Shown: positions 1 through 64,000 of the stretch, piece by piece
Layout of the letters: every line of letters begins with the position of its first letter
Numbering within the stretch: the stretch's first letter is position 1
Source of the DNA: Myxococcales bacterium
GTDB lineage: Bacteria > Myxococcota > UBA727 > GCA-2721815
Assembly (NCBI GenBank): GCA_002721815.1
Contig: PBLQ01000003.1
Location: 13,888 to 77,887 of the forward strand
Length of the DNA stretch: 64,000 nt
Direction: 5' to 3'
Translations under genes and position numbers: made by a program
The notes under the pieces: model-generated
Database searches by the model: none
The model's input: the letters and a program-made list of their open reading frames with translations, nothing else
Told to the model about the DNA's origin: nothing

Positions 1-328
1 TGCCGCCCCAGGCGCCTGCGCAATCTTGGGTACAATCATTGGTGGGGTCATCGTCGCAGGTATTGCAGTTGTCTAAGGTGGAAGTGCCGCCCCATGTACC
101 CGAACAATCGGGTGTACTGGAGACGCAAATGGCCAGTTCGCCGGTCTCCAGGCAGAGCAAGCCTTCATGACAGGTTCCGTCATCCAGGCAGGGGTATCCG
201 GCTTGCCCCAGAAAATCTGCCAACGGATCTGTCTGTTTCGGTGGAGGGACCGTCTGGGGGCAACCAGGCAAAAAAACAGCTAAAACCAACCCAAAGAGGG
301 GTATCTGAACGCGAGCGGAGGTAAACAT
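1..328 (-). CDS. Cys-rich lipoprotein, N-terminal part only (gene runs off the left edge)
   Basis: The reverse strand reads open from an ATG at 328 to the window edge, so only the first 109 residues are visible. The start follows an AGGTG ribosome-binding site. Residues 1-23 form a lipoprotein-type signal peptide with the lipid-attachment Cys at 23 (FLPGC). A short Cys module follows (C-x5-C-x2-GLLC ... CV), of the kind seen in three other lipoproteins of this window. The visible part ends in a repeat of the form DCSGTWGG ... DNCNTCDDDP ... DCAGAWGG, a Cys/Trp/Gly repeat common in secreted proteins of marine bacteria. It is probably exported and lipid-anchored at the cell surface. Function unknown. 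The lipoprotein call is good; the total length cannot be known here. Confidence 0.75.
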   Translation of the reverse strand, partial: MFTSARVQIPLFGLVLAVFLPGCPQTVPPPKQTDPLADFLGQAGYPCLDDGTCHEGLLCLETGELAICVSSTPDCSGTWGGTSTLDNCNTCDDDPTNDCTQDCAGAWGG

Positions 329-450
329 CACCTAAAGTATACTTTGGAAATTCCGATTAAACCAATAGAACTACGTAACTTTTCAGGATTTAAAACATTT
401 TTAATGGTATCCTTATAAAAGCGCCAAAGTCATTTCAATCTGTAGGTATT
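329..450. promoter_or_regulatory. Divergent intergenic region with a perfect 12-bp palindrome
   Basis: This AT-rich spacer separates two divergent genes and should hold promoters in both directions. A perfect palindrome, AAAGTATACTTT, lies at 334-345, only five bases upstream of the leftward start codon, so a protein bound there could block that gene. A TATAAA at 414-419 could be a -10 box for the rightward gene, but no convincing -35 box is visible. The assignment rests on position and composition. Confidence 0.35.
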
Positions 451-1251
451 ATGTTCCGATTTATGTTCATTTTAGTTGTGTTGGGCTGTTCTCAAGGTGC
501 TCTTGCACACAATGACAGCGCTCAGGACAACCAACAGGAATGGCCAAAAATGTCGGGCACCTGGATCATGGAACTCGTTTCTCTGTCCGACACGCCTGTA
601 CCCATTGTCGAAAAGGTAACGGCCCGAACCTTCTCATTGACTTTGGTAGATGTAGAGCAAAATGGCTCTGATTTGACATTCCGTGAAACCGTTTGTCGGC
701 TGGATACCCAGCTTGAAATCAGTGTCGTTCAGATGACGCCTTCCAAGAATTTCACTAAAGCGTTGTCAGGGAAGGTACGAACCGCACGGCTGGTGAGGAA
801 GAGCCCCTCGGAGATTGAGTTACTGATCGATGACCGAACGATTGTGCACAGTGCTAAGCTTCAAGACCGCGAAAATGAGCCGCTGCCAACCAACCCTGAT
901 GACCCCCGGGTGTTTGATGGTGACCACGATGGTCATCCAGGTATGACCATGAAGTTTTCTGGGTTGGTCATTGGTGAAGCTTATGTGGTGCAACGCACCA
1001 AAAGTGAGATGCGCGGTAAGTTACTCGGACCTGATTTGGTGAAGGGACCGATGTTTTGGCAGACGGAGCAGGTCGTTCTCGATGTCAGTAACCCGTTCTT
1101 ACGTTTCGCACCGAAACCGAAGGCTGGGGTGGGGCGTGACGACTCGTTCTTCGTTTTGCGACGGGCCCAAAACAAACCGACTTGTGATGATGTCTCTTAT
1201 TCAAAACAAGTCCAGCTGATGGTTAAAAATCCAGAACAGAAAGCAAACTAG
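451..1251 (+). CDS. Secreted protein of unknown function
   Basis: The 266-residue product begins with a Sec signal peptide (hydrophobic residues 4-13, likely signal peptidase I cleavage after A-L-A near residue 19). A Cys in VVLGC could instead make it a lipoprotein, but the ALA site looks better. The mature part is predicted to be beta-rich and has no motif I recognise; it has a Lys/Arg-rich segment and a D-G-D-H-D-G-H run near residue 155. Its stop overlaps the stop of the convergent CheB-like gene by four bases (CTAG). The start follows an AGG-containing site. It is likely periplasmic or surface located. No function assigned. Confidence 0.7.
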   Translation: MFRFMFILVVLGCSQGALAHNDSAQDNQQEWPKMSGTWIMELVSLSDTPVPIVEKVTARTFSLTLVDVEQNGSDLTFRETVCRLDTQLEISVVQMTPSKNFTKALSGKVRTARLVRKSPSEIELLIDDRTIVHSAKLQDRENEPLPTNPDDPRVFDGDHDGHPGMTMKFSGLVIGEAYVVQRTKSEMRGKLLGPDLVKGPMFWQTEQVVLDVSNPFLRFAPKPKAGVGRDDSFFVLRRAQNKPTCDDVSYSKQVQLMVKNPEQKAN

Positions 1252-1829
1252 CTGCAAGCTTGGTGGAGCACTTTTGCGATTTCCCTCACCGTTAGCTGTG
1301 GGGACTGCGGTGAAACCAAACCGGCATTGATTGGAATGTCTGGTTCCATGGCAGATTTTGGATCTTGGATTAAAACCGGCAGTTGTTTTTGAGCAAAGAC
1401 ATCCACGGCTTGTTGGCCATCGGACCCAAAACCGGAGAGCATCACAGCAACCGGGTATTGAAAAACATCCGCGGCAGAGAGCAGCAACCGGTCGATGGAG
1501 GGCGCCAGAGCACCTTCCGTTGGAACAGAAAGACGGATGCGTGCGACATGGTCTGCATCCCGTCCAATAGAGATGTGTTGACCTGGCGGCGCAAAAACCA
1601 CGCCATCGGTAATGCGCTGATCTGCCTGAGCCAACGGAATTGATGTGTCGTGATCACCCCAGATTTGCATCAAGGTTTCATTGGCGTTGGTGGGGATGTG
1701 AATGGCAACCACGATGGGAACGGGCAGATGTTTGAGGGTCCCCAAGAAGTCTTTTAAAGCCGAGAAGGCTCCAGTGGAGCCGTTGATGAGTATGATATCA
1801 GGCTTTTGGGCGAGAAAATTCGTTTCCAT
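1248..1829 (-). CDS. Free-standing CheB-type methylesterase domain protein
   Basis: The 193-residue product covers just the catalytic domain of the CheB protein-glutamate methylesterase family, which removes methyl groups from chemoreceptor glutamates. The expected triad is visible: Ser18 in NGSTGAF, His44 in VVAIHIP and Asp137 in LSGFGSDG. The substrate-side APPGQHISIG segment is also present. The usual N-terminal receiver domain is absent, so control by CheA phosphorylation is not expected. No CheR, CheA or receptor gene is nearby. It may serve a chemosensory system elsewhere or have been recruited to another ester substrate. The ATG at 1829 follows AAAGGACC, a good ribosome-binding site. 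The domain call is firm; the biological role is not. Confidence 0.85.
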   Translation of the reverse strand: METNFLAQKPDIILINGSTGAFSALKDFLGTLKHLPVPIVVAIHIPTNANETLMQIWGDHDTSIPLAQADQRITDGVVFAPPGQHISIGRDADHVARIRLSVPTEGALAPSIDRLLLSAADVFQYPVAVMLSGFGSDGQQAVDVFAQKQLPVLIQDPKSAMEPDIPINAGLVSPQSPQLTVREIAKVLHQACS

Positions 1830-2138
1830 GGTCCTTTGCGGCCGTTTTTGTAGGTGGGGTGCGCACCCGATTTGTAGCGTTATTTCTGCTCAAAAATCCA
1901 TTTAATCTCGGGATCATATGAGATTTTCAACGTTTTTTGATTCCCATGGCCATCACAAGACCTTCAAAAGGGGCCGAAGAAAAAATAAAACTTCTTTAAA
2001 ACAGGTACTTACGCTTATTGACGCAAAAGGCCAAAAGCGAATGCCGGTGAGAATTGCGCTTACCGCATTCTGTGTTAGGTAATTCCGCACATTGGGGCTT
2101 AACGTCACCTTTGTCGCACACAACCACGAGGGATAACC
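1830..2138 (+). promoter_or_regulatory. 309-bp intergenic region with a structured leader before pckA
   Basis: No gene is visible here. It should carry the pckA promoter and the promoter of the leftward CheB-like gene. An inverted repeat AATCTC-N10-GAGATT lies at 1904-1925. Closer to pckA two overlapping hairpins can be drawn by eye: A pairs 2035-2042 with 2053-2061 (one bulge) and B pairs 2039-2048 with 2062-2070 (one bulge). They share bases and cannot form together. The ribosome-binding site GAGGGA is at 2128-2133. Regulatory function is inferred. Confidence 0.4.
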
Positions 2139-3770
2139 ATGACCAAAAGTAAGGTGGGACTCGAGAGTCTCGGACTTCAAACCGCAGCCGAAGTGTACTG
2201 GAACCTAAAACAAGATCAGTTGATCGAGAAAGCCGTTGGCAATGGCGAGGGAAAATTGACAGCACACGGGGCCTTTGTTGCCACTACTGGAGAGCGGACC
2301 GGTCGTTCTGCGAACGATAAATTTCTTGTCCAATCCGAGCCTTCCCAAGACAAAATCTGGTGGGGTACCGTGAACAAGTCTATCGGCGCTGACGTCTTCA
2401 CACAAATCAAAGAAGAGGTGTTGGCATATCTCGGCTCGCGAAACGAGTTGTTCGTGCAAGACCTTTTTTGTGGTGCAGAGCCTTCTGAGCGTTTGCCCAT
2501 TCGTGTGATTAACGAAACGGCTTGGCACAATGCGTTTGCCGCCAACATGTTTATCGACCCTACCGACGCTGAGAGAGCGGAACACGAACCCAAATTCACG
2601 GTGCTGCACGCGCCCCATTTTAACACCATAGACAAAGACAAATATGGACTAAACTCCAATGTCTTTGTTTTGATGAATTTCGAAGAGCGATTGGTCTTGA
2701 TCGGCGGCACCCAGTACGCCGGTGAAATCAAGAAATCCATTTTTTCGGTGATGAACTTCTTATTGCCGCAAAAAGGAATTCTGACCATGCACTGTTCAGC
2801 CAATGCAGGCCCGGACGACAGTGCTGTGTTCTTCGGTTTGTCGGGTACGGGCAAAACCACCTTGAGTGCTGACCCCGATCGCGCTTTGATCGGCGACGAC
2901 GAACACGGATGGGGTGATAATGGGGTCTTCAACTTCGAAGGTGGTTGCTATGCCAAGATGATCGACCTCAGCGCTGAAGCAGAGCCAGAAATCTTCGCCA
3001 CCACCCGCATGCCGGGCACTTTGCTCGAGAATGTCATCCTCGATGATAACGGTGTGCCCGATTTTACGGATACCTCGTTGACTGAGAACACGCGCGGTTC
3101 TTATCCCATTGAGTTCATTGAGAACAGAGTGGTTTCGGGCAAAGGGGTACACCCCAAGAATATCGTCTTCCTGTGTGCTGATGCCTTCGGTGTGTTGCCT
3201 CCAGTGAGCCGGCTCACCCCCGAACAGGCTGCGTACCATTTCATGAGTGGCTACACGGCAAAGGTTGCTGGGACAGAAGTGGGCGTCACTGAACCCCAGG
3301 CCACATTCTCAGCATGTTTCGGCGCGCCGTTTATGCCTTCACACCCTTCGGTCTACGCGGAACTCTTGTCCAAAAAGATTCAAGACCACGGTGTTACGGT
3401 CTGGTTGCTGAACACGGGTTGGATTCGCGGTGCCTACGGTGTCGGTGAGCGCATCAGCATTAAGTGGACACGTCGTTTGTTGAATGCGTGTTTGGACGGG
3501 TCGTTGGCTGATGGCGAATTCGACTACTTCGTGCGATTTGGGTTTGAAATCCCAAAAAGTTGCGATGGCGTTCCTTCTGAAATCCTCAACCCACGCAATA
3601 CCTGGGCGAACGGCGATGCATACGACAACCAAGCAGACCGTTTGGTCACAATGTACCGTGATAACTTCGAACAGTTTGAAGCCGGCTGCAGCGAAGCGGT
3701 TAGAAAGGCAGGGCCACGCCCTTTAGCCATGAGCCACAGCGGGGTAGTTGACGCCCAGCCTGTGGCTTAA
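2139..3770 (+). CDS. pckA: Phosphoenolpyruvate carboxykinase (ATP)
   Basis: This cytosolic enzyme (EC 4.1.1.49) interconverts oxaloacetate plus ATP with phosphoenolpyruvate, CO2 and ADP, the entry step of gluconeogenesis. The 543-residue length matches the ATP-dependent family. The kinase-1a P-loop GLSGTGKTT starts at residue 233, followed by the IGDDEHGW kinase-2 motif that binds metal and nucleotide, and a substrate-binding region containing RGAYGVGERISI near residue 430. The N-terminal ERTGRSANDKF segment is also typical. The ATG is preceded by GAGGGA at a good distance. The gene appears monocistronic: a structured leader lies upstream and a strong terminator downstream. It suggests growth on organic or amino acids, in line with the peptide transporter elsewhere in the window. 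Confidence 0.97.
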   Translation: MTKSKVGLESLGLQTAAEVYWNLKQDQLIEKAVGNGEGKLTAHGAFVATTGERTGRSANDKFLVQSEPSQDKIWWGTVNKSIGADVFTQIKEEVLAYLGSRNELFVQDLFCGAEPSERLPIRVINETAWHNAFAANMFIDPTDAERAEHEPKFTVLHAPHFNTIDKDKYGLNSNVFVLMNFEERLVLIGGTQYAGEIKKSIFSVMNFLLPQKGILTMHCSANAGPDDSAVFFGLSGTGKTTLSADPDRALIGDDEHGWGDNGVFNFEGGCYAKMIDLSAEAEPEIFATTRMPGTLLENVILDDNGVPDFTDTSLTENTRGSYPIEFIENRVVSGKGVHPKNIVFLCADAFGVLPPVSRLTPEQAAYHFMSGYTAKVAGTEVGVTEPQATFSACFGAPFMPSHPSVYAELLSKKIQDHGVTVWLLNTGWIRGAYGVGERISIKWTRRLLNACLDGSLADGEFDYFVRFGFEIPKSCDGVPSEILNPRNTWANGDAYDNQADRLVTMYRDNFEQFEAGCSEAVRKAGPRPLAMSHSGVVDAQPVA

Positions 3771-3801
3771 GCAGCCCAAAAAAATAAATCGTCCCATTAA
3801 C

Positions 3802-3836
3802 AAGGCGTGGTTTTTTCGAACCACGCCTTTTGTGTT
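3802..3836 (+). terminator. Rho-independent terminator of pckA
   Basis: A perfect 11-bp stem (AAGGCGTGGTT at 3802-3812 with its complement at 3819-3829) closes a 6-nt loop and is followed by a T-rich tail. It lies 31 bases after the pckA stop. Confidence 0.85.
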
Positions 3837-3885
3837 AGGGTGAACCGGGCCATGAGGCCATCGCAAATGGTCGCAGAAGACGGGT

Positions 3886-4779
3886 TTGGATGTGGAAGAC
3901 ACAACACAGACGGGACGAGAACAGAATTTTTGGCGCACATTTTTCGCGGGAGGCGTGGTGGCCCTGTCCATCGCCATTGTCGTAGGCCTCGTGGTGGGCA
4001 AGCAAATGGTCTTGTCTTTAGACCTGGATCAAGATTTACAGTTGCAGCTCGATACCGAGGTCCCCTTTAAAACCCATTTAAAGAAAAACATGAAAGTATC
4101 ATTGCCTGACAAAATCAAAACTCAGGTCAACTTAGATCGGGATTTAAACGTGCCGGTGGACGAAACATTTAATGTGCATCTTGACTTAGATGTTGATGTG
4201 CCGGTCGAGCAAGCCATAAGAGTGAAACAAAATGTTTTGGTCGATACCGTGATTCCTATTTCGATGAATCTGACGGAAAAAGAGCTGTCGTTTAAAAACC
4301 TGCAGGTACCTATCGATACAGAGGTCTTTATTGATGATGTGATTGAGTTGGATGTGAAGGTTCCCCTAGACCCGAACATGAAAGCGGCAGGCGTTCTTTC
4401 GGGCATTACGACGGATTGGAACATTCCCATCAAGGTGAAAGTGCCCATTAAGCAAAAGGTACGCATCAAAGATGTCATCACTTTGGATATCCCCAAACTC
4501 AACATTCCGTTGAATACGGAAGTACCTGTGAAAGCCACCGTTCCCATCAATGAAACAATCTTGATCAAACAAACCCTCAAAGTGCCCATCAAACAGAGTT
4601 TACCCGTGGCGGTGAAACAAAACATTCGGGTGCCGGTTAAGCTCAATTTCCCCGTCGAAGCCGAAATTTTGAGCGACGTGGAAGTGGCCATTGACCAGGC
4701 GGTTGAGTCGGTGGTTCAAATCAAAGACGTGGTTCCCGTGCATGTGGGAAGTGTCACCGTTGCTCCATCTTCTAAGTAG
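3886..4779 (+). CDS. Inner-membrane-anchored VPV/IPI-repeat protein
   Basis: The 297-residue product has a short cytoplasmic N-terminus, one transmembrane helix at about residues 22-42, and then an almost uninterrupted run of alternating hydrophobic and charged residues to the end. About sixteen hydrophobic-Pro-hydrophobic triplets (VPV, VPI, IPI, LPV) recur every 10-20 residues, as in KVPIKQ and RVPVKL. This predicts an extended beta structure, perhaps a rod or solenoid, in the periplasm. Cys is absent. I do not recognise the family. The start is a TTG at 3886; a GTG at 3892 is also possible, and a stop at 3853 excludes anything further upstream. It sits between the pckA terminator and its own weak terminator, so it is probably transcribed alone. 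Confidence 0.75.
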   Translation: MDVEDTTQTGREQNFWRTFFAGGVVALSIAIVVGLVVGKQMVLSLDLDQDLQLQLDTEVPFKTHLKKNMKVSLPDKIKTQVNLDRDLNVPVDETFNVHLDLDVDVPVEQAIRVKQNVLVDTVIPISMNLTEKELSFKNLQVPIDTEVFIDDVIELDVKVPLDPNMKAAGVLSGITTDWNIPIKVKVPIKQKVRIKDVITLDIPKLNIPLNTEVPVKATVPINETILIKQTLKVPIKQSLPVAVKQNIRVPVKLNFPVEAEILSDVEVAIDQAVESVVQIKDVVPVHVGSVTVAPSSK

Positions 4780-4802
4780 CTGATATATAGAAGCTTTTTT
4801 TT
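4769..4802 (+). terminator. Weak terminator overlapping the end of the VPV-repeat gene
   Basis: A 6-bp stem, CTTCTA (4769-4774) with TAGAAG (4788-4793), is followed by C and eight T residues. The stem overlaps the last codons of the gene; the loop is 13 nt, so strength is uncertain. Confidence 0.45.
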
Positions 4803-4888
4803 GCCTTATTTATTTCTAGGCGGGGGAGCGGTTTATTGGCTTTCGTGCTAGTCTTTCCGATGCACTTTGTTTCCCAAGGATGGATCAA

Positions 4889-7800
4889 ATGACTAGAAAC
4901 ATGGGCTTTTTTCTTTTTTTGTTGCTGACTGCCTGCCCTCAAGGAGGGCCTAATGTTGCAGACACCGACCCAGCCCCCGTTCACCTCCAAAAACCGAGAA
5001 TCGAACAGCAAATGCCACCTTCTGTTTGTGGCAATGGTATTTTAGAAAATGGTGAGGATTGTGATGATGGAAATACCATCACGGAAGCTTGCTCCCCGCA
5101 AGAAGATCAGTGTGAGATATGCACCAGTGACTGTTCTCTAAGCATCCAAGTCAATGAAGCAGAATGCGGTAATGGCATCGTAGAGTTCGGTGAAACCTGT
5201 GACGATGGCAATGCGGAGACGGAATCCTGTGCCTATGGCTTGGAGGCATGTACGGTCTGTGACGCGAATTGTGACTTAACCGCGGGCGTCGCTCGTTTTT
5301 GCGGGGATGGGTTTCAAAATGTTACAGAAGGGGAATTGTGTGATGATGCCAATGCCGATGATGGCGATGGTTGTGGGAGTTCTTGTCAGGTAGAAACTGG
5401 ATACGCATGCGCGGGGACCACCTGCGAGCCCATCTGTGGCGACGGAATTGTTGTGGGCACCGAAACTTGTGATGACGGAAACAACGAAACCGAGTCATGT
5501 GACCCACAACTCGAACAGTGTGATATATGTAATGGAGACTGCGTTTTAGTCACGGTGAACAATGTGGCCACGTGTGGTAACGGGGTCGTCGAAATTGGTG
5601 AGGCCTGTGACGACCACAATACGGTCACTGAAAATTGCGACCCTTATATCTCAGAATGTGTGGTGTGCTCCGAAGTCTGCGAATGGGCCACGGTTGAGCG
5701 GGTACCCGTATGTGGCGATGGCTTTTGGGAATCTCCAGAACAATGTGACGATGGCAACTTAGAGGTAGAGGATTGTGCGTACGGTGAAACAGGTTGCACC
5801 GTTTGCGGTACGACTTGTGACTATGTGTTGGGCAACGCTCGAAGATGTGGGGACGGGCAGGTCAATGTAGACGATGGTGAATCCTGCGATGATGGCAATC
5901 AACTGACCGAGAGTTGCGCACCTGGCGTGTTGGAGTGCGAGGTCTGTGACAGCGCATGTGAAACCCGTTCTTTGGTCTTGGAGGCGGTGTGTGGCAATGG
6001 GATTTTAGAGGGAGACGAACTATGCGACCAAGGAGCCACGCCCCCAACGGTGTGCGAATATGGCGATTTGGCTTGTTCTTTGTGTGATGCGGAATGTCAG
6101 CCTGTAGAACCAACCCTTCACTATTGTGGCGATGGGGTTCTGGATGAAACGGAAGCATGCGATGATGCCAACCTTCTGACGGGAGATGGTTGTGGCGTTG
6201 CATGTGAAGTTGAAGCTGGATTCGCTTGCGATGGTACGGTGTGTCAGGCCATTTGCGGCGATGGCTTCATTTTGGGGGCTGAAACCTGCGATGATGGAAA
6301 TACCACCGACCAGGATGGTTGTTCCGGCAGCTGCTTGGTTGAGCACGGTTTTGTCTGTGTGGGCGACACTATGAGTGATTGTGCCTCTACCTGTGGTGAT
6401 CAATTGACGGCCAGTGATGAGGGTTGTGATGATGGCGCTCAAAACGATGGCGATGGTTGCACGGCGCTTTGTGAACCCGAGACAGGCTATTATTGCGATG
6501 TTTTGGTCTCTCCCGCTGTTTGCAGCATCAGCTGTGGTGATGGGGTCAAGGCGGCTGCAGAGGCTTGTGATGATGGCAACTTAGCCGCACTCGATGGTTG
6601 CAACGAAAATTGTGAGATCGAACAAGGGTACGACTGCAGCTCTGGTGTGTGTGTCGCTATTTGTGGCGATGGTCTCACGCTTGGGGGCGAGGTTTGTGAT
6701 GATGGCAACCTTGACACTGGGGATGGTTGTGATGCCAGTTGTTCTGTAGAATTTCGTTGGGCATGTGTGCCGGGCAATGCGGGGTCTCTATGTTCGACGC
6801 TTTGTGGCAATGGAGAACTCGACTATGGCGAGGCATGTGATGTGGCTCTAGACCCAAATGGCTGCAGTGATGATTGCTTGTTCGAACCTTTTTGCGGCGA
6901 TGGTTTGTTGAACGATGGTGAAAGTTGTGATGACGGCAATACTATGGACGAAGATGGTTGTGATGCGAACTGCATGATCGAAGAAGGTTTTCAATGCCAT
7001 TCCGTCAATGACGCTGTTTTAAGACGGGTGCACCGTCTCTCGGCCTTTGACGCTGCTGGACCTTTTGTCTATTGGGCCGATGATGCTGGATATGTCGAAC
7101 GTTTGCGCATTGAGGGACGTCGATGGGAGCGTCAACGTATTGCTCCCGATAATACTGGTGATGTCTATGTCGAAGATTTGGTCGCCGCACCTTTGGGGGC
7201 CTTACTGTTAACACGCCACATCCAAGACGAAATATCTGAAAAGAAACTGTGGTGGGTGCAGGGCCAAAGGTGGGGGGCACCGGACGCGCTTTTCCCTGTT
7301 CCTGTTCCCGATGTGCTCGCTGATGTCACTTTAAACGCTTTGGTGAAAAAAGGGGACACTTTGGTGCTGCAAGGAAAGTCAGCAACGGGCGAGGCACATG
7401 TGGCGCTGGTCGGATGGCGACACGTCCTGGCGCCGGATACTTGTTTGGCTGCTTTGACCAGCATGCCGGAATGTCGCCCCACAAAGGTGATCGCAACCGG
7501 TCATCAATTCACCCCTGAGGTGGTTATTGCTCCGGCGCAAAACATGCTGTGGCTGTCGCATGTGAGTGGGGATGAAGTAACGAGTTCGCGGTCGTGGGTT
7601 GGGATTGATTTGGCGGCCGAGACGGTGGATGTGCCCAATTGCGCAGATTCGGACGCATGTTTTCAGTTACAAATTCCAGTGGGCGTCCGTTCTGTTGCAG
7701 CCGTTGAAGACTATTTGCTGGTGTTGGCCGAGGATGGTGTTTTACGCTCTTACGACGCAACGTTCACCGAAGTGGTGTCTCCGTATGGGGCGCCTGAGCC

Positions 7801-10800
7801 CATCAATGCCTCAAAAATTGTCGGTGACGGTCACCGTCTTTGGGCCGTGTTTGGCGGCAACGTGCTTCCCTTTGTTCCTGGTTTAGGCACGACTTCGAAT
7901 ACTTCGGGTGTTGGGCAGTACAAAGTGAGACGGACCAAGCAAGGCTGGGTGAGCGCCAAACTGGATCCTGGCGGGTTACATCCCTTGAGGCAAACGGCCG
8001 GTCCGCTTTCCCATTGTACCAAGGAAAGTTTCGATTTCCACACCGAAGAGGGTGACATGGTGATTGGTAGTCTCGCGGCGGGGGCCAATCGGGGTTGGAA
8101 TGCAGGGGGGTATGTTTCGGGTAGTTTTGCCGGTCATCCAACTGCGGGAAGTGTGAATGCTGCCGGCCGTGATGGCTGGTTAATGGGCGCAAATGGGGCT
8201 GGACAGGTCACGCTCAAAATGGTGGCGCAATCGGTCGACAGTACGAATGCACCCTTGGAAGTGGAAGACCGGACGGATTGGGTGACCAAGGACCCCTCAA
8301 CCGGTGACCTTTGGGTCGCAGCCACTTTTTGTAAAAACGCTCAGGAAGACTGCGCTGCGCGTTGGCTTCGCCAAGAGGGCCAGACCTGGGTTCAGCAAAC
8401 AGTAACGTCTACGGCAGAGGCGGGCATGATCGCTTTACTGACGCGGCTAGACGCAAAAGGCACAACCATCCATCAAACCTATTTTGGCGCGTCCAATTTG
8501 AAGTTCATGGGCAATACCTTAGACCGTCACGGAAATATCTATGTGACGCTCAACTACCAAGGGGCCCTCAATATAACGTCCGAGTCGGGTGCTGTTTTTG
8601 ACCTCCCGAACGCAAACGTGAATCAGAGTTTGGTCATTAAAATTGATCGGGCCGGAGCCATTGTCTGGACACAAGAACTCAAAGGAGATGCCAATGTGAT
8701 CGCCTCTGCTTTGGCCATCTATCCTTTGGCCACGGGTGAGCAGCTCATGGCCGTTTCAGGTTGGTTCAAAGGGCAGCTGCATCCTGAATTGGGTAACGGT
8801 TTGGCCCAGGGCAATGAAGAAGATGGTTTTGTGGCCCTTTTTCGGGAAAGTGACGGGGCCCTTGCCCACGAGCGCACGGTGGTCATGGGTGCAGAGGCAA
8901 ATAATCGCGTGACCGGTATTGCAGCGCATCCGGACGGTTCCTTTTGGATTACAGGTTGGGCCGCACACCCGTTGTCCGCGGCCCAGAACGGAGCGACCCA
9001 GACCGTATCTATGTCGGGTGATGAGATTGATGAGTTGAGCTACGCTTTTGTCGTGCGTTTGTCTCAGGGGGGAGAGACCAACTTTGGCCGCAGATTACAT
9101 TTTGGAGAGGAGTCCGTCCGGTCTTTAGGGGTGCAGGCCCTTGATCGGGGGGGGGCCATGGTGTGGCTCTATTCTGATGGCAACGCCCAGGCCCGTTATG
9201 CCTCACAAGTGGTTCGCATGGAATCCGATGGCCATTTGAGCTGGCGGCGAACCATTGCAGATGTTTCACCTTTTGTGGTGAGACCCGTTTTACCCGCTGC
9301 CATCGGGCTGAGGGATTTTATGATGGGTTTCCAGGTGGAAAGCCCGACCCCTTTGTCGGTCTCTCAGGTGATTCACAATGGTGGCGAAGTCAATGATGAG
9401 ATGTTGTCTTTAGGCGCAGCAGGGCTCCCCTATCAGCGCCAAACCGTCATTTTTAACATGCGCACCATGCCCTTCGACCCCAGTTGTACCGAAGCGACGT
9501 CTTGTGTCGCGTCCTGTGGAGATGGCTTTTTAGGCCCCGAAGAAAGCTGTGACGATGGCAACAACAGCTCATTAGATGGTTGTTCCTCGGCCTGTGAGAT
9601 TGAACCGGGTTTCGTCTGTTTCGGCGAGCGGTCCTCTGTTTGTCAATCGCTGTGCGGCGACGGTTTGGTGTCGTCTCATGAAGTTTGTGACGATGGCAAC
9701 CTTGATGATGGAGATGGTTGTAACGTTTTTTGCCGGGTGGAACCCTCTTTTGTGTGTGTGAACGAATCTGAAACACCATCTCTGTGCACGACCGATTCCT
9801 CTGTGGTGAGTGATTGCGAAGCCAATGAGGATTGTGTCGATTCTGCGAGCCAGCCCGTTGGGCAAATCGCATACGTGGCGCCTGGCTGCGCAGCGGGTGA
9901 TTGCGATGGCAAGTTGGATCGGTGCCAGTTCAACCAGGTGGGGGAGCGGTTGAGTTGCGGGCAAACCGATGGCGCATGCTCCACTGGTTTTCGTACTTGT
10001 ACCAATGATTTGGTGTGGAGCGTTTGCGTTGGGGCCCAACTGAAAGCCCCAGAAATTTGTGATGGGCTCGATAACGACTGTGATGGCGATATTGATGAGG
10101 GCATCCCGAACCTGCGATGCGGCACCGGTGCTTGTGCGAATGTGGTGGCTGCTTGCTCAGAAAACATCCCTCAAACTTGCGAACCCTTAGATATGGCAAC
10201 CACGGAGGTGTGTAATGGCCTCGATGATGATTGCGATGGTGAGATTGATGAAGACCTTCCTGCTTTGATTTCTTGTGGCACCGGTGCTTGCGAAAAGTTT
10301 GTCCCTGCCTGTGTGAACGGTATCCCTGGATACTGTGAAGCCGGAGCGCCTTTGCCCGAAACGTGCGATGGGCAGGATAACGATTGTAATGGTGAAGTGG
10401 ATGACTTGCCCGAAGTGGTTTGTGGGCGTGGGGCATGCCTAAATCGTATGGTTCCTTGTGAAGATGGTGCAATCGTAGAATGTGAACCTCTCGATGCGGC
10501 CACAGACGAAACATGTAATGGCCTGGATGACGATTGTGACAGTTTTGTGGACGAAGGGTTGCAGCCCTGGGATGAAGGTGATGGCGTTTGTCGGAATATT
10601 GTGGCGAGTTGTGAAGATGGTGCATCCGTGCCGCAGCCCGAACCGTTACCACTGGATGTTCGAGAACGCTGTAACCGGCTCGATGATGATTGCGATGGCG
10701 TCATTGATGAAAATCTCAACTGCGATTTTAGATGCGAATTATATAGAGAGAGCAATGTTTGCTGTAATAACTGGTTCTACGATCGTACCCAAGAAGTAGG

Positions 10801-13800
10801 GGCGTCCAACACCGATACCATTTGTACATCGGTCGCACCGGAACACCCTTGTTGCAATGCATCGGTTCAGAACTATAACGTGATGCTCTCCGAAAGGCCC
10901 AATGGCACCGAAGACCCAGCGAATCCGTGTTGCGATTTGGCGTATGAATGGCCCAATTTTAGCCCGAGATTATCCAATGAAACCCGGTTCATGAATGAGG
11001 TTGAATTCAGCCAAACGTGTATCGGTGGCCGCGTCACCGAAGCTTTACCGGATGTGTTGGGTGCCTATGTGGCAGCCAATGAGTGGAACAGCGATCGGGT
11101 GGAAAAAGATCTGCTGCATGCGGCTGACAATCCGTGCCAACAAGAAGGGGAAGCGCAAGGACTGGTCAGCACCTGGACTTGGAATGCGGATCGCGGTGTC
11201 CACGAGTCGGGTATTGGCGAGCCTTGTGGATTGTATGTCCGTTTTTACGATGAAGATTTCTCAGAGACCGGACCTCGTGTGGACGTACATTGGGATGAGT
11301 TGGGAACAACCACCGCGACCGCCACTGAAGATTGTCGTTGGGGTACCAAAGGTTATAGCTACAGCCAAGCAGCGGCCTGTGGGCGACATTTTAACGGGCT
11401 GGAAGAGGCAGACAACAACAGCCCCAGCAATGCCTTGGGCTGTGACGCCATTTGGGAAGAAACCCCCGCCTACTACCAGTATCTCATGCCCATTCCTGAG
11501 GATGCCTCCGGATTTCTCAACGTGAAATTCGACATCACAGACGCAGATGCGGATTTCCTAAACCGTCAGTTGTCGGTGGTGGCTTTCGATGTGCCTCAGA
11601 AAAATGTGATCGATGTTCAATGTGAGGTGCAAAGTTACGTGGATGGTGTGCCCGTTTTCACTTGGGACGCCGAAGAGCAGTGTGCTTTAATCGGAGGCAC
11701 TTGCGATGGGGATTCCGAGAAATGCGTGCACGATACGGGGGGCTGTGTCCTCAAGCGTGAAGTGTTTGAAGGCGATTGCGCTTTGGCTGAAATGGGGACC
11801 GAGTTGTTCTTCCGACGCATCGCAAACTCGGCGGAGGCCTACGGGGACTGCCGTTCATTATCGGGAACGGCTTTTTGTGACCCGAACTCCGAAGATTCTG
11901 AAGCGTGTCCAGACAACCCCCTTTGCGACGATTTAGGTTCTCCTGAGGGCATGTGCAACGATGCATCGACTCAGGTGGAAATGTACTACAAAGCCACAGG
12001 CTGTTGGGTATTTGTCTTAGATGAGACCATACGGGATGCGGGCGAAGAGAACGTTTATGGCCTTGACGATAACCCTGACGATGAAAACAGTTCCTATCAC
12101 AGCGTATTGAACGAGGCGGAGCGTTTAACGGCTTGCTGTCAAGGCGATGTGGAAGGCTGCTGTGGTGATGGCGAAACGGGTTGCGATGATTTGTCTGTTT
12201 TTGATGGTGTCGATGCCATCGTGGACGCCAATGATGCAACGGTGACCTACCTCAAACTCAAAGACGAAGCAGAAACCACTTGTAACAATGAAACAGCAAC
12301 TTATCTCAAGGCAAGGTTTGATGTGGGCCAGGATGGGCGTAAAAAGATTGCTTATCGCGTCGAAGGATATGTGTTTGGCGCTGATTTCAAGGCCGGTAAT
12401 GAACTGCCAAGGGGCTATATTTACGATGGCGACACCAACTTCGTATCCGATGATGAACCCTCGCAAGTGCTGACTGATCATGTCTCTGAAATCGAGGTGG
12501 TGATTGGTGAAACTTTTGAGTTGTCAGCCACTGCCTTTGATGATGATTCAATCCGCCAGAAACGCTGGCGTTTGGGAGATGGTATCAGTCAAGATGGGAA
12601 CCATTTGTCTGCGTTTTATCTGCATCCAACACCCGAAAACAGCCCGCACCGTTTGCGCTTTGAAGTGACGGATAGAAACGAAGCCTTGAACTGGCCAGTG
12701 GGCTCCTTGGGGATTGCGGAGGAAGAAAGAGGCCTTAACACCGAAGCGGCATTAGATATTGTGGTGAAAGAGACGCCTGACTGGCTGTCCATCGATACCG
12801 ATGATTTCGAGCCCGCGCTCGATAATGCGGGGGTCAGGGCACAAAGATTGTCGTTTTCTGTGGCGTCCGGCCAAGCGGTAGGCGGTTTTGAACTCAGTTT
12901 TAACCCTCGCGAACCCACAAAGAAGAAGGGCACAATCGTTTTTGATCACCAACAGGATACCTTCGTCGCGGAGGGCCATAATGGTGGAAATCCTTGGTTT
13001 GAACTGTTTGATAGTTCAGAAGTGAGTGTCACCGAATCTGGGACTACCCAGGTGGTGGTGGATTTCTCATTGAGACCCGGTGCTTATTCCAAAGAAAGCC
13101 AATTCGAAAACTGGATATACTATCGGGCCATGGATGAAGGGGGCCTGCCTATGGGGAGAACCGATGCGAACCCAGAAGGATGGTTTCTGTGGCCTTTGGA
13201 TTTTGACGTGTTGCCTTTACAGCATGACTTGATGGTTCAATACGAGGCGAGCAACCAAACCTTGTACCGGTATTTTGGTAGCCCTGTTTCATCCGAAAAG
13301 AACGCGATTTTGGTGTCCATTGCACAATGGGATGCCATGGTGCCATACCGCAAATACCGCCTCAGTCACAACTGGGTGGCGGTGCCGGTGGCGCAGGAAG
13401 TATTTCTGCCAGAACCCACTTTTTTGATCAATTATGGAGACGGTACCCCTGAAGATGCTGGCGAACCGCACCTGTTTGCCATTCCCGATGGCTATACCCT
13501 GAGTGGTACAGTTTACTTTGGTGACGAGTGGGAGGTGCCCACCACCACGACATTCTTGAAGTTTGCCGGCGACTGGGATGGGGATGGACTGGCCAACTAT
13601 GAAGACCCCGATAACGACAATGACGGCTACTGCGATAAGGCAGAAACGGTTGAAGGGGTTTGCACGGCCGCTTCCGTTTGTGAGGATGAATCGGATGCCG
13701 CCACCTGTAGCGAAGTACCTGATGCATTTCCGATGGATACGGCGCAGTGGACGGATAAAGATGGCGATGGTTTCGGTGACAACTGGGCCGGCTGCGATAC

Positions 13801-16800
13801 TTACGGTTTAAGAGTCCCTCCCACAGAGACCTGTCGCGGCGATGATTTTCCCGGTGACCCAAATGAAAACCGCGATGTGGACGGTGATGGTATCGGTGAC
13901 AATGAAGACCCAGATGATGATAACGATGGCCTCACGGATGTGTACGAACTGTATATTGGCAGTCACCCCGAATTACGAGATTCGGATTTCGATTTTCTCA
14001 GAGATGATATTGAACTTGAGGTCATGGGTGAGGCTTTGGCCATGGCCGATTCAGATGGTGATGGGCTCATCAATATCCTTGATCGAGACTCCGATGGGGA
14101 CGGGGTCTTTGACGGTGATGAAGAAGGGTCACAGACCGATTATGACGGAGATGGAAAGATCGCGATTGTAGATCCGGACTCGGATAATGACACGGTCTTG
14201 GATGGCGATGATTCGGTACCAGTTGGTTGGCCTGGCAGCGGCATGGGTGGAAGTGCCGGCAATGGCCCTCAAGGCGGGGCAGGTGGCTCTATAGATGTGA
14301 ACCATTGGCGTGCTGATTTACCCGCGGGATTCATCGAGACAGAGGTGACCTTTCATGCTTACGGGATTTTTGGAGAAGCCTCTCGTTTAGAGCACCCCAC
14401 CGAGTTGTGTTGGAGTCTTTGTGGCGGCAGGTGTTTGTCGGGTAAGGACCCCGATTGGGTGATTAACCGATCCACCAGTTCGGTCTATGTGTCGAACAGC
14501 GATATGAGTCATTCAAATATCAAAGCTGAGTTTGAGGCTCAGTTAGAAGAAACAGAGTGGGAGCTGGAAGGGGATATTGAATTAAACGATTATTACTTAG
14601 AGGCCGTATCAGAAATGTCATGGGGAGGGACCTCTGGATGTCACCCCAATGAGTTTAAGTTTACTTACGATCACTACACATACGAATATAAAGCAAAGTT
14701 AAGAAACAAGGGCTATGAACCGTTTGAAGACCCTGTGTCAGGCCAAGAACATCACTATCGGTTTGATACGGTTGCCGTCCAGAATTATAAAGAAAACAAG
14801 TATGTGTTTGAAATGACGTTAGACCACCAAGCGCTGGTTCGTGACCTTGGCGCCTCGGATGCAACTTTATTGATGCGGTATTATTTGGTGTCTAAGAACT
14901 ACGACAACAATACGGTGTTAAGCCAGGATGCTGTTTTTCATGAAGCCACCGTTGCCGTGAGACGGTTGACGCAACAAACGGGTTCCCCCCTTTTCACCTT
15001 CGAGGTTGTTGTGCCTCGAGACGCAGTGGAAGAAATCGCACTGTCATCGGGTCAAAGTTCACAGGGACTTTTCACCGCCGGGCTTCTTTTGTATCCCATG
15101 GCAGAAATTGAGGGTGGGCAAAACGACGGCGCCGTGGCTGGTTTTAACTTTAACCAGTACGCACCTAAAGTGACTGGCGTGGTGCACAATACCGGCGGTC
15201 TTCACATGCGTCTCATCACCAAGCGCGTCAGTGATACAAATCAAGTCGCCAGTTATTTTGGATTTGTGGGGCCGAGCGTCGGACAGGCTTATGTGTGCCA
15301 AGAGGACAGTGACTGCTCTCAAGGATTTTGCGACAACGGACAATGCTCGGATACCGTGGTGGAACCGGGCCGCTTACAAGCCAATATCTATGGTTTGACA
15401 TTTGACGACGCTGAGGCTTGGCCTTCTTCAAATAAAGACAGGGTGGATGAAATTTTGGGTTGGCAAGGAAAAATCAGCTTTGCCGATGGGACGCGCATTT
15501 ATGTTGTTAACGGCCTGAATGGACAATACCTAGGAAAACCGCGGCTCGGTGCACTAACCTTAGGAGACGTGGATGGGATTCTTATTCTTGCTGATCATGC
15601 GTCCAATGCAGAGGCTATGAAATTAGATGTTTTTCGGCAGTCGGACTTTCAGGAACAAGAGTGTCGTCTCATATTAACTGAGAATAATTGTGGTTTAGAC
15701 TTGGTGGCGTGCCAAGCGCCCCGTCATTGTCGTTCTCCATATGAAATGACTTTAGAACCCGAATGGTTTGAATTTAAAGACCCCACGATTGGTAACGGGG
15801 GTCAAACGCTTCATGCGGCTGAAGTTGTAATGCTCGATGTCAAAATGGAAAATCAACGTCAAGTCTGTCTCGACGAAGGGTGGGACTGCCATGAAGGAGA
15901 GCTCGAGTCGACCGTGCTAGAGACTCTCGATACGATAAACACCATCGGTGGGGTGGTTAAAGACCAATTTGGTCTTTTTACGAATCCTCAGTTAACGGCG
16001 TATTATGGTTATTATACGGGTCTGGCTCCGAGTAATAGGCATGTAAAGACGGGCTCGGTGTCTCAAAATATCGTCCTCTCTGAAACCTATTTTGGTAACC
16101 CGCAGTGGGATAAACGCGGGAAGGTTTTTGCTGATTTGGATTTATATGAGCAAGAGAATCGGAAAACCATTCGGAACTTTTTCACAGATAAATATACGGT
16201 GACCCTGGAAACACGACCGATTCTTGATGGGGACAATAATGTGACGGGGTGGCGTGTTTTTGAGGTGGGTAACGAATTTAAGCGCACCGGTAAGGGGTTG
16301 GGAACCACCGAAAAGAAAGCCAAAAGGGTGACGGGCGTTCACAATGCAGGCCAAACCATGAAACTTGACGGTTTCGATGAAGTGGAAATCACCACCCTCA
16401 CAGGTCAAAAGAAGAAAATTAAGGTACCCCCTGATAACCCACTTTTTGAAAAGCACGGCGTGGATATGGAGCAAGTGGTACGACATACCCAAGACTCGAT
16501 TCGTATTAATAATGCTGTGAACATTGTTGGGATTGTGGTTGGGGCCGCAGATGTATGGGTGGCGTATCGCGACGACAACTTCGGTGAAGTGGTGTTCGCT
16601 TCTGCACTGTTGGCTCTAGATATCGGGATGGCAGTTTTTGAGTATCAACAGCAGATGGCGATGTTGCACAACATGTCTAACGCGTCAGCACAAAACTTAA
16701 CCAGGTTTGGGCGCACCATGAAATGGTGGGGGAAGTGGGGCGGCCCCATTATGACGATTATTTCAAGTGGCCTTTCATTCAAAAGCATGTGGGACAATCG

Positions 16801-17176
16801 TGACAACCCGGTAAAATTACGCGTTGCCTGTAAGAATGCCATGGTGAACGGGATTGACGCGGGTGCTGCGTCCTTGGCTCTGTTTGCGTCCCCAGGCGTG
16901 GGCCAAGCGGTGGGTATCGTCTACATCTCATGGGGGGCTGTGAGTGCCACTGCGAGTTTAATGGGGGTCAACCCGCGCGCCCATGACTTGGTTGGCAGTC
17001 CCACGCGTGCGGCTTCGACAATGGCTGGCTACTTTTTTTCGAATGATATTCCCTCGGATTATTGCGGCTGGGCGATCGATGATGCCATGGCCGATTACTA
17101 CTATGTGCTTGAGTACAAAGTAGAAGACCGTAACGAATGGGTCGTGCCTATTTGGCCACCAGGAATGGAGCCATGA
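4889..17176 (+). CDS. Giant Cys-rich repeat lipoprotein (~4,095 residues)
   Basis: The ATG at 4889 is chosen over the one at 4880 because AAGGA (4876-4880) then lies eight bases upstream. The signal peptide ends in a canonical lipobox, LLTAC. Order of modules (approximate residues): fifteen DUF4215 'Myxococcus cysteine-rich' repeats (CGDG ... CDDGN) at 45-705; a repeat-poor beta-rich region resembling a propeller at 705-1535; two more DUF4215 repeats near 1545-1620; five MopE-like repeats ([10 protein letters not shown]) at 1720-1945; a Cys-rich region; Asp/Gly calcium-type repeats (DxDGDG) at 2895-3110; a Gly/Ser hinge; and a C-terminal part with three or four hydrophobic helices at 3875-4040. 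It is probably a disulfide- and calcium-stabilised surface adhesin or scaffold. The stop overlaps the next start (ATGA), so the two giants are likely translated together. The role of the hydrophobic C-terminus is unknown. Confidence 0.88.
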
Positions 17177-20100
17177 TGGTAAATAAAAAACGCTCGGCCA
17201 GTGGGCTTACATGGTGCACACTTGGTGCCTTTATCTCTCTTGTTTTCGCAGCTGCACCATCGGTCGCGACAACCGAAAATGTCCTTTCCTTTGATGGCAA
17301 TGATCACGTCCTGTTGATGGAAGGCAATGACCTTGGCTATGCCCCCAGCCGAACGGTGGAAGGGTGGTTTTATCTGAACAACATCGACGGAAACCCAAAA
17401 ACCATTTGGGGAGGGGGCACCACTTGGAACCATTCTTGGATGTTGTTTGTTTCCAGTGGGCGCATTCGGCTGCAGCTGTGCCAAAGTTATGTTTGTGATG
17501 ACGTGACGTTTGCTTATAACGACGAATCAGGCGCTGTGCAGGGAGCGGTGGCCGCAAATCGTTGGCATTATTTTGAGTTGAGCGTGTCTTCTACAGCGCC
17601 TTATTTGGATTTTTCATTAGATGGTGACCCCATTTTAACGGTCGATACCGCGGTCTTCGGCAATACCGATTTTGACAACCTCTACACGTATTTAGGGCGG
17701 CGTTCTGAATTGAGCACTGCTAATTTTTTCAACGGTTACCTCGATGAGATCAAAATCTCGAACGCAGCGGGGGTTCGGGTGCTGTACAATATGGAGGACA
17801 CGGCAAGCACTACTTTTCTTAACTCATCTCAAGGAGTTAACCTGTACGGGACCATTCACGGCGCCTCTTATGCTACTTACGAACCTCCAAAACTGAATTC
17901 AAATATAGAATTCCTCAATGTGAGCGATGCTTCTGCACCAGGTTCCGAAATCGGTGCACTGTCGTTCGATAACCCTAACAATACTGTTATTGTAGATATG
18001 GGTATCGAAGAGGACATCCACAGTCCTAATTTTTCGGTGGCCAAGGATGTGTCTACATGGAAACTCTATTGGAGCGCCGATGCATACACCGTGGGATACG
18101 GCAACGAATGCATCATGCTTCGCATTCAGACTTCGGACGGTCGTTTTTGGGAAACTGTGCCGGTGGGTGTGTGCTTCAATGATGACGCAGGGGATTCCGC
18201 GCCACCCACACTTCTCGAAGACTACCTGTGGGGTGATTTATCCACCGGCCCGAACGGTGTGGCCACATCCATGACGATTTCGGACCCCGACGGGGACGCT
18301 ATCCAAAGCGTCAGCATCACCACGCCGGTTTGGGATTGCGATTTAGCTGAAATTAATTGCAGTTGCGAACAATACAACAGTTGTGGGGTCGGGGTGAACG
18401 GAGATTTGGTGAGCTTGGCCCAAAACTCTGATACAGGGGCCTACGAGCTTATTTGGCAAAGCGATATCCTGCTCAAAACCGATGACTACAACAAGGTCTA
18501 CGCACTGCGTGATGCCCCTGATGATGAACCCGAAAAGTATGGCAACGGCACTTACCGCGAATGTGGCACCTTTGGAGATGTGGACAGTCACCCGCTAACG
18601 GTTTCTTTTATCCATTTTGAAGTCACCATGGTGGACGACAATGGTGTTTCTGACACAAAAGCAGTTCGTATGGGTTTATATCACTCAGATCCACTGCCGT
18701 ATTTTTCTTCGATAAGTGGTTGCAGTGGCGGCAATGACTGTACGCTAACCCTCGAACAGCACGACCTGGGTACGGATTCGGAGGCCCCGCAATATTTGGT
18801 GTCAGATTTGACAGATGGCACCGTGGGGCTCAATGAAGTGAGTGGGAGCCTGGGGAACGATGCCACCGATACCTCTTTGGGAGTCGGTGTTTGGTGCCAC
18901 CCGGACCATTGTACCAGCGGCAAATGGCAATATGCAGAAAATCAAGCCGCCATTGATGCCGATGGTGAATCGGCTTGGCAAAGCATTCCTACCAAATCGC
19001 CGCCGCAATACTACCTGGGGGGGAACCCTGCGGGCTTTGCGTATTATCCCTATCTTTTGCTGCCCGCCGATGCGATTTTACGGTACCGCTATGACCACCA
19101 AGAAGACGATTGGAACAACATTCTCAATGACGAGGAACCGCTGCTCATGCGTTTATGGGACGGTCGCATTGGCCAGCCCTTCACCTATTGGACGGGCCAG
19201 GCACAGCAATACAACCAAGCGCCGTACTATTATTACTGCGAGCGCGACGGGTCACTCAGTTTGGCTGAACACTGGTTGACGCCTGATATCGTTGAAACAC
19301 CTCAGCCCCCTGAGATTATCATCGAAGAACCATCTGTTTTGGCTGCATTAGAATTGTTTGAACTTTGCAGCAACGACGATGACTGTACCACCGAAGGCGG
19401 GACTGATATTTGTACCGAGGGGTACTGTCACGATGCCAGCGAAACTGCACCGACCAAGTACACCGTGAGTGGGGAATTTCGCGATGCGAACATTTTTGAC
19501 GGCCATTCATTCACCATTGAGGTGGAGCCAGGAAAAGAGTGGGCGGTGGCTGCCACCGCATTGGAGATCAGCGACCGAGCAGAAGGGTCGGTCTCGGGTA
19601 CCTTCACTTTTGAAATTGATTTGATCGATAATTTCTACGGCACCGTGGAACTGACCTTGGTGCTGGTCGAAGATACGGTGAACGCGTTAAGTGACACTGA
19701 GACGGTGACGCTGACCGTCGCAAACCGTGAAGATGACTTGTCTTGGCAGTCTCACGGAGGGCGGGTTTTCCGGGCCGCGAATTCCCATGACGGTGCAAGC
19801 TTTCTCGAGTTGCCCAGTGGGCAAACCCAGTTGGCGTTTTCAAATATTGGTACGGTTGAATTTTGGTACAACAGCATCCCCGGTGAAATGGACACCGGCC
19901 CTTTGTTCACCAATCATGTGAATGGCATATTTGTTCAAACCAACATGCGTCCCGTGCGTTGCAGCGAAATGAGTGATTCAAGCCCCAGTTGCGATTATTG
20001 TGGGGCAGGCATTCAGGCGACGAACGATATCCTCGATGTGTGTTACATGAACGGGCAAAGCTTGGATGTTGAAGTGGCCCGTTTGTGTTTTCGGCAAGGG

Positions 20101-23100
20101 GACCCTTCCTATTGCAGTTCCATTCAGCAGCCGCTTTGGGGCGATGGCGTTACATCACATGGGACTGTAGGCCCGTTTGCCAACGGCGAATGGATGCACC
20201 TGGCGGTCACACTGGAAGACCGGGAAGGGGATACCTATTTGCGATTGTACCGTGATGGAGAGGTGCTGCCTTTCTCTGCTGGTGCGGGCGGTGCATTGGT
20301 GGAAATGGATGAGATGTTGGTGACCTCCGTAGCGGATAACCCCAATGGCGTCACGACCCATTCCGTTGGCTATTCAAGTGGCACGCAGGGGCTATCGGTA
20401 GAATTAGACAACTTTAGGGTTTGGGGCCAAGTTCGTTCTCAAGAACAAATCCAGAAATACCGTTTCCAGCTGGTGGAACCCGACAGTTACGGTCTGGCGA
20501 TCCAGTTGGATTTTAATCAACCGTATGTGGATGGCGGCGTATTTCGAGTTCCTAATTGGACGCACGCCTGTCTCGAAGGTGCCTCAGAGTGCATTCATGC
20601 GCAGCTCAAGCGCTGTGAATCAAATTCAGGCTCTGGAGGGTATTCCTGCAGTCACAATGTTGGTGACGGCGGACTGGAATCCATCGATTTTGATACTGCT
20701 TTCACCATGGCGGCAGCCACTGAAAACCTGAGCCATTTCCTTTTTCCTCGAGGAGACTGGTTTGAAACCAAGTATTCGCAGGCCCAACTTTACCCAGACC
20801 TGTGGTTGTCAGAGGACGTGGAACTGCCGTTTCAGCTGTCCTGGATCGACCCAGATGCAGATGTTGAACCCTATGTCAGTCTCGGCCTCACCGATGACTC
20901 GGCCAACTCTGATGATTTTTCAGTGATACCTGGTAATGCAGGTGCAGGGTCATTCGTTTTAAGACCAGAGCAGGATTTCGTGGGGCAGGTGACCCTCGAA
21001 GGCGGCTTATCATTTACCAGTGGTCTCAATACGGTCGAGCTGCCCGAAACACCCACCTTTCAGGTGAATGTGGAAGATGTGAACGACCCGCCCGTCGCGC
21101 TGTCTTTTGACCCCGCCCCTGGTTGTTACGGATTGGCTGGCTTCGAAGAAGAAAATGCCGAGAACGTTTGCACCGTCAATTTGAAAGATCTTTTTTTAGA
21201 CCCAGATTCAAGCCTGGATGACATGACCGTTACCATTGAACACGAATATGCCGAGGGCTCTTTTGTTGAAGTGACTTTGTGCGACGATAACGTGTCCGAT
21301 ACGATATGTTACCAGTTGAGCGATTTGGCAACCCCAGAGTACGATACTGGTGACCTGGATTTGGAGATTCGTTTCGCGGGTGATGGGGATGTTGATTGTT
21401 TGGATGTGGGTGAAACCTATATCTATGACTTTCGCATCACTGTGCTCGATCAAGAGAACCTTGGCGATGAAACCCGTGTGGCCATTGAAGTGACCGGCAA
21501 GGCCGATAAACCTATTGCCCTGAACACCAGTATTCAAGTTGGTCAAGACATTACTGAAGCTGAGCAAGACAACGAGGGGCAGCAAATCTCGGACATCCTC
21601 ACCACGTTTGATTATACAGACCAAGACTTTTGTGATGGAGATTCCGGTGGGCAGGGTGGCCTCTTTGTTGATCAAGTGCTGAGCGGACATTGGCAATATA
21701 AGTCACATCAAGGTGCGCCGGCATGGCTAGACATGGAGCCCACAGCGTCCACCGTGGGGCTTTACCTCAATCACACCGCGATGATTCGAGTGCGCCCTGA
21801 TGGGATACATGGTCTTACCAATGCCAACTTCAACGCACATGTTTGGGATGGCAACGAAGTGTCGGACGATTCGATTAATTTTTACCAAAACATTGTTGAA
21901 CTGGACGGACCCGTGACCTTGGCAACGAACGAAAGTCCCTCACTGACTTGTGAAGGATGGTTTGAAGATGCGCTATTGCGTCAGGGGGCGATGAATACTT
22001 GTTCTTTTAACTTGGTTGATTTGTTTTCCGTCCCTGCGCCCCAAGACCAATACACGGTGGCTTTGGCCGCATCGGCGGATGGGACTGGCCTCGTCTCTTG
22101 GGCAGAGTTGGTATCTGCCAACATGGACGAGACGGGACGTCCCGCAGAAATCGCCGGTGATGCACAGGTGACTTGTTTGGGCGGAGGTGAAACGTCCATG
22201 CATACCTTGTACGTGGTGGCGACTGACGAGGGAGATCGGCAGTCGGTGGCAGCAGTGGCCGTTTCTGTGAATGGTGTGAATGACAGTCCGGTGGTTCATG
22301 GTGCTGGATTCACTTTGCCGGAAATTGACGAGAACAGCTTTGACTATGAAGGAGTACTTTTAGGACCCTTACTCAATGACCCATCTGTTATCTCTGATGC
22401 AGATCATTGTGAAGAGATAACCACTTTGGGATTGGCAGTGGTGGGAACCACTGGTTTGCCCTGGGAGTATCGTCTGGAGGGGACCAGCAGTTGGACGGTT
22501 ATTGAGCAGCTGAGCGCGCAAAACGCCATTCTTCTGCCGGCAGGGGTCACGCTCAGGGCACAGCCGAACGGGCAATCCGGGGGAATGGCCACGCTGACGG
22601 CTTACGCTTGGGATGGGACCGGTGGCCTGCAGCCCTTCACCCCGCAAGACATTTCAGATGCCGCTCTTCGTGGGGGCATGGCGAGCTTGTCCGCTGATGC
22701 GGTCACTCTGGAACAAATGGTTTTTGAGGTCACCAACCCACCGGTGTTGACGGCCGGTACCCTAGAAATCGCGGAGTCGGCCAACGTGGGTTCAGTGTTC
22801 GAACATCCCGTTGGGATTGAAGACGAAGATGGCGGGAACTACGTATTTGGCCTCGTGACGCCGCCCGCAGACCTGCCTTTTTCAATGGACCCTCAAACGG
22901 GGGCATTAACGCTGGTTGCATCTTTGGACTACGAGGTTCAACCTTCCTATGAACTCACTTTACGGGTCACCGATGGGGCTGAAGATGTTGATGTGGCGCT
23001 TAATATTCAGGTCCTCAACGAGAATGATTCTGCACCGGAAATTAGTGGTTGCCCGTCCGAGCTGTTGTTGAACGGCAGCGAATCGGTGGATATGGTGCTG

Positions 23101-25779
23101 GTCAGCTTAACCGTGACCGACCCGGATGGTTTGGTAGACGATACGCTCGTGGTGACCTTAGACGATCAAAGTGTGAACCCACCCCTGGTTCAGTTGGCTC
23201 AAACGTCGAATTATGAGTTACTTTTGAACAGAGATGTGTCGGGGTACGTTTCTGATGGTCATGACCGTCAGTTGTCGTTGATGGTCCGGGCGCATGATGG
23301 TGTGCATGAATCTTCCTGTGATATTGATTTGTTCATCAACCAAAGACCGGTGATCAACACGGACGCATTTGAGGACTCACTGACCCTTGTAGAGAACGCA
23401 CCTGGCGGAACGGTAATTGGAGACCCTGTGGTGGCCGATGACCCTGAAGGCGACCCCCTTACTTTTTATGCGTTTCGCTATGCCACGGGTAATTACGAGA
23501 GCGGTCATTTCAACCTCTCCGAATCGGGCGTCTTTTCTTCAAAACTGGCATTGAATTACGAGCTTTATCCAGCCATCACAGTCTGGGTGGAAGCGGACGA
23601 TGGTGTGTCTCGCAGTGAACGTGTGGCAGTGAGCATTCGCATTCAAGATGTGGATGAGCCCCCTGAGTTTAACGATACATTTATCGACATTCCGGAGACG
23701 GCCAATGTCTTGGTGCCATTTGGTAATTTGAATGCATCAGACCCTGAGGGGGGGGATATCGCCTATTCCAGTTTGCCGCATGACATCATTGAAATCAGAG
23801 ACGATGGCGCCTTGTTCCTTAAAATTGCTCCGGAACAACCAGGGTGTGAATCTTTTTCATCGAGCTGCCGGCCTTTGTACCCACTCCACCTGCTCGATGA
23901 CGATGAACGGTCATTTACGATTTTCGTATCCGCCAGTGATGGGAACCACGAGACGACCACTTCTCTTTCTCTAATGGTGGTAGAGGTGGATGAGTCGCCG
24001 ATTATTCAAGTACCTGCCACGTCTGCTTGGGCCCATCCTTTGTGGTTGGTACCCCCGGCAGAAACCGTTTTCTCAGATGGTGGGGCGACCGAGACAGCGC
24101 AGGCTGTTCACTTTTTCCTTCAAGGGGATGACCCAGATCTGTTGAATGCGCCCGTCTCATTTGTCATCCAGGGTGATTCAGAGAGCCCTGTCGCCATTGT
24201 TCAGAATAGCCAGGCGGTGTTGACCATGAATGACGTGAACGCTGGTGTGTATAATTATGAGTTAGAAGCCACCGATGGCACGCAGTTCACCCAGAAGGAC
24301 ATCACTTTGTATTTGTTTGATTTGGATTCTGATGAAGACCGTTTGTCTGACAGCATTGAAATCGCGCACGGTTTGTTGTCGGATGTGGCCGACAGCGATG
24401 GGGATGGCATCGACGACTTTTTAGAGTCTGGGTGTGATGTGCCCATACGCACCAACGCCATGCCTCCCGTGCAAATCAGCACAGATTTGTCATGTGGCAG
24501 CTGGCATTCATGCGGGTACGCAAACATTGCTGTGATCGATCAATGCACTGGGTTGATAGATACTGACGATGATGGGGTTTGGGATGCAATAGATGAGGAC
24601 TCTGATAATGATGGGCTCCTCGATGTCATCGAAGCGCCGGTGTGGGACGAAGACTTAGATGAGGATGGCTTGATAAACCTCAGAGACCCTGATGCTGATG
24701 GTGACGGTGTATTAGACGGGATTGATAACTGTTGGCGATTGGCGAACGCGGCGCAAGTGGATGTGGATGCCGATGATATTGGAGACCTTTGCGATGATGA
24801 GGTGGTGCATCCAGAGGGCTTTGCCGATGGCGGAAGTCCAGATGGCGGTGCGTCCCAATCATTGCCTACCGATGCAGGCGAGATGGCGTTGGACGCGGGT
24901 GGGCCACTCTACGAGCTGGATATCCCAGACGCCAGCGCTCCTCCTGCGTCCCCAAGCGATGAAGACGACGATGGGGTCATGTTGGGCCAGGACAATTGCC
25001 CCTCGGTGGCCAATACAGATCAAGCAGACCAAGACAGTGATGGGCTGGGTGATGCCTGTGATCCAGATACGGAACAAGATGGTGTGCCCAACGATGAAGA
25101 TAATTGTCCGGGTGTTTATAACCCAGAACAGCAAGACCTAGACAATGACGGTCTGGGAGACTCTTGTGATACGGATCGAGACGGAGATGGCATCATTGAT
25201 GGGCTGGACAATTGCGCTTACATCTTTAACCCGGAGCAAACAGATGCCAACAACAACAACATTGGCGATGCATGTGAGGGTGGCTCAACGCCCAGCACAG
25301 GCAACGCGGTTGATGGTGGGGGGGCCACAGCTCAAACAGACGCGGGCGCAGGGATGGCACCAGACCAAGATTTCGATGGTGTGGCCGACGAAGAAGACAA
25401 TTGTATCGCCGAGTTTAACCCTGAGCAAAACGATTTAGACAATGATGGGGAAGGGGACGCCTGCGATGTGGACCTTGATGGCGATACGGTAGAAAACGAA
25501 AACGACAACTGCCCCTATGTGGCCAATACAGCGCAAACAGACTCTGATGCGGACGGAATGGGCGATGCATGTTCGCCAGTGCCCACATATCTTGATGCTG
25601 GAATGATGGACGGGGGTTTCTACTACCCTCAACCCGATCCAGTGCCTCCAGGGGCGGCCGGGATGGCCTGCGCCTGTGAGCATGTCTCTAAGCCAAATTT
25701 CCAAGGTGGTTGGCTGGGGCTGTCTTTGCTGATTTTGGCATTCACACGCCGCCGGTATTCGCATATTGCGAGGTTCTAG
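17173..25779 (+). CDS. Giant LamG/cadherin/TSP3 surface protein with MYXO-CTERM-like tail
   Basis: I place the start at 17173, where ATGA overlaps the previous stop and AGGA lies eight bases upstream; this gives 2,868 residues and a signal peptide ending near AAAPSVATT. Modules (approximate residues): a LamG/concanavalin-like jellyroll at 37-215; a beta-rich region with a small Cys knot; a second LamG-like domain at 865-1085; cadherin-like and related Ig-like repeats at 1300-2280, with joints such as NDPPV, NDSPVV and NENDSAP; thrombospondin type-3 calcium repeats at 2405-2800 (DNCP-x5[14 protein letters not shown]); and a tail with paired Cys, a hydrophobic segment and terminal Arg residues (FTRRR). 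That tail resembles the MYXO-CTERM surface-sorting signal. It is probably a carbohydrate- or cell-binding adhesin, acting with the lipoprotein encoded upstream. Confidence 0.88.
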
Positions 25780-25849
25780 CAACGCCTGCGAAAGGGGCTT
25801 TTCTTCTGGCTTTTCCTTCGGTAAGAGCCATTTTAAGGAGAAGAGCCCT

Positions 25850-26671
25850 ATGTGTTCAAAAATAAAAATGGTGTTTGCGCTCATCGGTATGGTTGCACTT
25901 TGGAGCCCTTCCGCCTTTGCCCAAATCAATGTGGAGTCTTTTGCCGCTCAAAGTACAGAGTCAGGGTGGGGGGCTTATCTCAAAGGGAATGGAACGTTCA
26001 TGTCAGGGAACGTGAATTTGTTGTACCTACGTTCTGATTTGGGCGTGCGTTATCTCACGCTGCACGATTCCGATGGAGACGAAGCAGAAAACGCTTATTT
26101 TAAGGACCGTGTTTTACTCACGGGCTACTACACCCGTAAAGAAGCTGCCGAGACCATCTTAGACAACGAGTGGTATTTGCATCTGCGATACACCCGCATG
26201 CAATGGAAACATGTGGGCGCAGACTTTTACGTGCAGCAACAGTTTGATGAGTTTCATCGTTTGATTTCACGAACGCTTTTGGGCACTGGCATACGTGGCG
26301 TGGTGTTTAATAATAAACGCGTGGGGTTGTGGTTTGGGTCCGGTTACATGGCCGAGGCAGAAACACGGAATTTACCCGAGCTGAGCGAAGAGCCGGTGGA
26401 TGTTCAAAACCACCGTTGGAGTAACTACGCCACTTTGAGCTGGCACATCGTTCCTGACCACCTTCATCTTTCCAACACCGTCTACTACCAGCCAAGGTTC
26501 GACGATTTTAATGATATTCAAGCGTTGGGCGAGGGCAAAATGAACGTTCCGGTGTCAGACCGAATCTCTCTGGGGCTGTCCTGGGTGTTGCGCTATGACA
26601 GCATGCCGCCCGCAGACGTGGAACCTTTAGATGTGAAAACGTTGGGCTTTATTAACATCATTCTGCTTTAG
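25850..26671 (+). CDS. Outer-membrane beta-barrel protein, DUF481-like
   Basis: The ATG at 25850 follows AAGGAG with a 9-nt spacer and opens a Sec signal peptide (cleavage after S-A-F-A, before QINVE). The same frame is open further upstream, but that stretch lacks signal-peptide features. The 273-residue product starts with a GNGTFMSGNVNL segment typical of DUF481 (YdiY-like) barrels and continues with alternating aromatic and polar residues and Tyr/Trp pairs suggesting about ten membrane strands. It ends in hydrophobic residues. It follows the giant surface protein by 70 bp on the same strand, so it is probably the last gene of that operon and could help display the giants. Family call moderate, location good. 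Confidence 0.65.
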   Translation: MCSKIKMVFALIGMVALWSPSAFAQINVESFAAQSTESGWGAYLKGNGTFMSGNVNLLYLRSDLGVRYLTLHDSDGDEAENAYFKDRVLLTGYYTRKEAAETILDNEWYLHLRYTRMQWKHVGADFYVQQQFDEFHRLISRTLLGTGIRGVVFNNKRVGLWFGSGYMAEAETRNLPELSEEPVDVQNHRWSNYATLSWHIVPDHLHLSNTVYYQPRFDDFNDIQALGEGKMNVPVSDRISLGLSWVLRYDSMPPADVEPLDVKTLGFINIILL

Positions 26672-26686
26672 AATAACTGATGGGTG

Positions 26687-27394
26687 TTAGGCATCGTAAC
26701 CGCCATGGTCTTTTGCCCAAGCAAGATGGGCATCGAAACCACCTTGCCCAAATAAGGTGTTTCCCCATTCACGCTGGGATTCTGGAGAGGTTACGCCCAG
26801 GGCGTCGGCCAATCGATTCATATACGAAAAACAGCAAACCACGTGGGTGACATCGTGAATTTCAAGATCGCTGAACCCAGCTTTGCGCATCTGTTGAACG
26901 TGTTCACTGTTGTTATGACGCGGGGCCCAAGCGTTTTGTGCAGCAAAATGCAGCATGGCCACATCTTTTTGGGAGAAGCTGGGCGCCACCTTTTGTAAAC
27001 GCGCAATGTGCATTTGCAGGGCGTGCACCCCTTTTTTGAGGGGCAGCTCAGCTGCTTGCCGGCCCGCTTCGAGCATCAGATGGACAAAACCAGCCACTTG
27101 ATCGGGACCACCGTCCCATTCGTCACGCAAGAACCCTGCGTGCGAAACCGTTCAGTAAAAGCAGTCGTTCCATGCGCTCACCGCCGTGGCGATGGTTTCT
27201 TCGCGGATACGGCCCAGACTGGAACCGCCAAAGGTCACACTGAAATTCATTTGGAGTACGCTTCGCAAGGTCTTTGGGCTTGGCTTCATCACGCCCACTA
27301 CCGCCGGCACGGCCCGGCCCGCTTGGCGATAGGGTTTGGTCGCTCTTGCGAGTTCTGGGGTCTCTTCATCACCGGGCAGTTTAATCCATGCCAT
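26687..27394 (-). CDS. AhpD-like peroxidase-related enzyme, predicted selenoprotein (CxxU)
   Basis: A single reading frame of 235 residues runs from ATG 27394 (AGGAG six bases upstream) to the stop at 26687-26689. It is broken only by a TGA at 27152-27154, codon 81. Residues on both sides match the carboxymuconolactone decarboxylase/AhpD 'peroxidase-related' family: TFGGSSLGR-x-REE-x-IATAVSA-x-ND before it, TVSHAGFL after it. The family active site is C-x-x-C followed by a His; here it reads C78-F-Y-TGA81-T-V-S-H85. The TGA thus sits exactly on the second catalytic Cys, and a SECIS-like hairpin follows. I read it as selenocysteine. The enzyme should be a cytosolic thiol/selenol peroxidase. 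Annotation pipelines would split it into two fragments (26687-27130 and 27152-27424). The alternative, a nonsense mutation at precisely that codon, is much less likely. Confidence 0.85.
27120..27145 (-). promoter_or_regulatory. Candidate bacterial SECIS element of the AhpD-like selenoprotein
   Basis: On the minus strand a stem CACGCA/TGCGTG (27142-27137 with 27129-27124) closes a 7-nt loop GGGTTCT. The stem extends by TCG/CGA past one bulged A. It begins six bases after the TGA, and the loop begins 15 bases after it. The loop starts with GG, and the core (GCA-GGGTTCT-TGC) closely resembles the E. coli fdhF SECIS core (GCA-GGTCT-TGC type), which binds SelB. Folding was done by eye. Confidence 0.75.
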
Positions 27395-27609
27395 TGCTTC
27401 TCCTGTGAGAAAGAACTTTAGCATTTTAACTTACAGAAAAGAAGGCTGCTTTAGACTTTTCCCCGATGGCCCGAATTTTTTACAGGGCATGAATAGGGCC
27501 GCAGGCGCTCAAAAACTGGTTTCCCTTCACCGTTATGATACAAACAGGCTGCGAGGGCACCTGGTGGCGCCACGCACGCGTATCTCTCATCACCATTCAG
27601 AGGTTTCTT

Positions 27610-28473
27610 ATGCTTCGTACCATCCCAAAATTAAGTTTGTGTTTCTTGTTTGTGTTGTCTTTCAGTGTGCCAGTTCAGGCAGATACGGCCATGGAACTTC
27701 TGGGGGTGAATCAGCCCGACCGTTTTTACAAGCTGGCGGCCCATGCCGAAGTGGGTTTTCTTGCGCCGCTGGAGCATCAGATTCAATACTCTAAAACCGG
27801 TTCGGTGGTGGACTACGTGGAAGATGGTGGCCAAGACGTTCTCTTTGCGGTGAACCGATTCTCTTTGGATTGGTTGGTCGGTAAGAACACCTTCGTGTTG
27901 CTCTACCAACCCCTAGACCTACAGACCGAAGTGATCGCGCGTCACAATTACGTCATCGACAATGAGAACTTTCCAGAGGGCGAACCCATGAAATTTCGCT
28001 TTAGTTTCCCATTTTTTAGAGGGTCCTACATGTACAATCTGTCCAATGACCCGAGTTTAGATGTTGAGGTGGGTGGCTCAATTCAGTTGCGTAATGCGCG
28101 CATCGAATTTGCGTCTGCCGATGGCGAATTGTTTCGCGCCAGTCGCGATATTGGACCCGTGCCGCTCATGAAATTGAGGGTGAGAAAAACCCAAGAGAAT
28201 GGTTTTTGGTATGGGATGGAAATGGATGGCAGTTACGCAGCGGTGGATTACCTGAATGGTGACGATGACAGTGACGTGGTGGGTGCCTTGTTAGATTTTT
28301 CATTGCGGTCGGGCGTCACTCTAAAACACGGCATTCGTCCCTTCGTGAACCTTCGTTACCTAGGTGGCGGGGCAGAAGGCACCACAGGCGACTATGAAGG
28401 TTATGGCGGTGATGGCTGGGTGAAGAACTGGCTTCACTTCATGACCGTCTCTGTGGGCGTTTCGGTATTCTAG
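27610..28473 (+). CDS. Outer-membrane protein of unknown family
   Basis: The ATG at 27610 has AGAGG just upstream and begins a clear signal peptide (LCFLFVLSFSVPVQA, cleaved before DTAME). Longer forms of the frame add an N-terminus without export features. The 287-residue product has alternating hydrophobic strands, many aromatic residues, Gly/Asp-rich loops and ends in the sequence SVGVSVF; a terminal Phe is the usual signal for assembly of outer-membrane barrels. It is divergent from the AhpD-like selenoprotein gene and convergent with the thioredoxin-fold lipoprotein gene. I do not recognise the family. It could be a porin or a lipid-handling barrel. Confidence 0.68.
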   Translation: MLRTIPKLSLCFLFVLSFSVPVQADTAMELLGVNQPDRFYKLAAHAEVGFLAPLEHQIQYSKTGSVVDYVEDGGQDVLFAVNRFSLDWLVGKNTFVLLYQPLDLQTEVIARHNYVIDNENFPEGEPMKFRFSFPFFRGSYMYNLSNDPSLDVEVGGSIQLRNARIEFASADGELFRASRDIGPVPLMKLRVRKTQENGFWYGMEMDGSYAAVDYLNGDDDSDVVGALLDFSLRSGVTLKHGIRPFVNLRYLGGGAEGTTGDYEGYGGDGWVKNWLHFMTVSVGVSVF

Positions 28474-28479
28474 ACCAGG

Positions 28480-29367
28480 CTAGTAGGCGTCCCACGCCGA
28501 TTGATGCACCATTTGGGTTTCGTTGTCTTGTACAAAAACCACAACCGATAAGTCATCAAACTGTTCGACGGTGTGCTCCACTGCGTGATTCACTTGATCA
28601 TTGCGAGTGGTTTCGCCATTGTATTCGCCATTAAAAGTGTAAGACAAATTTAAAGTAACCACATCGCCAGCAACCATGGGTTCCAAAGGCGTACCATTGT
28701 GATCGGGCACCATTTTTTTCATCACGTGGTGAAATTCGGTCTGCTCATTGATACCAATATTGTTGTGCGTGGTGTTTTCGATGATCGCGGCCTGCAGAAC
28801 CATGTCCTCACTGTCGTAATCATCTCCAGCGGTAATGGTGACTTCAATGTCCACCGTTTGGTCGGTGACCTCGTGGGTGACTTCCAATCGCATGTGACAA
28901 GGTTCCGATTGAAACCTGTCGAAATCCTCTTGGGTGTAGCCCACATCGTTGTTCACCTGCACGGGGTGGAATCCATTCACACCGTCAACGTGTAAATACG
29001 GAATGCTATAACCACAGCTGGGACTGCCAGTAATGTAGTAGCAATACCGCGCCACCGACTCGAAACTCATGTAAGGGTCGCTGCCCACTTGATAGTGGAT
29101 GGCGGTGTATTCGTCTGGGTTATTGTCCATGATGCCCTGGATGAGTTCATCGGCGCCTTTACACGGGCCGCAATTGGATCCGGAATACACTTCGTGCAGT
29201 AAAATACGGTCGGTGTCGAAGTAGATTTCCTGCGGGGTCACTTCCTCTTTAGCCTCTGGTTGCCCCTCGTTTTCTCCAGCGGCATCCCCGTCGGTTGCGC
29301 CTGTACAACCGGCAACAAAAACAAATCCACCAAAAGCAGCGGCGCGGGCAATTTTCAAAATAGACAT
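28480..29367 (-). CDS. Thioredoxin-fold lipoprotein, Omp28-like
   Basis: The ATG at 29367 follows GAGG at a good distance; the open frame extends far upstream but without coding character. The 295-residue product has a lipoprotein signal with Cys21 (FVAGC), an acidic linker, and a thioredoxin-like domain with a CGPC active-site motif at residues 66-69 (GSNCGPCKGADE) and a later SIPYLHVDG segment containing the cis-Pro expected of the fold. The C-terminal half is beta-rich. This arrangement resembles the Omp28 family of cell-envelope proteins. It may be a thiol oxidoreductase or disulfide-handling lipoprotein facing the periplasm. Two further Cys (Y-C-Y-Y and S-C-G) lie within the domain. Confidence 0.75.
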   Translation of the reverse strand: MSILKIARAAAFGGFVFVAGCTGATDGDAAGENEGQPEAKEEVTPQEIYFDTDRILLHEVYSGSNCGPCKGADELIQGIMDNNPDEYTAIHYQVGSDPYMSFESVARYCYYITGSPSCGYSIPYLHVDGVNGFHPVQVNNDVGYTQEDFDRFQSEPCHMRLEVTHEVTDQTVDIEVTITAGDDYDSEDMVLQAAIIENTTHNNIGINEQTEFHHVMKKMVPDHNGTPLEPMVAGDVVTLNLSYTFNGEYNGETTRNDQVNHAVEHTVEQFDDLSVVVFVQDNETQMVHQSAWDAY

Positions 29368-29584
29368 GGAAACCTCACGGAGTCGAAAGTTCAAATTCTT
29401 CGGAGCAGGGTAGCTTTTTGGCGCCGCTAAATAAAGCCCAGCCCAGCCGTGAGGCCTAATACACCGTAAGTCTACAGTATAAATGGGTTTTATAGGCCGG
29501 ATCGCGGGGGTTTTGTGGGGTTTCATGCTAAAAATACAGGGTGAATCAAAGCCGTTTTGGAATGCCTTGAGAGTTGTGTAAGTC

Positions 29585-32500
29585 ATGAGAATATCTATTA
29601 AAAATAGCCTGTGGGCCCTGGCGTTAGGGATCTTGTCGGGGTGTGCTTTCGATGCGGATCTGCCCGACAATGTGGCCATTGGCTGTACCGAGCTTTCAGA
29701 TTGTCCCGAAGGCTTCACCTGCCGCCAAGATGTAGGCAAATGTGTGCCGCTCGAAAACAATGATTTGGCGAGCCCCGAAGTGTTGGGTGATATCACCGTC
29801 TCTCCCGCACATCCAGGCTCGGTGGGGACAGCGTTCACCCTCAAATTTCAGGCCAGTGAACCCCTGCCAGAAAACAACAACCTTGGAGAGGACAACCCGC
29901 AGGTCAACATGAACTGCGGCGCCGCAGATATCCCCTGGGAAAAAAGCGGTACAGAAGAATCCGCCAGTGAAACAGAAGGGGCCACTTACACTTTTTCGTA
30001 CGTGGCCCAGGGACCGCCGCACGAAATCCCTTATCAGCCTTGTACCCTCGAAATCATCATGGAGGACCGCATGTTCAACGGCGGGCTCGCCACTGCGCCG
30101 CCCGTTTCATTTGACTTTGAAGCACCACGTTTGCTGAACACGCCCCTGTTACTGTCGCAAGACCGGCTCAAATCGGGGGACGACACACAACTCAGACTGA
30201 CCTTTGATGAAGATGTGGTCAGTGGCACCTTAGAGGTCGTGCTGCAAAACGTTGATGGAGAAGAGGTCAACGGAGAATTTGGTTTTGTTACCGAAGGTGT
30301 CCCAGACGCAAGTGATGATGAAAGCACAACGAACTTCACCACCTACGATGCAACGCTGACTTACGACCTCGAAGCACTCGATTGGTCTGCAGGCAACAAT
30401 GCCACTTACCCCATTCAAATCCGGGCACAAGACTTGGCGGGTAACCTACTCACACAAAACATGGTGCAAGCCCTCCGGTTAGACAACGAAGCGCCAGCTT
30501 TGCAAACTTTAACCACGCCACTCAACGTTGGCATCGCCTCTAACAACGAACTCAATGGTGAGATGCGCTCGGTGCAGAGTTTGCGCATCGAGATTGAAAT
30601 GACCGAACTCATTCAGAGCAATATGGAAACGAATGAGCCGCGGCTGAGGGCCAGTTGCTCAGAAGGGCTATGCGAAGGGCAAGAGCCAGCGTCTTTAAAC
30701 CTTCTCATGGCAGACGACACCCTTGGGGTGACGATGCTGATCTACGAATTGGATTACCAGTCCCAGCAAATGGCCGATGGGATTTACGACTTCGCACTTG
30801 AGGGCGTATTGGATCAAGCAGGGAACCCTGCGGCTGACATCATCAACGAGATCGAACTCGGTAACGTCAAACTCGATAATGTACCTCCCGTTTTTGAAAG
30901 TTTGTCATTAGAAAGTAACAACAGCTTTGTTTCCTTTGAAGACGTGAACATTTCCTTCTGTCTGACGGAAAAAGCAATGGGCGGTTTGGCGGTGACTTTA
31001 CTGAGCGAGCCTCAGAGCGCAGCACTGGTTTGCGGTTCGGCCGCCAGCAACATTTGTAATGCACATTATTATTCCTGTACGTTTCCGCCGGGGGTGTCGG
31101 TGACCGATTCTCGTAATTTTATCCCAGTGACATTTCAGGCCACCGATGCCGCTGGCAACGTTGGGTTTGCCAATGGGCAAGTCCAAATGGATTTGAGCCC
31201 GCCAGAGATTCTCTCCGCCGATTTTAGCCTCGGAACGTATCGATCAGGGCAGTCTGCGGTACTCACCCTCACGTTTAATGAGGCGCTTCGGGCAGAACCT
31301 TCTTTGGGCTTGGATTTTGATTTGGTGAAAACCGTGAATGGGGTGACCACCGCGCTAAACTGGAACGAGCATTTTGTTTTGGATGCCACCAATAACCCCG
31401 TTTTTGTGCTCACCTCCGCGGCCCCCTTCGTCCCGGGTGATGATGGCCGCTACGACATCACGATATCCAATGCCACTGATGTACTCGGTCTGAGCTCCAC
31501 GGTAAGTGAAAGCCGCGGGTTTTGGGTGGATTCTTTACCGCCTCATATCTTCGAAACTGAACTGCAAATGGCCGTATTTAGGCCCGATTTCGACACGCCC
31601 GCTTGCCTGACCCAGGCTGCCAATGGGGGGGCTCTTTTAACCGCCAAACACGAAGACGTCCTCCTCGTGGCCGTGGCCACCAACGAACAAATGTCCGATG
31701 AACGCATTGCGCTCAATTTGGGCAACCTTCAGCTCGAGCGAATTGAAACGGCGTCTTTAGACTCGGACGACCCGGACGGACTGCCGGCGCCCATTTGGAG
31801 GGATTGTTTGGCATCACTGATTGGAGATGGCGGCGGAAATATTGAGGCGGGGGAACCCGCCGAGCCCAGTGAGCCCACTGAACCGAGTGAATCCACCGAA
31901 CCCAGTGAGTTCACCGAGCCCAGTGAGCCGGTTGAACCCAGTGAGGCGGACCACGGCGCAACTGCAGTGGACGCAGGCACAACCGTGCCGCAAGCAAACC
32001 TTTACTGGTCAGTGTTCGCGCTGCCTTTAAATCAATCCCTCCTCCGAGAGGGCATCGCTACTTTACTCACGCAGGTGACCGATGGCGTGGGGAACATCGC
32101 AACCAATAGCGACCTCAAGGTTCGGCTGGATTTTTCCGCGCCTACCATCGTCAGTGCGCAAACACCCAAACTTGTATACAATATTAACGAGACGCCAACT
32201 TACGAGTTACAGTTTTCTGAACCCATCTTCGGCATCAACCGCGTGGATCTGCCTGAGGTCTGGGGGACGTTTCAAAGTCTCGGGTCCTGTGAAGGCCTAC
32301 CCAGTGATTGCTCACCCATCAAAGATTTTGTGTTCTACGGCACCTGCGTGAGCAGCGGGGACCAAGGTTGTCTTCGGGTGGCTTTTGACATGGACCCGGC
32401 GTTGGAAAGTGGCGTCATGGATCGTCGGGATACCATATGGTCACTGGTTCATTTGGAAACCGACGTGCGGGACAAAGCTGGAAACGAGATGACAACGTTT

Positions 32501-35500
32501 CACAACTTCGATGCAGACCCTTTTACGCCGTTTAACTGGGACCAAGATGTCCCCTGGGTTGACTCTAACAGCTTGCGCCTTCGTTACAGTGCGGCCGAAC
32601 TCGCGAACTCGGACACCGATGTCAATCGTTTCAGCGCGCAGGCGGGCTTTAACGAAGGCCATTTGCGCGTGGATTTTCACCACATGGACCTGGATGTCTA
32701 CGAAGTGGGTATCATCGTACGCAAAGAAGAGACCTACGCCTCCTATAGTGTCCTCGACGCCGCCCAGGCGGACGAATCCAACGGCTATTTGTCCAGTCAT
32801 CTTGATGTGCAGTTTTGTTTCAACATGGAGTCTTGCGACCACCTCATGGAGGGGAAAGAGATTGCCAGTTATACGGATGGAGCGAGTGTCGATGGGGGTT
32901 CAGTCATTCCGCCCGCCAATTGGCCGTGGTCCCATGGTATTTATGTCATCGAGGTAGAAGTGACGGATATGGCCGGCAATGTGGGGTCTGCCTCTAAGGA
33001 AATCAGTGTTGATTTTCGCGCACCTCGGGTATTGGCGAGCAGCTCCTCATTGTCACCACAATTCGCCAAGGGAGGGGCCGGCCTCAACCTACAGGTGACA
33101 GCCAATGAAAAACTGGCTTCAGATCTGGCTGCTCGGCCCTTTGTGGCCACGGCTTTCTCGGGAGATAACGGTCAAGAGTTCGATGTGGACCTCTTTGATA
33201 TCGATTGCAGTACCAACGGCAATTGCCTGTCAGACGATCAGCGCACGGTAGGCTTTTCGGCACAAGTTCCGCAAGAAGAAACGGGCAACAGTCGCCATGG
33301 GTCTTATGCTGCAAAAGTCTATTGGCAAGATTTGGTCGGCAATGTTTCTGAGCCTGACCTCGATCCAGCAACTTGGGATTGGGAATCTGACAGTTTTCCA
33401 TTCCTCATTGACCGGGTACCGCCCGAAATAAACCTTTTCTTTACCCGCGGGCAAGGGGGTGGCGATGCTGGAGAAGAACTGGTTAAGAGAATCGGCGACC
33501 AACCAGGATATGACACAATTAATTTTCATCTTGATTGGAGCGATGCCATCCAAGCTGACAAGCTCACGCCAGTGTTACCGGAGTCGGCACAGTTGCTCGT
33601 GGGCGATGTTCCCTTCGACCTGTCCACTCAAGATGACAGCGACGATGTGCACCACTGCGAGAAAGTGACCGACGAAACAGGGGCGTGGACAGGTTTGCAG
33701 TGTGATCGCGTGCAATTGGTGGCCTTAATGGCACTTGAGGATGGCGACTATAGCATCACGGCCAGCATTGCGGACCTCGCTGGGAACATTGGTACAGATA
33801 GAGCGCAGCTCGAAGTGGATACCACCGGACCTCTAATCGAAAACCTCACCCTTTCACCCGCTTCAGCGGGGTTGGGTACAGACATCGCCATCAACATCTC
33901 CCTGAATGAACCCGCAGCATCTTGGCCGCAACTGTGTGCCAAAAAGTGGCTTTCCGGCAACAGCGCGTCTTGTACCAGCTCCGAACTGAGCGTGGGGCGT
34001 AGTGAACGAACTGATTTTTTCACCCAGGGTGATGGCCCGGACGTGTCGGGTACGTACCAATGGCTGCACACCGGCGGTAACGAGACCGAAACGGAAGATA
34101 AGTCAGGCACATATTACCTCACGCTGACTTTGGTTGACGAACTTAATAACACGCAGATCTACCTGTCCAATAAGGATGGGAAGTTTTTAAACCTTCGCTA
34201 CATCGAACCAGAAATGAATCATTTCAAAGTGATGGCAGATCGCTACAGCTTCAAATACCCCCACAACAAGATGACCTTTTGCTGGGGGGCACAGGAAGAA
34301 GCTCAAAGAGACGCTGATCCGTACGCTATGGAATGGATGCAGAAGATCGGTGAGTTTTTTGAGGGCAGTGGGGTCGATGGGGCAATACCCATTAGCAGAT
34401 TACCACAAGTCCTTCTGGGGACCCGTATTTTGCTCGAAAAGCCCTGGTTGGATAAGGGCTCTTACCAGTGTGCGGTGCGGTTGCCCTCAGGGGAACTCAA
34501 AGGCTGGCGGTTTGAGGATAACGACTTTGTGGGCATGGGCCACGCTGATGGCGTGCAGCATTTACCGGCTGAAAATGAAGCACAGGCAAAGAGATGGTTG
34601 GAGGACGCTCACGATGACCGCCTTGCCTGTCTCGATGATCAGGACATCAGGGAACAGGCGTTGGCCATCGCTTGCACGGCCTGGATTATTGGCGAGAGTC
34701 CTTACATAGAATATATGCAACCTCTGGGCGGTTCGCAGATTTTGCGGGTGGGCATGACCGATGAGGTGGGCAACAGTGTTTCCGAGCAAACGACGGTGAC
34801 CTTGGACTTTCAGGCGCCCGTGATCGATGAATCGAACTCCTTTTTTACGCCCACTGTGGCCAAAGCTGGGGATGAGATCGTTATGAACGTGGCCTTTAAT
34901 GAAGAGGTTATCCCCGAATCTTTGAGGGCCGTCGTTATTGTCCCGGGCGGCGATGACGACACGAACTTTTTTGCCGAATCAGCAGAGGGCGTCCAGTGGG
35001 CGCACTTGGTGGATGAAAATGACCACAACGGCACTTACAGGGTTCGGTTTGACGCTGAAGACTTGGTGGGTAATCGTACCGAGGCATTGGAGTTCCACCG
35101 TGTATTTAACATCGACACTGCCGCACCGGAAATAACGATTATTAACGCCGCTGAACTGGGCGAAAACACCTACAGTTCTAATGGTGATCATACAAATTTT
35201 ACGGCGGATATTTGTATTAGCGATGTAGAAGTGAACTGGATGGATTTGGTCATGTCCTTTACGCCGTCTTCTTGTAGTTCATCTGGGCCACCGAGTGATA
35301 CAAGCGATCCATGTGGCACTTTCCTCCAATGCACCTGGAGCGCTGTCACCGTTGAGAGCGCGTTAGGTAGTCACGTTACCAGTGCAGCTCTGAGCATCTC
35401 GTATACCGATGTCGCTGGGAATACAGGAGGGGTGACCCAGGTCCTTGATGTAGACTTTTCCGGGCCCTATTTGGTCAGTACCCCGGTTTACACACCGAAT

Positions 35501-38500
35501 CCAGCCACACCGGGCGACGAAATCTATGTGTTTCCTTCTTTTTCTGAAGCCGTGAAACTAAATACTTATGCGCACTACGATGATGCGCTGAAAATACGTG
35601 TTACGGTTCCTGCGACTGAATTTACTGAAGCCTACGATGTCTACGACTTCTTTGAAGATGTGAATAGTACTGGAGACTTTAGACACATCGTCGGAGAATG
35701 GGATATCGACGGCGTGTACCAAGTGGAGTTTAAGTTTGAAGATTTGGCCGGAAACCCAGAATTGTACAGTGATGCGACTGGCTGGTCGAGTGCCGGTACA
35801 TTTGTAATCGACAAGACCCCCCCTGCATTGGAAATCCAAGACAAAGACCATCTGCAAGATGATTTGGTGTACAGCCTCGAGGGATTACACCAGTCCGTTG
35901 TATTTAGCCTTTGTGTCGGCGAGAACGTCACTGCCGATCAGTTAGATTATTCCATCGCTGGCAGCGTGCAGGGCGGCTGTTATATCATTGAACTCGATAG
36001 CGATGTTGGGGATACAGATGATGGATATGGGTCTGGCGATGACACTGGCGGTGGGTATGGCAGTGGCAGTGGATACGGCGATGGCGATAACGATGAGGCC
36101 GATCCAGGGTCAGGGGATGGCTTTGGAGGCGATTCTAATTGTGTGACCCGGTTCGAATGCCTTTATGCCCCCACTGCCATGGACCCTGACGTTTTGGCGG
36201 TGGTTGTTTCAATGACCGATGAGGCGGGCAATGTGGGACAAGACTCAATGGCGCTTCGGTTTGACATGGAGCCGCCACGAGTGGTGAGTGTTTCGAACAC
36301 GCTCATTTCTTACGGAAGAGAAACCGAAGACCACCTGCCTTTACTCAGTCCCACTGCGATCAACGAAGGTGGTAAGGTGCGTTTTGATTTTGCATTTGAT
36401 GAAAGGGTACGCACACGTTTTAATGATGAAGTGGCCATGCGACCGCAGGGGCATGTGTACGAGCCCACGTGTAACAATGAGTTCGGCATGTGGGACAGCA
36501 CTTTTTCAGATGGACAGAGCCTGAGTGCGACCCTACAATTTCATTTGATTGCGCCTTGTGCATCCCCCACCGCTGTGGCGGGTAGCTTGTCCGCATTCGA
36601 TGGTTGTTCGCCTTCTGACCTTCAAGAGGTGGGGTCCACTTGCGAAGATATTTGTGACCCGACGCCGTTGCCGGCGGGGGAATATGTACCGACCATCAAG
36701 GTGTGGGATGAGGCGGGTAACTCTTTTGAACTCAACCCCCATGATGGTTCCAGTGGCAATCTGGTGGGACAGTTTGAGTATGATCCGACGGCGCCCGATG
36801 TTTCGTTGGTGAATGTCGATGACTTGAAACACGTGCGAATGCCATGGGGGGCTGAGGAAAATGGTTATGTCCCAGAGCAGAAAGTGATATCTCAGGCTGC
36901 GAACGCACAAGGGAACTTCAATTACATTGAAAGCAGCACGTTGTTTGGCAACGCAACAAACATGATCGACGAAACAGCCCGGATTGAATTTTTCGCCGAT
37001 GCGGCCGGTGAAACCTTGGTCGGTTACTTAGACCAAAACAACGGGTCCTCATTCACGGTGGAACCCTTGATCGTCGCCGAATCACGGGAACTGTGGTTGG
37101 GCTTGGTGGATACCGCGGGCAATCGTTCGGCCAACCGCTCTCGTGTGGACAATGTGGAATGGGTGGCCACCCTTTATGGAAAAGAGCAGGGGAGTACTTA
37201 CGAAAACCCACATCAGTTTAGGGAAATCACTTCATTCCAGGCCCACGGAGAGCAAGGTGCAGGCAGTGATGTTGTGGGAACGGTTGATGTGGTGGGTGAT
37301 GTTTGTTCTTTGCCCTCAACTGAACAGTGTGTGGGTGGCGTGGCAGGAGGGGACTTCTTGGTGTCGAGTGTGTCGCCTCAAGAATCATGGACCAAAAAAT
37401 CACGTGACCTGACAGACCCACCGAAATGTTTGGACGCGAAAATGGTGTATGACAGCCTCCGGGGCGTGGTGGTTCTTTTCTGTGGGGACAATGCCAGGAT
37501 TTATGAATACGCAAACGGGGTATGGGCTTATGTTCCGCCTCTGGACCCCGAAAATGACGGGAGCCCCGGGCCTCGTAAAGGTTTTGCCATGGTTTATTAC
37601 CCCCCTGGCGGATATACCATTTTGGATGGTGGTCTTTTTAGTAGCTCGAATGGCGGAACGGCCGATTTCGGGGACGTTTCGGAGTGGGATGATCTGGTTC
37701 GAAACGATGCGGATGTTCACGATAATAACTCTGTTTACGCCAACGATGGGCTTGTGAACAATAACACTAAAGACGACAAGGAAATTAAAATCAACGCAAA
37801 CCCCAGTCAATGGATTTGGGATGGGGTGTCATGGCAGAGGAATCGTCTGCTCAAAGAACGAGCCTATTTAGGTATATTCGAGAAACGTCGATATGGGCAT
37901 GAAATGGTTTTCGATGGGAGCTCACAAACAGTCCTCATGGTGGGAGGATGTTTTGACGGCACAGGTGCGACCATTGATTCTTGTGGCCAATGGGCCACCT
38001 TGGGCGAATCTGTGTGCAGTGATTTGTTTTCAGGCCCTTCGAATCCATCTGCACAACCGAGCCAGCAGCGATTCTTGTACCGTTTCGATGGCAAGAGCTG
38101 GGGGAATGAGCTGGGCGAAACCGTGCCCATTGCGCATCCGTCTGCGTGCAATTCGGGGCTGATGTTCCCACAAATGGCCTATCACCGACCTGTGCGGAGT
38201 GAAGCGGGGCCTGTCGTTCCAGGTCACGTGGTTCTATGGGGGGGCATGACCAAAGGGAATGCCAACCCCGACGGTTCCACGGAGATGAATCCGCAACACG
38301 CTCTTTTCGTTATGGACCAGTTTGGAGAATGGAACTATCACAACGACTTTATATGGGCGGCTGGAGATATGCTTTACTACGAACCCAACCTTGAAAGCAT
38401 GGCTGTGATTCGGCCGGAACTAACCACCGACAAGCTTTTGGGCACCTTCAACACAGCATACACGGAGCTATTGCCCAGTTCGTCACCCTGGCTGCCTCCG

Positions 38501-40684
38501 GTATTTAAAACCAATTTCACCCTCCAAGCCGCGTCACAGGCGGGATGGACCCGAACGGTTTATTCCCCAGAGGACAGGGCAACGCTTTTTATGGTTCCCA
38601 TTTATGGAGCCGATGAAGAAGCGGCACCTGATGGCACCATCGATGGAAGTTCCTCTGCAGTGGGGAGCGGCCGTACCTACATCGATAACGAAATGTGGCT
38701 AAGCGGTAATCAGGAATTTTGGAGATTGGCTGGCAAGCGCGCCAATGAACGGCGAGGGCCTTCCCCGGGTTTCGGTTCCGATTTGGCTTCCCAGACAGAT
38801 TTTAATACCAGTTTCAGTGCTGTGGCGATGACGGGCGGATTGGCATTCACCAGTATAGAACCCGGAGATGATTGTTCGGGTGGCAATGAAATCATTTTTG
38901 AAGATGGGGGTGATTTGTATTGTGCCACGGCCTCCGATGAGTTTTGGGTGCAAACAAAAGTGGTGGCCGATTCCGAAACCATGCCAACCACATGCACCGG
39001 TGAAGGGGCCCAGAAGGCCTGGTGTAATCAGCAAGGATGGCGTGCCTACAGTTACCCGACTCACCCGTGGATTGCTCCTGACGGTTCGGTTGTTGATGAG
39101 TTACCATTTCTCGTTGGTGCTCAGGTGGTTTGGGCAGCGCAAAATGGCAGTACTTCAGGCAGCAACAGCGGAGATGGATGGATGATCCTCGGTGGTTGCA
39201 CGGAGTATCAGAAAGTCAACATCACAATGGAGGGCGAAACACTTCAGGCGTCCAAAGCCTGTGAAATGACGGAAGAGGGCCCCTATTGCTATAAATGTGT
39301 TTCGCCGAATCCCCATGTCTACATGCTTGATTCTGGTTGTTTGGCATCCGGTGGCACCAGTTGCGTACAAACCATTTCTGCCAATGCCCCATTAGAAGTG
39401 ACCAATAACGTGTTTCATTCCATGGTTTCCGTGCCCGGCGCAGAGGGCGAGCCTGACCAAATCTATGTTTTCGGAGGCATCAACGATAAGGGGGACTTGG
39501 GTGGCCAAATTACAGGCGAGATGCGCGTGTTTGTGAGGTCAGGGACCACTGCGGAAAACATGGGTTGGACAACCAGAACATGTGCGGACACGTCGAACTG
39601 TCTCGTTGGCGGTCAGGCGGCTACCTGGCCAATCGCCCGAATCGGAGCTTCGTTTATCTACCACAAACCCGCCAACAGCATTCTGATGGTCGGTGGTTGG
39701 CGTAAATGTGATGTCGCTCAACTCTGTGGCTTGGGTGATGAGGTGAAACTGTTTAATGACGTGTGGCGATATGACTTAACCAATCGCGAATGGGGCCGAT
39801 ATTGTGAGGATTGTGCCATGTTCACCAGTGAAGACGGCATCGCTGAGGGCACATTGACCGAACGTTTGTATTCCTGGAGAAACCAAATCAGTGGAATCCA
39901 CGGGCGGCACAAGGTTGATTGGATGTTTAAAGAGAGCAGTGATGAACTGGACAGCGGAAGTGGCGGTTGCATCAATAATATGAATGACGAGTTCGCTTGT
40001 GGCCAATGGGAACTCGGTACAGATGTCTCCAATTTGACCAATGGTGCGTTGCTCGATGGCAGCGACACTTATTACCCCTTTTGGAACGCTGAAAACCGTT
40101 CCCTCAACATTCTGACCGAAAACTTTATCTGGGAGTTAGAAAATAGCCGCAGACAAACACCGGGTGGCATGTTTGTCACCGATTTAAGGGCAACCGATTC
40201 AAGGTTGATCAACACCACTCGTTTTGACGAGAGCTTGATCAATGCGAAAAGCATTGAAGTGACGGCATACGCGTCAGGCTATGTGAGAGACCAGAACTTT
40301 CCCGGTGCATCGCTCAAAATATGGGATGGTTTGAATTGGAAAGTCTTGGTGGAAAATAACGCCAGTTCTTTTCCAGGAAACGAAGTCATGCCCAAAAAAT
40401 TGGTAGCGACGTTGGACCGATTCGGTGAAGATTTAACCCGTTATCAGGCCAATGGCGTGATCCGAGTGGCATTGACCCCGGTGGTGCCAGAAGAAGATAC
40501 ATTGATCAACTGGTCGTCCGAAGTGGTGGTGGACTATATTGAAGTTCGCGTGAATTACGACCTGTCGGAGGCAGGACTCGCATCGGGGGCGAACGGCCAA
40601 AGTGGTGGCGGGCTCTCCAATACGCCGTTTTCCTGTGGGGAAGATGCTTCAGATGGCTCCGATGGTACGGATGCCGGTCCTTAG
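29585..40684 (+). CDS. Giant Ig-like/Kelch lipoprotein (3,699 residues)
   Basis: The signal peptide ends in a canonical lipobox (ILSGC, Cys20). Next comes a short Cys module, C-x4-DC-x2-GFTC-x6-CV, also seen in other lipoproteins here. Residues ~55-2600 hold a long series of Ig-like repeats with a recurring end motif (DLAGN or DEAGN, then FxxDTTAP-type joints) and strand openers such as 'PATPGDE'. Low-complexity inserts occur at residues 757-787 (EPSEPTEPSE repeats) and about 2145-2175 (Gly/Ser/Asp-rich). Residues ~2610-3410 look like Kelch/galactose-oxidase-type repeats (ILMVGGW, NDVWRYD). The end is Ser/Gly/Asp-rich. It is probably a lipid-anchored surface adhesin or matrix protein. The ribosome-binding site before ATG 29585 is weak. 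It is divergent from the Omp28-like gene. Confidence 0.85.
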   Translation: MRISIKNSLWALALGILSGCAFDADLPDNVAIGCTELSDCPEGFTCRQDVGKCVPLENNDLASPEVLGDITVSPAHPGSVGTAFTLKFQASEPLPENNNLGEDNPQVNMNCGAADIPWEKSGTEESASETEGATYTFSYVAQGPPHEIPYQPCTLEIIMEDRMFNGGLATAPPVSFDFEAPRLLNTPLLLSQDRLKSGDDTQLRLTFDEDVVSGTLEVVLQNVDGEEVNGEFGFVTEGVPDASDDESTTNFTTYDATLTYDLEALDWSAGNNATYPIQIRAQDLAGNLLTQNMVQALRLDNEAPALQTLTTPLNVGIASNNELNGEMRSVQSLRIEIEMTELIQSNMETNEPRLRASCSEGLCEGQEPASLNLLMADDTLGVTMLIYELDYQSQQMADGIYDFALEGVLDQAGNPAADIINEIELGNVKLDNVPPVFESLSLESNNSFVSFEDVNISFCLTEKAMGGLAVTLLSEPQSAALVCGSAASNICNAHYYSCTFPPGVSVTDSRNFIPVTFQATDAAGNVGFANGQVQMDLSPPEILSADFSLGTYRSGQSAVLTLTFNEALRAEPSLGLDFDLVKTVNGVTTALNWNEHFVLDATNNPVFVLTSAAPFVPGDDGRYDITISNATDVLGLSSTVSESRGFWVDSLPPHIFETELQMAVFRPDFDTPACLTQAANGGALLTAKHEDVLLVAVATNEQMSDERIALNLGNLQLERIETASLDSDDPDGLPAPIWRDCLASLIGDGGGNIEAGEPAEPSEPTEPSESTEPSEFTEPSEPVEPSEADHGATAVDAGTTVPQANLYWSVFALPLNQSLLREGIATLLTQVTDGVGNIATNSDLKVRLDFSAPTIVSAQTPKLVYNINETPTYELQFSEPIFGINRVDLPEVWGTFQSLGSCEGLPSDCSPIKDFVFYGTCVSSGDQGCLRVAFDMDPALESGVMDRRDTIWSLVHLETDVRDKAGNEMTTFHNFDADPFTPFNWDQDVPWVDSNSLRLRYSAAELANSDTDVNRFSAQAGFNEGHLRVDFHHMDLDVYEVGIIVRKEETYASYSVLDAAQADESNGYLSSHLDVQFCFNMESCDHLMEGKEIASYTDGASVDGGSVIPPANWPWSHGIYVIEVEVTDMAGNVGSASKEISVDFRAPRVLASSSSLSPQFAKGGAGLNLQVTANEKLASDLAARPFVATAFSGDNGQEFDVDLFDIDCSTNGNCLSDDQRTVGFSAQVPQEETGNSRHGSYAAKVYWQDLVGNVSEPDLDPATWDWESDSFPFLIDRVPPEINLFFTRGQGGGDAGEELVKRIGDQPGYDTINFHLDWSDAIQADKLTPVLPESAQLLVGDVPFDLSTQDDSDDVHHCEKVTDETGAWTGLQCDRVQLVALMALEDGDYSITASIADLAGNIGTDRAQLEVDTTGPLIENLTLSPASAGLGTDIAINISLNEPAASWPQLCAKKWLSGNSASCTSSELSVGRSERTDFFTQGDGPDVSGTYQWLHTGGNETETEDKSGTYYLTLTLVDELNNTQIYLSNKDGKFLNLRYIEPEMNHFKVMADRYSFKYPHNKMTFCWGAQEEAQRDADPYAMEWMQKIGEFFEGSGVDGAIPISRLPQVLLGTRILLEKPWLDKGSYQCAVRLPSGELKGWRFEDNDFVGMGHADGVQHLPAENEAQAKRWLEDAHDDRLACLDDQDIREQALAIACTAWIIGESPYIEYMQPLGGSQILRVGMTDEVGNSVSEQTTVTLDFQAPVIDESNSFFTPTVAKAGDEIVMNVAFNEEVIPESLRAVVIVPGGDDDTNFFAESAEGVQWAHLVDENDHNGTYRVRFDAEDLVGNRTEALEFHRVFNIDTAAPEITIINAAELGENTYSSNGDHTNFTADICISDVEVNWMDLVMSFTPSSCSSSGPPSDTSDPCGTFLQCTWSAVTVESALGSHVTSAALSISYTDVAGNTGGVTQVLDVDFSGPYLVSTPVYTPNPATPGDEIYVFPSFSEAVKLNTYAHYDDALKIRVTVPATEFTEAYDVYDFFEDVNSTGDFRHIVGEWDIDGVYQVEFKFEDLAGNPELYSDATGWSSAGTFVIDKTPPALEIQDKDHLQDDLVYSLEGLHQSVVFSLCVGENVTADQLDYSIAGSVQGGCYIIELDSDVGDTDDGYGSGDDTGGGYGSGSGYGDGDNDEADPGSGDGFGGDSNCVTRFECLYAPTAMDPDVLAVVVSMTDEAGNVGQDSMALRFDMEPPRVVSVSNTLISYGRETEDHLPLLSPTAINEGGKVRFDFAFDERVRTRFNDEVAMRPQGHVYEPTCNNEFGMWDSTFSDGQSLSATLQFHLIAPCASPTAVAGSLSAFDGCSPSDLQEVGSTCEDICDPTPLPAGEYVPTIKVWDEAGNSFELNPHDGSSGNLVGQFEYDPTAPDVSLVNVDDLKHVRMPWGAEENGYVPEQKVISQAANAQGNFNYIESSTLFGNATNMIDETARIEFFADAAGETLVGYLDQNNGSSFTVEPLIVAESRELWLGLVDTAGNRSANRSRVDNVEWVATLYGKEQGSTYENPHQFREITSFQAHGEQGAGSDVVGTVDVVGDVCSLPSTEQCVGGVAGGDFLVSSVSPQESWTKKSRDLTDPPKCLDAKMVYDSLRGVVVLFCGDNARIYEYANGVWAYVPPLDPENDGSPGPRKGFAMVYYPPGGYTILDGGLFSSSNGGTADFGDVSEWDDLVRNDADVHDNNSVYANDGLVNNNTKDDKEIKINANPSQWIWDGVSWQRNRLLKERAYLGIFEKRRYGHEMVFDGSSQTVLMVGGCFDGTGATIDSCGQWATLGESVCSDLFSGPSNPSAQPSQQRFLYRFDGKSWGNELGETVPIAHPSACNSGLMFPQMAYHRPVRSEAGPVVPGHVVLWGGMTKGNANPDGSTEMNPQHALFVMDQFGEWNYHNDFIWAAGDMLYYEPNLESMAVIRPELTTDKLLGTFNTAYTELLPSSSPWLPPVFKTNFTLQAASQAGWTRTVYSPEDRATLFMVPIYGADEEAAPDGTIDGSSSAVGSGRTYIDNEMWLSGNQEFWRLAGKRANERRGPSPGFGSDLASQTDFNTSFSAVAMTGGLAFTSIEPGDDCSGGNEIIFEDGGDLYCATASDEFWVQTKVVADSETMPTTCTGEGAQKAWCNQQGWRAYSYPTHPWIAPDGSVVDELPFLVGAQVVWAAQNGSTSGSNSGDGWMILGGCTEYQKVNITMEGETLQASKACEMTEEGPYCYKCVSPNPHVYMLDSGCLASGGTSCVQTISANAPLEVTNNVFHSMVSVPGAEGEPDQIYVFGGINDKGDLGGQITGEMRVFVRSGTTAENMGWTTRTCADTSNCLVGGQAATWPIARIGASFIYHKPANSILMVGGWRKCDVAQLCGLGDEVKLFNDVWRYDLTNREWGRYCEDCAMFTSEDGIAEGTLTERLYSWRNQISGIHGRHKVDWMFKESSDELDSGSGGCINNMNDEFACGQWELGTDVSNLTNGALLDGSDTYYPFWNAENRSLNILTENFIWELENSRRQTPGGMFVTDLRATDSRLINTTRFDESLINAKSIEVTAYASGYVRDQNFPGASLKIWDGLNWKVLVENNASSFPGNEVMPKKLVATLDRFGEDLTRYQANGVIRVALTPVVPEEDTLINWSSEVVVDYIEVRVNYDLSEAGLASGANGQSGGGLSNTPFSCGEDASDGSDGTDAGP
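31853..31945 (+). repeat. In-frame EPSE/EPTE tandem repeat
   Basis: Degenerate 9- to 18-bp units encode about ten PSE/PTE steps inside the giant Ig-like lipoprotein. Such Pro/Glu/Ser runs act as stiff extended spacers and may vary in copy number between strains. Confidence 0.8.
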
Positions 40685-40789
40685 TGTTGTTACCCAGTCC
40701 TGCACTCTCAAAAATGATGAGAAACGCCCTTTTAATTTTTATTTGATTTGTCAGTCTCGGCGCCTAGGGTTTGGCGCAGAGGGAGTGGC

Positions 40790-43126
40790 ATGTTTTTTGA
40801 AAAATTAGCCGAGTTGTTGTTGCGTTATCGCAGGGCGGCCATTGCTGCTTTTGTCCTATTGGTATGTGTCACCACGGCAGGACTGTCCCAGCTCAAAGTG
40901 GATTTTAGTTTCAAGGCCATGATTGGCAGTGATGACCCCGCTTATGATCACCTGGAACGTTTTTTGGGCGCTTGGAACGGCGATGAAAAGATTCTCTTTG
41001 TTTTGGCGCAAGCACAAGATGGCACACTTTTAGAAGAGCCCAGGCTGTCCCAGTTGGATGAACTCGGTACAGCCCTTAAAAAACTAGATGTGGTGCATGA
41101 TACGATGTCGCTGCCGCAGTTCCCCATGCCGCAAGAAAATACGGGGACCATCGGTTTTGACTCAATTCAAGAAGCTGCGCCGCAAGCTGCCAAGAATGAC
41201 CCCCGGTGGCAAAAGTGGCAGCAAAAGATTCTTAAGGAACAGACCATCGTTCCAAGTATGTTGTCCGCCGACGGGCAGGTGTCTGTGGTTTTGGTGGAGT
41301 TAGATTTTGATACCGATGATTTGCTCGCTTTCATCCCAGCCTTGGCTGAAATCCGAGCGGTGGTGTCCAAGTTTCAAGATAAAGAAGGATTACAATACCA
41401 AATGGCGGGCATACCAGCGGTGCGTGCCGATGTGTCCCAAAAAATGCAAAAGGACATGAATGTTTATACCAGTGTCTCTTTTTTGATGATGTTCATTATC
41501 TTGTGTTTTCTGTTTCGAACGGTTCATGGTGTTCTAATCCCAATGTTTGGCGCCATGATGCCGGCGGCCATGTTGCTCGGTCTCATGGGTTGGATGGGAG
41601 AACCCGCAGGGTTGGTCAGTCAAGTTTATCCCATCTTAATTCCCGCCATCGCCGTGGCTGATGTGATTCACGTGGTGAGTCGCTTTCATGCAGAAGCGGC
41701 AGCCTTGTTGAAACCCAATGAGAACACTCTCGATCCAGCTGATGCCCGAAAGGCGGTTATCGCTGCCATGCGGCATGTTGGCTCTGCCTGTTTTTTTACT
41801 TCGGTTACCACCTGCATTGGTTTCTTCTCTCTGATCATTGCGGACATGAAGGTCATGCAGAATTTCGGAATCTTTGCAGGTTTGGGAATTGCTTTGGCTT
41901 TTCTGACCATGGTGGTTGCCGTGCCTTTGATGTTATCTTTTGTAACAAAAATCCCGCCCCCTCCTGAAGAAGGGGAGAACGCCAAAGGCATCGACCGGTT
42001 TTTACGGTGGACCGGGCAAAGCACCGCCCAACGCCCTGTGTTTTGGTTGCTGGTGGGGTTGGTGGTGACCCTTGGCAGTTTGGCCGTGGCTTCACAGGCC
42101 CGTGTGGACAACCGTCTTTCAGACACCCTGCCAGATGGCCATGCCACCAATTCTGCGGGAAGAATCATGGATTCGAAATTGGGCGGTCAATTGGCCTTGC
42201 ACGTGGATGTGCTTGGCAAGCCAGGTGATTTGATCAAAGCCAAAACCCTTGCAGCATTTGACAAAATCGAGAAGTGGGCAAAAGCGGAGAAGGTGTTTTT
42301 AACCACACAAAGCCCCGCCACCGTAGCGCGTGAACTGAACCGCAGTTTAACCGGAGATGTGACCACCCCGAAAACCGACGATTTGGCAGCGCAGCTTTTC
42401 TTGCTCGCACAAGGTGAACGCTTTTTGGAACGCATTGTTTTATCCGATTACAGCCGAGGCCGCATGTTGATCACCATGGGGGACAAGGGGGCCGCAGTGA
42501 TGGAGTCTCATACCGATGAACTTGAGCGGTTGGTGGCCGACACCTTTGAGCCCTTAGGACTTCAAGCCGTTGTGACTGGCATCCCTTTTGTGGCCTATAA
42601 AGGCTTTTCCAAAATTGGTCGAGAAATGACCAAGAGTTTGTTGTTGGCTCTGTTTTGTATCGCCATTGTGATGGGTTTTCTTTTTCGTAACTTCAAAATT
42701 TGTGTGATCAGCTTGGTCCCTAACTTGTTGCCGCTGCTTATTACACTGGCGGTCATGACCCTCTGTGGATGGACCATCGAGGCCACCAGCGCCATGGTGT
42801 TCACCATTGGGCTTGGTTTAGCGGTGGATGATTCCATTCACATGCTGGCGCGTTTTTACGAAGAAAAACAAGCGGGGGGGACCCTTCACCAAATGATGCA
42901 ACGAACCATTGCCAAAACCGGACGTGCTTTGTTGATCACCACTCTGGTATTGGTGTTGGGTTTTGGTATCAATGTTTTCAGCGACTTCCCCTTTTTAAGG
43001 ATTTTTGGTACGCTGGGGGGCGTGGCCATTGGCAGCGCCTTGCTGTGTGACCTCTTTTTATTGCCGCCGCTGTTGTCGAAATGGAGTGGCGTCGAAGCCG
43101 CCCAGCAAGACCCCTCGGTTTCATAA
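40790..43126 (+). CDS. RND/MMPL-superfamily exporter
   Basis: The ATG at 40790 follows GGGAG and gives a 778-residue protein; earlier in-frame starts would add an unlikely basic leader. It has the duplicated RND layout: a first helix at about 15-35, a periplasmic loop, a block of five or six helices (~220-400), a second single helix (~430-450), a second loop, and a final block of helices (~610-765). Motifs such as GLGLAVDDSIHML in the second half and VADVIHVVSRF in the first are the conserved TM4-type acidic segments that carry protons in this superfamily. It is about the size of the HAE3/MMPL group, which moves lipids or hopanoids. No periplasmic adaptor or outer-membrane channel is adjacent. 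Substrate unknown. Confidence 0.88.
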   Translation: MFFEKLAELLLRYRRAAIAAFVLLVCVTTAGLSQLKVDFSFKAMIGSDDPAYDHLERFLGAWNGDEKILFVLAQAQDGTLLEEPRLSQLDELGTALKKLDVVHDTMSLPQFPMPQENTGTIGFDSIQEAAPQAAKNDPRWQKWQQKILKEQTIVPSMLSADGQVSVVLVELDFDTDDLLAFIPALAEIRAVVSKFQDKEGLQYQMAGIPAVRADVSQKMQKDMNVYTSVSFLMMFIILCFLFRTVHGVLIPMFGAMMPAAMLLGLMGWMGEPAGLVSQVYPILIPAIAVADVIHVVSRFHAEAAALLKPNENTLDPADARKAVIAAMRHVGSACFFTSVTTCIGFFSLIIADMKVMQNFGIFAGLGIALAFLTMVVAVPLMLSFVTKIPPPPEEGENAKGIDRFLRWTGQSTAQRPVFWLLVGLVVTLGSLAVASQARVDNRLSDTLPDGHATNSAGRIMDSKLGGQLALHVDVLGKPGDLIKAKTLAAFDKIEKWAKAEKVFLTTQSPATVARELNRSLTGDVTTPKTDDLAAQLFLLAQGERFLERIVLSDYSRGRMLITMGDKGAAVMESHTDELERLVADTFEPLGLQAVVTGIPFVAYKGFSKIGREMTKSLLLALFCIAIVMGFLFRNFKICVISLVPNLLPLLITLAVMTLCGWTIEATSAMVFTIGLGLAVDDSIHMLARFYEEKQAGGTLHQMMQRTIAKTGRALLITTLVLVLGFGINVFSDFPFLRIFGTLGGVAIGSALLCDLFLLPPLLSKWSGVEAAQQDPSVS

Positions 43127-43198
43127 CCCTGATGGAATTATCCCACGCGTTATGCTGGAACATCTCGGGCTTCATTTGGCGGAGTGATGTTCGTTCTC

Positions 43199-43879
43199 TC
43201 AGCTTTTGATCTTGAAGGTGATCACCACGTCATCCTGAATTAAATTGTCCGGCTTGCCGGGGTAGACGATGCCGTAATCTTGGCGATCAACGGTCACCAC
43301 CGCTTCTGCATTCAGTTTGCCTTCGTTCAGGGTGATGTTTGCTGGGAATTGCAGTTCTTTGGTGATGCCTTTAATCACGATGTCACCGGTGACCTGAAAT
43401 TGGTTGGGGGCCCCTTCGGGGACCGCTGTGATTGACTTGGACTTAAAGGTCGCCGTGGGAAACTTTGCCACATCAAAAAAGTCAGGGTCTTTCATGTGCT
43501 TTTCAAGCTTAGGCGTCCATTTGTTGCGGTTGCCTGGATTGGCCACCACCGAAGCGGTCTCGATTTGAAACTCAATGGACCCGCCAGCGATTTGACCCTC
43601 ATTGAGCTTTGCGTACCCAGACCATTTTTCAAAGACGAAGTTGTTAGAGCCGATCAGTTTACGGCCCACAAAGGTAATATCACCGGATAAGGCCAAGGCA
43701 CCGGTGGGAACTGCCAAAGGGGTGACTTTCTTTGGCGCAGGGGCAGTCACTTGTTCTGCGGCTGGCGGTGGCGTGTTGGCGGGTGCTTCCTTTTTTGGCG
43801 CTTCTTTGGGGGGATTGCAGCCCAAACCCAAAGAGAGGGCGAGCAGGGTGGTCAGGGTGAGCGTGGTTTTAAAATTCAT
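43199..43879 (-). CDS. YceI-family lipoprotein
   Basis: The ATG at 43879 follows CAGGAG. The 226-residue product has a lipoprotein-like signal (LGLGC, Cys21), a Lys/Pro/Ala-rich linker of about 45 residues, and a YceI domain, an eight-stranded lipocalin-like barrel that binds polyisoprenoid or fatty-acyl chains. Family marks include DPDFFDVAKFPTATFKSKSI, GDIVIKGITKEL and DRQDYGIVYPG. The role is probably carriage of a hydrophobic molecule in the periplasm. It is convergent with the RND exporter gene and followed upstream on the same strand by a methyltransferase gene. Confidence 0.88.
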   Translation of the reverse strand: MNFKTTLTLTTLLALSLGLGCNPPKEAPKKEAPANTPPPAAEQVTAPAPKKVTPLAVPTGALALSGDITFVGRKLIGSNNFVFEKWSGYAKLNEGQIAGGSIEFQIETASVVANPGNRNKWTPKLEKHMKDPDFFDVAKFPTATFKSKSITAVPEGAPNQFQVTGDIVIKGITKELQFPANITLNEGKLNAEAVVTVDRQDYGIVYPGKPDNLIQDDVVITFKIKS

Positions 43880-43967
43880 GTTGTCTCCTGCATTCGAATT
43901 GAAGGGTCGCATATATACCGCGATTTACGTCTAAGGCAAAGTGAGACGAAGGAGTGGCTTAAAGGTC

Positions 43968-44762
43968 TCAATCTCCGGATTTTTCCAAGGCAAAACAAGT
44001 GAAGGTGTAGTTGAGCTGAAATCGTTCCCAGCAGACGGCCTTTTCATCACAGTCCCAGCTGGGGGGTTCGGTGGGGGTCAATCCGTATGGGGCGGCCAAA
44101 CGAATCATGGCTTCCATATCTTCCCGCGTGAAAATCTTGATGGGACCACCATAAGCTTCTTGAGCATGTGTTTCTACGGGGGTGCTCCAGTAATCGGTCG
44201 AGGTGTAGAGTCGGCCTTTTGGTTTGAGGAGGCGCGCCATTTCTTTGAAATATGCTTTCAGGTCCACGTTGTGTTCAATAACACTCAGGCTCACCACGGC
44301 ATCAAAACTTTCATTACCAAAATGCGTTTGTGTCAGGTCACCATATTCATACCGAATGGGACCGCGCTGAACGGGTTTGTCATAAACCAGGTCAATGCCG
44401 TGCAATCCACGGTACCCGTACAGGTAAAGCCATTGCAGCATGACGGAATACAGGGGCGCGCCCACCTCAAGCACAGTGCCGGTGCGGGGCGTCAACTCTA
44501 AAATGTCTTTCAATGTGCTGAGGGCGTCCCAGTTCTTTGGGGCATCTGGATGTGGTGTGAGACCACATTTCTTGACCTCGTCCACGGCACTTTGGACCTG
44601 CATTTTGGACTGCAAAGTTTCGTTGACCCATCCAAGTTGTGGGGCTGATGGGTGTAAACTGGACCCGGCGCGTTGAAGCTGCCATTTCAGTGTCGCCTCT
44701 TGGGCATAAATGAACTCACCAAAGGCCGTCTTTTTTAGAGCTTTTTTGATTTTTTCGAGCAT
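43968..44762 (-). CDS. Class I SAM-dependent methyltransferase
   Basis: The 264-residue cytosolic protein has a Rossmann-type methyltransferase core: motif I variant VLEVGAPLY at about residue 100, an acidic end of strand 2 (GIDLVYD), motif post-II RYEYGDLTQ and the motif IV region FDAVVSLSVIEHN, followed by LLKPKGRLYTSTD. This fits the Methyltransf_11 type, often acting on small molecules or sugars. The N-terminal 90 residues are helical and unassigned. The substrate cannot be told from sequence. It lies 88 bp upstream of the YceI-like gene on the same strand and may share a transcript with it. Confidence 0.85.
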   Translation of the reverse strand: MLEKIKKALKKTAFGEFIYAQEATLKWQLQRAGSSLHPSAPQLGWVNETLQSKMQVQSAVDEVKKCGLTPHPDAPKNWDALSTLKDILELTPRTGTVLEVGAPLYSVMLQWLYLYGYRGLHGIDLVYDKPVQRGPIRYEYGDLTQTHFGNESFDAVVSLSVIEHNVDLKAYFKEMARLLKPKGRLYTSTDYWSTPVETHAQEAYGGPIKIFTREDMEAMIRLAAPYGLTPTEPPSWDCDEKAVCWERFQLNYTFTCFALEKSGD

Positions 44763-44819
44763 GGGTCACCTTGGCGCTCATCATCCTTTATTTAAAGGGT
44801 TTTTGGCAAGCATCGGCTC

Positions 44820-44902
44820 GCATAGGTTAGAGCCTATGCAAATCTGGCCGGGATAGCCCCATTTCGAGTTCTCGGGGCAATTTTTCTCCTGCCTATGCAA
44901 AT
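44820..44902. repeat. Repeated GCCTATGCAAAT motif with an inverted copy, possible operator
   Basis: Within the 264-bp divergent spacer between the methyltransferase and the lipoprotein gene, GCCTATGCAAAT occurs exactly at 44832-44843 and 44891-44902. The first copy forms an inverted repeat with GCATAGG at 44820-44826 (7-bp arms, 6-nt spacer). The 59-bp spacing of copies is between five and six helical turns. This is the pattern of a repressor or activator site. No further elements were seen in the rest of the spacer. Confidence 0.45.
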
Positions 44903-45026
44903 ATAAGATGCTAGAATTAAGGGACTTTTTATAAGGGGTGCCCGACTCAGTATTTTGACCGATGGCCATTCAGCGGGTGGTTTGGGACCTTATGTCACCG
45001 TGTTTTTCTTTGTTGAGGGGGCTAGG

Positions 45027-46682
45027 ATGGTTCGGACTCTTCTTCTTTTTAGTTTGCTTTTTCTGGTGTCGGTTGCCTGCGCTGGGCCTGAGGCACCGGT
45101 GTCTGACACACCCGAAATATTGCCGCCTCAACAAACCAATTTCATGCCCATCGACAATCAAGATGGCCAAGAGGGCCAACCCTGCGGCATGAACGGTGAA
45201 TGTGACGAAGGTCTGACTTGCGTGAGTAACCTTTGTGTGAATTTGGCGTCGCTGGGAGATAGCGAAGACGATGTCGATGAGGGTGATGATAACGCTCCAG
45301 ATGGCACCTCGGACGATGGCCGCGACGATGGAACGAACGAGCCCCCTGATGACGAGACCGCTGATGACGCCGGGGTTCCAGCAGTCGCTGATCCTGATGA
45401 TATCAGCGACGATGATGAAGATGACCCAGACCTTCCAGTGAACGACCCTCCCAGTGCGGATGGTGGCGTAGCGGATGTTGACGATACGCCCACGGCCGTG
45501 ATTGAGGGTTCGCCTTGCGACACGGACTTGGAACACTGGTTTGGCCAGGGCAGCTGCGAAGAAGGCCTCGTCTGCATTCCAGGTAACATTGTGGGCGCTG
45601 GCGTGTGTCGCAAAAGCTGCGAGTCAGTAGGGGAAGATGATTTGCCGGCAGAGGACGCTGCGGTGTGCACCGACGCTCTCACTTGCCAGACACTCTATCC
45701 CAACACTTTGAGTGGGTACCAAGACGGTTTGATTGCGGGCAACTATGCGATGGTTTGTTTGGAGCAGGTCGAGGATTTACAAACCCCGTGTCACGCTTTG
45801 TACGATACCGACGCATGCGCCCACGGGCGTGATTGTCAAATCGTCGATTATTATACGGTCTATGCGCCCGACGGGACCCTGGCAGATTTAATGTTCAATG
45901 AGTTGCGGTGTCGCGAAACCTGTAGCTTTGACGATTTTGGTACTTGTTCAGGTACCGACAGCTGTCTGAGCAGCGAAGACCCCATCATGGGCTTCGATAT
46001 TGAGTGGGAAGGGGATGATCCCACCACCGAGGTATACGAGGCATATATTTGCGAAAAAGAAGCTTGTGATGATGACGACCTGAGCACTTGGTGCAGTTGT
46101 GACGCGGCCTACGAGTGTTTGGCCACCACCGATGGTTTCGCCCATTGCGGACGTTTTGTTTCAACGGGGTGGTGCGCCAGCCCGGTTGACCTCTTCAATA
46201 CCGACGATTGGAGCGCTGCGCAGGCCCTTGGCTGGCCCGAAGACAAAATGTGCGATGAAATACACGAGAACAGATTGTGTGATGACCAGTTGTTTCGGGA
46301 TGATAGCGTGGATGCCACCTTGGCATGTGTGGGTGTTTCCAATACCTCCACCATGGGGATTTGCATGGCATTTTGTGAAGTGCCCGCTGACCCCAGCGAC
46401 CCCACCGAGATGGACTTTTTCGGAACGTGCCCCAGTGGGTACGAATGTTCTCAAGACCTGGCGGTGGCGATGGTTTTCGGGCCTTGGACCGATGGGACCA
46501 GTCATGTGCTCAGCCGTGATGAGGCGCTCACGTGCAACTCATTGACCTGTCCCGAAGGCACAGAATGCTCGGCTTGTGGCATGCCAGGCGCCCAATGTGG
46601 CGTGATTCCCATCGATGCGTTTGGCAACACTTTCAGTGGCTGCTTTGTACCGTACAGCTTTTGTCAGATGGGTAACCAGTAA
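45027..46682 (+). CDS. Cys-rich lipoprotein with acidic linker
   Basis: The ATG at 45027, preceded by GAGGGGGC, gives 551 residues; upstream in-frame codons lack export features. The signal peptide ends near VSVAC (Cys18). A short Cys module follows (EGQPC-x5-C-x2-GLTC-x4-C), then a very acidic Asp/Glu linker of about 110 residues, then a long domain with over thirty Cys in pairs such as CSCDAAYECL and CPEGTECSACG. Many disulfides are expected. It is likely to be exposed on the outer membrane. It is the first gene of a same-strand group ending with msrB and lies 112 bp before the predicted UxxU selenoprotein. No known enzymatic motif. Confidence 0.75.
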   Translation: MVRTLLLFSLLFLVSVACAGPEAPVSDTPEILPPQQTNFMPIDNQDGQEGQPCGMNGECDEGLTCVSNLCVNLASLGDSEDDVDEGDDNAPDGTSDDGRDDGTNEPPDDETADDAGVPAVADPDDISDDDEDDPDLPVNDPPSADGGVADVDDTPTAVIEGSPCDTDLEHWFGQGSCEEGLVCIPGNIVGAGVCRKSCESVGEDDLPAEDAAVCTDALTCQTLYPNTLSGYQDGLIAGNYAMVCLEQVEDLQTPCHALYDTDACAHGRDCQIVDYYTVYAPDGTLADLMFNELRCRETCSFDDFGTCSGTDSCLSSEDPIMGFDIEWEGDDPTTEVYEAYICEKEACDDDDLSTWCSCDAAYECLATTDGFAHCGRFVSTGWCASPVDLFNTDDWSAAQALGWPEDKMCDEIHENRLCDDQLFRDDSVDATLACVGVSNTSTMGICMAFCEVPADPSDPTEMDFFGTCPSGYECSQDLAVAMVFGPWTDGTSHVLSRDEALTCNSLTCPEGTECSACGMPGAQCGVIPIDAFGNTFSGCFVPYSFCQMGNQ

Positions 46683-46794
46683 CCATTGGCTCCTCAGGAG
46701 CCTGGTCCGCAATTACCGGCCTGAAATATCTGTCCCGATACACTTTTTACGTGCCAAAACACGTTTTTTTGATAGGTTGGCGACTGGAGGCGTT

Positions 46795-47841
46795 ATGTTT
46801 CGTAACATTCTGTTTTTATTGCTGGTTCCCATTGTGATGGGGTGGGCCGGCGGCGCGTCGGGCAGCACTGTCTGATCGGGCTGAACGAACCCCAACCTCC
46901 CGGGTGGAGGCGATAACTTAGGCATTACGCAGACTGACTTTGGCAGTTTTCGCCTCGGTTTGTCATCCATGCTGTCGACCTCTCATACATCGCATTATGT
47001 GGACCCTGCTCAATACGAGCCGGGCATCCCCGCTTCAGAGCAAGCAGACCAACATGTGGTCGATTTCATGTTTTTTAATTTGATGCCGCAGTTCAATTTT
47101 TATTTTTCGCCGAACTGGGATGTTGGCTTTCAGCTTCCCGTGAGAATGGCCAATATCAATGCCGAGTTTTTGGGGTTCGACGGCGAGGTATTAGACGCTT
47201 TCTCGAGTATTCATCACCGCACCGAAACATTGGTCGGCTTGGCAGACATTCCACTGGACGTGGGGTGGACGGTACAGAAACCTCTCCCCGTGGGGCATCA
47301 GTTAACTTTGCGTTTGGGAACCACCTTACCGGTGGGAAAAACCGAACCCAATCCCTTTGAGTTGGGGCGACAAGGCAAAGACCATCAACACATCTTTTTT
47401 GGAACGGGCACCTTCAATCCCACTTGGTCGTTATCCTACGTTTTGGTTTTGGGGGAGCACCAGCTCTTTCTTTTTGGTGAAGGTCTTCATGCGTTGTATG
47501 AAAACGACGAGGGTTACCAAAGTTACAGTATGGTCACTTCAGGGTCATCCTTCAACTACGCAATCAATCGCGATTGGCAGCTGTCAGCAATCCTAACGGC
47601 ATTTAAAGAGTGGCCTGCGCGGTGGGGTACGGAAATTGCTCGCAACAGCGGTCGGGTGGATATCATACCAGGAGCTGGTGTTCGTTGGCTCACCGAATCG
47701 GGTTCAAACATCAGCCTTTCTGCGCAGTTTCCCATCACTGTAGCTACCGATGAGGGGAAAATGCGAATGCCTTTTCTCATCAGTCTCGAGATGAACTGGA
47801 TGGGTGAAATGTTTGCCCAAGGTCCAAAAACCACAAATTAA
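46795..47841 (+). CDS. Outer-membrane barrel-like protein, predicted double selenoprotein (UxxU)
   Basis: An ATG at 46795 with GGAGG four bases upstream opens a signal peptide (MFRNILFLLLVPIVMGWAG). The same frame continues through TGA codons at 46873-46875 and 46882-46884 (residues 27 and 30) into a long open frame to 47841, 348 residues in all. The motif reads U-S-G-U-T-N-P-N-L-P immediately after the probable cleavage site, where a CxxC pair would fit. The mature part is barrel-like, with SIHHRTETLVGLAD and HQHIFFGTGTFNP motifs that I recall from myxobacterial outer-membrane proteins. Without recoding the gene would begin at a TTG (46960) lacking a signal peptide. A hairpin follows the second TGA. 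I infer a metal-binding or redox Sec pair at the periplasmic N-terminus. No other frame disruption is seen. Confidence 0.78.
46896..46910 (+). promoter_or_regulatory. Candidate SECIS hairpin of the UxxU protein
   Basis: CCTCC (46896-46900) pairs with GGAGG (46906-46910) around a CGGGT loop. The loop starts 16 bases after the second TGA, almost the same spacing as in the AhpD-like gene, and contains the GG expected for SelB binding. It is 25 bases from the first TGA, which has only a weak hairpin of its own, so how both codons would be read is unclear. Folded by eye. Confidence 0.55.
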
Positions 47842-47898
47842 ATACGACAACATGGTATGGGATTAACCGTAGGGGTATAGTGGGTTTCTGGGAAGACG

Positions 47899-48696
47899 AT
47901 GATAACCCTCTTTCAAACCTTGGGCATAGAGCCAGCCCACTTTTTTAAAGCTGCTTTTGAAGTAAGCTGTATCTCCTTTTTTCTAATATGTTTTGCGCAT
48001 TCATGGATGTTTAACGGCAGCCATCGTACCCTGCGGGAATTTTCGGCCGGGTTCTTTTTGACCTTTGCCTGTGAGTCTTTGGGCGTTTTGTCTGGTGCCT
48101 ATGTTTACCCTGGTTTCTACCTCTATCTGTTCGTGGTGCCCGTGGCCAACCCTGCTTCTTGGGTGGCTTTGGTTTACGTCATTATCGGTTTCAGCAACCG
48201 ATTGGTTTACGGGCGCCGGGCATTAGACGCGAACTTTATTCTTCCTTCAAACCGCCTTTTACAAACTGTGTTGCTCATGGCCGCTCTCGATGCATCTTTG
48301 GCGTTAGGCATCGATTTGGTGATGGATCCTTTGGCTACCATTTTTAATTGGTGGATTTGGGTCCCCCTGGGTGAAGGGGTGAACAGTGTGGTGACCGGGG
48401 TGGTTGAACCTTATAACTTTAAGCATTGGACTTTTCTGACCACGCCCGAAACACCCGTGTATCAATTTTTCTCAGGTTTCTTTGTTGATGGGAACCGTTA
48501 TCCCTCGCGAGTGTTGGGAATTCCCCTCATTAATTTTATTTCTTGGTTTGTTTTTGTTTTTGTGTTCGCATCGCAATGTCGTGGCGTCGAATCCCAGCGG
48601 CATTGGTCTGAAGCGAAAAAGACATTGGTGTTGTGGATGGTGGTTTTGGTGGATGTGCCCGTGTTGGTCATGACGCTCATTCCCCCTAACTTGTAG
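47899..48696 (+). CDS. CruF-like (carotenoid biosynthesis family) membrane protein
   Basis: The 265-residue product has about seven hydrophobic helices. Segments such as YVYPGFYLYLFVVPVANPASW, GIDLVMDP and RVLGIPLINFISWF match the DUF422/Caroten_synth family, which includes the bisanhydrobacterioruberin and gamma-carotene 1',2'-hydratases CruF. Those enzymes add water to the end of a carotenoid. No phytoene synthase, desaturase or cyclase gene is present here, and many family members have no proven carotenoid role, so the substrate is open. The ATG follows GGGAAG. It lies 57 bp after the UxxU protein gene on the same strand, likely in one operon with the small membrane protein and the MAPEG protein that follow. 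Confidence 0.7.
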   Translation: MITLFQTLGIEPAHFFKAAFEVSCISFFLICFAHSWMFNGSHRTLREFSAGFFLTFACESLGVLSGAYVYPGFYLYLFVVPVANPASWVALVYVIIGFSNRLVYGRRALDANFILPSNRLLQTVLLMAALDASLALGIDLVMDPLATIFNWWIWVPLGEGVNSVVTGVVEPYNFKHWTFLTTPETPVYQFFSGFFVDGNRYPSRVLGIPLINFISWFVFVFVFASQCRGVESQRHWSEAKKTLVLWMVVLVDVPVLVMTLIPPNL

Positions 48697-48704
48697 AGGT
48701 GAAG

Positions 48705-48953
48705 ATGCTAAAACGCGTATTCAGAGACCACTTGCACGCCATTCTCTTTTCCTATTTTTGGCTGGGTCTTTTTGTGGGCGGGCTTGTGGCTCCCGCTGAG
48801 CGGGTCTGGATGCTGGAAAGCCATCTCGTGACTGAAGGGTGGCAGCTTACTGTTTTAAGTATGGTACTGGTGTTGCCCGCGCCCATGATTTATTTGTTTC
48901 GCATGAAATATTCATCCGAAGACACTGGTCGAGAGGAAGTAAGCGATGCCTAG
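48705..48953 (+). CDS. Small two-helix membrane protein
   Basis: The 82-residue product has two hydrophobic segments (about residues 11-30 and 43-63) joined by a short loop and a charged C-terminus. The ATG at 48705 is preceded by AGAGGTG; a GTG at 48699 in the same frame is less well placed. It starts eight bases after the CruF-like gene and overlaps the MAPEG gene by eight bases, so translation is probably coupled. No family recognised. Confidence 0.6.
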   Translation: MLKRVFRDHLHAILFSYFWLGLFVGGLVAPAERVWMLESHLVTEGWQLTVLSMVLVLPAPMIYLFRMKYSSEDTGREEVSDA

Positions 48954-49389
48954 CATCAATGAATTACAGGGTCCTATTTGGGTTACTCTGGTTTATGTTT
49001 TGTTGTATTATATTTTTATGACCCATGGTTTGAGGGTCAAGGTGAAACTGTTTAAAGACTATCGGGCCCGTGGAGAACGATTTGACCGATATTTTGGACA
49101 AGATCCGGAAATGCTTGCCGCTGATCGGATTCAACTGAATCTGCTCGAGCACATGCCCGCTTTTCTCGTCATTTTTTGGCTTTATGCGATTGTCGTGTCC
49201 GCCTATTGGGCCACCTGGGCGGGCGCCATTTATGTGGGATTGAGAGCGCTGTACCCATTCGTGTTGGGTCGAGAGCTTAAGGGTGGTATTCCTTTACGTT
49301 TGTTGTTTGTGACCTTTAGTGCATATGGGGTATTGCTGTTGATGGTCGTGCATATCGTTTGGGCCTTATTGTCCACAACGAATCCGTAA
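48946..49389 (+). CDS. MAPEG-family membrane protein
   Basis: The 147-residue product has four predicted helices and the MAPEG signature: a conserved charged stretch after helix 1 and the ERFDRYFGQDPEM ... RIQLNLLEHMPAF segment, in which the family has R-x-x-x-N-x-x-E-x-x-P. Members act in glutathione-dependent peroxide or eicosanoid metabolism at the membrane; many bacterial members have unknown substrates. The Glu and Asn used in glutathione binding are present (N-L-L-E). The start overlaps the preceding small gene, and msrB follows 32 bp later, so it belongs to a group with a thiol-redox flavour. Confidence 0.82.
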   Translation: MPSINELQGPIWVTLVYVLLYYIFMTHGLRVKVKLFKDYRARGERFDRYFGQDPEMLAADRIQLNLLEHMPAFLVIFWLYAIVVSAYWATWAGAIYVGLRALYPFVLGRELKGGIPLRLLFVTFSAYGVLLLMVVHIVWALLSTTNP

Positions 49390-49421
49390 ACCTAACTCTA
49401 CCGAGATAAAAAGGTGTTTTC

Positions 49422-49820
49422 ATGTCTGAAAAAATTACAAAAACCGAAGCGCAATGGCGACAACAGCTGACCGCAGAACAATACCATGTGACCCGTGAGA
49501 AAGGCACCGAACGACCGTTTACAGGGGAATATTGGGATGAAACGCGCATGGGGCTATACCGTTGCCGGTGTTGTGGTGCCGACTTGTTTATCTCTGACAC
49601 AAAGTTTGATGCCGGTTGTGGTTGGCCCAGTTTTTTTAAGACCATTTCCGAAGATGCCGTGGAAGAACATCGCGATGTCAGCTTTGGCATGGTTCGAACC
49701 GAAATCGTGTGCGGCAAATGTGACGCCCATTTGGGGCATGTTTTTCCTGATGGTCCGCCTCCCACAGGTTTGCGCTATTGTATGAATTCTGCATCTTTGG
49801 AATTCATAGAAAAAGGCTAG
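49422..49820 (+). CDS. msrB: Peptide-methionine (R)-S-oxide reductase
   Basis: The 132-residue enzyme reduces the R form of methionine sulfoxide in oxidised proteins, using thioredoxin (EC 1.8.4.12). Both zinc-binding pairs are present (CRCCGADLF and [10 protein letters not shown]), as are GCGWPSFF and the catalytic RYCMNSASL with Cys120. It has no signal peptide, so it is cytosolic. The active residue is an ordinary Cys, not selenocysteine. It ends the same-strand group that begins at 45027; its stop overlaps by four bases the end of the convergent ABC ATPase gene. Confidence 0.96.
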
Positions 49821-50746
49821 GTGGTGAGTTCCATATAAGCCGTTTCTAAACTCTTGCCGCGATGCACCTCAATAATGGCCACTTTGTGTTCCAACAAAAT
49901 ACGCAGGGCTTGTGCCGTAATGTCGCTGCTTTTTTGGTGACGATCAAAAGTGATGGTGATGATAGCGCCATGGCCAGCTTGATGCTTGGTGTCCACGTGA
50001 GCGTCGCCAAAAGTTTCGCCCAGAACCCGTAGAGGCAACTCGTTTTGGGACTCGACCAAAATTTGGATTTGTGCACCCGTATCGGTGAGCTCGTCAATGG
50101 TGCCCGATGCGGTGAGTTTGCCGTGGTCTAAAATGGCACCGTGGGTACACACTTCTTGGATGTCCACCAAGTTGTGACTGGACACCACGACCGTTGCGTT
50201 TTGACCCAGCTGAACGATGATGTCTTTCACTTGACGGGCACTGGCAGGGTCGAGTCCGGCCGTTGGTTCATCCAGTAAAACCAATTGTGGATTGCCCAAA
50301 AGCGCCTGGGCAATGCCAATACGTTTAAGCATGCCATGGGAAAGATGTGCACTCTTGGCTTTGCCTGAGTTGGCCAGACCCACTTGTTCCAGCACACGAC
50401 TGGCTTCGAGGCGGGACTCTTTGGGGCTCATGCCCATGAGGCGGCTAAAGAAGCGTAGTTGGCTTTCCACCGCGAGCGCTGGAGGGAAGTCTGAATCTTG
50501 GGGAAGGGCTGAAACGGCCCCCCGAAGCTTGGCCAGTTGATGACTGGGCAACCCCAGCACTTGGACTTCGCCTTTGGTGGGTTTGAGCCACCCGGCCATG
50601 AGACCGAAGGTGGTGCTTTTTCCTGCGCCATTGGGCCCTAGAAGACCGAATACCGCCTTTTGCGGAATGTCCAAGGACAGATTGTCCAAGGCCACCACTT
50701 TGCCGTACGTCTTGCGCAGGGATTTGATTTCAACGGCATTGCTCAT
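49817..50746 (-). CDS. ABC exporter ATP-binding protein (CcmA/NosF type)
   Basis: The 309-residue protein carries Walker [10 protein letters not shown], a Q-loop, signature [13 protein letters not shown] (a variant of LSGGQ), Walker [14 protein letters not shown] and a switch His in VVSSHNL. The extra C-terminal ~90 residues are typical of ATPases paired with ABC-2 permeases. It powers export through the permease encoded just upstream on the same strand; the permease stop and the ATPase ATG overlap by four bases (ATGA). Layout and size recall NosF, but no other nos genes are visible, so the substrate is unknown. Confidence 0.92.
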
Positions 50747-51663
50747 AGGTCACGTCGATTCAGTCGAAATATGGCTGCCACTGTAAATAACAAGGCGAAG
50801 GCAGTGAGCGCGCCCACGTGAATGAGGGGTTCCACCACGCCAGCCAACCACAGACCATCGGTATAGGTGGATGGACTAAGCCATCGGAGATACTGCAGCC
50901 ATTGCCAGACCCCTTCATTGGGGAGGTGATGGGCCCAGGCCATGAGCTGAAAAACAAAGAGTACCACAACGGCAAAGGTCAGGGCGGAACGACGTTTTTC
51001 TACCAAGGTGGAGGACAGAACGATCATGCCCAGGTAGCACAAGCCGTAGGGGATGAGGGAAACCCAGACGCGGAGGAGGCCAGTGGCAGTGGTGATTTGG
51101 TCGGTGACGCCAGACAGGCGCATGGCCAAGAGCAAAAGCATGATTGAGCAAACAGCAGTGAGACCACAGAAGATGAGGGCATGCGCCAAGTACTTGCCCA
51201 GTATTAAGGTGCTTCGAGAAATGCGCAACGCCACGTAACAGATACTTCGGCTCTCCACTTCGGTGATCACCAAGTCATAGCCCAACAACAACACCAAATA
51301 GGGCAACAGCATTAATGATGCCCCCAAAATGACAGGCACAAAAGGCGATTCGAGGAAAACAGACGCCAATTGATCGGGCTTTGCGCCCACAAAAAAGGCC
51401 AGAATCTTTTTGTAAGCATCACTGCCTAAAATAGAAGTTGTCGTAGAAACTTGGTCGGGCGGCGTGCCACCTGCGAGCAAGACCTCTCGCATTTGTTGTT
51501 CGATTTGTTCCAGGGCCGCCACATAACCCAAACTGCCCAGGACGGCGAAGATGAGGTACAGAATTAAAACCGCCAGTACACGCCGTGATCGCAACAGTGT
51601 CAGAATTTCGTGTACCGCCACGTGCCAGATTTGGGTCAGAGATGAAATGCTACGTTCGTTCAC
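50743..51663 (-). CDS. ABC-2 type permease
   Basis: I place the start at GTG 51663, six bases after AAGGA, giving 306 residues; the frame is open further upstream to 51759 but that part is not protein-like. The protein has an N-terminal cytoplasmic helix, six predicted membrane helices and a periplasmic loop between the first two, the layout of NosY-like ABC-2 permeases. It is first in a two-gene operon with the ATP-binding protein, with translational coupling. Substrate unknown. Confidence 0.85.
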   Translation of the reverse strand: MNERSISSLTQIWHVAVHEILTLLRSRRVLAVLILYLIFAVLGSLGYVAALEQIEQQMREVLLAGGTPPDQVSTTTSILGSDAYKKILAFFVGAKPDQLASVFLESPFVPVILGASLMLLPYLVLLLGYDLVITEVESRSICYVALRISRSTLILGKYLAHALIFCGLTAVCSIMLLLLAMRLSGVTDQITTATGLLRVWVSLIPYGLCYLGMIVLSSTLVEKRRSALTFAVVVLFVFQLMAWAHHLPNEGVWQWLQYLRWLSPSTYTDGLWLAGVVEPLIHVGALTAFALLFTVAAIFRLNRRDL

Positions 51664-51776
51664 ATGGCGTCCTTTAAGGGCCGGTTGTTTGCCAATTACT
51701 TGCGCTGACAGGTCATGGGAGCATAGGAAGAGGAGAATGTCACTTATGTTGCAGGTCAACAGGTAGAATTAAAACG

Positions 51777-52310
51777 ATGGCGATTTGGGAAATTAGTGTT
51801 TTTTTTGCAGGATTGCTGATTGTGGGGTTGATTTTGGTGGATACCCTCCGAAGTGGGATTTCCCCCATGCCGTCCTCTCGGAAAGCCCAAAAAGCGATGT
51901 TGAGCCTCATGCCTGAGTCGATTAACGGGCCGGTGTATGAGTTAGGTTCGGGCTGGGGACAGTTGGCCCTGGCTGTATCTCATAAGTTCAATTCGGTTCC
52001 GGTGATCGGGTATGAGATGGCGGTGGTCCCTTGGTGTATTTCACGTCTTTGGTTGTTCGTGAGCCGAAACTCAAATGTAACTTTTCGACGGGCGGATTTT
52101 CGTCACCGGGAATTGGGCGATGCACAGATGATCGTTTGTTATTTATTTCCTGGCGCCATGACCCATTTGGCTCAGCAGCTTAAACAAGAACTCCAGCCCG
52201 GCTCTGTGATCATTTCTAATACCTTTCGGTTGCCCGGTTGGGAGCCCGAAAAGGTTTTGGAGCTTGATGACATGCACCGAAGCCAGATCTACCGCTACAT
52301 CGTTCAGTAA
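51777..52310 (+). CDS. Membrane-anchored small methyltransferase-like protein
   Basis: The 177-residue product begins with one membrane helix (residues ~5-23), followed by a compact Rossmann fold with a SAM-binding motif I, YELGSGWGQLAL, an acidic residue at the end of strand 2 (IGYEM) and DAQMIVCYLFPGAM in the motif IV position. Length and ending (SQIYRY near the stop) match short membrane-bound class I methyltransferases of unknown substrate. The ATG at 51777 is used; the Shine-Dalgarno match is poor. It is divergent from the ABC operon and convergent with mnmH. Confidence 0.75.
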   Translation: MAIWEISVFFAGLLIVGLILVDTLRSGISPMPSSRKAQKAMLSLMPESINGPVYELGSGWGQLALAVSHKFNSVPVIGYEMAVVPWCISRLWLFVSRNSNVTFRRADFRHRELGDAQMIVCYLFPGAMTHLAQQLKQELQPGSVIISNTFRLPGWEPEKVLELDDMHRSQIYRYIVQ

Positions 52311-52462
52311 AACGGCTGGGTAAGGCTGGAACCATTGCTGAGGGCGGAACTGGACCTTTGGCGATAGGATTGCCATCGCACACGTTGCTGGGGCCTGGGC
52401 CAGAACTGATCATCGTCGATGGCGAAGTCACCGAAGAGGAGATTGAGGCCACTTTTCACTGA
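52311..52462 (+). other. Coding-like remnant between convergent genes
   Basis: One plus-strand frame reads about 50 residues, VKRLGKAGTIAEGGTGPLAI onward, through LLGPGPELIIVDGEV and ending ...EIEATFH-stop (TGA at 52460-52462). The composition looks like the end of a real protein, but there is no ATG, and two stops (TGA TGA) close the frame upstream. It overlaps the 3' end of mnmH by seven bases. It could be the stump of a deleted gene; I cannot name the family. Confidence 0.3.
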
Positions 52463-53628
52463 GCGGGTCGCAGCTGACAAACGTAATGTTTAACCGCTGT
52501 CTCGATTTGCTCCGCTGCCTCCGCGACATTTTTCGCTTGAACACGTTTGATCACGTGGGGGGGATTTTTGCGGTAGCGGGGGTCGTAATACTTGACCAAC
52601 AGGTATTCAATAAAATCGTTAAAACGACCGGCCTCCAGCCAGCTGATGAGCTGTCGGCGATTGCTGACTGAAATATATTTTTCAAGCTTCATCACCGCAA
52701 AACGCATTTGTTTTATAACGGGATCGATCTTTGGCGATGAGAAATAGTCATGGCGAATATTTTGAATGCGAGATTGAAGTGGCATTTCAATCCATATCCG
52801 ATTGGCATTCCTCATGTTGCGATACAGTGGATTGGGAAGGCGTGTAAAACCGATGCGTACGGCCTCGTCTTCAATGAGAATGGGTGACGCGTTTTGAGGT
52901 ATGGAGACCATTTGATGAAACAGACGGTTCTCAAAAGCCGCTTGTGACGTTTTACCTTTGCTTTGGGTGTTCAAATAGGGGATGGCGCCAAACACAGAAC
53001 CACAATGCTGCGCGGCCTGCTCTAAATCGATGTGTGGTAGTGCGGTTAATCGTCGTAGAATATCAGTTTTGCCGCTGCCGGTTAATCCGGCCAAGACCAG
53101 CAAGGGGAGGTGACCCGTCACGGTTTCCAGTTGGGTGCGGACGTGTTTACGGTAGCGTTTATGTCCGCCCTGGATTTGAATGGCTTCACAGCCCAGGCGG
53201 CGAAGCACTTGGGTGGCCACCCGCGATCGGCCGCCACCGCGCCAGCACATGATGTGCAACGGGCCTTTGAGGTTTTTGGCTTTTTGAATGAAATCCTTTT
53301 GTTTGTGCTCGTAGAATGCCCAGGCGCAATCGCGCGCGTCTTGGTGGGAGGCATGTTTATAAAGTGTGCCCACCACATGCCGTTCCAAGTTGTTGAGAAT
53401 GGGCAAATTGTGGGCACCTGGCAGATGGTCCAGGGCGAACTCTGCCTCACTGCGCACATCTACAACGGTGCCGCGTTGCTGTGAGGTCAGGACTTGTTCG
53501 ATGTGGCTTTGGGGCCAAGCTGTGCCTAAGCTTTGAAAGGTTCCTACCGCCTTCAGGTTCAAAGACCGATACCAATCGAGAATATCCTTGGGATTGGATT
53601 CGATATTCAGAGGGAGAGAGTTGATCAC
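52456..53628 (-). CDS. mnmH: tRNA 2-selenouridine synthase
   Basis: MnmH (SelU/YbbB) replaces sulfur with selenium at the wobble 2-thiouridine of certain tRNAs through a geranylated intermediate, using selenophosphate from SelD. The 390-residue product has an N-terminal rhodanese domain, VVDVRSEAEFALDHLPGA through CWRGGGRS, which holds the catalytic Cys, and a C-terminal P-loop domain with GLTGSGKT. That is the family layout. The GTG at 53628 is favoured because AAAGG lies seven bases upstream; a TTG at 53631 is possible. The gene is divergent from the peptide transporter. Its presence shows that the cell makes selenophosphate, which supports reading the TGA codons elsewhere in the window as selenocysteine. 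selD, selA, selB and the Sec tRNA are not in the window. Confidence 0.93.
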   Translation of the reverse strand: MINSLPLNIESNPKDILDWYRSLNLKAVGTFQSLGTAWPQSHIEQVLTSQQRGTVVDVRSEAEFALDHLPGAHNLPILNNLERHVVGTLYKHASHQDARDCAWAFYEHKQKDFIQKAKNLKGPLHIMCWRGGGRSRVATQVLRRLGCEAIQIQGGHKRYRKHVRTQLETVTGHLPLLVLAGLTGSGKTDILRRLTALPHIDLEQAAQHCGSVFGAIPYLNTQSKGKTSQAAFENRLFHQMVSIPQNASPILIEDEAVRIGFTRLPNPLYRNMRNANRIWIEMPLQSRIQNIRHDYFSSPKIDPVIKQMRFAVMKLEKYISVSNRRQLISWLEAGRFNDFIEYLLVKYYDPRYRKNPPHVIKRVQAKNVAEAAEQIETAVKHYVCQLRPAQ

Positions 53629-53815
53629 CAAGGCGCCTTTCGGAGCTGTTTAGAAGGTTGAGTGACTACATATCAATAAATCCAGCCACTTTCACAGAGA
53701 TTTAGATGCGGGGCAGCAAACACCTCTACCCAGCGCTTTAATGCATTCTGACCAGCTTGAATTAATGGACCCGTCCGATAGGCAGTTGTGTACAAATCAT
53801 CGGCAGGAGTTTCCC

Positions 53816-55669
53816 ATGCAAGCCCAAGCACAAGCCCAATCCCCCAACACGCTTTTTGGCCATCCCACTGGATTGTTTACCCTCTTTTTCGCGGAAATGT
53901 GGGAGCGCTTTTCGTACTACGGCATGCGGGCACTGTTGGTGTTCTACATGATCAAGGGCTTTTTGGGCTACGGCGATAAAGAGGCTTATGCGGTTTACGG
54001 CGCCTATACGGCTTTGGTGTACGCCACGCCTTATATTGGCGGCATGTTGGCGGATCGTCTTTTGGGCGCGCGCCGGGCGGTGGTGTTAGGCGGTCTGTTA
54101 ATGGCCGGAGGTCACTTGCTCATGACCCTCGAAAACGAGACCACCTTCTTTGTGGCCCTGGCGTTACTCATTGTGGGGAATGGTTTTTTCAAACCGAATA
54201 TTTCCACCATCGTTGGCTCACTTTACCCCGATGGCAGCCCCAAAAGAGATGCTGGATTTACCATTTTCTATATGGGCATTAACCTCGGCGCAGCCATGTC
54301 ACCCGTGATTTGCGGTTATGTGGGCGAGACCTATGGTTGGCATTACGGCTTCGGCTTAGCCACCGCGGGCATGCTGGTGGGCTTGGCTGTTTTTATTGCA
54401 CCCGTGTGGTTGACCCAAATGCTCATTTTAGGTGGGGCCCTGGCAACGGCCATTGCCATGCCGTTCTTTCAAGACAGCTTGTTGCAGCTGGGCGTTCGCA
54501 TCTTCCTGGGTCTGGCTTTGGCGGTGGCAGGGGTGATTGCGTACATTGCTCTGGGCCGCGGCGGCTTACCTGAAGAGGCAGGAGCACCTCCTGATGCCAA
54601 GGCACTCACCGATAAATTGGGGGGCGTCTTACGCAAAGACTGGGCCGTGTACGTAGGCACGGCCATTGCCGTTCCTTTTTTGGCGCTCTTGGTGGGCCGC
54701 AATGAGTTGGCGGGTTGGATTCTGACCATCTTTGGTGGCGTGGCCTTCTTATTTTTGATTGTCGAAGCATTGAAATCCGAAAAAATTGAGCGAGAACGAA
54801 TGTTTGTGGTGTTGATCCTCATGTTCTTTTCCATGTTGTTCTGGGCCTTTTTTGAGCAAGCGGGCAGCTCTGTGAATAACTTTACCGACCGCAATGTGGA
54901 CCGGGTTTTTGAAGACAAAGTCATTACTGCCGAAGATGTAGGCAAAACAATTCCCATCCAACTGGGGCAAGAGCAATTCGGCCGAACCAACGGTGACCAA
55001 CTGGTTACCATGACAGTGGTGGAGAAGGCCGGTAAAGCCCCCGTGGATTGGGTGGTGAGTGAAGACGATGTGGGCATGGGCATCAGTGGGGCTGTGGTTC
55101 CCGCTTCTGAGTTTCAGGCAGCCAACCCCATCTTCATTTTGATTTTTGGTTTGCTGTTCACCGCGTTGTGGGGGTTTTTGGGCGTTCGAGGGATAGAGCC
55201 CAGTACACCGGTGAAATTCTCTTTGGGCTTGTTGCAGTTGGGCTTGGGCTTTGGCGCGCTTTGGATTGGCGCTCAAAACGCTGATGCGCGAGGTATGGTG
55301 GGGCTGAGTTGGCTTCTATTGGGTTATTTGCTTCACACCACGGGCGAGCTTTGTATTTCACCGGTGGGGCTTTCCATGGTGACCAAGCTTTCGCCGGTTC
55401 GCATTGTGAGCACGGTCATGGGGGCTTGGTTCTTGGCCACGGCGTTTTCGAACTATCTGGCCAGCATGATCGCGGCGCTCACCGGGGTATCTCACGGAGG
55501 CGATGGCGGCCAAGTCATTCCAGCTCCCATCGAAACGGTGAATGTGTACGGCGGGGTGTTTGGGACCATCGGCGTCACAGCCATCGTTTCGGCATTGATA
55601 TGTTTGGCCTTGTCCCCGTTGCTGTCACGATGGATGCACGAAGGTGAAGACGCCACCAGCTCAACCTAA
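53816..55669 (+). CDS. POT-family proton-dependent peptide transporter
   Basis: This inner-membrane symporter takes up di- and tripeptides with protons. The ATG at 53816 follows GGCAGGAG; the 617-residue product has the family marks FFAEMWERFSYYGM (ExxERFxYY) in helix 1, a GFFKPN segment in helix 4 and FTIFYMGINLGA (PTR2 signature). About 14 helices are predicted, with an inserted region at residues ~350-440 that contains a soluble loop between helices, larger than in the E. coli proteins. It fits amino-acid based growth together with pckA. The transporter is followed nine bases later by an M23 peptidase gene, so the two may be co-transcribed. Confidence 0.92.
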   Translation: MQAQAQAQSPNTLFGHPTGLFTLFFAEMWERFSYYGMRALLVFYMIKGFLGYGDKEAYAVYGAYTALVYATPYIGGMLADRLLGARRAVVLGGLLMAGGHLLMTLENETTFFVALALLIVGNGFFKPNISTIVGSLYPDGSPKRDAGFTIFYMGINLGAAMSPVICGYVGETYGWHYGFGLATAGMLVGLAVFIAPVWLTQMLILGGALATAIAMPFFQDSLLQLGVRIFLGLALAVAGVIAYIALGRGGLPEEAGAPPDAKALTDKLGGVLRKDWAVYVGTAIAVPFLALLVGRNELAGWILTIFGGVAFLFLIVEALKSEKIERERMFVVLILMFFSMLFWAFFEQAGSSVNNFTDRNVDRVFEDKVITAEDVGKTIPIQLGQEQFGRTNGDQLVTMTVVEKAGKAPVDWVVSEDDVGMGISGAVVPASEFQAANPIFILIFGLLFTALWGFLGVRGIEPSTPVKFSLGLLQLGLGFGALWIGAQNADARGMVGLSWLLLGYLLHTTGELCISPVGLSMVTKLSPVRIVSTVMGAWFLATAFSNYLASMIAALTGVSHGGDGGQVIPAPIETVNVYGGVFGTIGVTAIVSALICLALSPLLSRWMHEGEDATSST

Positions 55670-55678
55670 GGTATCTCA

Positions 55679-56635
55679 ATGGCAAAGATGACGCATGCGA
55701 AACCAGGAATCGTTGAGGCCATGGGCCTTCGCCCCTGGCGGAAGCGATGGGAACAAACCCTGATTGCGCTGCGCGGCGCCGAAGATGTCCCACCCACAAA
55801 GTGGGACAGCTCCGCATTAAAGCAGCTATATCCGCGAATGAGCCCCAAACTTTGGTTGGGCAAGCCCCATTTACCGCGAAAAATCATCATCACGAATTTG
55901 TTTAATCGGACCCAGACCCCCATTCACGATGGGTGGTCTACCCGAAAGACCCAGCTGGATGACTTTAGGGGCAGGGACCTCACCTATGACAGCCATAACG
56001 GCACTGATTTTGCGATTCCCATTGGAACGGTGGTGGTGGCTCCAGCTGCTGGCGTGGTGGTGCGTGTGAACAGTGAGTTCAATCGTGGGGGGCTTAAAAT
56101 TTTTATGGACCACGGAGCGGGATTAATGACCAATTGCGCTCATTTGGCGCGTGCACTTGTTCACGAAGGACAAGAAGTGCAGCGCGGGGAGCCTATAGCC
56201 ATCTCAGGCTACAGCGGCGTTGACGCTTTGGTGACGTTTCCCTTTGGTGTCCCCCATGTGCACTTCAACACTTGGCTCAACGGTGAGCCGGTTGATCCTT
56301 TCGCGCGAGTCGGCGAGGTGTCACTGTGGCGGGGAGGGCGCCCCACACCGGGCGCACAGGATGAAAGATTACAGATTCAACCATCAGCATACGACGAAGC
56401 AAAAGTAGATGCCATCATCGCCTCTTGCAAAACGCCCTCCGTGCGCGCTGATTTGGCTGGAATCACCCATTTGGCCCAGCGGGCGGCCCAGACATTGATT
56501 GCAAAAAACTATTACCCCACGAGGTTCGATTTGCATCAGAGTCCTTATGCTGAACATTTTGAGCGCAAAGAAGTGTTCCAAGTCCCATTTCAGAAAAGTG
56601 ATTTTGATGAGGTGGTCTTTCTCGACGAAATTTAG
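55679..56635 (+). CDS. M23-family metallopeptidase (LytM type) without signal peptide
   Basis: The 318-residue product contains a LytM/M23 domain at about residues 95-225. Zinc ligands are visible in HNGTDF and in VPHVHFNTW (HxH), and a further His in NCAHLA. Family enzymes cut peptide cross-links in peptidoglycan or Gly-rich peptides. There is no signal peptide or membrane helix, and the ~95-residue basic N-terminus and ~90-residue C-terminus are unassigned. It therefore seems cytosolic or is exported by an unusual route. It begins nine bases after the peptide transporter gene. Confidence 0.85.
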   Translation: MAKMTHAKPGIVEAMGLRPWRKRWEQTLIALRGAEDVPPTKWDSSALKQLYPRMSPKLWLGKPHLPRKIIITNLFNRTQTPIHDGWSTRKTQLDDFRGRDLTYDSHNGTDFAIPIGTVVVAPAAGVVVRVNSEFNRGGLKIFMDHGAGLMTNCAHLARALVHEGQEVQRGEPIAISGYSGVDALVTFPFGVPHVHFNTWLNGEPVDPFARVGEVSLWRGGRPTPGAQDERLQIQPSAYDEAKVDAIIASCKTPSVRADLAGITHLAQRAAQTLIAKNYYPTRFDLHQSPYAEHFERKEVFQVPFQKSDFDEVVFLDEI

Positions 56636-56734
56636 GGCCTCCACTGGCAGATCCATCTAGATGCCCCCTTGCACCTATTATTGAGGCGTGACAGAAGGGC
56701 AGTTGTTCAATTTTTTGTAAACAGAGGGTTAGAA

Positions 56735-58000
56735 ATGCGTATCTTAAGTTTGTTGATGATGTTGTGTTGGTTGGGTTGCCCTGAGCCCCAGGACGTAGAG
56801 CCCGAAGTCACCGAAGAGTCTGAAGAAGAAACCCAGGCCGAACCCCAAGGGGGAGAAGGGGAAGCGTGTTTTGACAATGGCAATTGCTTGCCCGGTTTAT
56901 TGTGCAACGCCTTTAACATTTGTGTGGTGCCGCCGCCCTATGATGCCGGCCCTGGCAGCAGTGATGGTACGGGTGACGGCACGGGCGAAGGCACGGGCGA
57001 TGGGACGGGTGATGGCAACAGCGATGGTTGGGCGGATTTTCTAGGTGGCGGTGATGCTGACGCGGGCCCAACCGAAACGGTGGGCTGGGGAGAAATGTGT
57101 GGCAGCTTGCTGACGCCAGGACCCGCATGCGAAGAAGGTTTGATGTGTGGTTTCCTGTCTGGGGTGTGTGAAGAACTTTGTGATACGCCCGGGCCATGCA
57201 CCAACTGTTGCCCCGTATCGGGAACCGGTTATTGTGAGGCGGGTTTGTTGGTGAATTTTTGCCAATGGGAAAATGGCACCCCTCCAGTGGCGAGTACCGA
57301 TGCCGGCGTGGCCATGGATGCCGGAATGTCTTTCCTCGACAGTGGCACAGAACCTGCGATCCAAGACAGCGGTTGGTCCGCCGAGAGTGGCACACCCATG
57401 AACGACGCGGGAATGCCTGAGGTTTCGGCCCCCAATGATGCAGGTCACGACGGAAACGCTTCTTCTGTGGATGCTGGAGTGTCAAATAGTTCGGCCCCTG
57501 CTGACGCTGGAAACCATGCGTTTGGGGGTGGGAATGATGCCGGTGTCACGGTTGTTGCCGCCATTTGTGAGGAAGCGTTGGCCTATCCCTATTTTGACGT
57601 GAGTACTTATACAGAGTGCGATCGTGACATTGCTACCGCGGAAGCTTGTACCACCCTCGGGGGGCTTCCGGGTTTTCGGCGTTGCACTTACGCGGAAGTG
57701 GCCGAAGATGTGACTCTTGAAATCTGGACCCCCTGCGAAGAAGCGTGTGCGGGAGCGTTAAACCAAACCGCTCGTCCTTGTCTTTATGACAATGTGGTGG
57801 GGCACGAATACTGCGACGATCACTATGACTACGAGACGGGCACTTACGTGTGGGGCACTTGCATCCCTGAAGAGTGTGTGGCCTGTGAGCCGGGAGAGAC
57901 AAAACTGTGCGGTGAAGACACCCCTTACCCCAACACCTTGCAGGAGTGCGTGCTGCAGCAAGGGGTGCCTCGTTGGTTCGATGGCGATTGCTACACCTAA
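56735..58000 (+). CDS. Cys-rich lipoprotein with Gly-Thr-Asp spacer
   Basis: The ATG at 56735 follows GAGGG and gives 421 residues with a short lipoprotein-like signal ending WLGC (Cys15; the -3 residue is atypical). An acidic linker leads to the Cys module GEAC-x5-C-x2-GLLC-x5-CV, then a GTGDGTGEGTGDG spacer, a second Cys module, a low-complexity region with repeated DAG steps (residues ~205-295) and a C-terminal domain with about eighteen Cys. It belongs with the other Cys-rich lipoproteins of the window and is likely surface-exposed. No enzymatic motif. Confidence 0.75.
   Translation: MRILSLLMMLCWLGCPEPQDVEPEVTEESEEETQAEPQGGEGEACFDNGNCLPGLLCNAFNICVVPPPYDAGPGSSDGTGDGTGEGTGDGTGDGNSDGWADFLGGGDADAGPTETVGWGEMCGSLLTPGPACEEGLMCGFLSGVCEELCDTPGPCTNCCPVSGTGYCEAGLLVNFCQWENGTPPVASTDAGVAMDAGMSFLDSGTEPAIQDSGWSAESGTPMNDAGMPEVSAPNDAGHDGNASSVDAGVSNSSAPADAGNHAFGGGNDAGVTVVAAICEEALAYPYFDVSTYTECDRDIATAEACTTLGGLPGFRRCTYAEVAEDVTLEIWTPCEEACAGALNQTARPCLYDNVVGHEYCDDHYDYETGTYVWGTCIPEECVACEPGETKLCGEDTPYPNTLQECVLQQGVPRWFDGDCYT
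56961..57021 (+). repeat. In-frame 12-bp tandem repeat (GTGDG/GTGEG)
   Basis: Four to five degenerate copies of a 12-bp unit (GGTACGGGTGAC-like) encode the Gly-Thr-Gly-Asp spacer of the lipoprotein. Copy number may vary between strains. Confidence 0.75.
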
Positions 58001-58074
58001 CCCAGGGGTTTAGGCTCGTCAGAGCGACAAGCCACCAGGTGCTGCAGTTTTACTTATAGAAGTCTCGCATGGAC

Positions 58075-58482
58075 TTATCGACGTTGATTGGCTCGGTGAA
58101 GTCGCTCAGCCAACGTACACGCCAACGAACGGTAAAACCGGCCGGAAAATCCGGGGTCGTTGTCGACCATCGCTTTAATGTTGTGATGACTCACGCAGAG
58201 AAGTTCTACTTTGCCATCGGCGATAATGCTGGCACTGGCCATGGCGTGGGTCAAAAAAGACATTTCACCGAATATGGCGCCCTCACTGAGCCGCGCTACT
58301 TCGGTGGCCGCGTCACCTGAACCCACCATCACGCGCACTTCACCCTCAAGAATAGCGAAAATATCGGAGTTGCGGGTGTTTTCAGCCACGATGGTTTGCC
58401 CATCACTAAAACTCTTTTGTTCGGCACTTTCGAGCATGGCCACACGTTCAGGGGTTTGTAGTCCATCAAAAATATCTTCCAT
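58075..58482 (-). CDS. Cyclic nucleotide-binding domain protein
   Basis: The ATG at 58482 follows GGAGAG. The 135-residue product is essentially one cNMP-binding domain: GQTIVAENTRNSDIFAILEGEV, then the phosphate-binding cassette region GAIFGEMSFL and ASIIADGKVELL. The Arg that usually follows in the cassette is replaced here by a T-H-A-M-A-S stretch, so cyclic nucleotide binding is not certain. No DNA-binding domain is attached, unlike Crp. It may be a stand-alone sensor or partner subunit. It is convergent with the lipoprotein gene. Confidence 0.85.
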   Translation of the reverse strand: MEDIFDGLQTPERVAMLESAEQKSFSDGQTIVAENTRNSDIFAILEGEVRVMVGSGDAATEVARLSEGAIFGEMSFLTHAMASASIIADGKVELLCVSHHNIKAMVDNDPGFSGRFYRSLACTLAERLHRANQRR

Positions 58483-58754
58483 GATCGTCTCTCCGGTTGG
58501 CGCCATCAGGCCCATTTTCAGCCGCTCTAAAGTATAAATGACCCAACAGGCGTTGACCAGCTTCAGTGGCCATACGCTGTATTTTAGGCGCTGAGCCGGT
58601 TGAATGTGGGCTTATCAAGGAATGCGCGTTATCCAATCCATGAGGAATGAGGCTTTCGGTTGCGCGCAGCAGCAATTTTTGCCAACTTTATCTCAGGGCC
58701 CAAAGTACTCTTTTCGTGAAGGTTTGATGCGCACAGAGGCCCGAAAGCGAGACC

Positions 58755-59555
58755 ATGGCAGCTGTTCAATCCCCGGTACTTGAACTCGATGGAATCACCA
58801 AGACGTTTAAAGATCGTCGCAATGGTGAGGTGACAGCGCTCAGGAATGTTTCTTTGGCGCTGTTTGCGGGAAAATGTGTGGGCTTGGTGGGCGCATCAGG
58901 CAGCGGCAAATCAACATTGGCGCGGGTCATGATGCAATTGCTGACCCCTGATGAAGGGACCATTCGCTTCAATGGCGAACCATTGCCGAAGAAACTCTCA
59001 TCAGTGCAAGAGCTCGACTACCGAAAGCACGTGCAAATGATTTTCCAAGATCCTTTTGCTTCTCTGAACCAAGTACATACCGTGGCGTACCACCTGAGGA
59101 GAGCATTGTTGCGCCATGATTTGGTCAAGAAAAACGAACTCCAACCAGCACTCAAAGCGCTGTTGGAGCGGGTTGGCTTGGCGCCTGCCGAAGCCTACTT
59201 GTCCAAAAAACCGTTTGCGTTGTCGGGGGGACAACGACAAAGGGTGGCCATTGCCAGAGCCCTTGCTGTGGCGCCTCGGGTGGTGGTGGCCGATGAGCCC
59301 ACTTCCATGCTCGATGTATCGATTCGTGCGGGTGTCCTTCGTTTGTTGAACGAGCTGAAAGAGGCACAACAGTTGAGCATGTTGTTGATCACGCACGACT
59401 TGGCGAGTGCACGGTACCTCTGCGATACCATTTGCGTGATTAACGAAGGTCGCATTGTAGAAAGGGGCGAAACAGATAAAATCTTGAATGCACCTGAACA
59501 TCCCTATACCCAAAAGCTGTTAAGCGCGTTGCCTCAGCTACCCACTCATGAATAA
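58755..59555 (+). CDS. Oligopeptide-type ABC transporter ATP-binding protein (OppF/DppF-like)
   Basis: The 266-residue protein has Walker A GASGSGKST, signature LSGGQRQRVAIARAL, Walker B VVVADEPTSMLD and the C-terminal HPYTQKLL motif typical of the Opp/Dpp/nickel branch. It would energise import of peptides, or here possibly oligosaccharides. The OppB/C permeases, the OppD partner and a binding protein are absent from the window, so it is an orphan subunit. A beta-glucosidase gene begins 12 bases after its stop, suggesting one transcript and a sugar substrate; archaeal and bacterial Opp-family importers for glucans are known. Confidence 0.88.
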   Translation: MAAVQSPVLELDGITKTFKDRRNGEVTALRNVSLALFAGKCVGLVGASGSGKSTLARVMMQLLTPDEGTIRFNGEPLPKKLSSVQELDYRKHVQMIFQDPFASLNQVHTVAYHLRRALLRHDLVKKNELQPALKALLERVGLAPAEAYLSKKPFALSGGQRQRVAIARALAVAPRVVVADEPTSMLDVSIRAGVLRLLNELKEAQQLSMLLITHDLASARYLCDTICVINEGRIVERGETDKILNAPEHPYTQKLLSALPQLPTHE

Positions 59556-59567
59556 AAGGACAGCGTA

Positions 59568-60929
59568 ATGAAACATGAATTTCCGGCAGATTTTCTTTGG
59601 GGCCATGCCACCTCTTCTTATCAAATCGAGGGTGCCCATGACCTAGATGGTCGTCAACCCTCGATTTGGGACCGATTTTGTGAGACGGATGGTAAAATAG
59701 AGGACAAGAGCGATGGCCGAATCGCCTGTGACCACTACCACCGTTGGGCGTCAGATCTTGACGTCATCAAAAATCTGAATGCGCAAGCTTACCGATTCTC
59801 AGTGGCATGGCCTCGTGTTGTGCCCACTGGGACAGGTCCATTGAACGCCGAAGGATTGGCTTTTTATGACCGCTTGGTCGATGGTTTGCTCGAACGCGGC
59901 ATTGAGCCCTGTGTGACCCTGTATCACTGGGACCTTCCCCAAATACTCCAAGAGCGTGGCGGTTGGCCGGAGCGATTCATCGTCGATGCGTTTAATGACT
60001 ACACCGAACACGTGGTCAAAGGGTTAGGGGACCGTGTGAACATGTGGATCACACACAACGAACCCTGGTGTGCCAGTGTCTTGGGATACGAAAACGGAGA
60101 ACATGCGCCTGGCGTACAGGATGTGTACCAGGCCATGAAAGCAGCGCATCACTTGTTGTTGTCTCATGGTACCGCCACCGAAATTATTCGCGGCCACGTC
60201 CCAGATGCCAAAGTGGGCATTACACTGAATCTGTGTCCCGCTTACAGTGCATCACCCAGTACTGCCGACGAAAAAGCCACTCGATTTTTTGATGGCACCT
60301 TTAATCGGTGGTTCATGGATCCCCTTTATAAAGGCAGTTACCCTCAAGATGTTATCGAGGAGCGTCATCGTTTGGGACAAATCAGTGAACCCACTTTAGA
60401 TTATGTTCTAGACGGTGACCTCAAAACCATCGCCACCCCAACCGATTTTTTGGGCATTAATTACTACAGCCGCGCGATTATTCGAGATCATTCCATTCCT
60501 GAATCTGAAAACGAAAAACGGACACTTCATGACCCGCCAAAGGCCGAACTCACGGATATGGGTTGGGAGGTGTACCCCGAAGGCCTGTACGATTTAATGA
60601 TGCGGGTTCATCAAGACTACGCACCCGCTTCTGTTTATATTACAGAAAATGGGGCAGCCTTTCCCGATCAGATCGAACCTGATGGCACCATTCGCGACGC
60701 GCACCGGCAGCAATATTTCGAATCCCATTTGGCGCAGCTGCACCGGGCCATCGCCTCTGGAGTACCTCTTGATGGTTATTTTGCCTGGTCCTTGATGGAT
60801 AATTTTGAATGGGCTTTTGGCTATACAAAACGGTTTGGTGTGGTTCGGGTAGATTACGACACCCAAAAACGTACCATCAAGAACAGCGGAAAATGGCTGC
60901 GCGACGTGTATTCCAATAACGGATTTTAA
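59568..60929 (+). CDS. GH1 beta-glucosidase
   Basis: The 453-residue cytosolic enzyme hydrolyses terminal beta-glucosides. It begins with the GH1 N-terminal signature FPADFLWGHATSSYQIEG. The acid/base Glu165 lies in THNEPW and the nucleophile Glu360 in YITENGA. The DGYFAWSLMDNFEWAFGY segment near the end forms the sugar-binding pocket. AAGGA precedes the ATG by eight bases. It sits between an Opp-type ATPase and a secreted glycosidase, which fits uptake and breakdown of a beta-glucan. Confidence 0.95.
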   Translation: MKHEFPADFLWGHATSSYQIEGAHDLDGRQPSIWDRFCETDGKIEDKSDGRIACDHYHRWASDLDVIKNLNAQAYRFSVAWPRVVPTGTGPLNAEGLAFYDRLVDGLLERGIEPCVTLYHWDLPQILQERGGWPERFIVDAFNDYTEHVVKGLGDRVNMWITHNEPWCASVLGYENGEHAPGVQDVYQAMKAAHHLLLSHGTATEIIRGHVPDAKVGITLNLCPAYSASPSTADEKATRFFDGTFNRWFMDPLYKGSYPQDVIEERHRLGQISEPTLDYVLDGDLKTIATPTDFLGINYYSRAIIRDHSIPESENEKRTLHDPPKAELTDMGWEVYPEGLYDLMMRVHQDYAPASVYITENGAAFPDQIEPDGTIRDAHRQQYFESHLAQLHRAIASGVPLDGYFAWSLMDNFEWAFGYTKRFGVVRVDYDTQKRTIKNSGKWLRDVYSNNGF

Positions 60930-60955
60930 CTGAAACCAACTGACAAGGTTTTCAG
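60930..60955 (+). promoter_or_regulatory. Hairpin between the two glycosidase genes
   Basis: CTGAAACC (60930-60937) pairs with GGTTTTCAG (60947-60955; one bulged T) around a 9-nt loop. It lies directly after the GH1 stop and just before the next start. It lacks a T tail, so it is more likely to affect mRNA stability or translation of the downstream gene than to terminate. Confidence 0.35.
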
Positions 60956-60973
60956 GGAATGGTAGCTTGGATT

Positions 60974-63900
60974 ATGCGTTCTTTTGTGCGTTCTTATATG
61001 CATTTCGTTTTCATGTTTGGTTTGTTTGCGGGGCCAATGGACGCTTCAGCACAAGCGGGTCCACGTATTGCGGTTCACCAAGACGAGCAAGGCTTTTACG
61101 TGAGCATCGATGAAGAGCCCACCCTCATTCGTGGCATGAACTGGGGATATGTCCCCATCGGTCAGAATTATTCATACGATTTTTGGGCCAAGCCGAAACC
61201 TTTTATCCAAAAAGTGCTCGATAAGGAGATGGCGCTGTTGCGTGCCATGGGGGTGAACGCCATCCGGCAATATGTGGGCATCCCCCCTGAATGGGTAACT
61301 TATATTTACGAAAAGTTTGGCATTTATACCATGGTGAACCACACGGTGGGTCGCTACGGCTTTTTGATCGATGGTGCATGGGTACCACGGATAAACTACG
61401 CGGACGAGAAAACAAGAGCCACCATCAAGGCGGACGTTCTCAAGTATGCCGAAATGTATAAGGACGTGCCCGGGGTGATGATGTGGCTTTTGGGGAATGA
61501 AAACAATTACGGATTGGAATGGCAATCTTTCGAGATCGAAAATTTACCCAAAGACGAGCAGCATCGGGCCAGGGCGGTTCATCTCTACAGCATGATGGGT
61601 GAAATCTTAAGCGCGATTAAATCCATTGATGGTGATACTTTGCTGGCTATTGCCAATGGCGATCTACAGTACCTTGACCTCGTCAAAAAACATTGTGTTC
61701 ACATGGACGTCTTTGGCTCCAATGTGTACCGGGGGATTTCGTCCCGAGACCTCTTCGACAGGGTTCGCGATGAGCTGGGTGTGCCGTTCGTTTATACTGA
61801 GTTCGGCGCGGACGCATATGACGCGAAAGCCATGCGTGAAGATGGGGCAACCCAGGCAAAATATCTGTTGGGACAGTGGCAAGAAATTTATGAACACACT
61901 TACCCCCACGGCAAAAGTGGTGTGGCGGTTGGTGGATTTATTTTTCAGTGGTCCGATGGATGGTGGAAATACAAACAAGAAGAGAACCTATCGGTCCACG
62001 ATACCACGGCATCCTGGTCTAATGGCGGGTATCCCGAAGATTGGATGCCAGATGGCAACAACATGAACGAGGAGTGGTTTGGCATCAACGGGAAAACCGC
62101 CAATAATGACGATGGTACTTTTGACGTTCAACCACGCGAAGCCTATTTTGCACTCCAAAAAGCCTTTGCGCTCAATCCGTACGATATGGATGCGACCCCA
62201 GATAAAATCGAGACACATTTCGCGGCCATCAATCCCACTCTGTTGACACCTCTGAGTATGGCGTACCGTGCTGACGCTAAAGCTAAGGAGCTTTCCAAGG
62301 CTTATCTCTCCGATGTGCGTTTTCTCATGTCGGTCCATGGCTCGAACCGAACCGATGCGCCTTCTGATACCTCCAATATTACCAGCTTAGACCACATGCA
62401 ATCGCTCTACAGCACCTTCACCGTGCAGCCGTCGAAAAAACTTCGTGCCAATGCCACCTTGAATGTGATCGGCAATGTGGCTCAGAACCGTATTGACGAA
62501 CTGTTCTATGAAAACCGGGCGCAGGCCCTTGAATTGCAGTTGGCTGACGGCACCACCAGAAGTATTCAAGGTGGAGAGCAAATCAAACTTTATAATGCTG
62601 AGTTCGAATGGGAAACGCCCTGGGGACAAACCACCGGTTATTTTCGAACGGGACATTTTCATTGGGGTTACGAGGGTGACCTTTTTGGTTTTTACCCTGA
62701 AGCATTTTATGGGCCCAATATCGATATTTACAACGTGGATGTTCCCATCGGTATTGAAATTGAGGGCAAGCAAGCACTTGAAGGCTTGTCCATTGCAGCA
62801 GGGCCTCAAGTTTTCTGGGGCGCCAATCCGATGGTTATGGCCAAATATTTTCGAAGCCTGGGGGCTGTCGACGTTGCCGTGCTGCATCGTGAAGACGTGG
62901 CGCAGATGGCATCCGGGGCGCAGACCCGTGCCGTTGCCGAGCCGCGTACCCGACGAACGGCGCTCAATGTCTACTCGCACATGGGCCCGTTGAACATTGA
63001 ATGGGGCGGCCTTTGGTCGGGCTCGGACAAACTCGGTTGGGACTATATTTCGGCGCGACCCACCGGTGGGCGGGGGTATTTGGATTCCGGCTACCTCATC
63101 TTGGAAGACAAAATTTATTGGCTGGACACTTTGGGGACGAAGCTGCGATTGGAATATAAGGAAGGCCCCGTCAGCATGCATGCACAGGGCGGCTACAAAG
63201 GGCTCGTGGCTGATGCCGGTATTGATCAAAGAATTAACATCACGGGATGGCAACTCAAAGAACCCGCTTCAGGAAACAACTATCATGCTCTGGCGGGCGC
63301 TGCATGGCGATTTGGTTTTTTTGAGTTGGCGCCGCAAGTCTTGTATCAAAAACCCCTAGAGGCACCGCTGCCCACAATCGAGGGCTTGTACAGTGCGGCC
63401 ACCAATGTTTTTTATCCTGACATTACGCCGAGGGACCGGCTGAACAGCCCCTTTTTAGTCCTAGATAACCGAGAAATGTTAGCTGCAGAACTTTTATTTT
63501 CTTTTGACCCTACGCCAGGGAGTTGGATGTGGATGTGGGACAATCCCCTCAAAGAAGACGCCCATTTGGCCTATCACGTCAGGGCCATATACCGTCATCA
63601 GCCCACGACACGTGATGCCACCATCGGGTTTGCGGCCGATGGAAGTCTGAACCGTTTTCATGCATCGCCCCCTGCGCAAGACGTGTGGGACCTCGGTGTC
63701 GGGGCGATCAGTAACAACGGGGCGCTGAAGACCATTAGTAATATCTACGTTGGGGAAAATCAGACCAGTGGTTTCGATGACCGTTTAATCTTCCGGTATG
63801 GTGCAGATATCGAAGCCATTTATGGGAAGTTTCGAGCCCAAGCCTGGGTGAAATTCAACGACTGGGGGCCCTTCGATTATTACCGTGATTACAATCTTAC

Positions 63901-64000
63901 ATTTCCTTTTCAGGGGTTCCTTTCTGGCTCGTACGAGTTGCCGGTGGAAGAATTTGGTGACACCACATCGAGAATTGGTATTTCTGCCTACGGGCGAACC
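60974..64000 (+). CDS. Secreted clan GH-A glycosidase fused to a predicted beta-barrel (3' end beyond window)
   Basis: The frame is open to the window edge (1,009 residues visible). I favour the ATG at 60974, giving a signal peptide ending ASAQA; ATG 60959 is in frame. Residues ~30-420 form a TIM barrel like the catalytic domain of GH2: IRGMNWGYVPIG, a GNEN motif with acid/base Glu176, and VYTEFGAD with nucleophile Glu276. From about residue 470 the sequence changes to long alternating strands rich in aromatic and Gly residues (for example TGYFRTGHFHWGYEGDLFGF), which looks like an outer-membrane barrel. No GH2 jellyroll is seen in front. It could be a self-anchored surface glycosidase feeding glucan products to the cell. 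Substrate not determined. Confidence 0.75.
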   Translation, partial: MRSFVRSYMHFVFMFGLFAGPMDASAQAGPRIAVHQDEQGFYVSIDEEPTLIRGMNWGYVPIGQNYSYDFWAKPKPFIQKVLDKEMALLRAMGVNAIRQYVGIPPEWVTYIYEKFGIYTMVNHTVGRYGFLIDGAWVPRINYADEKTRATIKADVLKYAEMYKDVPGVMMWLLGNENNYGLEWQSFEIENLPKDEQHRARAVHLYSMMGEILSAIKSIDGDTLLAIANGDLQYLDLVKKHCVHMDVFGSNVYRGISSRDLFDRVRDELGVPFVYTEFGADAYDAKAMREDGATQAKYLLGQWQEIYEHTYPHGKSGVAVGGFIFQWSDGWWKYKQEENLSVHDTTASWSNGGYPEDWMPDGNNMNEEWFGINGKTANNDDGTFDVQPREAYFALQKAFALNPYDMDATPDKIETHFAAINPTLLTPLSMAYRADAKAKELSKAYLSDVRFLMSVHGSNRTDAPSDTSNITSLDHMQSLYSTFTVQPSKKLRANATLNVIGNVAQNRIDELFYENRAQALELQLADGTTRSIQGGEQIKLYNAEFEWETPWGQTTGYFRTGHFHWGYEGDLFGFYPEAFYGPNIDIYNVDVPIGIEIEGKQALEGLSIAAGPQVFWGANPMVMAKYFRSLGAVDVAVLHREDVAQMASGAQTRAVAEPRTRRTALNVYSHMGPLNIEWGGLWSGSDKLGWDYISARPTGGRGYLDSGYLILEDKIYWLDTLGTKLRLEYKEGPVSMHAQGGYKGLVADAGIDQRINITGWQLKEPASGNNYHALAGAAWRFGFFELAPQVLYQKPLEAPLPTIEGLYSAATNVFYPDITPRDRLNSPFLVLDNREMLAAELLFSFDPTPGSWMWMWDNPLKEDAHLAYHVRAIYRHQPTTRDATIGFAADGSLNRFHASPPAQDVWDLGVGAISNNGALKTISNIYVGENQTSGFDDRLIFRYGADIEAIYGKFRAQAWVKFNDWGPFDYYRDYNLTFPFQGFLSGSYELPVEEFGDTTSRIGISAYGRT

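Follow-up and report, generated by a model that had tools for sequence, protein, structure and literature searches.

An open reading frame of 348 codons, running from an ATG at position 46795 to a TAA at 47839-47841, was identified in the window, the term used here for the whole 64,000 nucleotide stretch of contig PBLQ01000003.1 that was analysed. Its only in-frame stops are two TGA codons (U27 and U30), between which TCG and GGC keep the frame (Table 1). A preliminary description of this DNA had read a ribosome-binding site and a signal peptide in one frame through two TGA codons, these being the only stops among the 348 codons, with a hairpin starting 11 nt past the second of them; each of these readings was borne out.

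Table 1. Features of the double-Sec barrel gene and its surroundings (positions in the window)
Feature	Position	Strand	Basis or remark
Shine-Dalgarno GGAGG	46786..46790	+	4 nt 5' of ATG; sequence
Complete CDS, 348 aa, two predicted Sec, TAA stop	46795..47841	+	End-to-end alignment with 24 relatives
Signal-peptide-like segment MFRNILFLLLVPIVMGWAGGASGS	46795..46866	+	Sequence; in relatives AxA right before the C/U motif
Predicted Sec codon UGA 1 (U27)	46873..46875	+	Column TGA/TGC in 25/25 members
Predicted Sec codon UGA 2 (U30)	46882..46884	+	Column TGA/TGC in 25/25 members
bSECIS-like hairpin CCUCC-CGGGU-GGAGG	46896..46910	+	Loop 16 nt from UGA 2 and 25 nt from UGA 1; covaries in relatives
Predicted 12-strand beta-barrel, residues 51-338	46945..47808	+	AlphaFold; Foldseek
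Conserved HHRxE motif, residues 140-144	47212..47226	+	Family alignment
Conserved HQH motif, residues 197-199	47383..47391	+	Family alignment

The gene is flanked upstream by one for a 575 amino acid Cys-rich protein (44955-46682) and downstream by Caroten_synth and MAPEG genes, none of which was seen beside the family elsewhere. Three giant open frames (4880-17176, 17137-25779 and 29585-40684; 2880-4098 amino acids) were also noted in the window, the scanned portions showing DUF4215, Laminin_G_3 and Ig-like domains, and these frames probably encode large surface proteins. Pfam and NCBIfam searches with the window protein returned no match, a PDB sequence search gave nothing useful and Rfam identified no relevant family over the gene region.

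Profile searches of 195 Myxococcota genomes and one public contig yielded 25 full-length members of the family, including the window protein, to which the other members show about 26-36% identity in the 25-sequence alignment. The motif [C/U]xx[C/U][S/T]NPxL was found right behind the signal peptide in 25/25 members, with both motif columns being invariant (Cys or Sec) and Cys encoded by TGC. Thirteen members are of the UxxU form, nine of the CxxU form and three of the CxxC form; on the family tree these states are clustered, yet have switched several times. Near or fully invariant His residues were identified in the barrel, namely H67, H87 and those of the HHRxE (140-144) and HQH (197-199) motifs. 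Alignment of homologs at residues 27 and 30 had been suggested as a check, and the Cys or Sec pair present in every member leaves the proposal unrefuted. A translation start solely at 46960, raised at the same time as a possible objection, is untenable because the segment upstream of it, with the signal peptide and the [CU]xx[CU][ST]NPxL motif, is conserved.

A hairpin with bSECIS geometry was found 11 nt past the second site in all Sec forms (22/22) and is missing from the Cys forms (3/3). Published criteria for this element are a loop of 3-9 nt with a G in its first two positions, a stem of at least 4 bp and a distance of 16-37 nt from the UGA (PMC13188914). Among the 22 Sec forms the hairpin is mostly CCUCCC-GGUC-GGGAGG or a near variant, and its loop lies 16-17 nt from UGA 2 and 25-26 nt from UGA 1; one hairpin fits both codons, since both distances are within the published range. 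The one hairpin may serve both codons; a separate SECIS for UGA 1 was looked for and none was found. The hairpin of the window (C896-C900 paired with G906-G910, loop CGGGU at 46901-46905) is, with 5 bp, the weakest of the family. At -6.2 kcal/mol alone and -7.3 kcal/mol in a 42-nt fold it narrowly misses the energy cut-off (≤ -7.5 kcal/mol) that is reached in 21 relatives.

When compared to synonymous-codon shuffles, the hairpin of the window alone was no better (P 0.46), and hairpin energy taken one sequence at a time was not significant for most members. The case for the hairpin rests on covariation and on presence and absence, as these single-sequence energy tests are mostly not significant. 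Among 16 Sec forms that belong to one type, swaps between CG, GC and UA were found at the paired third-codon positions 12-27 and 15-24, with 13 two-sided changes observed against 3.2 in shuffles (0/500), a control that can be inflated by the relatedness of the sequences. For this reason more weight is given to the vanishing of the signal when the register is slid and to the loss of the hairpin in Cys forms. Val is GTG and Arg is CGC in the two Cys forms that share this peptide, by which the helix is broken, where Sec forms use GTC and AGG/AGA. The Arg codon in the hairpin was identified as AGG or AGA in Sec forms L035, L037-L039 and L047 and as CGC in Cys forms L029 and L034. In members whose hairpin encodes Arg, codon choice thus follows the SECIS.

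The host genome of the window is myxobacterial (4.6 Mb, 98% complete) and was found to encode SelA (353.8 bits), SelD, a SelB with SelB-wing domains whose gene is convergent with selA, and a tRNA-Sec (71.7 bits) with a readable UCA anticodon situated directly upstream of selA. Absence of selA, selB and selC, which had been named as grounds for abandoning the Sec assignment, is thus not the case. Transfer RNA-Sec was identified in every Sec-form genome searched, and the sole genome without both tRNA-Sec and SelA harbours a CxxC form, but is just 69% complete. As a SelA match was obtained in 151/195 Myxococcota genomes, the presence of Sec genes alone is not discriminating.

It is hardly credible that the two TGAs are something other than Sec codons, whether ordinary stops, traces of a pseudogene, sequencing errors, Trp codons or untranslated positions ahead of a start at TTG 46960, even though the hairpin of the window does not stand out from its shuffles by itself. 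Speaking against all of these, both TGAs are present in thirteen members and one in nine, always in the same two Cys columns, and the pseudogene reading was rejected. TGA as Trp was rejected because TGA terminates 5/23 ordinary genes here, and hence is not a general Trp codon, while a start at 46960 was rejected on the conserved segment upstream. The genome holds the full Sec machinery, and the window contains another selenoprotein gene, of a type already known. Given columns that are Cys or TGA in 25/25 members, a hairpin in all Sec forms and the machinery present, the earlier reading of a UxxU motif is upheld, with both TGAs being almost certainly decoded as Sec on this comparative evidence.

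The second selenoprotein gene (26687-27424, minus strand, TGA at 27154-27152) encodes an alkylhydroperoxidase/CMD-related product with the motif DCFYUT (CxxU). It has a bSECIS-like hairpin (-9.5 kcal/mol, loop 17 nt past the UGA), and its product scored over the cut-off of TIGR01926 with a partial match to NF041238 (AhpD_rel_CFYUT).

AlphaFold modelling of the window protein gave a barrel of about 12 strands (residues 51-338; mean pLDDT 85, pTM 0.81) with a low-confidence N-terminus (pLDDT <50 at residues 15-33). The top Foldseek matches were FapF and the COG4313 channel 4rl8, the latter with TM scores, normalised by target, of 0.70 for the window protein and 0.74 for a fused relative; a viral fold library returned generic barrels only. 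The initial impression of a barrel-like protein is supported by these results, and the protein is very likely a 12-strand outer-membrane barrel. In the COG4313 channel the N-terminal ~14 residues lie inside the lumen and occlude it from the periplasmic side, and uptake of hydrophobic molecules has been proposed (PMC4493636). By analogy, the Sec-containing N-terminus, which is disordered in the model, may be placed inside the barrel lumen, where H67, H87, HHRxE and HQH could meet the selenols.

A thioredoxin domain was found before the barrel gene or fused to its product in 23/25 loci. In 19 of these, one clipped by a contig end, the product of the directly preceding gene is lipoprotein-like and has a C-terminal thioredoxin domain carrying WCxPC, and in the other four the domain is fused to the C-terminus of the barrel. 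The N-terminus of the partner is an HMA domain (MerP/CopZ-like) in the lineage nearest the window, represented by L021 and L060 and, HMA-like by sequence, L054, and is a Cys/His-rich segment in other loci. No linked thioredoxin partner is present in the window; an HMA-thioredoxin ortholog was located on another contig of the same genome (L080:7137-7820, E 3e-54). Genome G039 stands apart in that a specific ortholog of the partner was sought there and not found.

Heavy-metal transporter genes were identified in just two of the loci examined, and not in the window; many loci have unrelated neighbours. In L021 the barrel/thioredoxin pair lies near a MerTP-like fusion as well as a P-ATPase of the Zn/Cd/Hg type, and behind the L071 pair come genes for an outer-membrane factor, a CusB-type adaptor and a CusA/CzcA pump. 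To our knowledge, the barrel and the thioredoxin lipoprotein are not known parts of the MerT/MerP, CusA/CzcA or Zn/Cd/Hg P-ATPase systems that they adjoin in these two loci. The cluster around the UxxU barrel of L021 (684-7461) was also seen to contain a DF-family (seleno)protein fused to a thioredoxin-like domain.

Export, the barrel, linkage to thioredoxin and Sec decoding at both sites are supported by comparison of the family members, and the double-Sec barrel is best explained as probably taking part in thioredoxin-coupled handling of soft metals and/or redox at the outer membrane. The exported protein would carry UxxU at or near its mature N-terminus with the 12-strand outer-membrane barrel behind it, both UGAs being decoded by SelB, tRNA-Sec and the single hairpin 11 nt past UGA 2. 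As in the channel described above, the two selenols would reach into the lumen from the periplasmic side and come close to the conserved His motifs. The thioredoxin-domain lipoprotein, with its metal-binding-type N-domain, may then reduce the selenols and/or exchange a soft metal with them, an activity suggested by gene linkage, and the function of the whole would be to deal with soft metals of the Hg/Cu/Cd type or with thiol-disulfide redox. Functional coupling of the barrel to thioredoxin is quite likely, and the selenol pair may be the substrate of the thioredoxin. A metal role of the barrel has about an even chance of being correct, and the odds are similarly balanced for a heavy-metal or redox module of the myxobacterial outer membrane, consisting of a barrel with an N-terminal diselenol in its lumen and a metal-binding thioredoxin lipoprotein that would load or recharge it. 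The preliminary guess of a metal or redox function gains support from the almost invariant thioredoxin partner and from the HMA and heavy-metal genes at some loci.

Spacing of the UxxU/CxxC type is classical for redox. Together with a thioredoxin adjacent or fused in 23/25 loci and the many partners without a recognisable HMA domain, it agrees with a pure thiol/selenol relay without a metal role, in which, for example, oxidised substrates would be reduced at the outer membrane and the lipoprotein would recharge the barrel. This is considered unlikely in view of the HMA domains in the L021 and L060 partners and in the ortholog of this genome, the Cys/His-rich N-domain of other partners, the MerTP, P-ATPase and CusA/CzcA neighbours and the conserved His motifs of the barrel. 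Much less probable still is that the selenoprotein takes up small hydrophobic or metal-organic molecules in the manner of a COG4313 channel, its N-terminal Sec pair forming a plug under redox control. The fold matches 4rl8, and the N-terminal residues in the lumen and the hydrophobic uptake proposed for that channel (PMC4493636) would suit such a role, but the sequence of the window protein falls below Pfam PF13557 and no aromatic-degradation context was seen among the neighbours.

Comparison to known relatives showed that the COG4313/PF13557 channels (Pput2725, PDB 4RL8; SphA; TcpY) share the 12-strand barrel and a short N-terminal segment before strand 1, whereas the invariant Cys/Sec pair, the HHRxE and HQH motifs and the thioredoxin partner are additions of the present family. 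No curated PF13557 match was obtained for the window protein, and one of nine members tested gave a match (E 0.0039). The UxxU metal-binding (seleno)protein NF041115 shares the UxxU and is weakly similar to the HMA domain of the partner, but it is a small HMA-fold protein without a barrel, while here it is the barrel that bears UxxU, CxxC being found in the HMA partner. UxxU is likewise shared with Prx-like selenoproteins (PF00578), which are thioredoxin-fold enzymes of an unrelated scaffold. Predicted outer-membrane barrels with Sec are found in NF041027 (GSU2204, MtrB/PioB) and NF049945 (TonB-dependent receptor FCYXU); these are other barrel families with one Sec each (PMC13188914), and NCBIfam showed no match of the present family to them.

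Of the 119 prokaryotic selenoprotein families catalogued in 2026, none fits a double-Sec COG4313-like barrel; the catalogue includes these two other outer-membrane barrel types, each with a single Sec, and records UxxU for Prx-like, metal-binding and FmdB proteins (PMC13188914). NCBIfam release 20 (June 2026) was found to hold no barrel model for the family and gave no match over cut-off for the window protein; in relatives, the fused domain produced weak matches of the thioredoxin type, and beyond these there were just isolated ones under the cut-off. The claim that an exported UxxU on an outer-membrane barrel was undescribed stands in part: the double-Sec COG4313-like barrel is uncatalogued, but barrel selenoproteins (GSU2204, FCYXU) and UxxU are each known elsewhere (PMC13188914). 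The family is best read as an uncatalogued selenoprotein family.

If the proposed heavy-metal or redox module is real, it would give the first example of an outer-membrane barrel with two Sec residues, along with a case of one bSECIS decoding two UGAs nine bases apart. The family would extend selenium chemistry to the COG4313-like barrel, which as a scaffold has no catalogued selenoprotein, paired with a thioredoxin lipoprotein, and production of the barrel would hinge on selenium supply because both Sec sites precede it. Standard stop-codon annotation would split the gene into a tiny signal-peptide ORF and a barrel without its start and active pair. The natural UxxU, CxxU and CxxC versions, with the SECIS kept or lost to match, offer a ready test bed for two questions, namely what makes selenium worth its cost to bacteria and by what means a single SECIS can serve two UGAs.

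More distant, all-Cys barrels of the same phylum were found to have an N-terminal Cys motif too (e.g. ACATCACGDP); their neighbours were uninformative. The N-terminal Cys pair may be general across the barrel superfamily, since such Sec-less barrels begin with Cys motifs, the mature part starting with CSVCGCGDP or CATCACGDP in L049 and L051-L053.
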